Source: Antrihabitans stalagmiti
GTDB taxonomy: Bacteria > Actinomycetota > Actinomycetes > Mycobacteriales > Mycobacteriaceae
Reading direction: 5' to 3'
Length of the DNA stretch: 64,000 nt
NCBI RefSeq assembly: GCF_016482825.1
Contig: NZ_JAEMNV010000002.1
Location: forward strand, 620,001 to 684,000
The notes under the pieces were generated by a model, which worked only from the letters and a program-made list of their open reading frames with translations, was not told where the DNA came from and made no database searches. The translations under genes were made by a program, and so were the position numbers. This document shows, piece after piece, positions 1 to 64,000 of the stretch; within the stretch, counting starts at the first letter, position 1, and every line of letters begins with the position of its first letter.

Positions 1-1
1 G

Positions 2-1210
2 GAACTCGTCATCGAGCGGCGCGACGATTTCGCGCTGTTGATGACGCTGGAGATGGGCAAGCCCCTCGCCGAGGCGCAGGGCGAAGTGAACTACGGCGGC
101 GAATTCCTGCGGTGGTTCTCCGAAGAAGCGGTGCGGATCAACGGCAGGTACACCCCGTCTCCTTCGGGCAACGGCCGGATCCTCGTCACCAAGCAGCCGG
201 TCGGGCCGACGCTCGCGATCACGCCGTGGAACTTCCCGCTCGCCATGGGGACCCGCAAGATCGCGCCTGCGTTCGCAGCCGGCTGCACGATGGTGGTCAA
301 GCCGGCAGCGGAGACCCCGCTGACGATGCTCCTGCTCGGTCAGGTGTTCGCCGACGCGGGATTGCCTGCAGGTGTGCTCTCGATCCTGCCGACGTCGCAG
401 GCCGCCGCACTCACCGATCCGATGTTCGACGATGCCCGCTTGCGGAAAATCACGTTCACCGGATCGACCGGAGTCGGCAAAGTTCTTCTCGCACAAGCAG
501 CTACGCGGGTGTTGCGGACGTCGATGGAGTTGGGCGGCAACGCTCCCTTCGTCGTATTCGACGACGCCGACCTCGACGCTGCGGTGGACGGTGCGATGGC
601 CGCGAAGATGCGCAACACCGGCGAAGCGTGCACGGCTGCGAACCGTATCCACGTGGACAACGCGGTACGCACGGAGTTCACAGCGAAGCTGACCGCACGT
701 ATGCAGGCGCTGAAGGTCGGGCCTGGCCATCTCGAGGGCACGCAGGTCGGTCCGCTGATCACCGAGAAGCAGCGGTCGTCGGTCGCAGACCTGGTCCGCG
801 ACGCAGCCGAGAAGGGCGCCGTCGTCACCACCGGTGGCAACAACGGCGCAGGCGAAGGTTACTTCTACGAGCCGACGGTGTTGGCCGACGTCACCGCCGA
901 TGCCCGCATCCTGGCCGAAGAAGTATTCGGGCCGGTGGCCGCGATCACCGGATTCGACGGCGAAGACGAAGGTATCGCAGCAGCCAACAACACCGAATTC
1001 GGTTTGGCCGCATACATCTACACGAAAGACCTCGACCGCGCCTTCCGCGTCGCCGAAGCCTTGGAGTCAGGGATGGTCGGCGTGAACCGCGGCATCATCT
1101 CCGACGTGGCCGCACCGTTCGGCGGCGTCAAAGAGTCCGGGATCGGACGCGAAAGCGGCAGCGAAGGCATCGAGGAATATCTCGAAATCAAGTACATCGC
1201 CTTCCAGTAA
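2..1210 (+). CDS. gabD: NADP-dependent succinate-semialdehyde dehydrogenase, 5' end missing
   Basis: This enzyme oxidises succinate semialdehyde to succinate, the last step of the GABA shunt, in the cytosol. The reading frame is open from the window edge, so about 50-80 N-terminal residues lie outside; 402 codons remain. Visible aldehyde dehydrogenase motifs are the N-terminal TLEMGKPLAEA helix typical of GabD, the cofactor-site segment ITPWNFPLAM, the catalytic Glu in MELGG, the catalytic Cys in GEACTAANR, and the C-terminal PFGGVKESGIGRE block. It is followed after 56 bases by a glutamate dehydrogenase gene on the same strand, which suggests a shared role in glutamate/GABA catabolism. The family is certain. 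The exact substrate is inferred from the GabD-like N-terminal and C-terminal motifs. Confidence 0.88.
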   Translation, partial: ELVIERRDDFALLMTLEMGKPLAEAQGEVNYGGEFLRWFSEEAVRINGRYTPSPSGNGRILVTKQPVGPTLAITPWNFPLAMGTRKIAPAFAAGCTMVVKPAAETPLTMLLLGQVFADAGLPAGVLSILPTSQAAALTDPMFDDARLRKITFTGSTGVGKVLLAQAATRVLRTSMELGGNAPFVVFDDADLDAAVDGAMAAKMRNTGEACTAANRIHVDNAVRTEFTAKLTARMQALKVGPGHLEGTQVGPLITEKQRSSVADLVRDAAEKGAVVTTGGNNGAGEGYFYEPTVLADVTADARILAEEVFGPVAAITGFDGEDEGIAAANNTEFGLAAYIYTKDLDRAFRVAEALESGMVGVNRGIISDVAAPFGGVKESGIGRESGSEGIEEYLEIKYIAFQ

Positions 1211-1266
1211 CCCGCATTCGTAGAAGTCACTGCTATTACAGAAACACAAGAATCGAGAAGAAAGTC

Positions 1267-3948
1267 ATGACCTCCCTCGGGACCTCGACCGCGCTCGCCA
1301 CTCGCGACGACGAGCGGATCGCCGCCGCCCTCGCAGGCATCGCACCGCAGATGTGGTTCACCACAGACAGTTTCGGCACCCGCGCGGTGTTCGTGTGGCC
1401 GGGCGAACCGATGCTGCTTGCCGACGTATGCGCGATGTTCGAGAGTTTCGGACTGCGGCTCGCTGCACATCGAAAGCTGGAGACCACGTCGGAGACGGGT
1501 CAGGCACACGAATTCGACTTCGGCATCCTCACCGTGCCCGCACCGGTCCTCGACCTCATCGCCGACGCCTGCGCCGCAAGCGCGGCCGGCCGGTGGCGCA
1601 TCGACCAGTACGCTCGACTCGTTGCCACAGCCGGAATCGGTTGGCGTGACGCTCTTCTCGTCCGTGCGGCATGCCGTTTCCTCGAACAGACGAAGCTGGG
1701 GCTTTCGCAGGCGTACGTCATCGAATCCCTGGTCCGAAATCCTGAATTCGTCAGGGCGATCATCGCCCTGTTCCATGCCAGGTTGGATCCAGCGACCGCA
1801 TTGACGGACGACTCCGTTGCACGGTCGGCCGTGGCGACCCTGGTCGAGCAGGCGGCAACTCTCGACGAGGACAGAATCCGTCGCGCCCTTGCGGCATTCG
1901 TCCTGTCCGTGTTGCGCACCAACTGGTTTCAGACCGATGCCGCAGGTCGACCGAAGTCGTACGCCTCCTTCAAGATCGACTCGGCACAGCTGACAGCCCG
2001 TGACGCGGTCGTCCCGTACCGCGAGATCTTCGTCCACTCCGACATCGTGGAAGGCGTCCACCTGCGTAGCGGTGCGGTCGCCCGCGGCGGTCTGCGGTGG
2101 TCGGATCGGGCAGACGACTACCGCACCGAAGTTCTCGGGTTGATGAAGACCCAGTCGGTCAAGAACGCTCCCATCGTGCCGATGGGTGCCAAGGGTGCGT
2201 TCGTCCTCAGGTCAGCGGACACGTCGGCGGCCGACGGCTACCGCGTCTTCATTCAGGGCCTGCTCGACGTGACCGACAACATCGTCGACGGCTCGGTCGT
2301 TCATCCTCGCGACACCGTGTGCCGCGACGGCGACGATGCCTACCTCGTCGTCGCCGCTGACAAGGGCACTGCGAAGTTCTCCGACCTCGCCAATTCGATT
2401 GCCGCCGAATACAACTTCTGGCTCGGCGACGGATTCGCGTCGGGCGGGTCCGCGGGTTACGACCACAAGGCCATGGGCATCACCGCCCGCGGCGCCTGGC
2501 TCTCGGTCCGCAGACATTTCGCGGAGTCAGGACGCAACGTCGATACCGACGACTTCACGGTCGTCGGCATCGGTGATATGTCCGGAGACGTGTTCGGCAA
2601 CGGAATGTTGTTGTCGCGCAAGATCAACCTGGTCGGTGCGTTCGACCATCGGCACATCTTCCTCGACCCGAACCCCGATGCCGAAGTGTCCTTCGGCGAG
2701 CGGATGCGGTTGTTCGCGCTGCCGACCTCCTCGTGGGGCGACTACGACGCAGCCAAGATCTCGAGCGGCGGTGGCGTGTTCTCGCGCTCGGCCAAGTCGA
2801 TCGTCCTGACCGACGAGGTCCGTACGCGACTCGGGATCACTGCTTCGCAGTGCAGTCCGGACGAGTTGATCCGGGCGCTCCTGCGTGCTCCGGTCGACCT
2901 GCTGTGGAACGGCGGCATCGGCACCTACATCCGCGCGGCGACCGAATCCGATATCGACGCACAGGACCCGGCAAACGATCGCGTACGGGTCAGCGCAGCC
3001 GAATTGCGTTGTGGCGTAATCGGTGAGGGCGGCAACCTCGGCCTCACCCAGCAGGCGCGGGTCGACTACGCACTCGGTGGCGGCCGCATCAATGCCGACT
3101 TCATCGACAACGCCGCCGGCGTCGCAACCTCCGATCTGGAGGTCAACCTCAAGATCGCCCTCGATACCGGAGTGCGGTCGGGCGCGTTTACGAAGGCGAG
3201 CCGCAATGCTCTGCTCGAAGGGGTCTCCGACGACGTCGCGCGGCGGGTACTCGAGGACAGTTCCAATCAGATTCTCGCGATCAGCCTCGCGGCGGCACAG
3301 GCAAGCTACCTCTTGGAACGGCACATCCGTCTGATCGGCAACCTGACCGCTGAGGGTGGCATCGACCCGACCGTCGAGGGACTGCCGTCGAAGGCGGAAT
3401 TGAAGAAACGGGCCGAATCGGGTCGCGGGCTCACCCGACCGGAGATTGCAATCTTGCTCGCCCAGTCGAAGAACCTGGTGTCGCAGGAACTGCTCGCCTC
3501 GACCGTCCCCGACGACGAACTGTTCGCCGACCGGTTGACGGCCTACTTCCCGACACCCGTCGCCGAAGCGGCACCCGATCTGATCGCGGCCCACCCGCTG
3601 CGGCGCGAGATCGTTGCCACCGCGATCGCCGACGAACTGCTCAACCGAGTCGGTCCGGGCACGATCTTCCGGATGCAGGAACGGCTCGGGGTCAGCACAG
3701 CCCAGGTGGCACTGGCGTACGCCGCCGTACGCGGGATCCTCGATCTCGACGCGGTGTGGCTCGATTGCGTGCAACGCGAGGTCGATGAGGGACAACGCGC
3801 GCAGGCATTGCTGGAAATCCGCGAATTGGTCGAGCATCTGACGTCGTGGCTGTTGCGGAGCCGCCGTGACAACGCGACCCCGCAGGTCTCGATCGAGCAG
3901 TTCGCCGGATCGGTCCGCAAGCTGATCGAGCTGACCAGGTCGGCGTAG
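1267..3948 (+). CDS. NAD-specific glutamate dehydrogenase, short form
   Basis: It oxidatively deaminates glutamate to 2-oxoglutarate with NAD. The 893-residue product carries the catalytic signature of the large bacterial NAD-GDH family: the substrate-binding segment GGLRWSDR, the following TEVLGLMKTQSVKN, the MGAKGAF lysine region, the nucleotide-binding region around DMSGDVFGNGML, and NGGIGTYIRA. The C-terminal helical part with GLTRPEIAILLA is also present. The ATG at 1267 is chosen because the residues upstream in the same frame read antisense-like Arg-rich sequence through the gabD gene. The protein is much shorter than the roughly 1600-residue enzymes of mycobacteria: the long N-terminal ACT-like regulatory part is missing and only about 250 residues precede the catalytic core. 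It probably forms an operon with the upstream gabD. Confidence 0.85.
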   Translation: MTSLGTSTALATRDDERIAAALAGIAPQMWFTTDSFGTRAVFVWPGEPMLLADVCAMFESFGLRLAAHRKLETTSETGQAHEFDFGILTVPAPVLDLIADACAASAAGRWRIDQYARLVATAGIGWRDALLVRAACRFLEQTKLGLSQAYVIESLVRNPEFVRAIIALFHARLDPATALTDDSVARSAVATLVEQAATLDEDRIRRALAAFVLSVLRTNWFQTDAAGRPKSYASFKIDSAQLTARDAVVPYREIFVHSDIVEGVHLRSGAVARGGLRWSDRADDYRTEVLGLMKTQSVKNAPIVPMGAKGAFVLRSADTSAADGYRVFIQGLLDVTDNIVDGSVVHPRDTVCRDGDDAYLVVAADKGTAKFSDLANSIAAEYNFWLGDGFASGGSAGYDHKAMGITARGAWLSVRRHFAESGRNVDTDDFTVVGIGDMSGDVFGNGMLLSRKINLVGAFDHRHIFLDPNPDAEVSFGERMRLFALPTSSWGDYDAAKISSGGGVFSRSAKSIVLTDEVRTRLGITASQCSPDELIRALLRAPVDLLWNGGIGTYIRAATESDIDAQDPANDRVRVSAAELRCGVIGEGGNLGLTQQARVDYALGGGRINADFIDNAAGVATSDLEVNLKIALDTGVRSGAFTKASRNALLEGVSDDVARRVLEDSSNQILAISLAAAQASYLLERHIRLIGNLTAEGGIDPTVEGLPSKAELKKRAESGRGLTRPEIAILLAQSKNLVSQELLASTVPDDELFADRLTAYFPTPVAEAAPDLIAAHPLRREIVATAIADELLNRVGPGTIFRMQERLGVSTAQVALAYAAVRGILDLDAVWLDCVQREVDEGQRAQALLEIRELVEHLTSWLLRSRRDNATPQVSIEQFAGSVRKLIELTRSA

Positions 3949-3975
3949 GCGCCGCAGCGTGTCGGCGGAGCCGAG

Positions 3976-4479
3976 CTACATGGCCGCGAGCGCAGCTGCC
4001 AGTTGCGCCCTGAGGTCGGCGGACGACAGCAGTCCGTCGTCACCGACGTCCGTTCGCGAGACCGGCATACGAATGCATGCGGCCTCGACAACGCTTGCCT
4101 GGATGTAGGTCAGTACGGTCCGCAGTTGGTCGTGTGCTCCGTCGCCACGACCGGGCGCGGCGACGTGAATCCACGCGGTCGGCTTGTCGGTCATCACGGT
4201 GGAACCGACCAGCCAATCGAGCAGATTTTTGATGCTGCCAGGCATGGATCCGGCGTACTCGGGCGTGCAGATCAGTACGGCATCCGATCCTTCGATCGCA
4301 TGACGAAGCGCGGCAACAGGTTCCGGCACAATGTCGCCGTCGTCGTCGGGATTGAACGCCGGCAATCCCGCCAGCCCCTCGTAGAGATGTGCGTCGTCGG
4401 CGAGCTGCGCGACAGTCCGCAGCGCCGCTGTATTCGTCGAGGACGCGCGGGTACTGCCCGAGATCAGCAGGATGCTCAT
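3976..4479 (-). CDS. NADPH-dependent FMN reductase family protein
   Basis: A 167-residue flavodoxin-fold reductase. It begins with the phosphate-binding motif ISGSTRASSTNTAAL and contains the FMN-contacting segment CTPEYAGSMPGSIKNLLDWL, both diagnostic of the NADPH_dep_FMN_red family (azoreductase, chromate reductase and quinone reductase types). Length is normal for the family. The gene converges on the glutamate dehydrogenase gene (27 bases apart) and diverges from the FadE5-like gene. The natural acceptor cannot be told from sequence. Confidence 0.8.
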   Translation of the reverse strand: MSILLISGSTRASSTNTAALRTVAQLADDAHLYEGLAGLPAFNPDDDGDIVPEPVAALRHAIEGSDAVLICTPEYAGSMPGSIKNLLDWLVGSTVMTDKPTAWIHVAAPGRGDGAHDQLRTVLTYIQASVVEAACIRMPVSRTDVGDDGLLSSADLRAQLAAALAAM

Positions 4480-4684
4480 ACCTCGAGGCTATGCGGCGAC
4501 CTGAGCCGCGACGAGGAGCAGGTTCGGGCTCGGTCGACGCACCCTCTGGTTGACACATCTACCGTCGATGTACATGTGATTGTGAGTATCAGGATTTTCC
4601 TGCATGCTGGAGCTTCGGAAGTGATCGCCGTCTCACAAACGTTGCCGTCGCTCGTTCAATCGTCGTCTCGAGGAGCAGTTTCAA
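4480..4684. promoter_or_regulatory. Divergent intergenic region of FMN reductase and fadE5, with an inverted repeat
   Basis: This 205-base region separates two divergent genes and must hold both promoters. It contains the inverted repeat ACATC-N7-GATGT (4555-4571), followed by the 8-bp palindrome ATGTACAT (4568-4575). Either could bind a TetR-type regulator. A ribosome-binding site AGGAG at 4671-4675 sits 9 bases before the TTG start of fadE5. Function is inferred only from position and symmetry. Confidence 0.35.
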
Positions 4685-6520
4685 TTGGGCCACTACAAGA
4701 GCAATGTCCGCGATCTGGAATTCAACCTGTTCGAGGCACTGCAGATTCAGAGAGTGCTCGAGACCGGTGCCTACGGTGATCTCGACGTGGCAACAGCACG
4801 CGACATTCTCGACGAGGTGCGACGCCTGGCAGAGGGGCCCTATGCAGACTCCTTCGCCGATGCCGACCGCAATCCGCCGACCTTCGACCCCGAGACACAC
4901 GAGGTCACCCTGCCTGAGTCGTTGACCAAGTCGCTTCGGAAGGCTTTCGAAGGTGGCTGGGATCGCCTCGGGCTCGAACCGGAAGTCGGCGGCACACCTG
5001 CACCGAAAGCGCTGTACTGGGCGATGGTCGAGATGTTCCTCGGCGCGAACCCTGCCGCACACGTGTACTGGGCCGGCGCAACGCTGGCCAACATCTTCTT
5101 CCGCAACGCGACCCCCGAGCAGAAGAAGTGGGCCGTGCTCGCTGCCGACCGCAACTGGGGCGCCACGATGGTGCTCACCGAACCGGACGCGGGTTCCGAC
5201 GTCGGCGCCGGCCGGACGAAAGCGATCGACCAGGGTGACGGTTCCTGGCATCTCGAGGGCGTGAAGCGGTTCATCACCTCGGGTGACTCCGGCGACCTTT
5301 ACGAGAACATCTTCCATCTGGTCCTCGCCCGTCCTGAAGGTGCCGGGCCCGGCACCAAGGGCCTCAGCCTGTTCTTCGTCCCGAAGTTCCATTTCGACAA
5401 GACAACCGGCGACCTACTCGAACGCAACGGCGTTTTCGTGACCAACGTCGAACACAAGATGGGCCTGAAAGGTTCAGCGACGTGCGAGCTCACCTTCGGT
5501 GGGCACGACGTCCCTGCGGTCGGCTGGCTTGTCGGCGACGTGCACGACGGCATCGCGCAGATGTTCGACGTCATCGAATACGCCCGAATGCTGGTGGGCA
5601 CCAAAGCTATTGCGACGCTGTCGACCGGCTACCTCAATGCCCTCGAATACGCGAAGCAGCGGGTGCAAGGTTCCGACCTCACCCAGATCGCCGACAAGAC
5701 CGCACCCAAGGTCACGATCATCGCGCACCCGGATGTCCGCCGTTCGCTGATGATGCAGAAGGCCTACACCGAAGGCCTGCGCGCTGTGTACCTCTACACC
5801 GCGGCCCATCAGAACCTCGACCTCGCCCAACTCGTCTCCGGCGCCGACGAGGACGTCGCATACCGCGTCAACGACCTGCTGCTGCCCGTCGTCAAGGGTG
5901 TCGGCTCCGAACGCGCCTACCGCTATCTCGCCGAGTCGCTGCAAACCCTCGGCGGGTCCGGATACCTGCAGGACTACCCGATCGAGCAGTACATTCGCGA
6001 CTCGAAGATCGACAGTCTCTACGAGGGCACGACCGCAATTCAGGCGCAGGACTTCTACTTCCGCAAGATCGCGCGTGATCGTGGCGTCGCACTCGGCCAC
6101 ATCGCCGGCCAGATCACCGAGTTCATAGGCAAGGAGTCCGCCGACGACCGCTTCAAGGGCGACCGCGCGCTGCTCGCAACCGCACTGGAAGACGTTCAGA
6201 CGATCGCGGCAACGCTCACCGGCTACCTCATGGGTGCCCAGCAACGCCCGACCGAGCTGTATCGCGTCGGCCTCGGCTCGGTCCGGTTCCTGCTTGCCGT
6301 CGGCGACCTGCTCATCGGCTGGCAGTTGCTGCACCACGCAGAAATTGCCGTCGCAGCCCTCGACGGTCAGCCGTCAGCGGCGGACACGTCGTTCTACGAG
6401 GGAAAGATCGCCGTTGCGCAGTTCTTCGCGCGCAACGTACTACCTGAACTCACCGCGACCCGGGCGATTCTCAGCGACATCGACAGCGCCATCATGGATC
6501 TGGACGAAGCTGCCATGTAG
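4685..6520 (+). CDS. fadE5: Acyl-CoA dehydrogenase, FadE5-like
   Basis: An FAD-dependent acyl-CoA dehydrogenase for the first oxidation step of fatty acid beta-oxidation. The 611-residue length and the opening [17 protein letters not shown] (initiated at TTG) match the FadE5 group of mycobacteria and relatives, which has an extended N-terminal domain and a C-terminal extension. FAD and substrate motifs are visible: [13 protein letters not shown] near residue 160, the [11 protein letters not shown] segment, and the C-terminal [19 protein letters not shown]. The catalytic base lies in [16 protein letters not shown] is chosen because AGGAG lies 9 bases upstream and no good ATG fits the family N-terminus. 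The gene is monocistronic and convergent with the conservon. Confidence 0.88.
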
Positions 6521-6530
6521 CAAGGCCGGC

Positions 6531-7130
6531 TCAGCGGGTCGGCTGACTCAGCCGTTGCAATGCGAACTGCGTCAAGGCGATCAACGCCTGCTTCGCCGAA
6601 TCCCGCACCCGCGCGTCGATCGACATGATCGGCACATCGGCAGATATCGCAAGCGCTTGACGGATGTCTTCCGACGGATACGACGGCGCACCGTCGAACT
6701 CGTTGATCGCCACGAGGAACGGCAGACTGCGCGCTTCGAAGAAGTCGACCGCGGCAAAACTGTCTTCCAGTCTGCGCGTATCGATCAGGACGACGGCACC
6801 GATCGCGCCACGGATGAGGTCGTCCCACATGAACCAGAATCGGTTCTGACCAGGTGTGCCGAACAGGTACAACACCAAGTCCTCGGACAGGGTGATACGG
6901 CCGAAGTCCATCGCAACAGTCGTCGTCGTCTTGTTGGGCGTCGCCGACAGGTTGTCCACCTCGGCGCTCGCATTCGTAACGAGAGCTTCGGTCCGCAGCG
7001 GCACTATCTCCGAGACCGCGCCGACGAGAGTTGTCTTGCCGACACCGAATCCGCCTGCGACGACGATCTTCGTCGAGGTTGCCCGACTGGACCGACGGGG
7101 AGCAGGCGGATCAGATCTTGTGTAGTCCAC
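6531..7130 (-). CDS. cvnD: Conservon GTP-binding protein (CvnD type)
   Basis: A small Ras/Gtr-like GTPase of 199 residues, the output component of actinobacterial conservons. The P-loop GGFGVGKTTL is near residue 27, a G3-like stretch is LYLFGTPGQNRFWFMWDDL, and AINEFDG stands where the NKxD motif would be, so it is only partly conserved, as is usual for CvnD proteins. It is the last gene of a four-gene operon; its start overlaps the end of the DUF742 gene by 20 bases, which indicates translational coupling. It probably acts at the inner membrane with the histidine kinase and roadblock partners. Confidence 0.88.
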   Translation of the reverse strand: MDYTRSDPPAPRRSSRATSTKIVVAGGFGVGKTTLVGAVSEIVPLRTEALVTNASAEVDNLSATPNKTTTTVAMDFGRITLSEDLVLYLFGTPGQNRFWFMWDDLIRGAIGAVVLIDTRRLEDSFAAVDFFEARSLPFLVAINEFDGAPSYPSEDIRQALAISADVPIMSIDARVRDSAKQALIALTQFALQRLSQPTR

Positions 7131-7485
7131 TGAGCACCCTTTCGATCAGTTCGCGACGCTCGTCGACGCTCGAATCTTCACCGAGCGTGGCGAGTATCTG
7201 CACATGTCCACTCTCGACGAGGTCGGCTACAAGCACACGCGCCACGCCGATAGGTACGCCGACCCGTGCGGCGATCTCGGCGACCGACGGCGATTGCTTG
7301 CTCAACGCAAAGATCGTCGCCTCGATGTCGCCCAACTCCCAGTGCCTGTTTCCGGCCTCCGGCAATGCCTGGATGAGCGCCTCGATAGCCAATTCGACGG
7401 CAGGTCGGGTCCTTCCGGACGTCAGCGAGTACGGCCGAACCAGGCTCGGTTCGGTACCGGAATCATCGCTGCTGTGATCGGCCAT
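7111..7485 (-). CDS. cvnC: DUF742 conservon protein (CvnC type)
   Basis: A 124-residue DUF742 protein. The family hallmarks RPYSLTSGRTRP near the N-terminus and the winged-helix-like middle (SVAEIAARVGVPIGVARVLVADLVESGHV) are clear. It is the third gene of the conservon, 15 bases after the roadblock gene and overlapping the GTPase gene. DUF742 proteins are thought to work with the CvnA kinase and CvnD GTPase in a membrane-associated signalling complex; a DNA-binding role is suggested by the fold but not shown. Confidence 0.87.
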   Translation of the reverse strand: MADHSSDDSGTEPSLVRPYSLTSGRTRPAVELAIEALIQALPEAGNRHWELGDIEATIFALSKQSPSVAEIAARVGVPIGVARVLVADLVESGHVQILATLGEDSSVDERRELIERVLSGLHKI

Positions 7486-7500
7486 CGTGCACCTCGTCCA

Positions 7501-7917
7501 TCATGAACCCAAGTTGACGCGAGGACTGGCCTGCACGGCTTCGCCGACTCGATCGACGAGGATCGCCATCTCGTAACCGACCTGTCCGATATCGCAGGAC
7601 GGTCCGGTGAGCACGGACAGAATCGAACCGTCGCCGACGTTCATCAGCAACAGGTATCCGCGCTGCATCTCGACGACCGACTGCAGGACGCCGCCGCCGT
7701 CGAACAAATTCGACGCTCCGACCGACAAACTCGCGAGACCCGACGTCACCGCCGACAACTGTTCGGCCCGATCCTGCGGCAGATGGTCACTCGCCGCCAT
7801 CAACAGTCCATCGGTGGACACAAGGACCGCATGCGAGACGCCGGGTACTTCGTGCGCGAAATTGGACACCAACCAGTCGAGCGAACGACCGTCCCCTTGT
7901 TCGTAACCGGCGTTCAT
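7501..7917 (-). CDS. cvnB: Roadblock/LC7 domain protein (CvnB type)
   Basis: A 138-residue roadblock/LC7-domain protein. Typical features are [31 protein letters not shown] at the N-terminal end and the [17 protein letters not shown] strand pair. Roadblock proteins modulate the partner GTPase. The start codon overlaps the stop of the kinase gene by four bases (ATGA), so translation is coupled. In the model conservon of Streptomyces the four products form a G-protein-coupled-like sensing complex; the stimulus here is unknown. Confidence 0.88.
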
Positions 7918-10763
7918 CGTTCTCCTTCGGTGCGATCAGTGTTTGTCGTGCGAACCGCACGTCCGTCTCGAACACCACGTTGGTGCCGATTCAGACTCTC
8001 GCGGACAGTCTCCGGGTCTCGTGCTCGTCGCCGCGGCTTACCAGCAGCCGATGACAGCGCGCCTGGGACGAGTCGGTCACCGGGCTGGCGCATGGGCAAT
8101 CCGGAATCGGTTCGCGACTCGACGCCTGCGGCCACCGCACGGTCCGCGGCCGACCAGCCCTCGTCGGCAGGTGAGTTCCAGTCCCGCGGCGCGGACCACT
8201 CCGGCGCGTTCGATTCTGTCAGCCACGCAGACACCATGTCGGCGAAGATCGGCGTATCGGCCTCGGGGGCCTGCTGCGATTCCTCGAGGCGTGACTGGAA
8301 GAACGACGCCGTCCGAGCGGACCGATAACGATGGCGCCGTTCCGATTCGGCTGTCTCCGCCGGTTCTGCGGGTTCCTGACTGCGATGGCTGCCGGTGTCG
8401 TAGGACACCGGTGGCGACGACTGCTCGGCGCGAACCGGCTGCTCGGGGCGGACCTGCTGCTCCCCCCGGACCGGCAGTGGCGCTGCGGTCGGCTCGGCAG
8501 CTGTCGGCGGCGGAACCGCACTCGGTCGCCGGGTCGGCAACGACGGGGACGTGGGTTGCTGAGGTCGGGCAGCGGGCTCGGCGCCGAATGCGGGCGACGG
8601 GGCCGGCGGGATATCTCCGGCAGGTCTCCGGGTCGGAAGGCCGGGTGCGCCACGTTGCGGCAGACCGCTCGGCTGCGACCGCGTCGGCAACGGTTGTTGC
8701 GGTAGCTCACGCTGCGGTGCGTCACGCTGCGGCTGCGCAGCCGGGTGCGGCGGTCCACTCGGCAGCGCGGTGCTGCCCGGAGTACGGCGCGGCAGACCGG
8801 TAGACATGCCTTCTTGCGCAGGCTGTTGCAGCTCCCCGACGGGATTGGCACTCTGCACCGGACGGTCATCGCGGCGACCCGTCGGCTGGCGAATGCTGGA
8901 CGGTGCGGGCGCCACCAGAGCCGACGGCAGATGGACGCTCGCGGTGACACCGGCGTTGCGCTCGCCTTCCTCGGTCGCGCGCAGACGGACAGTGACGCCG
9001 TAGCGTTCCGCCAGCCGACCGACCACGAACAGACCCATTCGACGGGTCGTCTCGACGGTCACCGTCGCAGCCGACGCCAGCCGCTCGTTGATGGCCGCCA
9101 ACTTGTCCGGCGGAATGCCGATCCCGTGGTCCGCGATCTCGACCAGCAATCCACCGTCGACGGATCTGCCGTAGCCGAGCACGACGTCCTGCTCCGGCGG
9201 CGACGCGCGCAGTGCGTTTTCGAGCAATTCGGCGAAGAGGTGCACGATATCGGTCGCCGCGGCGGCACTGACAGCACCGTCGGGAGCAGCGCCGAGCTTC
9301 ACCCGTTGATAGTCCTCGACCTCCGACATCGAGGCGCGGAGGATGTCGCCGAGCTGGACGGTCCCCGTTTCGGTCTTGCGCGTCCGCGTACCTGCAAGAA
9401 CGAGGAGGTTGTCACTGTTGCGACGCATTCTCGCGGCGAGGTGGTCGAGCCGGAAGAGGCTGTCGAGCCGACTCGGATCCTTCTCGTCGTACTCGAGCGC
9501 CTCGATCATGCCGAGCTGCCGATCGATCAGCGACTTGCTGCGTCGGGCCATCGTCTCGAACATGTCGTTGACCTGCAGACGCAGCCGAGCCTGCTCACCG
9601 GCGAGGCGCAGAGCCTGGTTGTGCATGTCGTCGACTGCGCGAGCCAGCTGACCGAATTCCTCGGTTGTCCGTACCGGGACCGGCTCTACAGCGATGTCGT
9701 CGATGTGTTCGCCCGTGTTGATTCTGTCGATCTCGTTGGCGAGGTCACTGTGCGCGACCTTCAGGGTGCCGGTCCGCAGCCGACGGATCGGGACGATGAG
9801 CGAGCGTGCTACCAACACGGCGAGCACCAACGCAGCAAGCAGGAAGGCGAGAACGATGATGCCGTTGCGGATCGTCGCCGACCGCGCGGCCTCCGCGCGA
9901 TCGTTCACGATCGAGCTGATCTCCGCGGCCGACTCCTTGTACATGCCGACGTAGATCTCGCGGCTGTCCAGCAGCACGGGGGTGAGCTTTGCCGTCGCGG
10001 CCGCAGCATCTCGCGTCGTGCGAAATTCGGCGACAGCTGCATCCGCCACATCGGCGTTGGCGCGCAGCTTCGCAATCCGGTCTGCGGCTTCGGGATAGGA
10101 ATTGTCGAGGGTGTCGAGCGTGGTGTAGACACCACCGGACGCTGCAGCGACGCCTAGACCGACGTCAGCCGAGTTGATCAGTGCCCGGGCACCGGCGATC
10201 GTCCATTCGAACAGCTTCCGGCCCGCTGCCCAGGAATCCAGCAATTTGGCCTTCGCCGCAATGACGTCGGCGTCCTGAATCGGCTCGACGATCTGCTCGA
10301 CCGCTTGCACCGCAGCGACCGAACTGTCGTCGCGTGCGGCTTGAATCTTCGGAATCTGCAGCGGCGAACCCTTGCCGAGCTCGACCAGCCTGTCACCGGC
10401 ACCGACCATCGCGCGAAGTGCGTCGGCAACATCGGAATCCAGATTGTCCTCGGCAAGAGCTTCGTTCGTGCGGCCGATTGCATCCTGTAATTCGGTGATT
10501 CGTTCCGGCGGGGCCTGGCCGACAGTCTGTTGGCCGGCGAGCACGGTGACGGCGACGGAGAGATCCACGATCAGCGGAACTGCGGCGACGCGATCGGCGG
10601 CGGTCTGTAGTTCAGCGGCTTCGTCGAAGTCGGACACCACGCGGATCGCGCCGAGAATCATGGCGGCGGCCAGCGGAACTGCGACGACAGCAGTCACCTT
10701 CCAGCGGAGACTCCATTGCTCGAGGTTCCACCATTTCGGTCGCGACTCGGTAGTTCTCCCCAT
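7914..10763 (-). CDS. cvnA: Conservon sensor histidine kinase (CvnA type), nitrate-sensor-like
   Basis: A 949-residue membrane sensor kinase that heads the conservon. A first membrane segment lies at about residues 20-42 and a second at about 300-325, flanking an extracytoplasmic all-helical region with repeated dipeptides typical of nitrate/nitrite-sensing (NIT) domains. A HAMP linker, a dimerisation region with [14 protein letters not shown] near residue 440, and an HATPase domain follow; the N box is [12 protein letters not shown] and the G box is [12 protein letters not shown]. The final 300 residues are rich in Pro, Gln, Arg and Ala and are probably disordered. No receiver domain or cognate response regulator is present; signalling is expected to go through the downstream roadblock/DUF742/GTPase genes. 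Confidence 0.9.
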
Positions 10764-10942
10764 CTCAGCTCACTTCCCACCATTATGAGGGCCCGATGTG
10801 CACGTGAAAGTACGGTACCGACGCATACAAGGCCGCCTTACCGAATCTTGCGAGGGTGGAAGATCGGCAAGGTGATTATTGAACACTAGCGTGACGCAAG
10901 TAGCGTAGGAAAGCCCGGACGTGGATCGGGCGGACCTCAGCG

Positions 10943-11830
10943 TCAGTCCCCACAGCACCCGGTTGCCTCCGATAGCGGTGCCCGCATTTCGCGCGTGGCC
11001 AGATTGCGAGCGGCGAGACCCTCCGGTTCGGGATAGTCGACGGCGACAAGGCTCAAACCACGTGCAGGAGCCACGGTGATCATCGGCGAACGATCGCGCT
11101 CGTCGACGAGTTCTCCTACCCACTGCACAGTGCGCTTGCCTTCACCGACGAACAGCACGGCACCGACCAGGCTGCGGACCATCGACCAGCAGAACGCATC
11201 CGCGCTGACGTAGGCGTCCAGTCGGTCGCCCCGCTCGACCCAATCGAAACGCTGCAACTCACGCACGGTCGTCGCACCCTCACGACGCTTGCAGAACGCG
11301 GCAAAATCGTGCAGGCCGAGCAGACGATCGGATGCTGCCTGCATCGCGCCGACGTCCAAGCCGCGACGCCAGGCGACGACGCTGCGGGACTCGAGCGGAT
11401 CGACACCGTAGGCGGCAGTAGTGAGTCGGTAGACGTAGTGGCGCCGGATCGCCGAGAACCGGGCATCGAAATCCTTGGGCGCCAAGCTGATTCGTTTGAT
11501 CCGCACGTCGGCGGGAAGAAACTTGGACATCCGATGGACCAGCTTGTCGAGGTCGGTAGGCGGGTCGACGACATCGACGTGCGCCACCTGGCCCTCGGCA
11601 TGGACGCCCGCATCGGTCCGGCCTGCCACGGTCAACACGATCGGCTGCCGCAAGACAGTGCTCAGCGACTCCTCGAGCACACCGCACACGGTCCGCAGTC
11701 CGGGCTGACGAGCCCAGCCCTTGAAATCGGTACCGTCGTAGGACACATCGAGACGAATACGCGTCGACGGTAGTAACGGAGTCAGCCCGCCGTCCCCAAC
11801 GGGAACGACGGGCTGATCGGTGAGAGACAA
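10943..11830 (-). CDS. truA: tRNA pseudouridine(38-40) synthase
   Basis: TruA converts uridines 38-40 of the tRNA anticodon arm to pseudouridine. The 295-residue product has the catalytic Asp in [10 protein letters not shown], the N-terminal [21 protein letters not shown] block, and the [19 protein letters not shown] block. The frame stays open upstream through rplQ, but that part is a shadow of rplQ. A TTG at 11830, two bases past the rplQ stop, is the first start that leaves the conserved N-terminus intact. Its place after rplQ is the usual actinobacterial arrangement and indicates cotranscription with rpoA-rplQ. Confidence 0.87.
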
Positions 11831-11831
11831 C

Positions 11832-12599
11832 TCAGGCCTCGTCGGCCTTTTCCCGCTGCGACGGCGGCAACTGGTAGCCGGCGGCTTCGGCAGCCTCGGC
11901 GGTTGCGAACCAGATCTCCGCAACAGTCGAGTTGAAGAAGCGCGTTCCTGGCAGGTGGTACAGCTTCGAGTCGGCGTTGCCCTTGATCGGGAAACCTTCC
12001 GGCTCGGAACCGTCCTCGAGAGGCGCATGGCTGCCCTCTGGAGTGGCGTCGGTCGCTGCGACAGCAGACGACTCGTCGGTCACGCCTGCTGCAACAGCGT
12101 CTGCGTTGGCAACCTCCGCGTCGGTCGCGTCGGCCTCGACGGCCGCAACGACGTTCGCGGGTTCTGCACTTGCAGCCTGCTCGGCCGACTTCTTCTTCGA
12201 AGCGGCTGCGCGGGTTGCGCGGCTTGCCTCGTTGGATGCCGTCTTCTCGCGAACGAGCTCGATGATCGCCATCGGCGCGTTGTCGCCCTTGCGGGGAACG
12301 GTCTTGATGATGCGGGTGTATCCACCTTCACGATCCGCGAACGACGGACCGATCTCGGCGAACAAGGTGTGTACGACATCCTTGTTGCGGATCACCTTGA
12401 GCACCTCGCGACGATGCGCGAGCGTGCCCGACTTGGCGTGGGTCACGATCTTCTCGGCGTACGGACGAAGGCGCTTTGCCTTGTTCTCCGTCGTCGTGAT
12501 GCGACCGTGCTCGAAGAGGGCGGTGGCCAGGTTGGCCAGAATCGCCTTCTGGTGCGAAGCCGACCCGCCGAGACGGCGACCCTTACTGGGCTTGGGCAT
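11832..12599 (-). CDS. rplQ: 50S ribosomal protein L17 with a long C-terminal extension
   Basis: L17 of the large ribosomal subunit. The first 120 residues are canonical: [20 protein letters not shown], then [21 protein letters not shown] and [20 protein letters not shown]. The protein is 255 residues long, whereas bacterial L17 is usually 120-200. The extra part is an Ala/Glu/Asp/Thr-rich linker (about residues 130-205) followed by a compact segment containing [17 protein letters not shown] and [16 protein letters not shown]. That pattern resembles the small sunset domain found at the C-termini of other bacterial proteins. It lies between rpoA and truA in one operon. Confidence 0.95.
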
Positions 12600-12647
12600 G
12601 ATTGATTCTCCTGTTGTAAAGAACGCGGCGACGCGTCCTTCGAGGTC

Positions 12648-13712
12648 TTAAAGCTGTTCGGTCTCGGCGTAGTCCTGGTCGGTGCTGTCGTTGTCGTGGA
12701 ACGAGCCGGCCTCGGCGTCGTTCCAGGTCCCGGTAGCAGCGTCGTATCCCGCAACACTCGAGGGATCGAAGGACGCAGGGCTGTCCTTGAGCGAGAGGCC
12801 GAGCGAGTGCAGCTTGACCTTCACCTCGTCGATGGACTTCTGGCCGAAGTTGCGGATGTCGAGCAGGTCCGATTCGGTACGTGCCACGAGCTCGCCGACG
12901 GTGTGAACGCCTTCACGCTTGAGGCAGTTGTAGGAACGGACGGTGAGGTCCAGATCCTCGATCGGCAAACCGAACGACGCGATGTGATCGGCCTCGGCGG
13001 GCGAGGGTCCGATCTCGATGCCTTCGGCTTCGACGTTCAGTTCACGAGCCAGACCGAACAGCTCGACCAGGGTCTTACCCGCCGAAGCGAGCGCGTCCCG
13101 CGAGGTGATGGAGTTCTTGGTCTCCACGTCGAGGATCAGCTTGTCGAAGTCGGTGCGCTGCTCGACACGAGTTGCCTCGACCTTGTACGTGACCTTGAGG
13201 ACCGGCGAGTAGATCGAGTCGACCGGAATGCGGCCGATCTCGGCGCCGGACGCCTTGTTCTGCACGGCGGGAACGTAGCCACGGCCACGCTCGACGACAA
13301 GCTCGATTTCCAGCTTGCCCTTGTCGTTCAGGGTCGCGATGTGCATGTCCGGGTTGTGGACGGTGACGCCGGCCGGGGGGACGATGTCTCCCGCGGTGAC
13401 GGTTCCCGGACCCTGCTTGCGGACGTACATGGTGACCGGCTCGTCCTCTTCGGAGCTGACCACGAGGCCCTTGAGGTTCAGGATGATGTCGGTGACGTCT
13501 TCCTTCACACCGGGGACGGTGGTGAACTCGTGCAGAACGCCGTCGATACGGATGCTTGTGACAGCTGCGCCCGGGATCGACGAGAGCAACGTGCGGCGAA
13601 GCGAGTTGCCGAGGGTGTACCCGAAGCCAGGCTCGAGCGGCTCGATGGTGAACTTCGAGCGATTGTCAGCGATGACCTCTTCGGTCAGTGTTGGCCGCTG
13701 AGAAATGAGCAT
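12648..13712 (-). CDS. rpoA: DNA-directed RNA polymerase subunit alpha
   Basis: The alpha subunit of RNA polymerase, which nucleates core assembly (N-terminal domain) and contacts UP elements and activators (C-terminal domain). The 354-residue product starts [12 protein letters not shown] and shows [30 protein letters not shown], the NTD dimer region. The C-terminal helix-hairpin-helix part reads [20 protein letters not shown] and [19 protein letters not shown]. The ATG at 13712 is chosen; the frame continues upstream only through the palindromic repeat. It is separated from rpsD by 117 bases that contain that repeat. Confidence 0.97.
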
Positions 13713-13774
13713 GTGTGTTTCCTTCTGTTGAGGACGTCCGCTATTTGACGCCCAACGATGAGGCGGCTTCGCCG

Positions 13775-13820
13775 CTCGTGAGTCTTTTCGGAGGGCAGGC
13801 CCTCCGAAAAGACTCACGAG
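13775..13820. repeat. 46-bp palindromic repeat, copy 1 (rpsD-rpoA gap)
   Basis: A perfect inverted repeat: arms of 22 bases at 13775-13796 and 13799-13820 with only two bases between them. A smaller hairpin (GCGGC-TTC-GCCGC, 13763-13775) abuts it. A second copy with the same 46-bp length and 38 identical positions lies at 26063-26108, also between ribosomal protein genes, so this is a dispersed element and not a local feature. No T run follows on the minus strand, so it is not a standard intrinsic terminator; in RNA it would form a very stable hairpin between rpsD and rpoA. Confidence 0.9.
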
Positions 13821-13829
13821 TCGATAGGC

Positions 13830-14435
13830 CTACTTCGAGTAGTACTCGACGATCAACTGTTCGGTCAGCGGCACATCGATCTGTGCACGCTCCGGCTCCT
13901 GGTGGACCAGGATCCGCAGGCGGCCCGGGATGACCTGGAGCCAACCCGGAACCGGGCGGTCGCCGACGGTCTCGCGCGCAATCTGGAACGGCAGCGTGGA
14001 GAGAGACTTCTCGCGAACGTCGATGATGTCGTACTGGGTGACGCGGTAGCTCGGGACGTCGACCTTCTTGTTGTTCACCAAGAAGTGGCCGTGGCTGACG
14101 AGCTGACGGGCCTGACGACGGGTACGGGCCAGTCCGGCGCGGTACACGACGTTGTCGAGACGGGTCTCGAGCAGACGCAGCAGGTTCTCGCCAGTCTTGC
14201 CCTTTAGGCGGTTCGCGGCCTTGTAGTACAGGCTGAACTGCTTCTCCATCACTCCGTAGGTGAAGCGAGCCTTCTGCTTCTCCTGCAGCTGGAGCAGGTA
14301 TTCGCTCTCCTTGATCCGCGCGCGGCCGTGCTGGCCGGGCGGGTAGGGACGACGCTCGAATGCCTGGTCGCCTCCAACGAGGTCGACGCGCAGACGACGC
14401 GACTTGCGGGTCATGGGTCCGGTATAACGTGCCAT
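13830..14435 (-). CDS. rpsD: 30S ribosomal protein S4
   Basis: S4, a primary 16S rRNA-binding protein of the small subunit. The 201-residue protein begins MARYTGPMTRKSRRLRVDLVG and contains the S4 RNA-binding domain LDNVVYRAGLARTRRQARQLVSHGHFLVN. It lacks the N-terminal zinc-binding Cys cluster found in some S4 forms. It lies in the usual alpha-operon order after rpsK and before rpoA. Confidence 0.97.
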   Translation of the reverse strand: MARYTGPMTRKSRRLRVDLVGGDQAFERRPYPPGQHGRARIKESEYLLQLQEKQKARFTYGVMEKQFSLYYKAANRLKGKTGENLLRLLETRLDNVVYRAGLARTRRQARQLVSHGHFLVNNKKVDVPSYRVTQYDIIDVREKSLSTLPFQIARETVGDRPVPGWLQVIPGRLRILVHQEPERAQIDVPLTEQLIVEYYSK

Positions 14436-14458
14436 TTTCTAGTTCCTAACCTTTCCCG

Positions 14459-14872
14459 CTAGACCCGACGCCGCTTGGGCGGACGGCAACCGTTGTGCGG
14501 CTGAGGAGTGACATCGGAGATGGTGCCGACCTCGAGGCCAGCGGCCTGAAGCGAGCGGATCGCGGTCTCACGGCCGGAGCCGGGTCCCTTGACGAACACG
14601 TCGACCTTCTTGACACCGTGCTCCTGCGCCTTGCGGGCAGCGTTCTCGGCGGCGAGCTGAGCGGCGAACGGCGTGGACTTACGCGAGCCCTTGAAGCCGA
14701 CGTGGCCCGAGGACGCCCAGGAGATGACGTTGCCTGCCGGATCGGTGATCGAAACGATCGTGTTGTTGAACGTGCTCTTGATGTGTGCGTTGCCGTGCGG
14801 GACGTTCTTCTTGTCCCTGCGGCGGGCCTTCTGAGTCTTCTTCGGGCCGCTAGTGCGTGACTTAGGGGGCAT
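14459..14872 (-). CDS. rpsK: 30S ribosomal protein S11
   Basis: S11 of the small-subunit platform, 137 residues. The N-terminus is [18 protein letters not shown], and the conserved [18 protein letters not shown] and [10 protein letters not shown]-terminus are present. Its start overlaps the rpsM stop by one base (14872), which is consistent with coupled translation. Confidence 0.97.
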
Positions 14873-15246
14873 TACTTCGCCTTCTTCTTGCCGGCAATGG
14901 TGCGCTTGGGGCCCTTACGGGTGCGCGCATTGGTCTTGGTGCGCTGGCCACGAACGGGCAGCCCACGGCGGTGGCGAAGGCCCTGGTAGCAGCCGATCTC
15001 GATCTTGCGACGGATGTCAGCCTGAACCTCGCGGCGCAGGTCACCCTCGACCTTGAGCGATTCTTCGATGTACTCGCGAAGCTTCGCGAGATCGTCGTCG
15101 CCGAGGTCCTTGCTGCGCAGATCCGGGTTGACGCCGGTTGCCGCAAGAATTTCCTTGGAGCGGGTACGGCCGATGCCGTAGATGTAGGTCAGTGCGATCT
15201 CCATCCGCTTTTCGCGGGGTAGATCTACACCAGAAAGACGTGCCAT
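14872..15246 (-). CDS. rpsM: 30S ribosomal protein S13
   Basis: S13 of the small-subunit head, contacting the P-site tRNA and 5S rRNA bridge. The 124-residue product has [26 protein letters not shown] at its N-terminus and the [24 protein letters not shown] block at its C-terminus. It follows rpmJ after 196 bases and overlaps rpsK by one base. Confidence 0.97.
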
Positions 15247-15442
15247 TTGGCGCTTTTCCTTTTGTAGCAGAGGTCTGCTCCCATGCCGTCCCCCTTCTTA
15301 TCGGGGCCCCGGCCTCTGGTCCGGGGGTAGTCCATCGCAGCCCGGGACAAGCCCGGAAATCCGCACTGCGTGGATGGCGTTGAGAGGTCTTCTTTAAGAC
15401 CAAGCCGATCTTGGCGATCGGTGCTCGGACGATGGTCGTACG
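15247..15442 (-). other. rpmJ-rpsM spacer with a GC-rich hairpin
   Basis: A 196-base gap inside the infA-rplQ operon. It holds a hairpin with arms CCCCGG/CCGGGG at 15307-15326. No T run follows the hairpin on the coding strand, so a full terminator is not supported. It may be an attenuator or only a spacer. Confidence 0.3.
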
Positions 15443-15556
15443 TCAGCCCTGGCGCTGTTTGTGGCGCAGGTTTTCGCAGATCACCATGACTCGCCCGTTA
15501 CGGCGAATCACCTTGCACTTCTCGCAGATGGGCTTGACGCTTGGGTTGACCTTCAC
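15443..15556 (-). CDS. rpmJ: 50S ribosomal protein L36
   Basis: L36, the smallest large-subunit protein, 37 residues. The reading frame on the minus strand starts at GTG (15556) and reads [19 protein letters not shown] followed by [18 protein letters not shown]. The zinc ligands CxxC, C and H are all present, so this is the zinc-binding C+ form. Position between infA and rpsM is the standard one. Confidence 0.95.
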
Positions 15557-15662
15557 GTCTGTCCAATCTCTGTCGACGTCCACCGTTGGGGTGGACATGG
15601 TTCTCCCGCGCCTGCGAAGACGCGGGAAGCTTGTGGGTCGGCCGATTGCTCCGACTCGTTGA

Positions 15663-15884
15663 CTACTTGTAGCGGTAGACGATGCGTCCGCGAGTCAGGT
15701 CGTAGGGCGAAAGCTCGACGACCACCCGATCCTCGGGAAGGATGCGGATGTAGTGCTGCCGCATCTTTCCACTGATGTGCGCGAGAACTTTGTGTCCGTT
15801 CTCCAACTCAATGCGGAACATCGCATTGGGCAGGGGCTCGACCACGCGTCCCTCGACTTCGATGGCCCCGTCTTTCTTCGCCAT
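15663..15884 (-). CDS. infA: Translation initiation factor IF-1
   Basis: IF-1, a single S1/OB-fold protein that occupies the ribosomal A site during initiation. The 73-residue product begins [21 protein letters not shown] and has the OB-fold strands [20 protein letters not shown] and [20 protein letters not shown]; length is typical. It is the first gene of the infA-rpmJ-rpsM-rpsK-rpsD-rpoA-rplQ-truA transcript. Confidence 0.97.
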
Positions 15885-16083
15885 ATCCTCCGCGATCCTG
15901 GCTCGTTAAAACCTAGTTCGATTGCTCATGTTGTTGTACTGCTGGTTCGGTGCGCGAACATCGAGTCCGACAGGCCACGAACGCCGGCTACGAACGTAAG
16001 CCGGAACAGGAAAAACGTCGAGAAAGAACGCAAACCTGACGTGGGCACGCAAACAACCGGCACGCACAGCGCACCGCTGGTCT

Positions 16084-16112
16084 ACGATACCGGCATTTGC
16101 CCACCAGGCCAA
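16084..16112 (-). promoter_or_regulatory. Candidate promoter for the infA operon (307-base gap 15885-16191)
   Basis: On the minus strand a -35-like TTGGCC (16107-16112) and a -10-like TATCGT (16084-16089) are spaced by 17 bases and point to infA, implying a leader of about 190 bases. The gap also contains an imperfect hairpin at 15984-16004 (CCGGCT/AGCCGG) within that leader and a short inverted repeat AGGCCA-AA-TGGCCT at 16106-16119 overlapping the -35 region. No gene is visible in the gap. Confidence 0.4.
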
Positions 16113-16191
16113 ATGGCCTCACCCTGGGATCGAGACCTGGCGAGACGGTCCGGTGAGGATGCCAACTGCACCGACGCCACGCCGGGTGCGA

Positions 16192-17487
16192 TCAGCAGAC
16201 ACGAGGACCCGGATCCGCACCGGCGACGACTGCCGTCAACCACGCGACGGTACCTAGCTCCGGGATGATTTCGGCACTGATGTGTTCGGTCGCGGGCACC
16301 TTTATATATCGGAGGTCCACCCCGGCTGCGCAGTACTTCGCCGCGACGGGATCGCTTGCGAACTCGGCCGGCAACAACTGGTCCGTCGTGGAATGCCACA
16401 TCAGGATCGGCATCCGGGGCATCACCGCAGGCTGGCCAAGGCTCGATTCCCGCAAAACACGTTGCAAAACCGGATTCTGCAGGACAGCCGGGTCCTTCAG
16501 GTACTCGCCGACGGGACGTGGCAGCGTGGTGAGGAAGGTTGTGTAGAGGCAGCGATCGCTGAGGTCCTCCAAAACCCGCAATCCGTCCTCGGTCAGGTTC
16601 GACCGCAGCACCTCGTCGAAGTCCGGGTACTCACGCGCAAGTCCGGACACCGCGAGCCAGCCGGTGAAGTTCGCTTGAAACTGTTTGCCGGACATCGCGA
16701 ACGGAGCGATCTCGACCTTGTCGCCTGGCACACCGCCCTGGGCGCTGGCACGGATGTTCAACTCGGGTGCGTAGGAACCGTGAGCTTCGGCAGCCGACGC
16801 CGTCGAATTTCCGCCGCCCGAGTAGCCCCACATGCCGATCGGCGCACGTTCGAGACCGAGTCCCGCGCGTTGCGTCGCACGAATCCCGTCGAGCACCATG
16901 TACCCCTCGCTCGGCGACATGATCGTGTTCTTCTTGCCGTCGAAGTCGGGCATCGTCACGGCCATCCCTGCGGCAAGGAATTGGCCCATCAACGACGTCT
17001 CTTTCATCAAACCGGCGCGAATGGTGAACGACGGATTGCAATGCGAGCCGAGGCCGTCGATCGCCTCCTGATAGGAGATCAACGGACGCTCCCCCGGAGC
17101 GATCCATGGAATACCGGGTACGAGAACGGTTGTCGCCGTCGCAAGCGGATTACCGCGCGCATCCGTGCTCCGGTACAGCAACTGCTTCGCGTACACGGGG
17201 ATCGGGATCGCGAGGAAGTAGGTCTGAATCTCGCGCGTACGGATGATGTCGCCATTGTTCAGCGGGCCGAAATCGGCGGGATCGTCGTACCACGCATCCT
17301 TGGCTGGAACGGGTACGGGCACGAAGGGATAGATATCGGCTTCGTTGGGCAGTGGCGGCAGGGGAAAGTCCCTGGCTGCGGCGGAAGGCGCGAACAGCGC
17401 CGCCAACACCAGCGCCGAGGCCAGAAGCGGCACAGCCCCCAGCGCTGTGCCGATTCCGAACCTGCGTCGATCGCCGGAAGATCGCAT
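16192..17487 (-). CDS. Secreted lipase, LIP family
   Basis: A secreted triacylglycerol lipase of 431 residues. Residues 1-37 form a signal peptide (charged start, hydrophobic core VPLLASALVLAALFAPSAAA). The nucleophile elbow GMWGYSGGGNSTA contains the catalytic Ser. Other family features are the SYQEAIDGLGSHCNPS segment with a Cys and a C-terminal Cys. A catalytic Asp/His pair is probably MWHSTTDQLLP and ATEHISAE. The family is common in Nocardia, Rhodococcus and mycobacteria for host or environmental lipid use. It is divergent from the TetR gene next door, which probably represses it. Confidence 0.85.
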   Translation of the reverse strand: MRSSGDRRRFGIGTALGAVPLLASALVLAALFAPSAAARDFPLPPLPNEADIYPFVPVPVPAKDAWYDDPADFGPLNNGDIIRTREIQTYFLAIPIPVYAKQLLYRSTDARGNPLATATTVLVPGIPWIAPGERPLISYQEAIDGLGSHCNPSFTIRAGLMKETSLMGQFLAAGMAVTMPDFDGKKNTIMSPSEGYMVLDGIRATQRAGLGLERAPIGMWGYSGGGNSTASAAEAHGSYAPELNIRASAQGGVPGDKVEIAPFAMSGKQFQANFTGWLAVSGLAREYPDFDEVLRSNLTEDGLRVLEDLSDRCLYTTFLTTLPRPVGEYLKDPAVLQNPVLQRVLRESSLGQPAVMPRMPILMWHSTTDQLLPAEFASDPVAAKYCAAGVDLRYIKVPATEHISAEIIPELGTVAWLTAVVAGADPGPRVC

Positions 17488-17541
17488 GCCAACCCCATCG
17501 TCGCGCGTACGGTAAGGCTCACGCTACAACACGGTCAACAG

Positions 17542-17567
17542 TTATAAACAAGGCATCTTGTTCATAA
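17542..17567. promoter_or_regulatory. Putative TetR operator between lipase and tetR genes
   Basis: An inverted repeat with core arms AACAAG/CTTGTT separated by GCAT (17547-17562), extended on both sides by TTAT/ATAA with one mismatch in each arm. It lies in the 98-base divergent gap 19-44 bases before the TetR start, as expected for an autoregulated TetR-lipase pair. Inferred from symmetry and position. Confidence 0.55.
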
Positions 17568-17585
17568 AAGATAAAGTAGTTTCGA

Positions 17586-18269
17586 ATGATGGTCAGCGCC
17601 GCAAGATCTTCAGCCACCGTCACCGCTGGGCAGCCGACGCAAGGTCGACGAATCCGCGGCCTCGACGCCGATCAGCGCCGATTGCAACGCCGCGATCACC
17701 TACTCGACGCAGCAACCGCGCTGTTCGCCGAACGTGGCTACCACAACACGGCCATCGAACAGATCTGCCAGAACGCCTTCGTCGGGACCAAAGCGTTCTA
17801 CGAACTGTTCGAAAACAAGGAAGCCCTCTATATTGCGCTGCTTGCGCAGGTCAGCGAGCAGATCGAAGCACGTGTGGTCGCTGAACTCGCCGTTGCTCCC
17901 GACGACGAAGCCGACGCCGTCACATCTGTGATCTCGGCGTTCGCGCACGCGCTCGTCGACGATCCTCGCGTTGCTCGCGTCACCTTCGGTGAAGCAGCAG
18001 GCATCTCCCCCGCCGTCGAACGGCAACGCCGAAAAAATCGGCGCTGGGCGGCCGCCTTCCTCCAACAACTGTGGCGGCAGTACGACGCGGACTCGACGAC
18101 CACCGACTACCGCGCGCTCGCCATCGCAACGATCGGCGGAATGTTCGAACTCGTCGCCGACTGGTTGCAGCCAGACGGCAACTCGTCGACCGTCGAAGGC
18201 CTCGTCGACGACCTGACAACGTTCGCCGCGACGGTGCGTCGTGGAATCGCCGACGCCGATACACGCTGA
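17586..18269 (+). CDS. TetR family transcriptional regulator
   Basis: A 227-residue TetR/AcrR repressor. The HTH domain covers about residues 38-85: [48 protein letters not shown]. The C-terminal domain is helical and would bind an unknown ligand. Its stop overlaps the start of dtd (ATGA), so the two genes are transcribed and translated together. The divergent secreted lipase is the most likely target. Confidence 0.88.
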
Positions 18270-18700
18270 TGCGGGTGTTGCTGCAGCGGGTCACGGCGGC
18301 GTCGGTGACGGTCGAGGGCGTGCAGGTAGGCGCCATCGAACCCGACGGCCACGGGCTGGTGGCGCTCGTCGGAGTGACGCACACGGATTCGGTCGACGAC
18401 GCGCAGACGCTCGCCCGCAAGACGTGGACGCTCCGCATCCTCGACAGCGAACGATCGGCGTCCGACATCGGTGCGCCGATCCTCGTCGTCAGCCAGTTCA
18501 CGCTCTACGCCGATACCCGCAAGGGTCGACGTCCCTCCTGGTCGAACGCCGCCCCCGGCCCGGTCGCCGAACCGCTCGTCGACGCCTACGCTGCCGAACT
18601 ACGCTCGCTCGGAGCGAGCGTCGCCACGGGATCCTTCGGCGCACACATGCAGGTCAGCCTCGTGAACGACGGGCCGGTGACGGTGCTCCTCGAAACGTGA
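18269..18700 (+). CDS. dtd: D-aminoacyl-tRNA deacylase
   Basis: Dtd hydrolyses D-aminoacyl-tRNAs, protecting translation from D-amino acids. The 143-residue product begins [17 protein letters not shown]. It carries the family motif [20 protein letters not shown] with the catalytic SQxT, and the substrate-binding region near [17 protein letters not shown], where the usual GxxGAxMxVxxxNDGPVT pattern is clear. The ATG overlaps the tetR stop codon. Confidence 0.94.
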
Positions 18701-18730
18701 CGAGCTATCGGAGTGCATGCAATCGGGTCG

Positions 18731-18774
18731 GGATGCGTCGGGTCGGATGCACTCCGACCCGAATGCACGCATCC
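18731..18774. terminator. Hairpin after dtd, possible terminator
   Basis: A two-part hairpin: inner arms of 9 bp (18739-18747 with 18753-18761, five-base loop) and outer arms of 8 bp (18731-18738 with 18767-18774), with a five-base bulge on one side. It begins 31 bases after the dtd stop. There is no T run, so termination is plausible but unproved. Confidence 0.4.
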
Positions 18775-18810
18775 TGATCACCCGAATCGCGTCACAGGTA
18801 GGTTCAGCGG

Positions 18811-20277
18811 GTGTCGCCGAACCTCCGTGAGCTGATCAACGCCCTCGCCGCCCTCGCCACCGGCGCACTCGCCGGCTTCGTCCTGGCGGACGCCCGCGGC
18901 GGGACGTGGGGATTCGTCGCGAGCCCGGGTCAGATCGAACGATGGCAGGCGAGCGTCCCGGACAGCGTTGCAATAGGTATCGCGCTCGCGATACCAGCGT
19001 GTGCCCTGATCGCGTATAAGGGTTCTCGGCGGCTTGCCTGGATATCGATCGTCGTACTCGCATTGATCGTCACAGGACTCACGATCAGTCGCGCAGACGG
19101 AGCCACCATCGATTTCGCCATCGCCGTCCAATACGTCCGAGCTGGCGCGGCAGGTTTGATACTCGGTTGCGTCACGGCTGCGGTGTGGGGTCGTATAAGC
19201 GGTCAGCTTGCAGTCGCGATCGGCACACTGTCGGCGTATCTCCTTGCCCGAGCATGGATCAAGTCAGGCGATCTCGCTGCTGCCGCAGCACAATTCGGCG
19301 ATCCGCCAAGGACACTGATGTTCGTTGCCATCGCCCTGGCTGTTGCGGCCGCCGTGACGGCGCAATCGGCGTATCGGCTGCAGCGCCTCGACGCGACAAC
19401 GATCAGGTGGGCGGTAGCCGCTGCGATCGCCTTCGTCGTCGTCAATCGACTGCTGTTCTCCTGGATCACCGATCAGCCACTGGACTCGAGGTTCGGAACT
19501 TGGGTTGTCATCGGCATCTCGATTGCAGTCGTGCTTGTGCTCGTCGATCTGCTTGCCCGCGCTGTGTCGCGACCCAACGGGCAGTTCCTGCTTGTTGCTA
19601 CCGCCGTCGCTGCCGGCGCGACGCTCGTCCTCAACGATATTCGCCAGGCCTACCTGACGGTCGACACCTGGTGGATCGTCATCGTCGGAATCGTCGCCGT
19701 CGCTGTGGGGTTACGAATTTCGGTGCTCTGGAAGCACCCCATCGCGGGTCTCGGCGTTGTGGCTGTCGTGCCGTTAGTCGCGGCGATCTGGCCCGGCTTC
19801 GGAACCGACGGCCCGCTGCTCGTGGTCCGTGTTGCAATCGTCGCACTCGGCGCCGCGCACGCACTCGGCTCGACCTTCGCGGTAGACTCCGCATTCGCGA
19901 CCTTCGGACTAGCAATTCCTTATGCCGCAACGGTTTTCACCGTGGCTGCGGCAGGCCCGCCAAGGTATGTCATCGAGGGAACGACGTCCTACAAAGGCTC
20001 GTACGAACCCCTGATTGGTGTGCCGGCGTCACAGGAAGTCACCCAGGAGTTGAGCGCTGGCATCACGCTTCGACTGCAAGCGCGGGGAGACTCCACATCA
20101 ATGGACGGCGAGATGATAATCGGCCGCGGAGTGTCGCTTCCCAGGCAACCGGCAACCCTCGACGACCACCTCGGCCCAGTGGCAATGTTGCTTGCCATCG
20201 CGTTCTGCGTCGTCGGCATCGTGACACTGCCGAAAAGTCGACAACCCGAAACGCCGGCTACTCCGGACGAAGCGTAA
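18811..20277 (+). CDS. Polytopic membrane protein of unknown function
   Basis: A 488-residue protein with about 13-14 predicted membrane helices. Examples are [14 protein letters not shown] near the N-terminus, [16 protein letters not shown] near residue 80, [21 protein letters not shown] near 235, and a last helix [20 protein letters not shown] near 460. An extracytoplasmic-looking soluble segment of about 65 residues ([19 protein letters not shown] onward) precedes the last helix. I do not recognise a family. The GTG start at 18811 gives a helix right after a short N-terminus. The gene is monocistronic, and its 3' end overlaps the convergent map gene by 20 bases. Confidence 0.75.
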
Positions 20278-21055
20278 GAATCCGCGGACCGTTTTCGGTG
20301 ACCGCGACGGTGTGTTCCCAGTGCGCTGCGCGACTGCCGTCGGTGGTGACGACGGTCCAGTCGTCGTCGAGAACGGCAGTGCGTGTGGTCCCGAGCGTGA
20401 GCATCGGTTCGATGGCAAGCACCGACCCGACTACCAGCTCAGGGCCCTTTCCGGGTGCGCCTTCGTTCGGAAGGAACGGGTCCATGTGCATGCTGCGGCC
20501 GATACCGTGCCCGCCGTAGCCGTCGACAATTCCGTACTTGCGACCGTGCTCGACCTCGGCCGCCCGCGTTCCGAGTTCGATGGCGTGGGAGATGTCGGTG
20601 AGTCGATTGCCCGCGATCATGGCGGCGATTCCGGCGTCCATCGACAGTCGAGTGGCTTCGCTGAGCAGCCGGTCGGCTTCGATGATCTCGCCGACGCCGA
20701 AGGTCCACGCCGAGTCGCCGTGCCAACCATCGAGGATGGCACCGCAATCGATGGAGACGAGATCACCTTCGACGATGATGTCGTCGGCAGACGGGATGCC
20801 GTGCACGACGCGCTCGTTGATGGACGAGCAGATCGAGCCGCTGAAGCCGTGGTAGCCCTTGAACGACGGGACCGCACCTGCATCACGGATCACCTGCTCG
20901 GCGACCGCGTCGAGTTCGAGAGTCGAAACCCCCGGTTTGGTGTGCTTGCGAACGGCAACAAGTGCCGCGCCGACGATTGCGCCCGCAGCAGCCATGGCAT
21001 CGAGCTCGCCGGCCGACCGGAACGGAACGACCTTACGTTTGCGGCCCAAACCCAT
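20258..21055 (-). CDS. map: Type I methionine aminopeptidase
   Basis: Removes the initiator methionine from nascent proteins. The 265-residue product has the five metal ligands in the expected motifs: [19 protein letters not shown] (two Asp), [10 protein letters not shown] (His), [10 protein letters not shown] (Glu) and [14 protein letters not shown] (Glu). The basic start [21 protein letters not shown] resembles the actinobacterial form. It follows adk in the secY-adk-map order and overlaps the convergent membrane-protein gene by 20 bases. Confidence 0.95.
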
Positions 21056-21071
21056 CAGTTACTCGAGCCCA

Positions 21072-21617
21072 TCAGTGGCCCAGCGCGGCCAGTGCTCGTG
21101 CGTTGACCTCTTCGACCTCGCCGATCCCGTCGACGGTCACGACAATTCCGTCGTAGTGGTCGAGCAGTGGAGCGGTCTCTTCGCGGTACACCCGGAGGCG
21201 GTTGCGAATCACGTCTTCGCTGTCGTCGGCACGGCCACGTGCCAGCATGCGTTCGACGACGACGTCTTCGTCGACCGAGAGGGACAGCACTGCATCGAGC
21301 TTGTTGCCCAAGTTCTGCAGGATGCCTTCGAGTGCTTCGGCCTGATCGACCGTGCGCGGGAAGCCGTCGAGGACGAAGCCGTTCTCGGCGTCGGGTTCTG
21401 CTACTCGTGCTTCGACCATGCGGTTGGTGATCGAGCTGGGGACGAGGTCGCCGGCGTCGAGGTAGCGCTTCGCTTCGAGGCCGACAGGCGTCTCTTGGCC
21501 GATGTTCGCGCGAAAGAGGTCACCGGTCGAGATGTGCGGAACGCCGAGCTTTTCGGAAATCAGAACAGCCTGTGTGCCTTTGCCGGCACCGGGAGGCCCG
21601 AGAAGTACAAGTCTCAC
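21072..21617 (-). CDS. adk: Adenylate kinase
   Basis: Catalyses ATP + AMP to 2 ADP. The 181-residue short form lacks the long LID domain, as is normal in actinobacteria. Motifs: P-loop [17 protein letters not shown], the AMP-binding ISTGDLFR, and [14 protein letters not shown]. Its start overlaps the secY stop by four bases, so translation is coupled. Confidence 0.96.
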
Positions 21618-22936
21618 TTGAGGAACCCTTCGTAATTGCGCTGCATCAGCTGGCTTTCGATCTGCTTCACGGTGTCGAGGCCGACGCTCACCATGATGAG
21701 CACCGCCGTGCCACCGAACGGCAAGTTCTGCGGTCCGCCCGACGAACCGATGTCGAGGAACAAGTTGGGCAGAACGGCAACGGTACCGAGGTAAATCGAG
21801 CCAGGAAGCGTAATGCGACTCAGAACATGATTCAGGTAATCAGCGGTGGGTCGTCCCGGTCTGATTCCCGGGATGAAGCCACCGAATTTCTTCATTTCGT
21901 CGGCGCGCTCTTCTGGGTTGAACGTGATCGCCACATAGAAGTAGGTGAAGAAGACGATCAAGCCGAAGTAGATCGCGATGTACACCGGGTTGCTCGGGTT
22001 GACGAGGTACTGCTGGATCAGCTTTTGCCACCAGCTTGGATCAGGCGTCGTGTTCGACGCCGTGAGCTGCGCGATCAGGTTGGGAAGATAAAGCAGGGAC
22101 GACGCGAAGATCACGGGGATGACGCCGGCCTGGTTGACCTTCAACGGCAGGTACGTCGACGAACCGCCGTACATCTTGCGACCGACCATCCGCTTGGCGT
22201 ACTGCACCGGGATCCGGCGCTGACCCTGCTCGACGAATACGACCGCCGTGATGATGAGGAAAGCGGCAACACAGACGAGCGCGAAGACCAGCCCGCCGCG
22301 GCTGTCCAGGATCGACTTGCCTTCGGTCGGGATACGCGATGCGATGCCCGCGAAGATCAGCAGCGACATGCCGTTGCCGACGCCACGTTCGGTGATCAGT
22401 TCGCCGAACCACATGACGAGCGCAGCGCCCGCAGTCATGACGAGAACGATGATGACGAGACCGAAGATGCTCTGGTCAGCGATGATGTCCTGCTGGCAAC
22501 CCTGCAGCAGCTGACCGCGCGACGCGAGTGCAACAAGGCCGGTCGCCTGCAGGATGGCGAGGGCGATCGAGAGATAGCGCGTGTACTGCGTCATCTTCGC
22601 CTGGCCGGACTGGCCCTCCTTGCGGAGTTCCTCGAACCGCGGAATGACCACGGTGAGGAGCTGAACGATGATGCTCGCGGTGATGTACGGCATGATGCCG
22701 ATCGCGAAAACGGACAGCTGCAGCAGTGCGCCGCCCGAGAAAAGGTTGATGAGCTGGTAGATACCAGCGGAGTCGCCGCCGGAGACTTGCTCGATACACG
22801 CCTGGACGTTTCCGTAGTCGACACCGGGCGACGGCAGAGCCGCACCGAAGCGATACAAGGCAACAAGCCCCAGCGTGAAGAGGATCTTCCGCCGCAAGTC
22901 CGGGGTCCTGAAAGCCGACACGAAGGCGGAAAGCAC
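21614..22936 (-). CDS. secY: Preprotein translocase subunit SecY
   Basis: The channel subunit of the SecYEG translocon, 440 residues with ten membrane helices. Recognisable segments are the start [39 protein letters not shown], the TM2 region [23 protein letters not shown], and the C-terminal [28 protein letters not shown] start is preceded by AGGAGG at about five bases. The 212-base gap before it holds a hairpin near rplO and a 14-bp palindrome AGGAGCTAGCTCCT (22965-22978) in the leader. Confidence 0.96.
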
Positions 22937-23103
22937 AGATCCTCCTAGCGGGCGGGGTGTAGTAAGGAGCTAGCTCCTCAACACCGCCGCGTCGTGGCTC
23001 GATCGACAGAGCCAATACCTGGCACGTCTAGACAGACAACTCTTGAACTCTAACAGTGGCTTCGATGGGCTTCGCTGCCACGATCAGGTCATGACAACCG
23101 AAG

Positions 23104-23136
23104 GGCCGTGCGACAGCACGAAGCTGCCGCACGGCC
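23104..23136 (-). terminator. Hairpin between rplO and secY
   Basis: Outer arms GGCCGTGCG/CGCACGGCC (23104-23112 and 23128-23136) and inner arms CAGC/GCTG flank a five-base loop, with one mismatch. On the coding strand it lies 12 bases after the rplO stop and is followed by CTTCGGTTGT, a weak T-rich tail. It may partly terminate the ribosomal protein transcript before secY. Confidence 0.45.
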
Positions 23137-23148
23137 GATCGAATCGAG

Positions 23149-23595
23149 CTACTTTCCGAGCTCGGTGGCCGAGCCACCTGCTGCGGTGATCTTTTCCTTC
23201 GCCGAGGCGGAGACCTTGTTGACGGTTACCGTGATGGCAACGTCGATGTCTCCCTCGCCGAGGACCTTCACCAGCTGGTTCTTGCGAACCGCTCCGGCTG
23301 CGACGAGTTCCTCGATACCGACGGTGCCACCCTGTGGGAACAGTTTGGCGATCGCGCCGACATTGACGACCTGGTACTCGGTGCGGAAGGGGTTGGTAAA
23401 GCCCTTGAGCTTGGGCAGCCGCATGTGCAGCGGCATCTGCCCACCCTCGAAACGCGCAGGCACGTTCTTACGTGCCTTCGTGCCCTTGGTACCGCGGCCC
23501 GCGGTCTTGCCCTTCGAGCCGTCACCACGACCGACGCGAGTCTTGTCGGTCTTGGCACCCGGCGCAGGCTTGAGATGATGCAACTTGATGGTCAT
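23149..23595 (-). CDS. rplO: 50S ribosomal protein L15
   Basis: L15 of the large subunit, 148 residues. The N-terminus [20 protein letters not shown] and the Gly/Lys/Arg-rich segment [18 protein letters not shown] are diagnostic, as is the [19 protein letters not shown] block. It follows rpmD by two bases. Confidence 0.96.
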
Positions 23596-23597
23596 TT

Positions 23598-23777
23598 TCA
23601 GACCTCCTCAACTGTGACGAGGTGGCGCACCGTGTTGATCAAGCCACGGTTCTGCGCGTTGTCCTCGCGTACAACAGTCTGCCGAATACCCCGTAGACCG
23701 AGGGTACGAAGGCTGTCCTGCTGATTCTTCTTGGCGCCGATCTTGCTCTTGATCTGTGTGACTTTGAGATCAGCCAT
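23598..23777 (-). CDS. rpmD: 50S ribosomal protein L30
   Basis: L30, 59 residues: [20 protein letters not shown] followed by [20 protein letters not shown] and a C-terminal [10 protein letters not shown]. The ATG at 23777 is the family start; the longer open frame upstream is a shadow of rpsE. It overlaps the 3' end of rpsE by eight bases. Confidence 0.95.
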
Positions 23778-24438
23778 GGCTTGTTGCTCCTGCCTGTGCA
23801 CGCGCACGCAGCATGCCGGCCGGGGCAACGTCCTCGATCGGCAGACCGCGACGGGCCGCAACCTCTTCCGGACGCTGCAGCGACTTGAGTGCTGCAACCG
23901 TCGCATGCACGACGTTGATCGCGTTGTCGCTACCGAGCGACTTGGACAGGATGTCGTGAATTCCTGCGCATTCCAGCACGGCACGGCACGCGCCACCGGC
24001 GATGACGCCGGTACCCGGGCTGGCCGGACGCAGCATGACAACGCCTGCCGCGGCCTCACCCTGAACCGGGTGCACGATGGTGCTGCCGATCATCGGAACG
24101 CGGAAGAAGCTCTTGCGTGCCTCTTCGACGCCCTTCTGAATGGCTGCGGGAACTTCCTTGGCCTTGCCGTAACCGACACCGACCAATCCGTTGCCGTCAC
24201 CGACGATCACGAGGGCGGTGAAGCTGAAGCGACGACCACCCTTCACGACCTTCGACACACGGTTGATGGCTACGACGCGCTCGAGATGATTGCTCTTCTC
24301 TGCGGCGTTGCCACCACGGGAATCACGACGATCGCCGCGGCCGCCTTCGCGTCCACCGCCACCACCACGGTTATCCGTGCTCGGACCATTTGCTCCGGCG
24401 GGTCCGCTTCCGCCGTCACGCCTTTGACGTCCCGGCAT
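23770..24438 (-). CDS. rpsE: 30S ribosomal protein S5
   Basis: S5, involved in decoding fidelity, 222 residues. The core is typical: [21 protein letters not shown], then [20 protein letters not shown]-like and [20 protein letters not shown]. An N-terminal extension of about 45 residues is rich in Gly, Arg and Asp ([19 protein letters not shown]), as in other high-GC actinobacteria. It overlaps rpmD. Confidence 0.96.
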
Positions 24439-24490
24439 CAGGCTTTCCTTCCGTTCTGCAATTGTGCTGACTTGTTGATAGAAGTGCGCA

Positions 24491-24904
24491 TCAGAACTTC
24501 AACCCACCTTCGCGGGCCGCGTCTGCAAGCGCTGCAATGCGGCCGTGGTAGCCGTGGCCACCGTGGTCGAAGACCACCGTGTCCACACCGGCAGCCTTGG
24601 CGCGCTCGGCGATCAGCTGACCGACCTTCGCGCTCAGGGCCTTCTTGTCGCCTTCGGCGCCACGCAGGTCGGTTTCGGTCGTCGACGCGGCCGCAAGGGT
24701 GCGGCCGGCGAGATCGTCCACCAGCTGGACGTGGATGTGGCGAGAAGACCGGTTGACCACGAGACGCGGACGTTCCGGGGTGCCGGAGATCTTCTTGCGC
24801 AGACGGAAGTGACGACGAGCCTTCGACAGTCGACGGACTGTCGAGGCATCCTTGCCGAGCGGCGTACGCTTCGGCGCTGCTGTGCTTTTCGCGGATGTTG
24901 TCAT
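24491..24904 (-). CDS. rplR: 50S ribosomal protein L18
   Basis: L18, which binds 5S rRNA, 137 residues. The core has [33 protein letters not shown], and the C-terminal [20 protein letters not shown]. It directly abuts rplF (24905). Confidence 0.96.
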
Positions 24905-25444
24905 TTACTTACCCGTCTTTCCGACCTTGCGGCGGATCTGCTCACCCTCGTAGCGAATGCCCTTGCCCTTGTACGGGTCGGGACGACGCAAGCGACGGAT
25001 GTTGGCCGAGATCTGGCCGACCTTCTGCTTGTCGATACCGGAAATCGAGAATCGGGTCGGCGTCTCGACGGCAAACGTGATGCCTTCGGGAGCCTCGATC
25101 GGGACCGGGTGGCTGTAGCCGAGCGCGAACTCTAGGTTCTGGCCCTTCAGCGCGACACGGTAACCGACGCCGTGAATCTCCATTTTCCGCGTGTAACCCT
25201 GTGTGACACCGGTGATCAGGTTCGCAACGAGGGTGCGGGTCAGACCGTGCAGCGCACGGCTGCGACGCTCGTCGTCCGGCCGAGTGACGCTGAGCGCGCC
25301 GTCCTCGCCCTTGGCGATGCTGATCGGCTCGGCCACCGTGAGTGCAAGAGATCCCTTGGGACCCTTGACTGCAACGTTCTGGCCGTCGATGTTCACGTCA
25401 ACGCCCGCAGGGACGGTGATCGGGAGCTTTCCAATACGTGACAT
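24905..25444 (-). CDS. rplF: 50S ribosomal protein L6
   Basis: L6, 179 residues. Motifs: [31 protein letters not shown], the mid-region [20 protein letters not shown], and the C-terminal [18 protein letters not shown]. Fourteen bases follow the rpsH stop. Confidence 0.97.
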
Positions 25445-25458
25445 TGTCGTAGCCTCCC

Positions 25459-25857
25459 TTACCAGACGTAGGCGAGAACTTCCCCGCCCACTCCCTGCTT
25501 GGCTGCCTGACGCTCCGTGAGCAGACCTGTGGACGTGGAGATGATCGCCACGCCGAGGCCGCCGAGAACCTTGGGCAAGTTGGTGGACTTCGCGTAGACC
25601 CGGAGACCGGGCTTGCTGACGCGACGGACGCCGGCGAGGCTGCGCTCGCGGCTGGGGCCGTACTTGAGGTCGACGATGAGGGTCTTGCCCACCTCGGCTG
25701 CCTCTGTGCGGTAGTCGGAGATGTAGCCCTCGCGCTTCAAGATCTCGGCAATGTTCTCCTTGATCTTCGAATGCGGCAGCTTCACCTCATCGTGGTACGC
25801 CGAGTTGGCGTTGCGCAGACGTGTCAGAAAGTCTGCGATCGGATCGGTCATGGTCAT
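25459..25857 (-). CDS. rpsH: 30S ribosomal protein S8
   Basis: S8, a primary 16S rRNA-binding protein, 132 residues. It starts [18 protein letters not shown] and ends [19 protein letters not shown]-type with VLAYVW. It is separated from rpsN by 324 bases, an unusual distance in this operon, and a promoter lies in that gap, so rpsH probably heads its own transcript. Confidence 0.97.
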
Positions 25858-26015
25858 GGTTCGACCTCGACACCTTTCTCGCTGCGGTTCCCATCCAACA
25901 CCGTTCGCACGGTCGTGGGCCTACAACAATTCGGCTGGCCGGGAGGCAATTGCCTAACCGGCATGAGTTCGGAGCACAGGCATGGCTGGACAGCACGAGC
26001 CTGGGCAACCGCTCT

Positions 26016-26044
26016 AGTGTAGGCAAACCTTGCACTCAGTCCAA
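26016..26044 (-). promoter_or_regulatory. Candidate promoter for rpsH and downstream genes (324-base gap 25858-26181)
   Basis: On the minus strand TTGGAC (-35, 26039-26044) and TACACT (-10, 26016-26021) are separated by exactly 17 bases, close to a housekeeping sigma consensus. A start point near 26009 would give a leader of about 150 bases, containing a 12-bp perfect palindrome AGGCAATTGCCT (25944-25955). The rest of the gap holds the 46-bp repeat and a hairpin listed separately; no gene is seen in it. Confidence 0.6.
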
Positions 26045-26062
26045 ATCGAGCAGAACATCAGC

Positions 26063-26108
26063 CTCGTGAGTCCTTTTGGTGGTGCTGCCCTCCGAAAACA
26101 CTCACGAG
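26063..26108. repeat. 46-bp palindromic repeat, copy 2 (rpsN-rpsH gap)
   Basis: Same length as the copy at 13775-13820, with 38 of 46 positions identical. The outer arms (CTCGTGAGT and ACTCACGAG) are perfect and extend two further bases outward (GC/GC), while the centre has diverged and no longer pairs fully. It lies immediately upstream of the rpsH promoter's -35 element. Confidence 0.85.
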
Positions 26109-26132
26109 GCGCGAGGCGCCCTAAATCGCCGA

Positions 26133-26164
26133 AAGGCACGGACTCCACAGGGAGTCCGTGCCTT
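26133..26164 (-). terminator. Strong hairpin after rpsN
   Basis: Perfect 14-bp arms (26133-26146 and 26151-26164) with a four-base loop, beginning 17 bases after the rpsN stop. The coding strand ends in CCTTTC, a short T run, so it can act as a terminator or attenuator in the middle of the spc gene block. It is GC-rich and symmetrical, so it could also act on the other strand, although no gene runs into it from there. Confidence 0.55.
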
Positions 26165-26181
26165 CGTTCAGCTGAAGCTGT

Positions 26182-26367
26182 CTACCAGGAGCTCTTGCGA
26201 ACGCCCGGCAGTTCGCCGCGGTGCGCCATCTCGCGCACGCAGATGCGGCACAGTCCGAACTTGCGGAACACCGCGTGCGGTCGCCCGCATCGCTGGCAGC
26301 GCGTGTATGCACGCACTGCGAACTTGGGCTTCTTGTTGGCCTTGTTGACCAGCGCCTTCTTCGCCAT
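26182..26367 (-). CDS. rpsN: 30S ribosomal protein S14, zinc-binding type (type Z)
   Basis: S14 of the small-subunit head, 61 residues, beginning [20 protein letters not shown]. The two CxxC pairs (RCQRC and LCRIC) that bind zinc are intact, so this is the short C+ type. The ATG at 26367 is four bases after the rplE stop; the longer open frame reads through rplE. Confidence 0.96.
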
Positions 26368-26371
26368 GTAC

Positions 26372-26938
26372 TCAGTTCTCCTTGAACGGAAAGCCGAGGT
26401 GCTTGAGCAATGCACGGCCTTCGTCGTTGTTGGTCGCGGTGGTCACAACGGTGATGTCCATACCGCGGGGCCGATCGATGTTGTCGACGTCGATCTCGTG
26501 GAACATCGACTGCTCGTTGAGGCCGAACGTGTAGTTGCCGTTGCCGTCGAACTGCTTCGGCGACAGGCCACGGAAGTCCCTGATGCGGGGCAGTGCGATC
26601 GAGGTGAGGCGATCGAGGAACTCCCACATACGGTCGCCACGAAGTGTGACGCGTGCGCCGATCGGCATGCCTTCGCGCAGCTTGAACTGTGCGATCGACT
26701 TGCGAGCCTTGCGGATCTCGGGCTTCTGGCCGGTGATCAGTGCGAGGTCTGCGACCGCGCCGTTGATCAGCTTCGCGTCACGGGCGGCGTCGCCGACACC
26801 CATGTTGACGACGACCTTGACGACGCCGGGGATCTGCATGACGTTGTCGTAGTTGAACTCTTCGTTCAGAGCGTCTTTGATCTCCGCGCGGTAGCGCAGC
26901 TTCAGACGGGGCTGAACCTTGTTCTCGGTAGTGGTCAT
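26372..26938 (-). CDS. rplE: 50S ribosomal protein L5
   Basis: L5, which binds 5S rRNA and contacts the P-site tRNA, 188 residues. Motifs: [59 protein letters not shown]-like, and [20 protein letters not shown]. It follows rplX by two bases. Confidence 0.97.
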
Positions 26939-26940
26939 AG

Positions 26941-27255
26941 TCAGATGTCCTTCCCGCTCTTACGGGAAATCCGGACCCGCTTGCCGTTCTCGTCCGTCCG
27001 GTAGCCGACTCGAGTCGAGTTGCCATCGGAATCGACGACTGCCACGTTCGAGACGTGGATCGGGGCTTCCTGGGTCACGATTCCGCCGGACTGCGCGCCA
27101 CGCTGGTTGGCGGAGACTGCGGTGTGCTTCTTGATGCGGTTGACGCCCTCGACGAGGACCTTGTCGGTCGCGGGGTAGGACGCAATGACCTTGCCCTTCG
27201 CGCCCTTGTCCTTGCCAGAAATGACGAGCACGGTGTCGCCCTTATGAATCTTCAC
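26941..27255 (-). CDS. rplX: 50S ribosomal protein L24
   Basis: L24, an assembly initiator of the large subunit, 104 residues. The KOW motif [20 protein letters not shown] is at the N-terminus, followed by [19 protein letters not shown]. It abuts rplN exactly (27255/27256). Confidence 0.96.
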
Positions 27256-27624
27256 TCAGACCACCTCCGGTGCCAACGACACGATCTTCATGAACTTCTT
27301 GTCGCGCAGTTCGCGACCGACCGGTCCGAAGATGCGGGTGCCACGGGGATCGTGGTCCGGCTTGATGAGGACGGCTGCGTTCTCGTCGAACTTGATGTAA
27401 GAACCGTCCGGCCTGCGGCGCTCCTTGGTGGTGCGCACGATGACGGCCTTGACGACCTCACCCTTTTTGATGTTGCCGCCTGGGATCGCGTCTTTGACGG
27501 TGGCGACGATGATGTCGCCGATCCCGGCGTAGCGACGTGACGAACCACCGAGAACGCGGATGCACAAGATTTCCTTGGCGCCCGTGTTGTCGGCGACGCG
27601 AAGTCGCGACTCCTGCTGAATCAC
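27256..27624 (-). CDS. rplN: 50S ribosomal protein L14
   Basis: L14, 122 residues, beginning at a GTG (27624): [20 protein letters not shown]. Other motifs are [20 protein letters not shown] and the C-terminal [19 protein letters not shown]. The frame stays open upstream, but that part has no family similarity. In most bacteria rplN directly follows rpsQ; here it follows the siderophore island and has its own candidate promoter. Confidence 0.97.
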
Positions 27625-27780
27625 TTGGTCTACTCCCTGACCTGGATTTGGTGTACGCCGGATTCCGACCCGGCGGACATGGTCGTGCCGCCACCGGACG
27701 CGCGCCTGCCCGCGGTGTTTGACGACCACAGGGGGTTCACTGCCGGATCGTGGACATAACTGTCCACAGGCAACCAAGCG

Positions 27781-27810
27781 AGTGTAGGCGAATCCGCAGG
27801 TCTCCTCCAA
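27781..27810 (-). promoter_or_regulatory. Candidate promoter for rplN operon
   Basis: On the minus strand TTGGAG (-35, 27805-27810) and TACACT (-10, 27781-27786) are spaced by 18 bases. The same TACACT -10 and TTGGA start of the -35 occur at the rpsH promoter, which supports both. The expected start near 27774 gives a leader of about 150 bases to the rplN GTG. It is back to back with the iron-box promoter of the lipoprotein gene. Confidence 0.55.
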
Positions 27811-27822
27811 ATCCGGGTCCCA

Positions 27823-27845
27823 TATACTTGCTTAGCCTTACCTAC
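27823..27845 (+). promoter_or_regulatory. IdeR/DtxR-like iron box overlapping a -10 element
   Basis: The 19-mer at 27827-27845 matches the IdeR consensus (a TTAGG-type inverted repeat with core GGTTAGGCTAACC) at about 14 positions, including TTAGCCT and ACCTA. A perfect -10-like TATACT (27823-27828) overlaps its left edge. Binding of iron-loaded IdeR here would block the promoter of the lipoprotein gene 65 bases downstream. Inferred by eye. Confidence 0.6.
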
Positions 27846-27909
27846 ATCGGGCACGTTTTGCAGTCCACCGCGTTCGACATTCGTCGATGCAACGAACCAG
27901 GAGTAGCCG

Positions 27910-28887
27910 TTGAGCACAAATCGAACATCCGCGCGCGGGTGGCGGAAGGTCGCGGCCGCGATGCTGGTGAGCGGACTCGCGCTCACCGCCGTGGCGTGTG
28001 GTTCCGACACCGGCGAGGCGGGTAACTCCGACAACTCCATCACCATCAAGCACCAAAAGGGCGAGACGACGATCGAAGGCACACCCACCCGGATCGTTGC
28101 GATCGGCAACCAGTGGATCGACGCCACACTGTCCCTCGGCGTCACACCGGTCGGTTACGTCGACAACATCGCCGTCGTCGGCGGCGGCAAGTCCGCGCCG
28201 TGGGAACCCGCAGCACTGCAGGACGGCGAGTCCCTCAAACCGACCGCCGAGCTGGTCGAACAGATCGCAGCACTGAACCCGGATCTGATTCTCGCATCAG
28301 GATTCGCCGTCGATCAGGCCAAGTACGACCAGCTGAGCAAGCTGGCACCGACGATCAGCGACATCGGGTCCGCGCAGGTCGATCCCTGGGGAGATCAAGT
28401 CTCGACACTCGGCCGTGTTCTGAACAAGGAAGCCGAGGCCGAGAAGGTCATCGCGGACGTCAACGGTCAGATCGATGCGGTCGCGAAGAAGTACCCCGGC
28501 CTGCAGGGCAAGACCTTCCTGACATGCTTCCTCGCGGGCGCGACGCAGTTGATGGTGCTCGCCGATCCCAAGGACGGCAGTAGCGAGATGTTCATCAAGC
28601 TCGGCATGTCGGTGCCACCGAAGTTGGCAGAGGAATCGAGCAAAGGCGGACGGCTGGCGCTGTCACCTGAACGTTTCGGCGATCTGACCTCCGACCTGCT
28701 CGTCGCGACCGGTCAGGAGGAGCCGTACAAGAAGCTTCCCGCGTACGCGACGCTGCCGTCGGTCGAGAAGGGCAGCATCATCTTCCTCGACATCGTCGAT
28801 ATCAGCGGTCTGAACCAGCCGACGCCGCTGTCGTTGCCGTACCTGCTGAAGAAACTCGAGCCTGCGCTCGCGAATGCCGCCAAGTAA
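27910..28887 (+). CDS. Iron-siderophore ABC transporter substrate-binding lipoprotein (FecB/FepB type)
   Basis: A 325-residue periplasmic-binding-type lipoprotein that would capture ferric siderophore at the cell surface. The signal peptide (about residues 10-29) ends at a lipobox-like AVAC with Cys30. The two-lobed TroA/FecB fold is shown by PTRIVAIGNQWIDATLSLGVTPVGY near the N-terminus, AALNPDLILASGFAVDQAKYDQL in the middle, and KGSIIFLDIVDI near the end. A TTG start is used. An iron box and a TATACT lie upstream and a strong terminator follows, so it is a single-gene iron-repressed unit at the edge of the siderophore cluster. No permease or ATPase gene is nearby. Confidence 0.88.
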   Translation: MSTNRTSARGWRKVAAAMLVSGLALTAVACGSDTGEAGNSDNSITIKHQKGETTIEGTPTRIVAIGNQWIDATLSLGVTPVGYVDNIAVVGGGKSAPWEPAALQDGESLKPTAELVEQIAALNPDLILASGFAVDQAKYDQLSKLAPTISDIGSAQVDPWGDQVSTLGRVLNKEAEAEKVIADVNGQIDAVAKKYPGLQGKTFLTCFLAGATQLMVLADPKDGSSEMFIKLGMSVPPKLAEESSKGGRLALSPERFGDLTSDLLVATGQEEPYKKLPAYATLPSVEKGSIIFLDIVDISGLNQPTPLSLPYLLKKLEPALANAAK

Positions 28888-28924
28888 TACTTCAGTAGCG
28901 CGGCGTGAGGGCTCCCCTCACATC

Positions 28925-28970
28925 GGCCGGCGGAGTCGAGGTCACCCCTGACTCCGTCGGCCTTTGTTGT
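28925..28970 (+). terminator. Intrinsic terminator of the lipoprotein gene
   Basis: Arms 28925-28937 and 28950-28962 pair over 13 bp with a single G-T wobble, and TTTGTTGT follows on the plus strand. It starts 38 bases after the lipoprotein stop and lies between it and the convergent NRPS gene. Confidence 0.85.
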
Positions 28971-28994
28971 CAGTTCGTCACAGTCGTCAGTTCG

Positions 28995-31900
28995 TCAGCG
29001 CGACGACCACGACGCCTGCAGACCCGCAAGTGCATCCGCGCTCAGGCCCGATGCCGACATCGGCTCGTGGCGGTGGTCCTCCCCCGCCTCGGTTGCCTCT
29101 TCGACCTCGGGCGGGTTCGCGATCGCGTCGTCGACCGCCGCCGCCAGCTCGGTGATCGTGAGGTGCTCGAACACGAGCTGCGGCGTCAGCGGCAGACCCG
29201 CTTCGATCGCACGCGCGGACCACTGAATCGAGATCACGCTGTCGCCCCCGAGCGCGAAGAACCCGTCCTCGCCGTCGACGTCCTCGATCTCGAGCAGCTC
29301 CTCGAGGATCGCGATGAGCTGGCGTTCGGTGTCGGAGGTCGATGCCACGCCCGACTCACCAACCGGACGAACAACTTTGTCCGCGCGCGGCGCGGGCGTC
29401 CGATTCGGATCCCAGCCGGCCGGGACGACGTCCAAGCCGCTCAACGTCGCATCGGGTGTCGCAGCGAACGCGTCGAGCACACCTACCAATGTGTCGGCAA
29501 TGACGTCCGCAGTTGCGACGTCGTAGATGTCGGAGTTGACGACAACCCGCACCGTCACCTCACCGCTGTCCTCCACGACGAAGTCGAGATGGAAGTCCAT
29601 AAACGCGACGACGTAGTCCGGCGACTTCGAGACGATCGTCGTGCTGCCGTCTTCGGAGAAAGCCATCCGCTGACCGCGGTAGCGGAAGTGCATCATGACC
29701 TGGAACAGCGGGTTCCGAGACAGGGAGCGCGCAGGGTTGATCGTCTCGACGAGCCGCTCGAACGGCGTGTCCTGATGGCTGATCGCCCCGAGCGCTGCGT
29801 CACGGCCGCGCCGGAGCACGGTCCGCAGCGTCGGATCACCCGACAGATCGGTACGCAACACGACGACGTTGGCGAAGAGGCCGATCAGATCGTTGGTCGT
29901 GTCGCCGACCCGATTGGCAACGGCTGCACCGATAGTCGTGTCCTCGCCTGCGCCGAGCGCAGCCATCATCGTTGCCGCGGCCGACTGGAACGCCATGAAC
30001 TCGGTCGCACCGATCTCGTCGGCGAGCGCCTTGAACGTGGTCCACGTAGCCGCTGGAACAGTGCGGCGAACCATGTCTCCGGTGCGCCCGAGCCGAGCGG
30101 GCCGTTCCCGGTCCCGAGCGACCGTGATCTCTGCCGGGACATCGGCAAGCGCCTTGTGCCAGTAGTCGATCTGCCCGCGACCGAACGGGCTCAATTCGCC
30201 GCCGCCGGGCGCGTGGTCGAACATCTCGCGCTGCCACATCGCGTAGTCGGCGTACTGAATGTCGAGTGTCGGCCACGCCGTCGGCGCCTCGTTGCGCAGC
30301 CTGGCCCGATAGGCGACCGTGAGGTCTTCGACGAAGATCTTGTTGGACCGATCGTCGGCGATGATGTGGTGCATCAGCACGGTCAGCACGTGCGTCTTCG
30401 CGTCCACTGCGAACAGACGCACCCGAACGAGCGGCTCGTTGGACAGGTCGAAGTCGTATTTGACGTCGCTGGCCAGCTCGTCGTCGACCGCCTCGACACT
30501 GTCGACCTCGACGATCGGCACGACGAACTCGTCGATCGGGTGCACGAACTGGTACGGATTGCCCTCGTGTTCGAGGAAGGTCGTGCGCAGCGACTCGTGG
30601 CGGGCGACGACGTCGCCGACCGCAGTGATCAGCGCGGCCCGGTCCAGTGGTCCGTCGAACCGCAGCCCGAACGGAACGTTCTCACCTTGGCCCGCGCCTT
30701 CCAGCTTGCGCTGGAACCAATAGGCACGCTGCGAGTAGGCGAGCGGAACATGTTCTCCCCGTTCGCGTTTGCCGACCGCCGGACGACCGGACGCCCGCAC
30801 CTCGGCGCCGATGTCGGGGTCGGGGCCTTCGTCTTCGAGCTCGTCGAGATCGATGTCGTATTCCTCGCGGAACTGCTCGACGAGCACGCCGGCGAGACCG
30901 CTGACCGTCGGAGTGTCGAACGGAACGCGCACGTCGATCTCCAGACCGAATTCGGCGCGAATCATCGTGACCAGACGTGCCGCAAGCAGCGAGTGCCCGC
31001 CGAGTTCGAAGAACGAGTCATCCGCGCCGACCCGATCGCAATTGAAGATGGTGCCGTAGAGCGCACTGACCCGAATCTCGGTCGGCGTCATCGGTTCCCG
31101 GTATTCGCGGACAACGCTCAGCACGGGCGCCGGCAATGCACGCCGGTCCAGTTTGCCGTGTGCGGTGAGCGGGATCTCGTCGATCACGGCGATCGACGCG
31201 GGCACCATGTACTCCGGCAGTATCGCCCCGACGTAGCCCCTGACCTGATCGATGTCCAGCTCGAGTCCTGCCACCGGTACGGCATACGCAGCGAGGAACG
31301 TGCCGAGGGTCTTGTTCTCCGACACGACGACCACACAGTGTGCGACGCCTGGGTGCGCTGCGACCGCAGCCTCGACCTCACCGAGCTCGATGCGGTAGCC
31401 GCGGATCTTGACCTGCTCGTCCGCGCGGCCGACGAATTCGATGTCTCCGTTGGTATTTCGTCGAGCAAGATCGCCGGTTCGGTAGAGCCGTTTGCCCGGC
31501 AGGAACGGATCGGCGACGAAACGCTCGGCAGTCAGGCCCGGCCGCCCGAGGTAACCCCTCGCGAGTTGTTCACCACCGAGATAGATCTCGGCGACGACGC
31601 CGGTCGGCACCAACTGCAACGCGTCGTCGAGCAGGTAGAGGTAGACGTTGCGGTTCGGGATACCGATCGGCACGATGCCGGTTCCCTGCGGTCCATCGAC
31701 CTCCATGTGCGTCGACGCGACGACGGCTTCGGTCGGTCCGTAATGGTTGCGGAGCTCAGCCTCGAAGATCGTTGCGAACCTGTCGGCGACCTCCCCGGGG
31801 AGCGCTTCGCCGCCGACGGGCACGTGGCGAAGTGTCTGCCATTCCTTGACCTTCGGCATCAGCAGGAACGTCGCGAGCATCGACGGCACCATGTGCACGA

Positions 31901-34061
31901 CGGTGACACCGTGCCTGATGACGAGGTCGGCGACGTAGGGCAGATCGCGGAACGCGTTCGGCTTCGGAACCACAACGCGCGCACCGAGAGTCAGCGTCAC
32001 GAAAATGTCCATCATCGACGCGTCGAAGCTGACCGACGTGGATTGCAGAACGCGGTCCGCGGGGGTCAGACCCCATTCCGCTGTGAAACCGGCAAGGTGC
32101 TCGGCAATCGCGTTGTGCGGCACCGGAACACCCTTCGGCTTGCCGGTCGAGCCTGAGGTGTAGATGACGTAGGCGATGTTCGAAGGGACCAACGCCCCGA
32201 CCCGATCGGTATCGACGGGGTTCGCGTCCGACAATGCGGTCGCGGCGTCCTCCGCTGCGGCGAGTCCCGCCACATCGAGGACCAGCTTCGGTAGGGCGTC
32301 GTCGACGAGGTAGTCGACGCGATCATCCGGATAGGCAGGATCGATGGGGAGGTAGGCGCCGCCTGCTTTCAGTACGCCAAGGGCAGCGACAACGAACTCG
32401 ACAGAGGTTGACAGCTGCAGCGCAACGACGTCTTCCGGGCCGACCCGCTGACCGATCAGCCAGTGCGCCAACCGATTGGCTCGCGCGTTCAACTCCGCGT
32501 AGCTGAGCTCGACGTCGTCGGACGCCAACGCGATCGGATCCGGTGTTGCAGCAACTCGAGCCTCGAACATCGCGGTCAACGTAGTTGCAGGCTCGTCGAC
32601 CAGACCACCGTGCGAGCTGGCGACGATGTCCGCGCGTCCGGCTGCCCCGAGGATATCGATGTCTCCGATTCGCTTGTGCGGCGCTGCGATTGCTGCTTCG
32701 AGGAATCCGACGTAGTGCTCGAGTAGCTGCGCGACTAGCGTTTCGTCGAGGGCATCGACGAGGTAGGTCGCCTCGACGCGAGCCGAGCCGCCTGCCTGAT
32801 CGAACACGACCATCAACCCGAGTGGCTCGGCGGCGACAGAACTGCCGAGCTCCAGCTGCGTCGACTCGATACCCGAGAGGGCAAAACCGTCTGCGTTACC
32901 GCGTGCACTGAAGCTCAGCTGAACAAGCTGCGCGATACCGTCCTGCCCACCGACCCGTGCTGGATTGACCTCGCGCACAACCCGATCGATACCGACGCTC
33001 TGGTGAGCGAATGCGGCACTGCACGCAGCCCTTGTCGAATCGACGACGGCATCGAACGTATCCGCGCGACCGAAGTCGGACCGCACGAGCAAGGCGTTGC
33101 CGAAATATCCGATGACCGCATCGGAACCACGGCCTCGCCGCGTCGTCACCGGGACCGAAACCACAAAATCCGTTGCGGCCGTATAGCGGTAGATCAGTGC
33201 GTCGAATGCGGCGAGCAGCACCATAAACGGCGTCGCCGAGTGTTGCTGCCCGTAGCCGGCGACCCGTGCCATCAACTCCGCTGGCAGTTGCGCGGTGATC
33301 TTGTCTGCGGTCTTCGACACCGCGGCCACACCTGATTGCGATCCAGGGAGGTCGAGCCGCTCCGGCAGCGGCGTCAGCACGTTGCGCCAGTAGTCGAGAG
33401 CAGCGGCATCGGCGGACTCGTCTGTGCCTGTATCGACTGCAACATCGAGGTATTGCGCGACGAGATCAGGCAACTCGGCACCGTTGTAGGCCGCATTCAC
33501 CTCGGTGAAGAACACCGGCCACGACTCGTCGTCCCAGCCGATGTGGTGCACCACGATCGATAGGACGTGCTCGTCGGCGCCGACCCGCGTCAACGAGACC
33601 CGCAACGGCAGATCCTTCGACAGGTCGAACGGGCGCGCAAAGCTGCGCCGCACCAGAACTTCGAGGCGACGAGTCCGCTTGTCCTCGGCGAGGTCGGTGA
33701 GATCGTGCTGCTGCCAGGACAACTCGGCCTCGTCCGTCGACACCTGATACGGCTCGCCCGTCTCGTCGACCTGATAGGTCGTGCGCAGGACCTCGTGCCG
33801 GGCGACGACGGTGGCGAACGCGTCCCGAAGGCGCTGCGGATCCAATGGACCGGTCAGCCGGAAGGCAACGCATACGTTGAGTGTGGTGTCCTTCGGATCC
33901 AGCTTCTGCACGAACCACATGCGGTGCTGAGCCGACGACAGCGGGCTTGGGGTTCCTGCCGCACGCTTGGGCGCAGGTGCCGATTCGGCCGTCGCCAAGC
34001 CACTTTCGCGCAAGCGCTGCTGCATCAGTTGCTTGCGGCGTTCGAGAATATCGTCTGACAT
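28995..34061 (-). CDS. mbtE: Non-ribosomal peptide synthetase, C-A-T-C-T (MbtE-like)
   Basis: A 1688-residue NRPS acting in siderophore peptide assembly. Domains in order: condensation (about 40-460, HHIGWDD at 172-178), adenylation (about 490-960, A3 motif YTSGSTGKPKG near 640, FDASMMD at the specificity pocket), thiolation (LGGHSL near 1024), second condensation (about 1100-1530, HHIIADD near 1232), and a final thiolation (LGGDSVI near 1609). There is no thioesterase. Length and domain order agree with MbtE as I remember it (about 1680 residues, lysine-activating); the substrate here is not read from sequence. Both condensation domains have Asp in place of the usual last Gly of HHxxxDG. It is the last gene of the operon, 54 bases after the other NRPS. 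Confidence 0.82.
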   Translation of the reverse strand: MSDDILERRKQLMQQRLRESGLATAESAPAPKRAAGTPSPLSSAQHRMWFVQKLDPKDTTLNVCVAFRLTGPLDPQRLRDAFATVVARHEVLRTTYQVDETGEPYQVSTDEAELSWQQHDLTDLAEDKRTRRLEVLVRRSFARPFDLSKDLPLRVSLTRVGADEHVLSIVVHHIGWDDESWPVFFTEVNAAYNGAELPDLVAQYLDVAVDTGTDESADAAALDYWRNVLTPLPERLDLPGSQSGVAAVSKTADKITAQLPAELMARVAGYGQQHSATPFMVLLAAFDALIYRYTAATDFVVSVPVTTRRGRGSDAVIGYFGNALLVRSDFGRADTFDAVVDSTRAACSAAFAHQSVGIDRVVREVNPARVGGQDGIAQLVQLSFSARGNADGFALSGIESTQLELGSSVAAEPLGLMVVFDQAGGSARVEATYLVDALDETLVAQLLEHYVGFLEAAIAAPHKRIGDIDILGAAGRADIVASSHGGLVDEPATTLTAMFEARVAATPDPIALASDDVELSYAELNARANRLAHWLIGQRVGPEDVVALQLSTSVEFVVAALGVLKAGGAYLPIDPAYPDDRVDYLVDDALPKLVLDVAGLAAAEDAATALSDANPVDTDRVGALVPSNIAYVIYTSGSTGKPKGVPVPHNAIAEHLAGFTAEWGLTPADRVLQSTSVSFDASMMDIFVTLTLGARVVVPKPNAFRDLPYVADLVIRHGVTVVHMVPSMLATFLLMPKVKEWQTLRHVPVGGEALPGEVADRFATIFEAELRNHYGPTEAVVASTHMEVDGPQGTGIVPIGIPNRNVYLYLLDDALQLVPTGVVAEIYLGGEQLARGYLGRPGLTAERFVADPFLPGKRLYRTGDLARRNTNGDIEFVGRADEQVKIRGYRIELGEVEAAVAAHPGVAHCVVVVSENKTLGTFLAAYAVPVAGLELDIDQVRGYVGAILPEYMVPASIAVIDEIPLTAHGKLDRRALPAPVLSVVREYREPMTPTEIRVSALYGTIFNCDRVGADDSFFELGGHSLLAARLVTMIRAEFGLEIDVRVPFDTPTVSGLAGVLVEQFREEYDIDLDELEDEGPDPDIGAEVRASGRPAVGKRERGEHVPLAYSQRAYWFQRKLEGAGQGENVPFGLRFDGPLDRAALITAVGDVVARHESLRTTFLEHEGNPYQFVHPIDEFVVPIVEVDSVEAVDDELASDVKYDFDLSNEPLVRVRLFAVDAKTHVLTVLMHHIIADDRSNKIFVEDLTVAYRARLRNEAPTAWPTLDIQYADYAMWQREMFDHAPGGGELSPFGRGQIDYWHKALADVPAEITVARDRERPARLGRTGDMVRRTVPAATWTTFKALADEIGATEFMAFQSAAATMMAALGAGEDTTIGAAVANRVGDTTNDLIGLFANVVVLRTDLSGDPTLRTVLRRGRDAALGAISHQDTPFERLVETINPARSLSRNPLFQVMMHFRYRGQRMAFSEDGSTTIVSKSPDYVVAFMDFHLDFVVEDSGEVTVRVVVNSDIYDVATADVIADTLVGVLDAFAATPDATLSGLDVVPAGWDPNRTPAPRADKVVRPVGESGVASTSDTERQLIAILEELLEIEDVDGEDGFFALGGDSVISIQWSARAIEAGLPLTPQLVFEHLTITELAAAVDDAIANPPEVEEATEAGEDHRHEPMSASGLSADALAGLQASWSSR

Positions 34062-34115
34062 TGCTGGCTGTCCTTCTATCGGTTCAAAACTTCGTCAACT
34101 GGTAAAGAGCGCAGG

Positions 34116-37100
34116 TCATAGGGCGGCGGTCAGTGCGGCCACGGCGTCGTGCCACAGTTCGGCGATCCGCTCGACCTGCTCGGCGGTGAACACCGCGGCA
34201 CTCCAGCGCAGCAGGGTGATCAGTTGCGGTCCGTCCGGTGTGGATTGCACGCCGGCGATCACGTCGAGTGGATAGCGCAGCGGGAAATCCGGCTCGGGGA
34301 CGACCGGAAGATATTGCTGCAGTTCCAGATCGCCGATCGGTGCCCATGGCGCCCCGACCGACCCGGCCATGCCGAGGTCGAGCCTGCCGAGGTAGTCGAA
34401 CATGATCTGGGGCTCTGGTGCGGCAACCAATTCGGGGACCTGATCGATGTAGCGGAGCAGTCCGTAGTCGACGCCGTTGTTCGGGACCGCGCCGACCCGC
34501 TCGGCAACAGTGGCCAGCACAGCACGCGCCGCACTCGGATCAGCCTGCGCTGCCAACACATTCACCGCGTCTGCGCCGTGTCCGAAACGCGCGGGGAAGA
34601 CGCTTGTGAACCAACCGACGGTTTGACTCGTGTCGACGGCGTCGCCGAGCACCGCGTCCTCTCTGCCATGGCCTTCCATTGCCACATACGCGCCCGCCGC
34701 TGGATCTGCGCCGGTCTCGGAGCGCCAGGCAGCCAGGGTCACGGTGACTGCAGCGAGCAGAAACTCCCGTACGCCAATATCTTTGGTGAGCCCACCCAAT
34801 ATCGTCGCGGTTGCCTCGACCGAGGTCGATGCCGGGACGAAGCTGTACGACGACCAGGTATCGGTGCGCGGATCGACTCGTCGCGATCCGAGTGTCGGGT
34901 CCGGCGTGCCGGACTGACTCAGCCAGTAGTCGAGTTGCGCGGTGACCTCAGGGGTGCCCGCCCGCTGCCGGGTCAGGTCGGCCCACTGCCGGTAGCCGGT
35001 GAACTCGACGACCGGCTTCGGCGCGGTACCCGATTCCAACTGCTCCCAACTTCGTGCGAGATCGTTGAACACAACCTGCCAGGACACCGGATCCACCGCG
35101 AGGTGATGGATGCTCAGCAGCAGAACGTCGTCGGCATCGTCGCGGGCGAACCACACAGCGCGGACCATCGAACCGGACCGCGGATCGATCTCGTCCACCG
35201 TCGCACGTGCGTGCCGCTGCAGCGTCGGCCCGAACTCGCCCTCGGACTCGACTCTGCTCAGCACGTCCGCAGCCCGAACACTTCCCGGCTCGCGGCTGCT
35301 CAGGGTGTAACCGTCCGCTGTCTCCGCGAAACGGGAACGGAGCATGTCGTGCCCGTCCAACAGCACCTGCAGTACGGTTTCCAGACCTGTCCGATCGATG
35401 CCGGCAGGCAGGTTGACAAGCATGTTCAACGCGAGCCTGCGATAGCCGCCGAACTCGTGCATCCACGACACGATCGGCACCGGACCCACATCGCCGTAGC
35501 CGAACGACTCCGCCGAGTAGTCGTCGACCGAGCGGTTGTCGATTGCTTCGGCGAGATCGCGAATCGTCTGCGCCGCAAGGATCATTCGCGGACTGATCGC
35601 CAGATCGGCACGCCGCAGCGAGTTGACCAAGGCGATCGCTGCGATGCTGTCGAGACCGAGGTCGACGAGATCGTCGTCGATGCCTGGTTGGGCTCCACCC
35701 TGCAATTCTGCGAACACCGAGCACAACGTGCGCTCCGTGGCCGTCTGTGGCGCCGAATCCACGCCTGCAGCAACGCGATAGGCGTCCTGTGCGAGTTTTG
35801 TCAGAGCGCGCACGTCGAGTTTGCCGTTTGTCGTCACCGGTAATTGCGGCACGGTGAGAACCCGCGACGGAATCATGTATCCGGGCAGATGTTGCGACAG
35901 CGCAACGCGCAATCGAGCCTGCTCCAGATCCGAACCCACGGCAAAGCCAACGAGGGTCGGTCCGCTCGGTCGCGCAAGCACGACAACCGCTGCGGCATCG
36001 ACACCCGACAACCGCAGCAGCGCCGTCTCGATGTCGCCGATCTCGATGCGGTAGCCCCTGATCTTGACCTGATCGTCGGCACGGCCGAGATAGCCGATAT
36101 CCCCGGACGGCAAGCGCCGCACCAGGTCTCCGGTCCGATACATCCGCTCCCCCGCGCGGAAGGGATCGGCAACGAAGCGGTCGGCAGTCACCGCGGGCTT
36201 ACCGACGTAGCCGCGCGCGACCTGAGCACCGGACAGATACAGTTCGCCGACCACGCCGTCGGGAACGACCCGCAGACCCGAGTCGAAGATGTAGGACGTC
36301 ATCCCGGCGACCGGACTCCCGATCGTCGGATCGACGGACGTATCGGTCACCGAGGCGACGACGGCCTCGACGGTTGTCTCGGTCGGTCCGTAGCAGTTGT
36401 GGACCGCAGTATCGGGCAACGCGCACAACCGTTTCCACAACGGTGCGCTGATCGCCTCGCCGCCGAGTGCCAGTACGGCCAGCGGTGCGCGTTCGCCTGT
36501 CAATCCTGCGGCCGCAAGTTGGGTGAACATCGACGGCGTCGTGTCGATCATGTCGATGTGATGGCGCGCGATACCCGCGACAAGGCTGTCGGCGTCGCGC
36601 ATGTCGTCGGCATCGAACAGGTGAATCGAGTGACCGTCGAGAAGGCCGATCATCGGCTGCCAGGAGGCGTCGAAGCTCAACGACCACGCGTGGGCAATCC
36701 GCAACGGCCTGTTCAGTCGGGCGAAGGCGGGTCGGTAGACGCGATCGCGGTGGTCTGCGAAATAGGCTGCTATCGCCGCGTGGGTGCCCATCACACCCTT
36801 CGGTTCACCGGTCGAGCCCGAGGTGAAGATCAGATACGCGCACTGATCCGCCCGAATCTCCACAGCCGAATCATGTCGCGCGCCATCGCTTTCGAGCGCC
36901 GATGCGACGTCGTCGGCTGTCAGCACGACCTTCGGCTTCGCCCGTCCGAGAATCGATTCGATACGAGCGTCCGGCAGGGTGATATCGATCGGAACGTAGG
37001 CAGCACCGGCGAAGAGGACACCGAGTATTGCGACGATCGACTGGGTGGAGCGCGGCATCGACAGTGCCACAACGTCTTCCGGTTCCACTCCGCGAGCGAG

Positions 37101-38579
37101 CAGCTCGCTCGCAACACTTGTTGCGGCGTGGTGCAATTCGCGATAGGTGTAGCGCTCGTGCTCGCTCGTCAACGCCACCGCGTCGGGCGTCGCGGCTACC
37201 TGCCGAGCGAACAGGCCGGCGACCGACACACCCGCAACATCCGCGGCTGGAAGCAACGGCTGTTCGGGGCGTTCCGACGGCAGCAACACGTCGAGGTCGG
37301 CAAGGCCACCGTCACCGATGTCAGGCAGTTGGCGAAGCACCGAGAGCAGCCGAGTGCCGATGTCGGGCAACGAAAGCTGCGGCAGCATTTCTTCGACTGC
37401 CTCCACGACGACGGTCAGCTCGCCGTCGAGCAGGAAGCACACAACCGCAAGCGGGTAGTGGGTCAAACTTTCGGAATGGATCGGCCGGAACTGGGTTCCA
37501 CTGCCGGTTGTGATCGGCCGCAGCACATCCGACACCGGCGCGTTCTCGTAGACGAAGAGAGTGTCGAACAGCGCGCCCTTGCCTGCCGCTCGCTGAATCG
37601 TCGACAGGCTCAGGTAGCCGTTGTCGCGCATGGCAGCAGATTCACGCTGCAGTCGTGCGCACTGGGAGACGACGCTGGACTTGTTGTCTTCCAACAGGAC
37701 CCGGACGGGGATCGTGTTGATGAACAACCCGATCATCGTCTCGACGCCCGCGAGTTCCTGCGGTCGTCCCGACACCGTCGTGCCGAACACCAAGTCGAGA
37801 CGGTCGGTGAGCCTGCTCAGTACAACCGACCAGGCGAACTGGACGACGGTGTTCATGGTCAAGCCGTTGGCGCGAGCCCAACTCTGTAGCCGGTCGGTGT
37901 CCGTAGCCTCGAGGACCTGCTTGAAGAGTTGCGGGACAACGGTATTGATGGTCGAACCGGTCCGGTCGGCGACGATCAGCGGACCACTGACCGCACCGAG
38001 ATAGTCGGCCCACTTCGCCGATGCGGCGTCGGCGTCACGGGAAGCCAGCCACCCGATGTAGTCGCGATACGGGCGCGGATCGGGCAGTGCCGCAGCCGAA
38101 CCGTTTGCCTCGTACAACGCGAACAGCTCACGGAAAAAGACGCCGAGCGACCAGCCGTCCATAAGGATGTGGTGTGCGGTGACCACCATTCGACGTGAGC
38201 CGTCCGGCAGTGTCACCAGCACGACGCGGAGCGCGGGACCGGATGCGAGATCGAAACCCGTGCGCGCTTCGGATTCGGCGAGGGCGTCGAATTCCGCTGC
38301 GCTGGCACTACGTTCGAACCACGGCAGGTCGACTCGGGTCGGGACTATCTGCACGGGCTTCGGCAGATCGCGGTCCCAGAATGCGGCGCGCAGATTCGCG
38401 TGCCGGTCCAGGATGACCTCGACGCAGCGCCGCAGCAACGCCGCATCTACCGGTCCGCCGACTTCGATCACGAACTGCATCGTGTACAGGTCGTCGTCGC
38501 CTGCCAGACGCGCGAGCGAGAACAGCCCCTCCTGGAGCGGACTCAGTGCGAGAACGTCTTCGATCTCCGGTGCGCTCAC
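34116..38579 (-). CDS. mbtF: Non-ribosomal peptide synthetase, C-A-T-E (MbtF-like)
   Basis: A 1487-residue NRPS. It has a condensation domain (HHILMDG near residue 136), an adenylation domain (FTSGSTGEPKG near 588, FDASWQP pocket), and a thiolation domain (LGLDSI near 976). The C-terminal condensation-superfamily domain carries epimerase-type signatures: HHLAVDPVSW near 1158, EGHGRED near 1290, YGLLRY near 1376 and FDYLGR near 1395. Its size is close to MbtF of mycobacteria (about 1460, from memory), which activates the terminal lysine, and it likewise lacks a thioesterase. GTG start overlaps the PKS stop by four bases. The gene stands before the MbtE-like gene, the reverse of the mycobacterial order, so the orthology is inferred from architecture only. 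Confidence 0.8.
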   Translation of the reverse strand: MSAPEIEDVLALSPLQEGLFSLARLAGDDDLYTMQFVIEVGGPVDAALLRRCVEVILDRHANLRAAFWDRDLPKPVQIVPTRVDLPWFERSASAAEFDALAESEARTGFDLASGPALRVVLVTLPDGSRRMVVTAHHILMDGWSLGVFFRELFALYEANGSAAALPDPRPYRDYIGWLASRDADAASAKWADYLGAVSGPLIVADRTGSTINTVVPQLFKQVLEATDTDRLQSWARANGLTMNTVVQFAWSVVLSRLTDRLDLVFGTTVSGRPQELAGVETMIGLFINTIPVRVLLEDNKSSVVSQCARLQRESAAMRDNGYLSLSTIQRAAGKGALFDTLFVYENAPVSDVLRPITTGSGTQFRPIHSESLTHYPLAVVCFLLDGELTVVVEAVEEMLPQLSLPDIGTRLLSVLRQLPDIGDGGLADLDVLLPSERPEQPLLPAADVAGVSVAGLFARQVAATPDAVALTSEHERYTYRELHHAATSVASELLARGVEPEDVVALSMPRSTQSIVAILGVLFAGAAYVPIDITLPDARIESILGRAKPKVVLTADDVASALESDGARHDSAVEIRADQCAYLIFTSGSTGEPKGVMGTHAAIAAYFADHRDRVYRPAFARLNRPLRIAHAWSLSFDASWQPMIGLLDGHSIHLFDADDMRDADSLVAGIARHHIDMIDTTPSMFTQLAAAGLTGERAPLAVLALGGEAISAPLWKRLCALPDTAVHNCYGPTETTVEAVVASVTDTSVDPTIGSPVAGMTSYIFDSGLRVVPDGVVGELYLSGAQVARGYVGKPAVTADRFVADPFRAGERMYRTGDLVRRLPSGDIGYLGRADDQVKIRGYRIEIGDIETALLRLSGVDAAAVVVLARPSGPTLVGFAVGSDLEQARLRVALSQHLPGYMIPSRVLTVPQLPVTTNGKLDVRALTKLAQDAYRVAAGVDSAPQTATERTLCSVFAELQGGAQPGIDDDLVDLGLDSIAAIALVNSLRRADLAISPRMILAAQTIRDLAEAIDNRSVDDYSAESFGYGDVGPVPIVSWMHEFGGYRRLALNMLVNLPAGIDRTGLETVLQVLLDGHDMLRSRFAETADGYTLSSREPGSVRAADVLSRVESEGEFGPTLQRHARATVDEIDPRSGSMVRAVWFARDDADDVLLLSIHHLAVDPVSWQVVFNDLARSWEQLESGTAPKPVVEFTGYRQWADLTRQRAGTPEVTAQLDYWLSQSGTPDPTLGSRRVDPRTDTWSSYSFVPASTSVEATATILGGLTKDIGVREFLLAAVTVTLAAWRSETGADPAAGAYVAMEGHGREDAVLGDAVDTSQTVGWFTSVFPARFGHGADAVNVLAAQADPSAARAVLATVAERVGAVPNNGVDYGLLRYIDQVPELVAAPEPQIMFDYLGRLDLGMAGSVGAPWAPIGDLELQQYLPVVPEPDFPLRYPLDVIAGVQSTPDGPQLITLLRWSAAVFTAEQVERIAELWHDAVAALTAAL

Positions 38580-41500
38580 GAGTGAACACCGCCATCGGAC
38601 ATCAGCGCTACGACATCGTCGAGCGAGGCACCACCCATGATCGCCGTGACAGGCAACTCGCGATTCAACTCCACCTTGATCCGCTTTCGCAGATCGAGTG
38701 CCTGCAACGAATCCAGTCCGAGCGCAACGAGCGGTGTCGAACCGTCGACCGAGTCGGAACCGTCCGCGCCCATCACCCGGTCGAGTTCGCGGCGAACGCG
38801 CTCGGCAAACGAGGCCACCGCCGCTTCGGGCGTGACCGCAGGTGAGGTTGACGCGGCTGCGATCGGCGCACGAGGCTCAGGGGCGGGCACCGCCTCGGTG
38901 ACCGCCGGTACCTCGACGACCGCCTGCTCGACAGCGGTGAGACCCGGTGCGAACACGGGATCCAACCCGATCGCATCGGCGATCGAACGCAGCCGCGACC
39001 ATTCCGCAGAGACGACGATGCTGTTGGTGTCGGTGTGGTCGAAGCCTGCTGCGATCGCCGCGGCCGGGTGCATCGCAACAAGCCCTGAACCCTTGACCCG
39101 AGCGTGCACCGACTCGTCGGCCTGCGCAGGAAGGACCCACAGTCCCCATTGCACCGACGTGCAGTCGCGTCCCTGCGCCCGCAGCCGGTAGGCGATCGAA
39201 TCGAGGATGCGGTTGGTACCCGCGTACAACGTCTGACCCCAGCCACCGAGCGTCGCCGCGAACGAGGAGCAGAGCAACAGTCTGCAATCGTCGGTGAGCG
39301 GTACGGCGTTCACGACATTGTCGAGCCCGATGATCTTCGACGCCGCGGATGCTACGGCCGAGTGCGCGTCGACATCGGAGGACACCGAGTACACGTAGTT
39401 GACGGCAGCATGTACGAGAACGCTCACAGGATTGTCGGCGAACCCTGCCGCGAGGTCCGCGACCGCCGACTCGTCGGAGATGTCGCATGCCACAACGACG
39501 ACCTCGGTCGACCCGAGCGCCCGGATCTCCCGAAGTCGCTGTGCCGTCGCCGCAGTCTCACCGCTGCGGCTGACCAGGGTGATCCGCCCGGCGCCGTCGC
39601 GAACGAACTGCTCGCAGAATTCGAGCCCGACGTGACCGGTGCCGCCGAGAACGAGCACGTTGCGCAGGTCTCGTGGTTCGGCGGCAGGTGCCGCGTCGGT
39701 CGCTACGAGACGCTTCGCGTGCAACTTGCCCTCGCGCAGAGCGAGTTCCGGTTCGTTCGCGGTATGAACGGCGTCGAGTATGCGATCGGCAAGCGTGACA
39801 TCGTCGACCGTCGAAAGGTCCGCGGGCAGGTCGAGGTGACGCAACGTCTTGCCGATGTGTTCCATTGCGATGCAACGGAATCCGGCAGCGACGGCGCTGT
39901 GTACCGACCCCGGCACCTCGGCGTCGACAACGGCCTCACCACCGCTGGTCACGACCCACCACTCGTCGACATCATCGCCGAGTACCGCTGCCCAGTCACG
40001 ACTTCCGATGAAGTCTGCGAACTCGGAAACTGCTGAGGCGTAGTCTGATTCGGCAGTCGGCGGCACGAGGATCACCACGGTGTCGCCGGCCTCGCCGTCG
40101 AGGTTGACGGTCGCATCATGCCGCGAAGCGCGCTGTGCAATGGCCGCGGCCAGCGCCGAGCTTCGGCCGTCGGGGTCGATCAACCGGATCGTGCGTGGCG
40201 CAACCAATTTGCGGCGCGCCAGCCGCGGCCACTCCTCCACGAGGCGAGCCGGCGGTGTCATTGCCGCCGTGGCCGAGACCGACACCACACGCGCGGGCGG
40301 GGCATAGGGCGCCCACAGGTGTCGCGAGTTCATCTGGGTGTGCGGGAAGTCTCGCAGCGGCGGAACAGCCGCGCTCGCAGTGGAATCGTCTCGGAGGCTG
40401 TCCCACGAGTAGTCGAGATCGGCGACTGCGACCGTTGCGACGTTGCGGGTGAATTCGCGCAGGTCGGTCTCGGTGCGACGCGATGTGCCGATCACCTGAT
40501 AGTCGCGGTCGGGTGCCGAGCTCAACGTCTCCTGCACAGCGAGCATCAGGGTCGGATGTTCGGCAATCTCGATGTACGTGTCGATACCGCGGTCGGCCGC
40601 GCCTGCGACCGCGAGGTCGAACCGCACGCGATTTCGCAGATTCCAGAACCAGTAGTCGGCGACGGGGAACTCACTCGTGATCGCGCCTCCCAGTGTGGCT
40701 CCGAGGCAATCGATCTCGGGAACCGCGAACTCCTTGTTGTCCAAATCCTCTGCTACCGAGGTGAATTGGTCCCGGAACTGGTTCACCATCGACGTGTGTG
40801 CCGGGTACTGAACCCGAATCTCCTTGGCGAACCGTCCGCGCGCGTTGACCAGTTCGACGATCTGCAACACGGTGTCCCTGTCGCCGGAGATGCACAACAG
40901 ATGGGCAGAGTTCACGACCGACAGCTCGGTCCACCCGGTCTGTCTGGCGATCAGCGCTTCGCACTCGTCACGATCGATGCCGAGTACCGCCATCGAGTAG
41001 CCGGAAAGGGACAGCGCGGCAACCGCATTCGCCCGAATGGTGACCACCCGAATCGCATCGGCAAGCGTGGACGCCCCCGACACGTACACAGCGGCGATCT
41101 CCCCCTGGCTGTGCCCGACCGTCGCCGCCGGTTCGATACCTGCGGCGCGCCACATCGCAGCAAGACCGACCATCTGCATCAGCAGAGCAGGCTGGACGAT
41201 CTCGACAGCGTCGGGACGCTCGCCGTCCTTCGTCGAATCGTGCAGCAGGTAGGCCAGCGGCGAGATTCCGAACAACCGCGCGAAATGCTCTTCCGCTTCG
41301 TCGACAGCCTTCCGGAACACCGGCGACTGGCTGTAGAACATTCGCCCCATACCTGGGTACTGGCTGCCCTGACCCGGAAAGACGTAGGCCCGCTTCCGCT
41401 TCGTCGCAGGACCGATCGAGGTGACAACTTTCGGATTCGGGCTGTCCTCCACGATCGACGTCAGCGCTGCGTCGAGCTCGCTCCGGTCACGAACCATCGC

Positions 41501-41683
41501 CAGCGCGCGGAACCGCCGCGCGGTCCGTGTCCGAAACAGCGTCGCGGCAACCTGCGCGGGCGTCACATCCGGACGCTGCGCGAGATAGTCGAGTAGCGCG
41601 ACGGCCTCCCGCTGCAACGCCTCCCGCGTGTCCGCAGAGAGCAGCACCGGTGTTGTGCCGTCGGGCAGCAGGTACCTAGACAA
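38576..41683 (-). CDS. mbtD: Polyketide synthase AT-KR-ACP subunit (MbtD-like)
   Basis: A 1035-residue PKS subunit without a ketosynthase. It has an acyltransferase domain (AYVFPGQGSQYPGMG near residue 95, GHSQGE with the catalytic Ser near 192), a ketoreductase (VLVLGGTGHVGLEF near 679, then SFAATLGGWGQTLYAGTN), and a C-terminal ACP (LGLDSLQ near 990). It would pair with the upstream separate ketosynthase to insert the beta-hydroxy acid unit, as MbtC/MbtD do. The TTG start at 41683 is chosen because GAGGAG lies seven bases upstream; it overlaps the ketosynthase gene by eight bases. The open frame upstream of that TTG is a shadow of the ketosynthase. Confidence 0.87.
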   Translation of the reverse strand: MSRYLLPDGTTPVLLSADTREALQREAVALLDYLAQRPDVTPAQVAATLFRTRTARRFRALAMVRDRSELDAALTSIVEDSPNPKVVTSIGPATKRKRAYVFPGQGSQYPGMGRMFYSQSPVFRKAVDEAEEHFARLFGISPLAYLLHDSTKDGERPDAVEIVQPALLMQMVGLAAMWRAAGIEPAATVGHSQGEIAAVYVSGASTLADAIRVVTIRANAVAALSLSGYSMAVLGIDRDECEALIARQTGWTELSVVNSAHLLCISGDRDTVLQIVELVNARGRFAKEIRVQYPAHTSMVNQFRDQFTSVAEDLDNKEFAVPEIDCLGATLGGAITSEFPVADYWFWNLRNRVRFDLAVAGAADRGIDTYIEIAEHPTLMLAVQETLSSAPDRDYQVIGTSRRTETDLREFTRNVATVAVADLDYSWDSLRDDSTASAAVPPLRDFPHTQMNSRHLWAPYAPPARVVSVSATAAMTPPARLVEEWPRLARRKLVAPRTIRLIDPDGRSSALAAAIAQRASRHDATVNLDGEAGDTVVILVPPTAESDYASAVSEFADFIGSRDWAAVLGDDVDEWWVVTSGGEAVVDAEVPGSVHSAVAAGFRCIAMEHIGKTLRHLDLPADLSTVDDVTLADRILDAVHTANEPELALREGKLHAKRLVATDAAPAAEPRDLRNVLVLGGTGHVGLEFCEQFVRDGAGRITLVSRSGETAATAQRLREIRALGSTEVVVVACDISDESAVADLAAGFADNPVSVLVHAAVNYVYSVSSDVDAHSAVASAASKIIGLDNVVNAVPLTDDCRLLLCSSFAATLGGWGQTLYAGTNRILDSIAYRLRAQGRDCTSVQWGLWVLPAQADESVHARVKGSGLVAMHPAAAIAAGFDHTDTNSIVVSAEWSRLRSIADAIGLDPVFAPGLTAVEQAVVEVPAVTEAVPAPEPRAPIAAASTSPAVTPEAAVASFAERVRRELDRVMGADGSDSVDGSTPLVALGLDSLQALDLRKRIKVELNRELPVTAIMGGASLDDVVALMSDGGVHS

Positions 41684-43031
41684 GGTTCGACTCCTCGAGA
41701 ACTGGCATCGCGATAATGCCGTGAGCGTTGGTTCCTGCCACGCCGAACGACGACACCGCGCCGTATCGGACGCCGTCGCGCGGCTCCCACGGTTCGAGCT
41801 TGGCGGCCAAACGCAGGGTGGTTGCGTCCCAATTCGTCGCCGTCGTCGGGTCGTCCGCGTACAGACTCGGCGCGATCTGACCGTTAACGCCGCAGAGCAG
41901 CAACTTGATGAGGCCGAGCATGCCCGCCGCTGCTTGCGCGTGGCCGACGTTGGTTTTGACCGAGCCGAGCCGCGGTCCGCGTGTCGACAGTTCCGGGTCG
42001 CCATAGGTCTTGCACAGCGCATCGAGCTCGAGCGGATCGCCGACGGGGGTTCCGGTCCCGTGCCCTTCGATGACATCGACAAGCTCCGCCGATATCCCTG
42101 CCGCGGCAATCGTGTTGCGCACCAACCGCTCCTGCGCGGGAGCGCTGGGAACGACGATCGGCGCACCCTTGCCGTTGTGATTGATTCGGGTGGCGAGCAC
42201 GCGTCCATACACCCGGTGACCGAGGCTGCGGGCACGCGATTCACGTTCCACCACAACAACTCCCGCACCTTCACCCCAGACCGTTCCGGTCGCGCTCTCG
42301 GAGTAGGCGCGGATCCGACCGTCGGTGGCCAGCGCGTTGTTCTTGGCGAATTCGTAGAACGCTGCGGGCGAACCCATGACGCAGACTGCGCCCGCGAGTG
42401 CCCATTCGCATTCGTCACCACGGATCGCAGCGGCAGCCTGATGCAAAGCCGTCAGCGACGAAGCGCACGCCGTATCGACGGTGACCGACGGCCCGGTGAG
42501 GCCGAGGCAGTGCGAGATCCGACCTGCAACCGCGCCCAACGCGGTGCCGACGACGCGATAGCCACTGAGGTCGTTCACTTCGGCTGCCCGAGGTCCGTAC
42601 TCGGAGATCGACGCTCCCATAAAGACGCCGACCTCGTCGCCGTCGAGCGTGGCAGGGTTGATGCCGGCATGTTCGAGTGCTCGCCAGGCAACGCGCAGAA
42701 TCACCCGCTGCTGCGGATCCATCGCGATCGCTTCCCGGGGTGTGATCCCGAAGAACGCCGGATCGAACTCGGTCGCACCGTCGAGGAAGCCACCGGCGTC
42801 ACGGACCGCACCCCAGCCTTCGACCTGATCGAGGGCAAGGAGTTCGTCGAGTGGCCATTCCCGATCACGCGGGAAGCGGCCGATCAGATCTCGTCCGTCG
42901 GCCAACGCCGACCAGTACGCGGGCAGGCTGTCGATGCCTCCCGGCGCTTCGACGCCCATTCCGGCGATGACGATGTGGTCGACCTCGCCGGACGCTGTTT
43001 CGGTCGACGAATCGGGTGAAGTGGGTGTCAT
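41676..43031 (-). CDS. mbtC: Stand-alone beta-ketoacyl synthase (MbtC-like)
   Basis: A 451-residue PKS ketosynthase. The catalytic triad is intact: Cys in VDTACASSLTALHQA, His in EGHGTGTPVGDPLE, and His in KTNVGHAQAAAG. The splitting of one PKS module into a free KS and a separate AT-KR-ACP protein is the mark of mycobactin and nocobactin clusters. ATG at 43031 follows an AGAGG at seven bases; a longer in-frame start (43073) would overlap the thioesterase gene and adds a non-conserved stretch. Confidence 0.88.
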   Translation of the reverse strand: MTPTSPDSSTETASGEVDHIVIAGMGVEAPGGIDSLPAYWSALADGRDLIGRFPRDREWPLDELLALDQVEGWGAVRDAGGFLDGATEFDPAFFGITPREAIAMDPQQRVILRVAWRALEHAGINPATLDGDEVGVFMGASISEYGPRAAEVNDLSGYRVVGTALGAVAGRISHCLGLTGPSVTVDTACASSLTALHQAAAAIRGDECEWALAGAVCVMGSPAAFYEFAKNNALATDGRIRAYSESATGTVWGEGAGVVVVERESRARSLGHRVYGRVLATRINHNGKGAPIVVPSAPAQERLVRNTIAAAGISAELVDVIEGHGTGTPVGDPLELDALCKTYGDPELSTRGPRLGSVKTNVGHAQAAAGMLGLIKLLLCGVNGQIAPSLYADDPTTATNWDATTLRLAAKLEPWEPRDGVRYGAVSSFGVAGTNAHGIIAMPVLEESNLV

Positions 43032-43056
43032 TGTGAGCCTCTCGGGTCGACCCGAA

Positions 43057-43812
43057 CTAGCGTGCGGACGCAACTTCGGATTCGAGCAGTTCGCCGATGC
43101 CGTCGACGTTGTCGTTCAAGTAGAAGTGCCCGCCGTCGAAGAGGGTGACCTCGATGTCCTGTTCGCTGTGCTTGGCCCAGCCGTGCAGTTCGCGAGCGGT
43201 GACGTAGTCGTCCTCGGATCCGCCCATTACGTGAATTCGACTGCGCACCTTGACCTCCGGCGAGCATTCGTAGGCGTCGAAGGCCTGATAGTCGGCTTTG
43301 AGCGCAGGCAGTGCAAGCTTCATCACGTCGCGACTGGCAAGTACGGCGGCACCGGTCCCGTTGAGTGCTGCGAGGTGATTCAGCAGGTCTTCGTCACGCG
43401 TTGGATGGGAGGGCATGTCGACCACCCGCGACGGCGATACCGCTCCCGAGGCACCGAGCAGACCGACCTCGATGCCTGCGGCTTCTGCCTGTCGCACGAA
43501 TTCGAAGCCCACCATTGCGCCCATGCTGTGCCCGAACACGGTGATGGGAACGTCACGGTTGTATTCGGAGGTCACGAATTCCGCGAGCGCACCGGCAGCA
43601 AGTTCGCCGATGCTCGTCGCCATCGGCTCCTTCCCGCGGTCCTGGCGGCCCGGGTACTGGAAGATGATGACGTCGAAGTTCGCGCTGAGTGCCTTCGAGA
43701 AAGTCCGATAGGCCGACGCCCCTGTTCCCGCGTGCGGGAAGATCAGCAGCGGCAACGCCGAGGTCGAGCTCGGCTTGTGGAACTTGCGAATCCAACCAAC
43801 GGTTTTCGGCAT
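43057..43812 (-). CDS. mbtT: Type II thioesterase (MbtT/GrsT-like)
   Basis: A 251-residue alpha/beta hydrolase of the external thioesterase family that clears misprimed or stalled carrier domains of NRPS/PKS lines. Motifs: LLIFPHAGTGASAYR at the N-terminus, FGHSMGAMVGFE with the nucleophile near residue 94, and FDGGHFYLND with the catalytic His. ATG at 43812 has AGGAG seven bases upstream; the open frame before it is not conserved. It is the first gene of the siderophore operon, downstream of an IdeR-like box. Confidence 0.88.
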   Translation of the reverse strand: MPKTVGWIRKFHKPSSTSALPLLIFPHAGTGASAYRTFSKALSANFDVIIFQYPGRQDRGKEPMATSIGELAAGALAEFVTSEYNRDVPITVFGHSMGAMVGFEFVRQAEAAGIEVGLLGASGAVSPSRVVDMPSHPTRDEDLLNHLAALNGTGAAVLASRDVMKLALPALKADYQAFDAYECSPEVKVRSRIHVMGGSEDDYVTARELHGWAKHSEQDIEVTLFDGGHFYLNDNVDGIGELLESEVASAR

Positions 43813-43929
43813 ATCACTGCTCCTGCGGTAGCGGAGTTGACTCCTGAGGTAGCCACCGCGGCGAGAACAGCGGGCTGGAACAGGTGGAACCGACCGCACG
43901 CAACGACTAGCTAGTCCAACTCATCGAAT

Positions 43930-43948
43930 GTTGGTTAGCATAACCTAT
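43930..43948 (-). promoter_or_regulatory. IdeR/DtxR-like iron box of the siderophore operon
   Basis: The 19-mer contains GGTTAGCATAACCTA and matches the IdeR consensus at about 15 of 19 positions, with near-perfect symmetry. A -10-like TATGCT on the minus strand lies inside it (43937-43942), 118 bases before the thioesterase start. A 12-bp palindrome GACTAGCTAGTC (43905-43916) lies between box and gene. Iron-loaded IdeR bound here would block the operon. Confidence 0.72.
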
Positions 43949-43962
43949 GCCACGCGTGGGAA

Positions 43963-43981
43963 CATGCGTAGGCTTACCTAA
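43963..43981 (+). promoter_or_regulatory. Second IdeR-like site in the same divergent region
   Basis: The right part TAGGCTTACCTAA fits one and a half IdeR half-sites (12 of 13 positions), while the left part is poor. It lies 49 bases before the divergent secreted-protein gene, so it may regulate that gene or assist binding at the better box 15 bases away. Confidence 0.5.
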
Positions 43982-44029
43982 CCCTGCTGTCGCAGAACAG
44001 CGGACACACACAGATTGGCAAGGACGACT

Positions 44030-44494
44030 ATGACTCACTGGAAGAGAGCGGCAACCTTCACAGCCGCGGCGATCATCGCCACCTTCGGACTGCTCGCAGG
44101 CCCGACGGCAATCGGCTCGGCAGCACCGAGCGAACTCCCCATTCAGCAGGTCGCGGCACCGACGACCGGCCAGCTGCGCGCCAATCTCGCAACCGCCGTC
44201 GACATCAGCTTGCCGCGCTCGGTTCGTGGTGCAGCGCTGGAAGCCGGCGAAGCCGGACTCGGCCAGGTCGACACCGTCGCGGGTCTGCTCGCCGCCGCGC
44301 CCCCGAGCTTCCGCTGGGACATCACCGGTCCGGTCAACGTGAACGGCGACACCGCAACCGCGACACTGTTCACCGCCACCGACGGCTACGACCCGTGGAC
44401 CACACAGCTCACCTGGCGCGAGATCGACGGTCAGTGGAAGCTCTCGCGTGAAGGCCAGTGTGCACTCGGCCAGTTCCTCGCCCTGCCCTGCTGA
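44030..44494 (+). CDS. Small secreted protein, MTB12/CFP-2-like
   Basis: A 154-residue exported protein. Signal peptide about residues 1-33 (MTHWKRAATFTAAAIIATFG core, cleavage after GSAA). The mature part resembles the C-terminal domain of the mycobacterial low-molecular-weight antigen MTB12: an ALEAGEAGL motif, ITGPVNVNGDTATATLF, and LTWREIDGQWKLSREGQCAL, with a C-terminal Cys pair likely to form a disulphide. The function of the family is not known to me. ATG at 44030 follows AAGGA. It is transcribed away from the siderophore operon across a region with two iron-box-like sites, which suggests iron-regulated secretion. Confidence 0.7.
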   Translation: MTHWKRAATFTAAAIIATFGLLAGPTAIGSAAPSELPIQQVAAPTTGQLRANLATAVDISLPRSVRGAALEAGEAGLGQVDTVAGLLAAAPPSFRWDITGPVNVNGDTATATLFTATDGYDPWTTQLTWREIDGQWKLSREGQCALGQFLALPC

Positions 44495-44615
44495 TAGCCA
44501 ACTAGAACGACGGAGCTGAGAAGTCGCGGAGCGAATGCGACATCGGTACCGCCGACCGGCACCAATGCGACATCCGCTCCACCCGTTGCGGCCAACCACT
44601 CGTAGGCAACGCAAA

Positions 44616-44643
44616 AGGCCCGCCCCCACATGGGGACGGGCCT
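44616..44643 (-). terminator. Intrinsic terminator of the S10 operon after rpsQ
   Basis: On the minus strand 12-bp arms (AGGCCCGTCCCC and its partner, with one G-U wobble) enclose a short loop and are followed by TTTTGCGTT. It lies 18 bases after the rpsQ stop. It should stop S10-operon transcription before the siderophore island. The 44495-44615 stretch also holds an 11-bp direct repeat AATGCGACATC (44534 and 44564). Confidence 0.82.
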
Positions 44644-44661
44644 CTTACGTTGTCGTTGCTC

Positions 44662-44946
44662 TTACTTCGCGCGCTCGAGCACCTCGACCAAACGCCAGCG
44701 CTTGGTCGCAGAGGTCGGGCGGGTCTCCATCAGCTGGACGCGATCGCCGACACCAGCGGTGCTGTTCTCGTCGTGCGCCTTCACCTTGGTGGTGCGACGG
44801 ATGATCTTGCCGTACAGGGGATGCTTCACGCGGTCTTCGAGCTCGACCACGATCGTCTTCTGCATCTTGTCCGAGACCACGTAGCCGGTCCGGACCTTCC
44901 GACGGTTACGTACTTCTTCCGTGCTCACTGCTTTGTCCTCACTCAT
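44662..44946 (-). CDS. rpsQ: 30S ribosomal protein S17
   Basis: S17, 94 residues: [20 protein letters not shown], then the segment [16 protein letters not shown] and [19 protein letters not shown]. It overlaps rpmC by four bases and is the last gene of the S10 operon here, ended by an intrinsic terminator. Confidence 0.97.
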
Positions 44947-45182
44947 GCGGCATCTCCATCACTCACGGGTCCGGCGGCCAGGCCGAGCTCGCGCTCACGC
45001 ATGACCGTGTAGACACGGGCGATCTCGTGACGAACGGTGCGCAGCCGACGGTTGTTGTCGAGCTGTCCGGTCGCCATCTGGAAGCGCAGGTTGAACAGCT
45101 CTTCCTTCGACTCACGCAGTTTCGCGATCAGCTCTTCTTCGGTGAGCTCACGGAGCTCTGCGGCTGGGGTACCAGTAGCCAT
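44943..45182 (-). CDS. rpmC: 50S ribosomal protein L29
   Basis: L29 at the peptide exit tunnel, 79 residues, beginning [20 protein letters not shown] with [23 protein letters not shown] at 45182 overlaps the rplP stop by one base; the longer open frame runs through rplP. Confidence 0.95.
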
Positions 45183-45598
45183 CAGAACTGCTCCTCTCTC
45201 GACACGATCCTGCACTTGCACGGGAGCTTGTGCATCGCGCGGCGCAGGGCCTCGCGAGCGGTCTCCTCGTTGGGGTACGTCATCTCGAACATGACGCGGC
45301 CCGGCTTGACGTTGGCGATCCACCACTCCGGCGAACCCTTACCGGAACCCATGCGGGTCTCGGCAGGCTTCTTGGTAAGCGGGCGATCCGGGTAGATGTT
45401 GATCCAGATCTTGCCGCCGCGCTTGATGTGGCGGGTCATGGCAATACGAGCTGCCTCGATCTGCCGGTTGGTGATGTAGGCAGGCTCGAGAGCCTGAATG
45501 CCCCAGTCACCGAACGTCACCGCGGTACCGCCCTTGGCTGCACCGTTACGGCTCGGGTGGTGCTGCTTGCGATGCTTGACCTTACGTGGCATCAACAT
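45182..45598 (-). CDS. rplP: 50S ribosomal protein L16
   Basis: L16, near the peptidyl transferase centre, 138 residues: [39 protein letters not shown], and [19 protein letters not shown]. It follows rpsC by three bases. Confidence 0.97.
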
Positions 45599-45601
45599 GC
45601 G

Positions 45602-47119
<1,518 letters not shown>

Positions 47120-47959
47120 TTATCGCTTGTTCTTGCCAGTGCGGCGGCGGCGGACGATGAGCTTGTCGCTCGGGCGGTTCGGCTTGCGGGTACGGCCTTC
47201 CGGCTGTCCCCACGGGCTGACCGGGTGGCGTCCACCCGAAGTCTTGCCCTCGCCACCACCGTGCGGGTGGTCGACCGGGTTCATGACGACACCACGGACG
47301 GTCGGGCGCTTGCCCTTCCAGCGCATACGGCCGGCCTTGCCCCAGTTGATGTTGCTCTGCTCGGCGTTGCCGACCTCGCCGACGGTTGCGCGGCAGCGCA
47401 CGTCGACGCGACGGATTTCACCGGACGGCATACGCAGCGTGGCGTAGGGGCCTTCCTTGCCGAGCAGCTGCACGCCGGCGCCAGCCGAACGTGCCATCTT
47501 GGCGCCGCCACCCGGACGAAGCTCGACGGCGTGAACCGTCGTACCCGTCGGGATGTTGCGGAGCGGCAGGTTGTTACCCGGCTTGATGTCGGCCGTGGGG
47601 CCGGTCTCGATCGGGGATCCCTGCGCGATGCCCTTCGGCGCGATGATGTAGCGCTTCTCACCGTCTGCGAAGTGCAGCAACGCGATGTTCGCGGTGCGGT
47701 TGGGGTCGTATTCGATGTGCGCGACCTTGGCAGGCACGCCGTCCTTGTCGTTACGACGGAAGTCGATCAGACGGTAGGCGCGCTTGTGACCGCCACCCTT
47801 GTGACGGGTGGTGATGCGACCGTGTGCGTTACGTCCACCGCGACCGTGCAACGGACGGATGAGCGACTTCTCGGGAGTCGACCGAGTGATCTCGGCGAAG
47901 TCCGAGACACTCGCGCCACGACGGCCCGGGGTAGTCGGCTTGTACTTGCGGATAGCCAT
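47120..47959 (-). CDS. rplB: 50S ribosomal protein L2
   Basis: L2, required for subunit association and peptidyl transferase activity, 279 residues: [20 protein letters not shown], the RNA-binding segment [20 protein letters not shown], and the C-terminal [20 protein letters not shown]. It follows rplW by 30 bases. Confidence 0.98.
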
Positions 47960-47989
47960 GAGTTCTCTTCTCTTTCTGGAGTCCGGCGC

Positions 47990-48295
47990 TTACGCGACCG
48001 GGCCCCCGAAGATCTCGATGGGCTTGCTGTCGGCCGACAGGGTCACGAGCGCGCGCTTTGTGCTCTTACGCGTGCCGTAGCCGAACCGGGTCCGCTTGCG
48101 CTTGCCCTGACGATTGGCGGTGTTGACGCTGGTCACGGTCACGTCGAAGATCTTCTCTACGGCGATCTTGATCTGCGTCTTGTTCGAGTCCGGATGCACC
48201 AGGAACGTGTAGGTGCCTTCTTCGATCAGCGAGTACGACTTCTCGGAGATGACCGGCGCGAGCAAAATGTCGCGAGGATCGGCGATCGTGCTCAT
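47990..48295 (-). CDS. rplW: 50S ribosomal protein L23
   Basis: L23, the exit-tunnel docking site for trigger factor and SRP, 101 residues: [40 protein letters not shown], and [19 protein letters not shown]. It overlaps rplD by four bases. Confidence 0.97.
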
Positions 48296-48978
48296 TTGCT
48301 CTCCTCCTGTGCAGCTTCGGCAGGGCCGTGCACGAACGTGTTGAGCGCCTCGACGCTGAACACCACATCGTCGCTGTTGAGCACGTCGTAGGTGTTGAGC
48401 TGATCGGGAGCGATCGCATGCACACCATCGAGGTTGCGCACGCTCTTCCAGGCCGCGACATCTTCGCGACCGACGACCAACAGCACCTTCTTGCGATCCG
48501 AAATCTCGGCGAGGAAGGAGCGTGCCGTCTTGGTGCTCGGCGCTTGGCCTGCAACCAACTCGGTGATGACGTGGATGCGCTCGCCGCGGGCCCGGTCCGA
48601 CAATGCGCCACGAAGTGCGGCACGAATCATCTTCTTGGGTGTCCGCTGGCTGTAGTCACGCGGCTGCGGGCCGTGTACGACGCCACCACCTGCGAACTGC
48701 GGGGCGCGGGTCGAGCCCTGACGGGCGCGGCCGGTTCCCTTCTGGCGGTATGGCTTACGCCCACCACCGCGGACCTCGGCGCGAGTCTTCGTCGAATGCG
48801 TTCCCTGGCGTGCTGCCGCGAGCTGCGCGACGACAACCTGGTGCATCAGAGCGATGTTCGCTGTGACGTCGAAGATCTCGGCGGGGAGGTCGACGGTTCC
48901 GTTGGTCTTGCCACCGGGAGCCTTGACGTCCACCTTGAGCTTCGAGGAAGTCTTGGAAGTGTTCACTGCGCTCGTCAT
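48292..48978 (-). CDS. rplD: 50S ribosomal protein L4
   Basis: L4 of the exit tunnel, 228 residues: [20 protein letters not shown], then [25 protein letters not shown] in the tunnel loop and [19 protein letters not shown]. It overlaps both rplC and rplW by four bases. Confidence 0.97.
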
Positions 48979-49640
48979 GCTCGAGCACCACCCTTCACTG
49001 CACTCTTGACGATCACCAGTCCACCCTTACGGCCCGGGATCGCGCCCTTGATAAGCAGCAGGCCGTTCTCGGCATCGACCTTGTGGACCGAGAGGTTCTG
49101 CGTCGTGATGCGGTCGTTGCCCATCCGGCCGGACATGCGCATTCCCTTGAATACGCGGCCCGGGGTGGCGCAGCCACCGATGGAACCGGGGCGACGGTGC
49201 ACAGCCTGCGCGCCGTGGCTGGCGCCCTGGCCGGCGAAGCCGTGCCGCTTCATCGTTCCGGCGAAGCCTTTGCCCTTGCTCGTGCCCGTGACGTCCACGA
49301 ACGCACCGTCTTCGAAGATCTCGGCGGTGAGTTCCTGGCCGACCTCGTACGAGGCGGTATCGGCGATTCGCAGCTCGACCACGTGGCGGCGCGGCGTGAC
49401 GCCTGCCTTGGCGAACTGGCCGGAGTTCGGCTTGTTCACCTTGCGTGGGTCGATGGCACCGAAGGCAACCTGCACGGCGCTGTAGCCGTCGAGTTCTTCG
49501 GTACGGATCTGGGTTACGACATTGGGTCCGGCCTTGATGACGGTTACCGGGACGACCCGGTTGTTCTCGTCGAAGACCTGAGTCATGCCGAGCTTGGTGC
49601 CCAGGATGCCCTTCGCGGGCCTGTTCTTGTTGTCAGTCAT
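48975..49640 (-). CDS. rplC: 50S ribosomal protein L3
   Basis: L3, an early large-subunit assembly protein, 221 residues: [40 protein letters not shown] and [20 protein letters not shown]. The ATG at 49640 is preferred from family length; a GTG at 49661 overlapping the rpsJ stop would add seven residues and cannot be excluded. Confidence 0.96.
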
Positions 49641-49657
49641 GTTGTTCAGTCCCCGGC

Positions 49658-49963
49658 TCACTGAATGTTCACGTCGACACTGGCCGGAAGGTCGATGCGC
49701 ATAAGCGCGTCGACAGTCTTCGGCGTCGGGTCGAGTATGTCGATCAACCGCTTGTGTGTGCGCATCTCGAAGTGCTCGCGCGAATCCTTGTACTTGTGCG
49801 GCGAGCGGATGACGCAGTACACGTTCTTTTCGGTCGGCAACGGCACCGGGCCGACGACGCGGGCCCCTGTACGGGTCACCGTCTCGACGATCTTTCGCGC
49901 TGACGCGTCGATCGCCTCGTGGTCGTAGGCCTTGAGCCTGATGCGGATCTTTTGTCCCGCCAC
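49658..49963 (-). CDS. rpsJ: 30S ribosomal protein S10
   Basis: S10, also the NusE antitermination factor, 101 residues from a GTG at 49963: [20 protein letters not shown], then [20 protein letters not shown] and [20 protein letters not shown]. It is the first gene of the S10 operon. Confidence 0.97.
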
Positions 49964-50374
49964 GCTAACCCGTCCTTTTCTTGACGCTGTCTGAAACAAA
50001 ACCGATCTTGTAGGTCCGCCGATTTCGGCTGAACCCACCTCGTCTGTTGCAGTTCGACCCGAACTCACGACACAGAACAGACGCATGGTTATCGAGGGGA
50101 CTCGATCCGCTGCCGCTGTTCATCTGTCATTGTTCACCGGTCCACGCGGTCGGGCGTGTCGCCCTAACGCACATTCTCCGACCCAGACAATTTCTTGATC
50201 TGCGGCCACACGAATGCGTCCCGGATGCGCTCGCGTACGAGCGCGGGTTTTACTGCTGGTGTTCTTGCAAGTCTTACTTCGCCACCGGGCCTGATCTTGC
50301 GATCGACTCCATCGGCGTTCTTCCCACCCGATCCAGGCCGCACAACAGCGCGTCCCGTTCAAGGCAACCTGAAC
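49964..50374 (-). other. Long leader region of the S10 operon
   Basis: About 410 bases without a supported gene separate rpsJ from its best candidate promoter. Several small hairpins lie in it, for example GGGCG-TGT-CGCCC (50152-50164) and GTTCG-ACC-CGAAC near 50057. No T run follows them. No small open frame with a convincing ribosome-binding site was seen. The region may act in autogenous control of the S10 operon, but nothing specific is recognised. Confidence 0.35.
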
Positions 50375-50403
50375 AGTATGCCTCACGCGGGTGGTGAGTT
50401 CAA
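50375..50403 (-). promoter_or_regulatory. Candidate promoter of the S10 operon
   Basis: On the minus strand TTGAAC (-35, 50398-50403) and CATACT (-10, 50375-50380) are spaced by 17 bases and face rpsJ. A start near 50368 would give a leader of about 405 bases. No better promoter-like pair was noticed nearer to rpsJ. Confidence 0.4.
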
Positions 50404-50430
50404 ATCTGGTCCGCAGCGCTCCGCGCACCA

Positions 50431-50456
50431 CCTATCTTACTTTGGAGTAAGATAGG
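50431..50456. promoter_or_regulatory. Operator-like perfect palindrome at the start of the hotdog gene
   Basis: Perfect 11-bp arms (CCTATCTTACT and AGTAAGATAGG) with a four-base loop TTGG. The right arm runs into the ribosome-binding site (AGGAG) of the gene that starts at 50460. It could be a repressor operator or an RNA hairpin hiding the ribosome-binding site. Confidence 0.65.
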
Positions 50457-50459
50457 AGA

Positions 50460-50936
50460 ATGGGTAATGAGAGCGCGACATATCGCGGCTGGAAGAAGCT
50501 TCCCGACAACAGGATCGGGCACGCGCTGTTTTCGCTCGGCATGGTCGCGCGGGTCCCGTACTTCGGCACCATCCTGCCGAACGTGACCGTGCTCGAACCC
50601 GGCCACTGCGAGGTCAGCGCACCGAAGTGGATCGGCATCCACAACCACCTCGGCACCTTCCACGCCATTGCGGCGTGCAACCTCGCCGAGGTCGCGATGG
50701 GAATGCTGAGCGAGGCGACGGTGCCCGACACCCATCGCTGGATTCCCAAGTCGATGAACGTGCAGTACCTGCGCAAGGCGAACAGCGGTCTGCGTGCGGT
50801 GGCGAAACTCGACACCGTGCCCGACTTCGCTGCGATCACCGAGGGCACCGACCTCGTCATCCCCGTGGCGATCTACGACAACAACGGCACCGAGGTCGTG
50901 CACGCAGATATCACCACCTGGATCACCCCCAAGTAA
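50460..50936 (+). CDS. DUF4442 hotdog-fold protein, putative acyl-CoA thioesterase
   Basis: A 158-residue hotdog-fold protein of the DUF4442/PaaI-like group. The helix-containing stretch HNHLGTFHAIAACNLAEVAMG carries the His-Asn and Glu typical of the thioesterase active site, and the strand VQYLRKANSGLRAVAKLDTV follows. Its probable role is hydrolysis of acyl-CoA or acyl-carrier thioesters in lipid metabolism; the substrate is unknown. It is a single gene with a palindrome over its ribosome-binding site, convergent with the secreted lipase gene (four bases between stops). Confidence 0.78.
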   Translation: MGNESATYRGWKKLPDNRIGHALFSLGMVARVPYFGTILPNVTVLEPGHCEVSAPKWIGIHNHLGTFHAIAACNLAEVAMGMLSEATVPDTHRWIPKSMNVQYLRKANSGLRAVAKLDTVPDFAAITEGTDLVIPVAIYDNNGTEVVHADITTWITPK

Positions 50937-50940
50937 CCAG

Positions 50941-51807
50941 TCAGCTCGCGCACGGCGGCGTGTGGGTCCTCCCGTAGTCGGGATCCAACGCCGCCAGCAC
51001 GAGGTGCAATGCGCGCGGATCGATGAGCATCGAGCCGTGGGCGACACGATTCGTCGGGCAACCGTCCTGGACCCACACGTTCCGCACGTTGTCCGCCGCG
51101 GCGAGGAATGCGGTCTCCGGCGGGGTCGCTACCTCGTCGTCGCGCGTCGCTATCGCGGTGTAGCGGACTCCGGCGATCGTCTGCCCGCCGGCGTCGAGGT
51201 CTGCCAACAGAGTCGAACCGACCTGCATTTGCGTACCCGCGGCACCGAAGACCTGGCCCGCGATCTGGTCCTCGCGCATGCCGAGCGACGCGAGATCCGG
51301 GTACAGACCGCGTAGGCCGGCGAACGTGGTGCCGTTGTTCGCCGACGACACCAGCACGAGCGACCGCACCGCACCCGCTCCCCCATTTTTCAGATACTGC
51401 CGAGCGACCGTCCCACCCGACGAGTGACCGACGATGTCGACCTGAGTGGACCCGGTCCGAGCCCGAACCTCGTCGACGAAGGATCGCAGTTCGTCCCCGC
51501 TTCGGCGAATATCCGCGGTCCCCCAGACGATCTTCGACGGGTCGTACCAGGCAGGCACGCCGCCGATGTTCCGAGCGAAGACGCAGTACCCCTCGGCTCG
51601 AAGCAACACCGCAAGCACCGGAAACGCGCGGTAGATGTCGGAACCCGATCCGTGAACGAGAACGACCGGACGCGGATGCGACGCCGACGGCGTGCAGGTC
51701 CAGTCGTTCGCGCCTGCCAAGCCGGGCTCGGCTACTGCCACCCTTCCGGGCAGCAGGAGCGCGACCGTTGCGGTCACCAACGCAACGGTTCGCCAGGCGC
51801 GCCTCAT
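50941..51807 (-). CDS. Secreted lipase of the EstA/LipA (class I.7-like) type
   Basis: A 288-residue exported alpha/beta hydrolase. Signal peptide about residues 1-26 (VALVTATVALLLPGRVAVA). The oxyanion strand is PVVLVHGSGSDIYRAF, the nucleophile elbow VDIVGHSSGGTVARQYL, the Asp region YTAIATRDDEVATPPETA, and the His region RVAHGSMLIDP. Two Cys pairs (WTCTPS with YCVFA, and DGCPTN with PPCAS) suggest disulphides. ATG at 51807 overlaps the stop of the upstream esterase gene by four bases; the much longer open frame before it is a shadow of that gene. Confidence 0.85.
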   Translation of the reverse strand: MRRAWRTVALVTATVALLLPGRVAVAEPGLAGANDWTCTPSASHPRPVVLVHGSGSDIYRAFPVLAVLLRAEGYCVFARNIGGVPAWYDPSKIVWGTADIRRSGDELRSFVDEVRARTGSTQVDIVGHSSGGTVARQYLKNGGAGAVRSLVLVSSANNGTTFAGLRGLYPDLASLGMREDQIAGQVFGAAGTQMQVGSTLLADLDAGGQTIAGVRYTAIATRDDEVATPPETAFLAAADNVRNVWVQDGCPTNRVAHGSMLIDPRALHLVLAALDPDYGRTHTPPCAS

Positions 51808-52817
51808 CGGATACCGAGCGGTCCGGCGAGCACCGGCCACGAGTCCTTGAAATCGTCCTGCCAGTACCCCCACGTGTGCGTTCCGGTCGGGCGGAAGTTG
51901 TAGTGCGCTGCGATGCCGAGTTGGTCGAGACGAGTCTTGAGATTGCGCGAGCAATAGTCGGTCGCAACCTCGATGACGCCACCGACGGTGAGCTGATTCG
52001 CAAAACCCGCGGGTCCAGGTATCGAGTACGGACCGCCGTAGACGTCGTACTCGCCGGGAAGACCTGTGCCAGTGGAGATGTAGAGCGCCATCCCCCGCAG
52101 ATTCGCGGCGTGCACGAAAGGGTCGTTGGCGGCCCACATCGGGTCCCCCGGCGGACCCCACATGTTCTGGGTGTTCGCACCGCCCCAGAATTCGACGACG
52201 ATGCGGACCAAACTCTGCCCGATCGGATCGGAAGTCTGGACGCAGCCGCTGTAGGACGCGGCGCTTGCGTAGAGCCCTGGAGCGGCCGCCGCGAGCGCGA
52301 ACGCGGACGCCCCCGACATCGACAGACCGGCGATCGCATTCTTGCCGTTGGTGTCGAAGTGCTCGTCGATGAGCGGCGGTAGTTCCGCAGTCAGGAACGT
52401 CTTCCACTTGTTTCGGCCGAGCAGCGGATCGTCGTTGCGCCAGTCCGTGTAGTAGCTGAAGGGTCCACCGATGGGTGAAACGACGTTGACGTTCTTGTCC
52501 CGCAGGAACTGCAGCGCGTCGCTCTTGCGTCCCCACTGGGTGCCGTCGACCCCACCGCTGACCCCGGTCAGCAGATACAGCGTCGGGCGCGGCACGCTGT
52601 CGTCGGCAGCCCGCTGCACGGTGACCGAGAAGGTCCGGCTCATGGCGGCGGAGTAGACGGACAATGTGATGTCTCGATCACTGTCGCTGCGGACGTCGAC
52701 GATGCGGGATCGCTCCCCCGGGTCAGCAGAGCTGATCGGAATGCAGATTCCGTTGGTGAGCGCGACGACCAACAGCGCAGGGGCCGCGCAGGCCCGAATC
52801 AGACTCGCAATTCGCAT
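51804..52817 (-). CDS. Antigen-85-like mycolyltransferase/esterase
   Basis: A 337-residue exported protein of the antigen 85/esterase D family, which transfers mycolic acids to trehalose and arabinogalactan. Signal peptide about residues 1-31. The nucleophile lies in IAGLSMSGASAFALAA, the N-terminal domain shows TLYLLTGVSGGVDGTQW and the FSYYTDW loop, and the His is in GTHTWGYWQDDF. It is coupled to the lipase downstream by a four-base overlap. The family implies a mycolic-acid cell envelope; whether it transfers mycolate or only hydrolyses esters cannot be read from sequence. Confidence 0.87.
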   Translation of the reverse strand: MRIASLIRACAAPALLVVALTNGICIPISSADPGERSRIVDVRSDSDRDITLSVYSAAMSRTFSVTVQRAADDSVPRPTLYLLTGVSGGVDGTQWGRKSDALQFLRDKNVNVVSPIGGPFSYYTDWRNDDPLLGRNKWKTFLTAELPPLIDEHFDTNGKNAIAGLSMSGASAFALAAAAPGLYASAASYSGCVQTSDPIGQSLVRIVVEFWGGANTQNMWGPPGDPMWAANDPFVHAANLRGMALYISTGTGLPGEYDVYGGPYSIPGPAGFANQLTVGGVIEVATDYCSRNLKTRLDQLGIAAHYNFRPTGTHTWGYWQDDFKDSWPVLAGPLGIR

Positions 52818-52944
52818 AATTCGACGTTATGAGGCGCGCGTACCAAAAACACGACCGATCTTCTTGGGACAGCATTGTCGTTGCCCCCGGTTCTGGCGGC
52901 TCCCCGACGGTCACGCTCGCGGGTGCCTCGAGTTGAATGGGGGC

Positions 52945-54135
52945 ATGGGAACAGGGTCGCGAAGAGTCGACGTATGTGTGGTCGGCCTCGGCCCGACCGG
53001 TCGGGCACTGGCACATCGAAGCGCGCAGGCGGGGTTGCGGGTCGCGGCTGTCGATCCACGGCCCGACCGAATCTGGACCCCGACCTACTCCGCCTGGCTC
53101 GACGAACTGCCGTCCTGGCTGCCGCCGTCGGTCGTCGCGTCGCGGATCGAAGCGCCGACGGTGTGGACCACCACCGAACGCAGGATCGAGCGTCCGTACG
53201 TGGTCCTGTCCAAGCCGAGACTCTTCGATGCCTTGCCGCTCGACGACGTCCATATCGAGGCCCAGCGGGCGACAGCGCTGACCGCACGTCGGGTGACGCT
53301 CGCGGACGGAACCGACATCGAGGCCGACATCGTCGTCGACACCAGAGGCTTACCGAAGACCGACCGCCGACCCGCAGCAAGTGCGCACGGCATCTTCGTC
53401 GAGGCACACCGCGTCGAGCACTACGTCGGCGCAGGAGAAGGTTTGCTGCTGGACTGGCGACCCGAGAACGGCGCGACCAACGACGAACCCCCGTCGTTCC
53501 TCTACTCGGTTCCCATCGGCGACGGCACTGTGATCTTCGAGGAGACGACACTCGGCGTTCCGGGTGGGCTGACGCAGCACGAACTTCGTCGACGGGTCGT
53601 GACTCGTCTTGCCGCTCATGGCATTTCGCTGACCGGCGACGAGCCGCACGAGTCGTGCCACTACCCGCTCGACCAGCCGCCGCCACGGCGCTTTCGTGAC
53701 AAGGAGGCGGCCGTCGCCTTCGGGTCGCGTGGCGGCATGATGCACCCCTGTACCGGCTACAGCGTCGCCGATTCCCTTGCCCTGACGGATACGTTCGTCG
53801 ATGCGCTGCTGTCGGGCACAGATCCGGTAGCCGCGTTGTGGCCTGCGAAGGCGCGGTTCGTCTATTGGATGCGCGAGCGTGGTCTTGCCGGGATGGGCAG
53901 ACTCACCACCGAACAGGCGACCGCGATGTTCGACTCGTTCTTCCGTGCCTCGCCGCGTCAGCAACGAGCGCTGCTCACCGAGCACGCGGACCCGGTCGGG
54001 CTCGCGACCGTGCTCGTCGGAACGGTCGCGCATACCTGGCCGTTTCGGTGGCGATTCGATCTGGTCGGCTGGTCGAACCGAAACCGATGGGGTAAATACA
54101 CTGCTCAGCAGCAGGTTTACGCACCGAAGCACTAG
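52945..54135 (+). CDS. Lycopene cyclase (CrtL/CrtY type)
   Basis: A 396-residue FAD-dependent lycopene cyclase-like enzyme of carotenoid biosynthesis. The dinucleotide-binding motif VDVCVVGLGPTGRALAH is at the N-terminus, DIVVDTRGLPK in the middle, VPIGDGTVIFEETTL follows, and AFGSRGGMMHPCTGYSV near residue 275 is the conserved substrate-site block. No other carotenoid genes are nearby. ATG at 52945 is chosen; a TTG 12 bases upstream is also possible. It is divergent from the mycolyltransferase gene. Confidence 0.82.
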   Translation: MGTGSRRVDVCVVGLGPTGRALAHRSAQAGLRVAAVDPRPDRIWTPTYSAWLDELPSWLPPSVVASRIEAPTVWTTTERRIERPYVVLSKPRLFDALPLDDVHIEAQRATALTARRVTLADGTDIEADIVVDTRGLPKTDRRPAASAHGIFVEAHRVEHYVGAGEGLLLDWRPENGATNDEPPSFLYSVPIGDGTVIFEETTLGVPGGLTQHELRRRVVTRLAAHGISLTGDEPHESCHYPLDQPPPRRFRDKEAAVAFGSRGGMMHPCTGYSVADSLALTDTFVDALLSGTDPVAALWPAKARFVYWMRERGLAGMGRLTTEQATAMFDSFFRASPRQQRALLTEHADPVGLATVLVGTVAHTWPFRWRFDLVGWSNRNRWGKYTAQQQVYAPKH

Positions 54136-54169
54136 CCGGAAAAGATGTCGAGAAATTTCTGCACGATGT

Positions 54170-54197
54170 TGTCGATCTACCGCGTTGCCCGTTCGAC
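54170..54197 (+). promoter_or_regulatory. Candidate ECF42-type promoter
   Basis: TGTCGA (54170-54175) and CGAC (54194-54197) are separated by 18 bases, 57 bases before the YCII-protein start. TGTCGA at -35 with CGA(T/C) at -10 is the motif reported for ECF42 sigma factors, as I recall. Another TGTCGA lies at 54146. This suggests the sigma factor autoregulates its own operon. Confidence 0.5.
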
Positions 54198-54253
54198 CTA
54201 GGGATGAAGGGTCCGAAAAGCGGATCCGGTACGACGATCCGAGGGAGACAACG

Positions 54254-54673
54254 ATGAAGTACATGCTGATCATGCGAGGAACAGATGCAGCCTTCGCAGA
54301 GATGGAAAAGGTCGACTTCGACTCGATGCTCGAAACCATGGGCACGTTCAACGACGAGTTGATTCGTGCAGGCGTCCTCGTCGCCATGGAGGGTCTCGCC
54401 GATCCTGCCGAGACGGTGGTCGTCGATTACTCGTCCGAAACACCTGTTGTCAGCGACGGCCCGTACGGAGAAACCAAGGAACTGTTCGGCGGCTACTTCA
54501 TTCTCGACGTCACATCGAAGGAGGAAGCGGTCGAGTGGGCGAAGCGGATGCCGGTCCTGGCCCGAGGTTTCAAGACCGAGATCCGCCGGGTGCCGACGAT
54601 CGACGAATTCCCACAGGACAACGAATACGTCCAGCGGGAGCGTGCGTGGCGTGAAGCCACCGGGCAACTCTGA
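54254..54673 (+). CDS. YCII/DGPF-domain protein
   Basis: A 139-residue YCII-related (DGPF) protein. The fold starts MKYMLIMRGTDAAFAEMEKV, and the name-giving motif appears as SDGPYGETKELFGGYFIL, followed by AVEWAKRMPVLARGFKTEIR. DGPF proteins are the obligate neighbours of ECF42 sigma factors; their biochemical role is unknown. ATG has GAGGGAG about six bases upstream. It is 18 bases before the sigma factor gene, in one operon. Confidence 0.87.
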   Translation: MKYMLIMRGTDAAFAEMEKVDFDSMLETMGTFNDELIRAGVLVAMEGLADPAETVVVDYSSETPVVSDGPYGETKELFGGYFILDVTSKEEAVEWAKRMPVLARGFKTEIRRVPTIDEFPQDNEYVQRERAWREATGQL

Positions 54674-54691
54674 CGTCTCGATCGTCAATCG

Positions 54692-55990
54692 ATGACCGAC
54701 CACACCGGTCGTGACGCGGTCGGCGCGGTCTGGCGCATCGACTCGGCACGGATAGTCGGTGCGCTCGCGCGCTACACCGGCGATTTCGCGCTCGCAGAAG
54801 ATGTTGCCCAGGAGGCGCTTGCCGAGGCGCTCGTGACGTGGCCGCGCGAGGGCACACCCCGCAATCCGGCGGGGTGGCTACTCGCGGTCGGTCGCCGCCG
54901 TGCAATCGACACCTACAGGCGTCGATCCGCGCTGGACGAAAAGTACGCGGCCCTCGCCCACAACCTGGGCGAGGGCGGTGTCGTAGCAGGCAGTCTGCCC
55001 GCCGACCCCGCAAGGGAGGTCGAAGACGTGCTGTGGGATCCGGATCAAATCGACGACGACGTACTCGCGCTGATGTTCATCTCCTGTCACCCGATGCTGG
55101 CACGGGAAGCGCGGGTCGCTCTGACGCTGCGCGTGGTCGGCGGTCTGACAAGTGACGAAATAGCCAGAGCATTCCTCGTCCCGACCGCCACCGTTCAGGC
55201 TCGAATCACCCGCGCCAAGAAACTGCTCGGGTCGGCGCGGGTGCCGTTCGAGTTGCCGTCCGCCGCCGAGCGGGCCGAACGGCTCGGCACAGTGCTCAGT
55301 GTGATCTATCTGATTTTCACCGAGGGATCGTCGGCCAGTTCTGGCCGCGATGTGCTTCGCCTCGACCTGGCGAGCGAGGCGCAGCGTCTAGCGCGGGTGC
55401 TGGCCAGACTGGTACCGAACGAGCCGGAGGCACTCGGGTTGCTTGCGTTGCTCGAACTGACCGCGGCGCGTTTTCCGGCGCGGACCGGGCCCGACGGCGA
55501 GCCGGTGCTACTCGACAGACAGGACAGAAGCCGCTGGAATCACGCAGCCATCGCGCGGGGACGCGCCGCACTTGCCAGCGTGGAGCGGGTCGGACGCGGC
55601 CTCGGCGCATATGGCCTGCAGGCGACGATTGCCGAATGCCATGCCAGTGCCGAGTCGGTCGAGGCAACGGACTGGGACCGGATCGTCGGTGTCTACGACG
55701 CGCTCGGCAGGCTCGCGCCGTCCGCGGTCGTCGACCTCAACCGCGCGGTCGCCGTGTCCATGGCGCGGGGACCTGCCGCGGCACTTCCGATAGTCGACCG
55801 ACTCGTTGCGACGAACGCGTTGGCGAACTCGCACCTGCTACCGACGGTCCGTGGCGAGTTGCTGACCCGCCTCGGGCGCATCGAAGAGGCGCGTGCCGAG
55901 CTGCTCGTCGCAATCGACAGGTGCGGAAACGATCGTGAAAGGGCGGTGCTGCAAGGCAAGCTCGCCGACCTCGACGGAGACACGCCCTAG
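54692..55990 (+). CDS. ECF42-type RNA polymerase sigma factor with TPR-like extension
   Basis: A 432-residue ECF sigma factor, about twice the normal ECF size. Region 2 is near residues 15-75 (YTGDFALAEDVAQEALAEAL, GWLLAVGRRRAIDTYRRRS). Region 4 is near 130-175 (ALTLRVVGGLTSDEIARAF, VPTATVQARITRAKKLL). The remaining 250 residues are a helical TPR-like extension with the conserved SAVVDLNRAVAVSMARGP segment. This long tail and the adjacent DGPF gene define group ECF42. No anti-sigma factor gene is present, as is usual in this group. Its 3' end overlaps the convergent SDR gene by four bases. Confidence 0.9.
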   Translation: MTDHTGRDAVGAVWRIDSARIVGALARYTGDFALAEDVAQEALAEALVTWPREGTPRNPAGWLLAVGRRRAIDTYRRRSALDEKYAALAHNLGEGGVVAGSLPADPAREVEDVLWDPDQIDDDVLALMFISCHPMLAREARVALTLRVVGGLTSDEIARAFLVPTATVQARITRAKKLLGSARVPFELPSAAERAERLGTVLSVIYLIFTEGSSASSGRDVLRLDLASEAQRLARVLARLVPNEPEALGLLALLELTAARFPARTGPDGEPVLLDRQDRSRWNHAAIARGRAALASVERVGRGLGAYGLQATIAECHASAESVEATDWDRIVGVYDALGRLAPSAVVDLNRAVAVSMARGPAAALPIVDRLVATNALANSHLLPTVRGELLTRLGRIEEARAELLVAIDRCGNDRERAVLQGKLADLDGDTP

Positions 55991-57045
55991 GGTTGGTCAG
56001 CCAGGTTGCGTTCCCAGTACCGCCACAGCACACCGGCGTAGTCGGCGAGCGGCGGCACCGAGATACCGCTACCGGCAAGGGCTGCAACGGTTCTCGTGGA
56101 ATCGAAATGACAGGTGAACTCGGTGTGCTCGATCACCTCCGGCGGCACGCCGACCCCTGGCATCAGCACACTCTGCACGCCGGGGACCTTCATCGCGAGG
56201 GTCATCGCCTGCTTCGGCAGCAATTGCTTGAGCCGCGGTGCACCGGCCTGTTCGGCGAACAGGTTCATCACGTCGACCGAATTCTGGGCCTCGGGGTTCA
56301 CCAGGTGGAACGCTTCGCGATCCAGTCCCGGAACGTGGGCGATGTGGTCCATCGCGCGGGCGATGTAGTCGACGGGGACGATGTTCGTTTCGCCGAGATC
56401 CGGCACCAGCAGTGGCACCCGACCGGGCAGCCGACCGGCCAAGCGCAGCATCTTGAAGAAGTAGTACGGACCGTCGATCTTGTCCATCTCGCCTGTCACC
56501 GAATTGCCGACGACGATTGCCGGGCGGTATACCCGCCACGGCCGTTCCGATTCGTCGCGGACGATCTTCTCCGACTCGAATTTCGTCCGGTGATACGGCG
56601 ACGGTAGCTCTTGGCCTTCGTCGAACATGTCCTCGGTGAATATGCCGTCGTACAGACCCGCTGCCGCGACCGACGACGTGTGGTTCAGCGTGCCGACCTC
56701 GAGAGCGTTCGCGACCTGCACGGCATGCCGCGTACCACCGTTGTTGAGCAGTTCGTTCTGCTCGTCGGAGGCGGTCATGTCGTAGATTGCCGCCAGGTGG
56801 AACATGTGGTCGATCTCGCCACGATGTGCGTCGATCCACGCCGGATCGATGCCGAGAGCGGTTTTGCCGAGATCGCCTGCGACGGGTTTGATTCGGTCGC
56901 CCGCCCCCCACGCTTTCGCTCGGTTGGCCAGCTTTCCTTCCGACCCCGCACGGACGAGTACGTGGACGTCGCCGTCACGTTTCAGCAGCTCCGGAACAAG
57001 GAAGCGCCCGATGAAACCCGTAGCCCCCGTTACCAAATATGCCAT
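55987..57045 (-). CDS. SDR-family NAD(P)-dependent epimerase/reductase
   Basis: A 352-residue extended short-chain dehydrogenase. The Rossmann motif MAYLVTGATGFIGRFLVPEL is at the N-terminus, and the catalytic YHRTK is in ELPSPYHRTKFESEKIVRD. The later region resembles the N-terminal reductase half of mycobacterial acyl-CoA reductases (AcrA type), which are fusions about twice as long; here it stands alone. It is the last gene of a lipid operon, 52 bases after the acyl-CoA synthetase, so its substrate may be an acyl-CoA or a lipid. A sugar or sterol epimerase role is not excluded. Confidence 0.7.
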   Translation of the reverse strand: MAYLVTGATGFIGRFLVPELLKRDGDVHVLVRAGSEGKLANRAKAWGAGDRIKPVAGDLGKTALGIDPAWIDAHRGEIDHMFHLAAIYDMTASDEQNELLNNGGTRHAVQVANALEVGTLNHTSSVAAAGLYDGIFTEDMFDEGQELPSPYHRTKFESEKIVRDESERPWRVYRPAIVVGNSVTGEMDKIDGPYYFFKMLRLAGRLPGRVPLLVPDLGETNIVPVDYIARAMDHIAHVPGLDREAFHLVNPEAQNSVDVMNLFAEQAGAPRLKQLLPKQAMTLAMKVPGVQSVLMPGVGVPPEVIEHTEFTCHFDSTRTVAALAGSGISVPPLADYAGVLWRYWERNLADQP

Positions 57046-57097
57046 CGTCGAAGCCTAACCAGCGGGCCGATTCGCCGGGTCGGATCGACGATCTCGC

Positions 57098-58666
57098 CTA
57101 CTGGTTGCTCGCGTACTCCTTGCGCAACTGATGCTTGACGACCTTGCCGCTGGCGTTGCGTGGAAGCTCGTCGACAACGATCAAGTCCTTGGGGTGTTTG
57201 TACCTTGCGAGCCGTTCGTTCAGGAAGGGTTCCAGGTCGGCGAGTTCGACTCCGTCCGCTCCCGCTAGCGCGACGACCGCTACCGGAACTTCGCCCCATT
57301 TCTCGTCCGAACGACCGATGACCGCGGCTTCTCGAATCTTGTCGTGCGCGAACAACACGTTCTCGACCTCGGCGCAGTAGATGTTCTCCCCGCCCGAGAT
57401 GATCATGTCCTTCTTGCGGTCGACGACGTAGACGAAACCCTCGTCGTCCTGGCGAACGAGATCCCCTGAATGGAACCAGCCGCCTGCGAACGCATCGGCG
57501 GTCGCTTCGGGTTTGTTCCAGTAGCCCTGCATGAGCGTCGGTCCGCGGTAGACGATTTCGCCGATCTCACCCGGTGCGACGTCGTTCATCTCGTCGTCGA
57601 CGACCCGCGCCGCGATGGTCGGAATCACCCGACCGACGGAGCCGAGTTTGCGCAACGCATCCTTGCCTTCGAGAACACACGTGATCGGCGACATCTCCGT
57701 CTGACCGAAGACCGCAACATTGCGGGCGGCGGGGAACGTGTCCGACATGGCGCGCAGCACACTGTCGGACGCGGGTGCGGCACCCCAACTGATCGCCCGC
57801 AACGCGAGCTTGCGATTCGGCACGGAATCGTCGGCGCAGATGACCTGCCACTGCGCGGGCACGAGAAATACCGACGTCGCCTGCTCCTGCTCCCAGGCGT
57901 CCAACACTTCGGTCGCGTTGAAAGCGCCGAGCGGATGCACGACGGTCTTGCCGCCGAGCAGGATGGTCGGCGCGATGCTGCCGAGGCCGGCGATGTGGAA
58001 CATCGGCGCGGCGCAGAAGGCGACGTCGTCGGAAACGGCTTCGAATGCCCGGATCGCGGTCAGCGCTTGGCTCTGCATGTTGACATGCGAGAGCACCGCG
58101 CCCTTGGGGCTGCCGGTTGTCCCCGAGGTGTACATGATGAGCGCAGGGGTGTCTTCGGGGATGTCGAGCGGTTCGTGACTCTCGCCCTGTTCGGCGACCA
58201 ACGCCTCGTAGCCGAGTACGCCCTCTGCAGTGTCACCACCGACGACGATGCAGGTCGACAGGACCGGCGCCTGCGCGCGGACCGCAGCAACCAATGGTGC
58301 AAGCGGGGTGTCGGTGATGATCGTCTTCGCACCGCTGTCGGCGACGATATAGCCGATTTCGGGCGGCGTCAGCCGGAAGTTCACCGGTACCGCGATGGCG
58401 GCAAGGGCGTTGATCGCGAGCACCGATTCGATGTACTCGGGATGGTTGAGCATCAGAATCAGGACGCGGTCGCCCTTGGTGACACCCCGGCGCGACAGCG
58501 CATCTGCGAGAGCCTCCGAGCGGTCGTGCAACTGACGCCAGCTCGTGTCTTGACCCAGATAGCGGAAAGCTGTTGCATCCGGACGCATCTGGGCGTGCAC
58601 CGCGACCTGGTTGTTCCAATGATTGCGGCGCGACCGCAGCGGCTCCGACAGTTCGGGTTTGGTCAT
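57098..58666 (-). CDS. Acyl-CoA synthetase (FadD type)
   Basis: A 522-residue AMP-forming acyl-CoA ligase that activates a fatty acid before beta-oxidation. The AMP-binding motif MYTSGTTGSPKGAVLSH is near residue 178, then FGQTEMSPITCVLEG, YRGPTLMQGYWNKPE, GWFHSGDLVRQDDEGFVYVV with the Asp of the hinge, and the catalytic Lys in LPRNASGKVVKHQL. It lies five bases after the enoyl-CoA hydratase gene, so the three genes are tightly linked. Chain-length preference cannot be read. Confidence 0.9.
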   Translation of the reverse strand: MTKPELSEPLRSRRNHWNNQVAVHAQMRPDATAFRYLGQDTSWRQLHDRSEALADALSRRGVTKGDRVLILMLNHPEYIESVLAINALAAIAVPVNFRLTPPEIGYIVADSGAKTIITDTPLAPLVAAVRAQAPVLSTCIVVGGDTAEGVLGYEALVAEQGESHEPLDIPEDTPALIMYTSGTTGSPKGAVLSHVNMQSQALTAIRAFEAVSDDVAFCAAPMFHIAGLGSIAPTILLGGKTVVHPLGAFNATEVLDAWEQEQATSVFLVPAQWQVICADDSVPNRKLALRAISWGAAPASDSVLRAMSDTFPAARNVAVFGQTEMSPITCVLEGKDALRKLGSVGRVIPTIAARVVDDEMNDVAPGEIGEIVYRGPTLMQGYWNKPEATADAFAGGWFHSGDLVRQDDEGFVYVVDRKKDMIISGGENIYCAEVENVLFAHDKIREAAVIGRSDEKWGEVPVAVVALAGADGVELADLEPFLNERLARYKHPKDLIVVDELPRNASGKVVKHQLRKEYASNQ

Positions 58667-58671
58667 TGTGG

Positions 58672-59475
58672 CTACGCCCCGAACTTTGCTGGACGCTTCT
58701 GCAACATCGCCATCGCGCCTTCTTGGAAGTCGGGCGAGGTAAGCAGTTCCGATTGCCCGACCTTCTCTCGCTCGAGGGCCGCGTCGAGCGCGGGGAGCGT
58801 CGCACTGTTGAGCGCCTGCTTGGCCAGCTCGAGCGCCCGCCGTGGTCCACTCGCGAGCTTGCGAGCCGCGGCGTCCACCGTTGCGTCGAGTTCGTCGGCC
58901 GGAAGCACTCCAGCGAACAAACCCGCCTCCTTCGCGGCGGCGGCGGGCAATCGTTGCCCGAGCAACGCCATCTCGGCGGCGAGTGCTCTGCCTGCGCTTG
59001 CCGCGATCATCGCCGCAGCGCCACCGTCCGGCATCAGCCCGATGTTGACGAACGCAAGGAGCAGGTAGGCGTCCTCGCTCGCGTAGACGAGGTCGGCGGC
59101 GACCGCGAGCGCGACACCGACGCCCGCTGCGGACCCCTTGACGCGCGCGATCACGGGTACCGGGGCGTCGATGATCGCTCGCACAACACGATTCGCTGCG
59201 TCCATGGTCATTTCCGGGGTGATACCCCGGCCGGCCTCGGCGACACTCGACGACAGGTCGGCGCCGGTACAGAAGGCACGATCGCCTTCGCCGGTGAGCA
59301 CGACGACGCGGACCGACCTGTCGGTGGCAACACCGACGAACACGTCACCGAGCGCGACCATGGTGTCGTAGTCGAGTGCGTTCATCCGCTTCGGATTGGT
59401 GATGGTGACACGAAGTACGCCGTCGTCGTTGATCGCGGTGTATCGAGGCGCTTTTGTTGTTGTCGTCTCGGTCAT
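58672..59475 (-). CDS. Enoyl-CoA hydratase/isomerase family protein
   Basis: A 267-residue crotonase-fold enzyme, probably hydrating trans-2-enoyl-CoA. Features are NPKRMNALDYDTMVALGDV, the oxyanion-hole segment DRAFCTGADL, and VKGSAAGVGVALAVAADLVY with FVNIGLMPDGGAAAMIAAS. In the second segment Asp-Gly-Gly is present, but the catalytic Glu position is occupied by Asn or Val, so it could be an isomerase or a variant hydratase. It lies six bases from the nitronate monooxygenase-like gene. Confidence 0.85.
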   Translation of the reverse strand: MTETTTTKAPRYTAINDDGVLRVTITNPKRMNALDYDTMVALGDVFVGVATDRSVRVVVLTGEGDRAFCTGADLSSSVAEAGRGITPEMTMDAANRVVRAIIDAPVPVIARVKGSAAGVGVALAVAADLVYASEDAYLLLAFVNIGLMPDGGAAAMIAASAGRALAAEMALLGQRLPAAAAKEAGLFAGVLPADELDATVDAAARKLASGPRRALELAKQALNSATLPALDAALEREKVGQSELLTSPDFQEGAMAMLQKRPAKFGA

Positions 59476-59480
59476 GACGG

Positions 59481-61885
<2,405 letters not shown>

Positions 61886-61916
61886 CACCGACACCGACGA
61901 AAACGTAAGGAACACG

Positions 61917-63431
61917 ATGACCTCAGCACCAGTCGCACCACCTCGGACGAGCCGGCCCGCGATCCTCGAATCGATCGACCCCGCGACGGGTGCCGTCATA
62001 GCCGAATGGCCGATCCACGACAGCGAAGGCGTCGCCGCTGCGGTGTCGCGCGCCCGTGTCGCCGCAAGCGTCTGGCGGGAACTCGACTTCGAAGGCCGGA
62101 AGCGGGCGTTGCTGCGTTGGGCGTCGTATCTGAGCAACCATGCCGACGAGCTGTGCGAACTGGTGCTCCGCGAAAACGGTAAGCCAGCCGAGGACGCCTA
62201 TCTCGAGTTGGTGCTCGTCCTCGAACACATCGACTGGGCCGCGAAGAACGCCAAGAAAACGTTGTCGCCGAAGAAGGTCTCGCCGGGATTGTTCATGGCG
62301 AACTGCGAAGCGGTCATCGAGCAACGTCCGCTCGGCGTCGTCGGCGTCATCGGACCATGGAACTATCCCGTCTACACGCCGAACGGGTCGATCGCCTATG
62401 CGCTCGCGGCGGGTAACGCGATCGTGTTCAAGCCGAGCGAGTACACGGTCTCTATCGGCCACTTCTACGCGGACGCCTTTGCCGAAGCCAATCCCGAACT
62501 GCCACTTGGCATTCTGTCGGTAGTCAACGGCTACGGCGAGACCGGTGCGGCGCTGGTGACCTCCGGGGTCGACAAGATTGCCTTCACCGGATCGACCGCG
62601 ACCGGCAAACGCATCATGGCCGCCGCCGCAGCGAACCTGACCCCTGTCCTACTCGAATGCGGCGGTAAGGACGCAGCGATCGTCGCCGACGACGCCGACC
62701 TGACGGCAGCAGCGGACGCCATCGCCTGGTCGGTTGCGTCGAACAGCGGCCAGACGTGTGCGGGCACCGAGCGGATCTATGTCGTCGAGAGTGTGTACGA
62801 CGCCTTCGTCGAGAAGCTCGCGAAGAATCTTCGCAACATCAAGCCGGGATCCGACGCCAAGGCCGCGTACGGACCCATGACGATGCCGAGCCAGATCGAG
62901 GTCGTTCGACGCCACATCGCCGACGCACTCGACAAGGGTGGTCGCGCGATCGTCGGTGGACTCGATTCGATCAAGGGCTCCTACATCGAACCGGTCGTCC
63001 TCGTCGACGTGCCCGAGGACTCGCTCGCCGTTGCCGAGGAGACGTTCGGGCCGACCGTCACGGTCCGGTCGTGCAAGAGCATCGACGAAGCGATCGAACT
63101 CGCCAACGATTCTGCCTACGCGCTCGCCTCGACTGTCTACTCACGTAAGAACGGAATGGAGATCGCGCGCAAACTTCGGGTCGGCGCGACCTCGGTCAAC
63201 TCGGTGTTGGCATTCGGAGCCATCTCGACGTTGCCGTTCGGTGGCGTCGGCGAATCGGGTATCGGCCGGATCCACGGCGAAGAGGGAATGCGCGAGTTCA
63301 CTCGTTCACATTCGATCGCTCGTCAGCGATTCGCGATACCAGGAATGGAACTGCTGTCGTTCTCGCGGAAGGCATCGACGGTGTCGATGATCCGCAAGAT
63401 CATCGGCTTCCGGCACGGCCGGCACACCTGA
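61917..63431 (+). CDS. NAD(P)-dependent aldehyde dehydrogenase
   Basis: A 504-residue aldehyde dehydrogenase. The catalytic Glu is in LLECGGKDAAIVADDAD, the catalytic Cys in NSGQTCAGTERIYVV, and the C-terminal FGGVGESGIGRIHGEEG block is intact. A basic hydrophobic tail of about 40 residues (FRHGRHT end) follows, resembling fatty aldehyde dehydrogenases. Cotranscription with the double TetR and the nearby fatty-acid operon suggests a fatty or long-chain aldehyde substrate. ATG at 61917 has TAAGG six bases upstream. Confidence 0.86.
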   Translation: MTSAPVAPPRTSRPAILESIDPATGAVIAEWPIHDSEGVAAAVSRARVAASVWRELDFEGRKRALLRWASYLSNHADELCELVLRENGKPAEDAYLELVLVLEHIDWAAKNAKKTLSPKKVSPGLFMANCEAVIEQRPLGVVGVIGPWNYPVYTPNGSIAYALAAGNAIVFKPSEYTVSIGHFYADAFAEANPELPLGILSVVNGYGETGAALVTSGVDKIAFTGSTATGKRIMAAAAANLTPVLLECGGKDAAIVADDADLTAAADAIAWSVASNSGQTCAGTERIYVVESVYDAFVEKLAKNLRNIKPGSDAKAAYGPMTMPSQIEVVRRHIADALDKGGRAIVGGLDSIKGSYIEPVVLVDVPEDSLAVAEETFGPTVTVRSCKSIDEAIELANDSAYALASTVYSRKNGMEIARKLRVGATSVNSVLAFGAISTLPFGGVGESGIGRIHGEEGMREFTRSHSIARQRFAIPGMELLSFSRKASTVSMIRKIIGFRHGRHT

Positions 63432-63443
63432 GCTCGTCGAGTG

Positions 63444-64000
63444 TCAGCCGAGGATCGCGTCGACACATCCCGCCGGATCGTCCGCGAACGGAACATGCCC
63501 TGATCCGCGCAGTACGACGTGGGAGGCCTTCGGCAACGCCGCCCTGGCACGCGCGGCTTGCGTTCGGTAGAAGAGCAGCGCGTCGCGAGTCCCCCACGCA
63601 ACGGTCACCGCAACGTCGTCGAGTTCGTTGCCACGCTCGAAGTCGTAACCCGCAAACGACGCCGCTGCATCGTCGAATCCCGTTGCCAGCAGCAGACCTT
63701 CGAGGTCGCCCTGCTTCTGTTGTTCGGCGACGAGGTGCGGCTTGCCGTAGGTGAGCCGCAGCATGTTGCCGCCTGCGCGGGTGTGAACCACGCGAGAAAG
63801 CTGCAGCGGTGCGAGCTTGCCGAGCGCGCGCGTCTTCGAAAGGGCCTGTTGGCACCAGATCCGTTCGGCCTTGGTCCAGAACCCGATCGGCGACACGGCA
63901 GTCACCTTGCTGACAACCCCACGGCGACCCAGTTCCAGCGCGATGGCACCACCCATGGAGTTGCCTGCGACTTCCGGCTTCTCCAGACCGAGGTCGTCGA
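63444..64000 (-). CDS. Alpha/beta hydrolase, 5' end missing
   Basis: The 3' part of an alpha/beta hydrolase gene that runs off the window. The visible 184 codons begin at the nucleophile elbow AGNSMGGAIALEL, include the Asp region ATVAWGTRDALLFYR-like (VAVTVAWGTRDALLF) and end with the catalytic His in VLRGSGHVPFADDPAG. It converges on the aldehyde dehydrogenase gene, 12 bases apart. Substrate unknown. Confidence 0.82.
   Translation of the reverse strand, partial: DDLGLEKPEVAGNSMGGAIALELGRRGVVSKVTAVSPIGFWTKAERIWCQQALSKTRALGKLAPLQLSRVVHTRAGGNMLRLTYGKPHLVAEQQKQGDLEGLLLATGFDDAAASFAGYDFERGNELDDVAVTVAWGTRDALLFYRTQAARARAALPKASHVVLRGSGHVPFADDPAGCVDAILG

Follow-up and report, generated by a model that had tools for sequence, protein, structure and literature searches.

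The exported MTB12-like protein P0001 of Antrihabitans stalagmiti, 154 aa long and encoded at 44030..44494 on the + strand of the window (that is, of the whole 64-kb stretch of DNA analysed), could quite possibly be an envelope factor that is repressed by iron and handles siderophore, most likely together with a PF01497 binding protein. Such a role is supported by linkage to siderophore genes at 43 of 63 homologous loci and by iron boxes at 50 of 57 homologs, and comparison of the genomes argues strongly for iron regulation and siderophore linkage of the family. Family-wide boxes, a repeated operon partnership with PF01497 genes, and the position of MTB12 at the end of a mycobactin operon, the last being a finding that goes beyond the first-pass annotation, make P0001 and the MTB12 family candidates for the envelope step of siderophore passage; when Rv0455c was discovered, the proteins that take siderophores across the periplasm and outer membrane of mycobacteria were described as unknown (PMC9042941). 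MTB12, or CFP-2, is a long-studied tuberculosis antigen, and an orphan family would thus gain a testable role in the passage of siderophores through the envelope. No statement on the function of MTB12/CFP-2 was found in the literature searched, and the open-licence literature searched contained no paper giving the MTB12 family a siderophore role, which is not proof of novelty. The MTB12/LppK/WKL family as such is already known; no description of its siderophore-linked branch, the family-wide boxes or the anchored architecture turned up in the searches.

The P0001 gene is an open frame without a stop, for which homologs are known. The N-terminus of the translated product carries a Sec-type signal of approximately residues 1–32 (44030..44125, + strand), comprising KR, a hydrophobic stretch and then SAA-P; the cleavage point was placed by eye, and model confidence (pLDDT) is below 50 for residues 1–32. 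The mature MTB12-like head, residues 44–154 (44159..44491, + strand), was delimited by the structural model, by its Foldseek match to PDB entry 8z9b and by the profile match to MTB12. It ends in a cysteine pair, C144–C154 (44459..44491, + strand), which is kept in at least 90% of the aligned family, is missing from MTB12, and probably forms a disulfide. Residues 1–143 are free of cysteine, so there is no lipobox cysteine of the kind that marks the WKL lipoproteins.

P0001 alone found no MTB12 match by pairwise PDB search or in Pfam, and fell into no Pfam family at all; the Pfam blank means little, since mycobacterial MTB12 was unmatched in the same Pfam copy too. A profile of 33 family sequences including P0001 (A1) matched chain B of 8z9b, “Low molecular weight antigen MTB12,” with E=3e-7 and over 111 of 120 positions. 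The AlphaFold model of P0001, built from four sequences only, has pLDDT values of about 76–92 from residue 41 on and predicts a head with three helices, four strands, and a helix at its end. In the Foldseek comparison with the PDB, 8z9b was the sole match below 0.001 (E=6.4e-4, probability 1.00, TM 0.46/0.60); weaker matches (E >0.05) were to NTF2/cystatin-like and periplasmic lipid-binding folds. The resemblance of the mature protein to MTB12, initially noticed by eye, thus holds for both profile and fold. NCBIfam divides the superfamily into MTB12, LppK (NF053526), and WKL (NF053527) models, and P0001 passes none: it reaches 51.1 bits (E=1.4e-13) with the WKL family lipoprotein model, under the curated cut-off of 105 bits, and does not match the MTB12 equivalog NF053528 (cut-off 125 bits) at E<=0.01. 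Since MTB12 itself matches all three models, LppK and WKL proteins belong to the same superfamily, of which P0001 is a further member by profile and predicted fold. MTB12 (Rv2376c) and P0001 thus share the domain and are both secreted; they differ in the cysteine pair and are only about 23% identical in the structural alignment. A scan of viral contigs revealed no relatives of P0001.

The gene is divergent from a thioesterase gene and the nocobactin-type cluster behind it, with a gap of 217 bp (43813–44029). The NbtT-like thioesterase gene (43057..43812, − strand; PF00975 E 7.5e-46) is the first of the divergent siderophore operon, and is followed on the same strand by genes for an NbtB/MbtC-like ketosynthase (41676..43031, start set at an internal ATG; 76% identity to the KS adjoining the Nocardia panacis homolog), the NbtC polyketide synthase (38576..41680, start approximate; NF037941 1386 bits, cut-off 1150), an NRPS with condensation, adenylation, and carrier domains according to the domain search (34116..38579), and an NRPS with two condensation and two carrier domains (28995..34061; 62–63% to the NRPS adjoining Nocardia homologs). 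The opposite end of the cluster has, on the + strand, the gene for a PF01497 ferric-siderophore-type ABC binding lipoprotein (27910..28887; PF01497 E 9.4e-21), the best NCBIfam matches of which are Fe3+ uptake binding proteins, under cut-off. The convergent neighbor of the P0001 gene is rpsQ, encoding S17 (44662..44946, − strand), which the homolog also adjoins at loci L046, L066 and L103; at L066 and L103 the MTB12-like gene is Cys-less, has its own box, and no siderophore cluster is found there. The nocobactin-type cluster (28995–43812) is closer to that of Nocardia panacis (TE 67%, KS 76%) than to those of three sister species (L176–L181; TE 58–60%, KS 70–72%), which are located elsewhere and are without an MTB12-like gene; a gain or a replacement is possible.

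Putative iron boxes were scored against the IdeR/DtxR consensus TWAGGTWAGSCTWACCTWA of 19 positions and are given here without strand. Two of them lie in the 217-bp gap, box 1 (43930..43948, GTTGGTTAGCATAACCTAT) on the side of the siderophore operon and box 2 (43963..43981, CATGCGTAGGCTTACCTAA) 49 bp before the ATG of P0001; both agree with the consensus at 15 of 19 positions. Together with the open frame and the signal, they bear out the original description of a 154-residue exported protein transcribed divergently from siderophore genes across two iron-box-like sites. A further 15/19 box is found upstream of the PF01497 binding lipoprotein gene (27827..27845). Altogether the 64-kb window contains four sites of at least 15/19, compared to 0.017 expected from a dinucleotide (Markov-1) model, and two of the four are those in the gap; the boxes are degenerate, with four mismatches each, and no site in the window has three mismatches or fewer. 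Box 2 lines up with the box preceding the genes of five relatives, three of them Nocardia, in a block TAGGCTTACCT; an operator-like element conserved in relatives, as would be expected for a member of an IdeR/DtxR regulon, thus precedes P0001. Two Fe-dependent repressor genes are present in the A. stalagmiti genome. Scanning the gap for sigma-70 promoters, which is a weak test for actinobacteria, gave no match. A 15/19 site at 17508–17526 lies about 20 bp before a gene for a PF03583 secretory lipase (16192–17487, − strand).

Within the family, boxes of at least 14/19 were counted upstream of the head domain in a fixed window, with windows of equal size from the rest of the same loci as controls. 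The 50 homologs with such a box compare to 35 of 1,432 control windows (odds ratio 285); at 15/19 or better the counts are 45 of 57 and 31 of 1,432, respectively. As loci within one genus are not independent, the safer figure is that of genera, 17 of 19 of which have a box of at least 15/19. That the boxes are a mere property of the adjoining siderophore operon was considered and rejected because they also precede homologs without such neighbors (a box of at least 14/19 in 11 of 17 loci lacking any siderophore gene). In the A. stalagmiti genome, boxes are found at the P0001 gene and two paralogs, whereas the two tandem WKL genes and three other paralogs have none; P0001 differs from WKL proteins in lying under the NF053527 cut-off and lacking a lipobox, and its gene differs from this tandem pair in having boxes. 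LppK-like lipoprotein homologs resemble P0001 in having iron boxes: at L092, L094, L097, L100, L101, and L102, a box of the type TCATGTTAGCCTYRCCTRM is located just upstream, in conserved housekeeping surroundings with no siderophore gene near. A separate branch of the family (L085, L087, L088, L093, L095, L099) directly precedes an ABC-transporter ATPase gene; there the fixed window contains a box in L085, L093, and L095, and none in L087, L088, and L099.

For the linkage analysis, 201 genomes of the GTDB family Mycobacteriaceae were searched, with sequence similarity (E<=1e-8) as the sole criterion for a homolog; homologs occur in 64 of these genomes and 22 of 31 genera, and three Nocardia matches were added to the set. 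A lack of co-occurrence with siderophore genes had been named in advance, next to a lack of iron response, as what would count against the siderophore idea; the search in relatives found linkage at 43 of the 63 loci instead, in about 16 genera. Siderophore biosynthesis genes are near in 22 loci, an adjacent PF01497 gene in 13, both in 8, and neither in 20; the six paralog regions of A. stalagmiti have neither. A PF01497 gene is the commonest single partner, located within 700 bp in 21 loci, mostly as the gene that comes next in the same orientation; other neighbor groups assigned by Pfam are Lys/Orn monooxygenase, GNAT, formyltransferase, and siderophore-interacting protein. Three layouts recur: the homolog is divergent from MbtG-Fmt-NRPS (Nocardia type, as in A. 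stalagmiti), is embedded as PKS>homolog>NRPS (genera g9, g11), or is closely followed by the PF01497 gene (g6, g7, g9, g13, g16, g18, g23, g27, g28); in g19, g23, and g25 the PF01497 gene is divergent from the homolog. The family of P0001 thus keeps siderophore genes as conserved companions. Universal linkage was rejected: among 40 genomes with a mycobactin/nocobactin-type PKS, counted manually, the homolog lies no more than about 35 kb from the PKS and on its contig in 23, and on a different contig next to MbtG or NRPS genes in 4, with about 2 of 40 expected by chance according to a rough estimate, while 13 show no homolog near the PKS, among them three other species of the genus of A. stalagmiti. 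A protein of the P0001 type is thus not strictly needed for nocobactin production. In an order-wide sample all 27 genomes with matches fall in the Mycobacteriaceae, which is what a mycolic-acid-based envelope would lead one to expect.

MTB12 itself adjoins siderophore genes, following MbtG-MbtH. With the MTB12 segment from the PDB alignment as query, close orthologs (about 79%) were found only in g29, and in genome G123 of this set the gene order is TE-KS-PKS-NRPS-NRPS-MbtG-MbtH-MTB12-like-MTB12, on one strand throughout; in G135 and G069, NRPS-MbtG is followed by the MTB12-like/MTB12 pair. In these tandem pairs (G123, L162; G069, L161; G135, L160) the second copy is about 47% identical and sits between MTB12 and MbtG-MbtH. 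A published M. avium table has mbtH, a hypothetical protein, and MTB12 as consecutive entries (PMC5206733). Unlike the P0001 gene, the mycobacterial MTB12 copies have no box of at least 14/19 directly upstream, and a listing of the phoP regulon includes Rv2376c (PMC2883559), so that MTB12 may have lost iron control or come under it through the operon.

How P0001 might act can be envisaged as follows. Upon iron limitation, an IdeR/DtxR-type repressor would leave the shared intergenic boxes and, as their being shared suggests, the siderophore operon and the P0001 gene would be switched on together. The exported NTF2/cystatin-like head would act in the periplasm or the mycomembrane space, where it may bind or escort the amphiphilic siderophore; ferric siderophore would most likely be delivered to the PF01497 binding lipoprotein, or P0001 would work with this lipoprotein. 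Other genera have the same head fixed to the inner membrane through a conserved TM helix and a Pro/Ala-rich arm, and its gene stands beside a PF01497 gene or within a mycobactin-type operon. Computation shows the export signal, the boxes, the conserved linkage, and the MTB12 homology and fold class, whereas how the repressor acts, which ligand and partner are involved, and which way transport runs are inferred. The 13 of 40 unlinked PKS genomes and the relatives beside rpsQ without a cluster (L066, L103) weigh against this picture, as do the boxless MTB12 orthologs, the phoP listing, and the four mismatches of the boxes in the window.

The direction of transport might be the opposite one. Rv0455c, a protein of the DUF5078 family (PF16877), is a small exported disulfide protein required for siderophore secretion and is found in Mycobacterium and close genera (PMC9042941); in the genomes examined here, DUF5078 above cut-off is confined to g29 and g8, which leaves an opening for a secretion factor in other genera. 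That P0001 replaces Rv0455c where the latter is absent, passing new siderophore outwards from the inner-membrane exporter through the periplasm, is somewhat unlikely in our estimation. P0001 is likewise small, exported, tied to siderophores and equipped with a conserved Cys pair, the genus distributions of the two families are nearly complementary, and in g9 and g11 the homolog is embedded in the biosynthetic operon; the commonest single partner of the family, however, is an uptake-type binding protein, g29 has both MTB12-family genes and DUF5078, and the folds differ, DUF5078 being all-helical and P0001 having a helix-strand head. Membership of P0001 in DUF5078 was rejected, as PF16877 did not match it, and no DUF5078 protein is encoded in the A. 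stalagmiti genome. It is also conceivable, and still unlikely, that P0001 is a general iron-starvation envelope protein acting on lipid or wall rather than on siderophore, its place near siderophore genes being one of regulatory convenience. Boxes at homologs without siderophore genes (e.g., between mpa-like and hisG genes), the many paralogs per genome, and the weak likeness of the head to periplasmic phospholipid-binding folds would fit this, but not the repeated and independent-looking tie, in three layouts, to genes of siderophore biosynthesis and uptake.

Among the functions originally proposed for the gene product, siderophore handling retains the support of linkage and boxes, while heme binding and iron release do not stand. 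For a hemophore or iron-release protein speak only the iron-linked position and the export signal. Mature P0001 has no His, no Met, and a single Tyr, which is outside the columns conserved family-wide, and no column of A1 that is invariant or nearly so holds a His, Tyr, or Met as heme ligand; with the Cys pair looking like a disulfide, heme would have to be bound without visible ligands. As P0001 has neither a cofactor nor a reductase domain, nothing reductase-like hints at iron release, and both functions are most improbable.

The family comprises secreted short forms (P0001, Nocardia, MTB12), lipoproteins (LppK-like), and membrane-anchored forms. Many homologs are of the anchored type and consist of a conserved TM helix, a Pro/Ala-rich linker of 70–108 aa, and the MTB12-like head, with mean pairwise identities of 64% (TM helix), 35% (linker), and 43% (head). 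TonB has a TM helix, a Pro/Ala-rich arm, and a small C-terminal head. The anchored homologs share this architecture and a linkage to siderophore genes; the comparison is one of architecture alone. No relation to TonB in sequence or fold was found, and P0001 has neither anchor nor arm. It is improbable that the anchored forms act as the arm in a device for siderophore uptake at the mycolic-acid outer membrane, a convergent TonB analog in which the conserved small-residue TM helix would couple to an inner-membrane partner, the Pro/Ala arm would span the periplasm, and the head would meet siderophore or a mycomembrane receptor, P0001 and MTB12 being shuttle versions of the head. In the tree, which is based on few columns and has deep forks without resolution, P0001 groups with three Nocardia homologs and L046 (g19), all beside MbtG, in a clade that has support (97); a wider clade of 15 rows (96) takes in box-bearing copies without a cluster, two of them beside rpsQ. 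The strong conservation of the anchored TM helix suggests that it has a membrane partner: in twelve sequences from ten genera G5, A8, S11, A12, G18, and G21 are invariant, and the motif PTVVNLG usually follows the helix.
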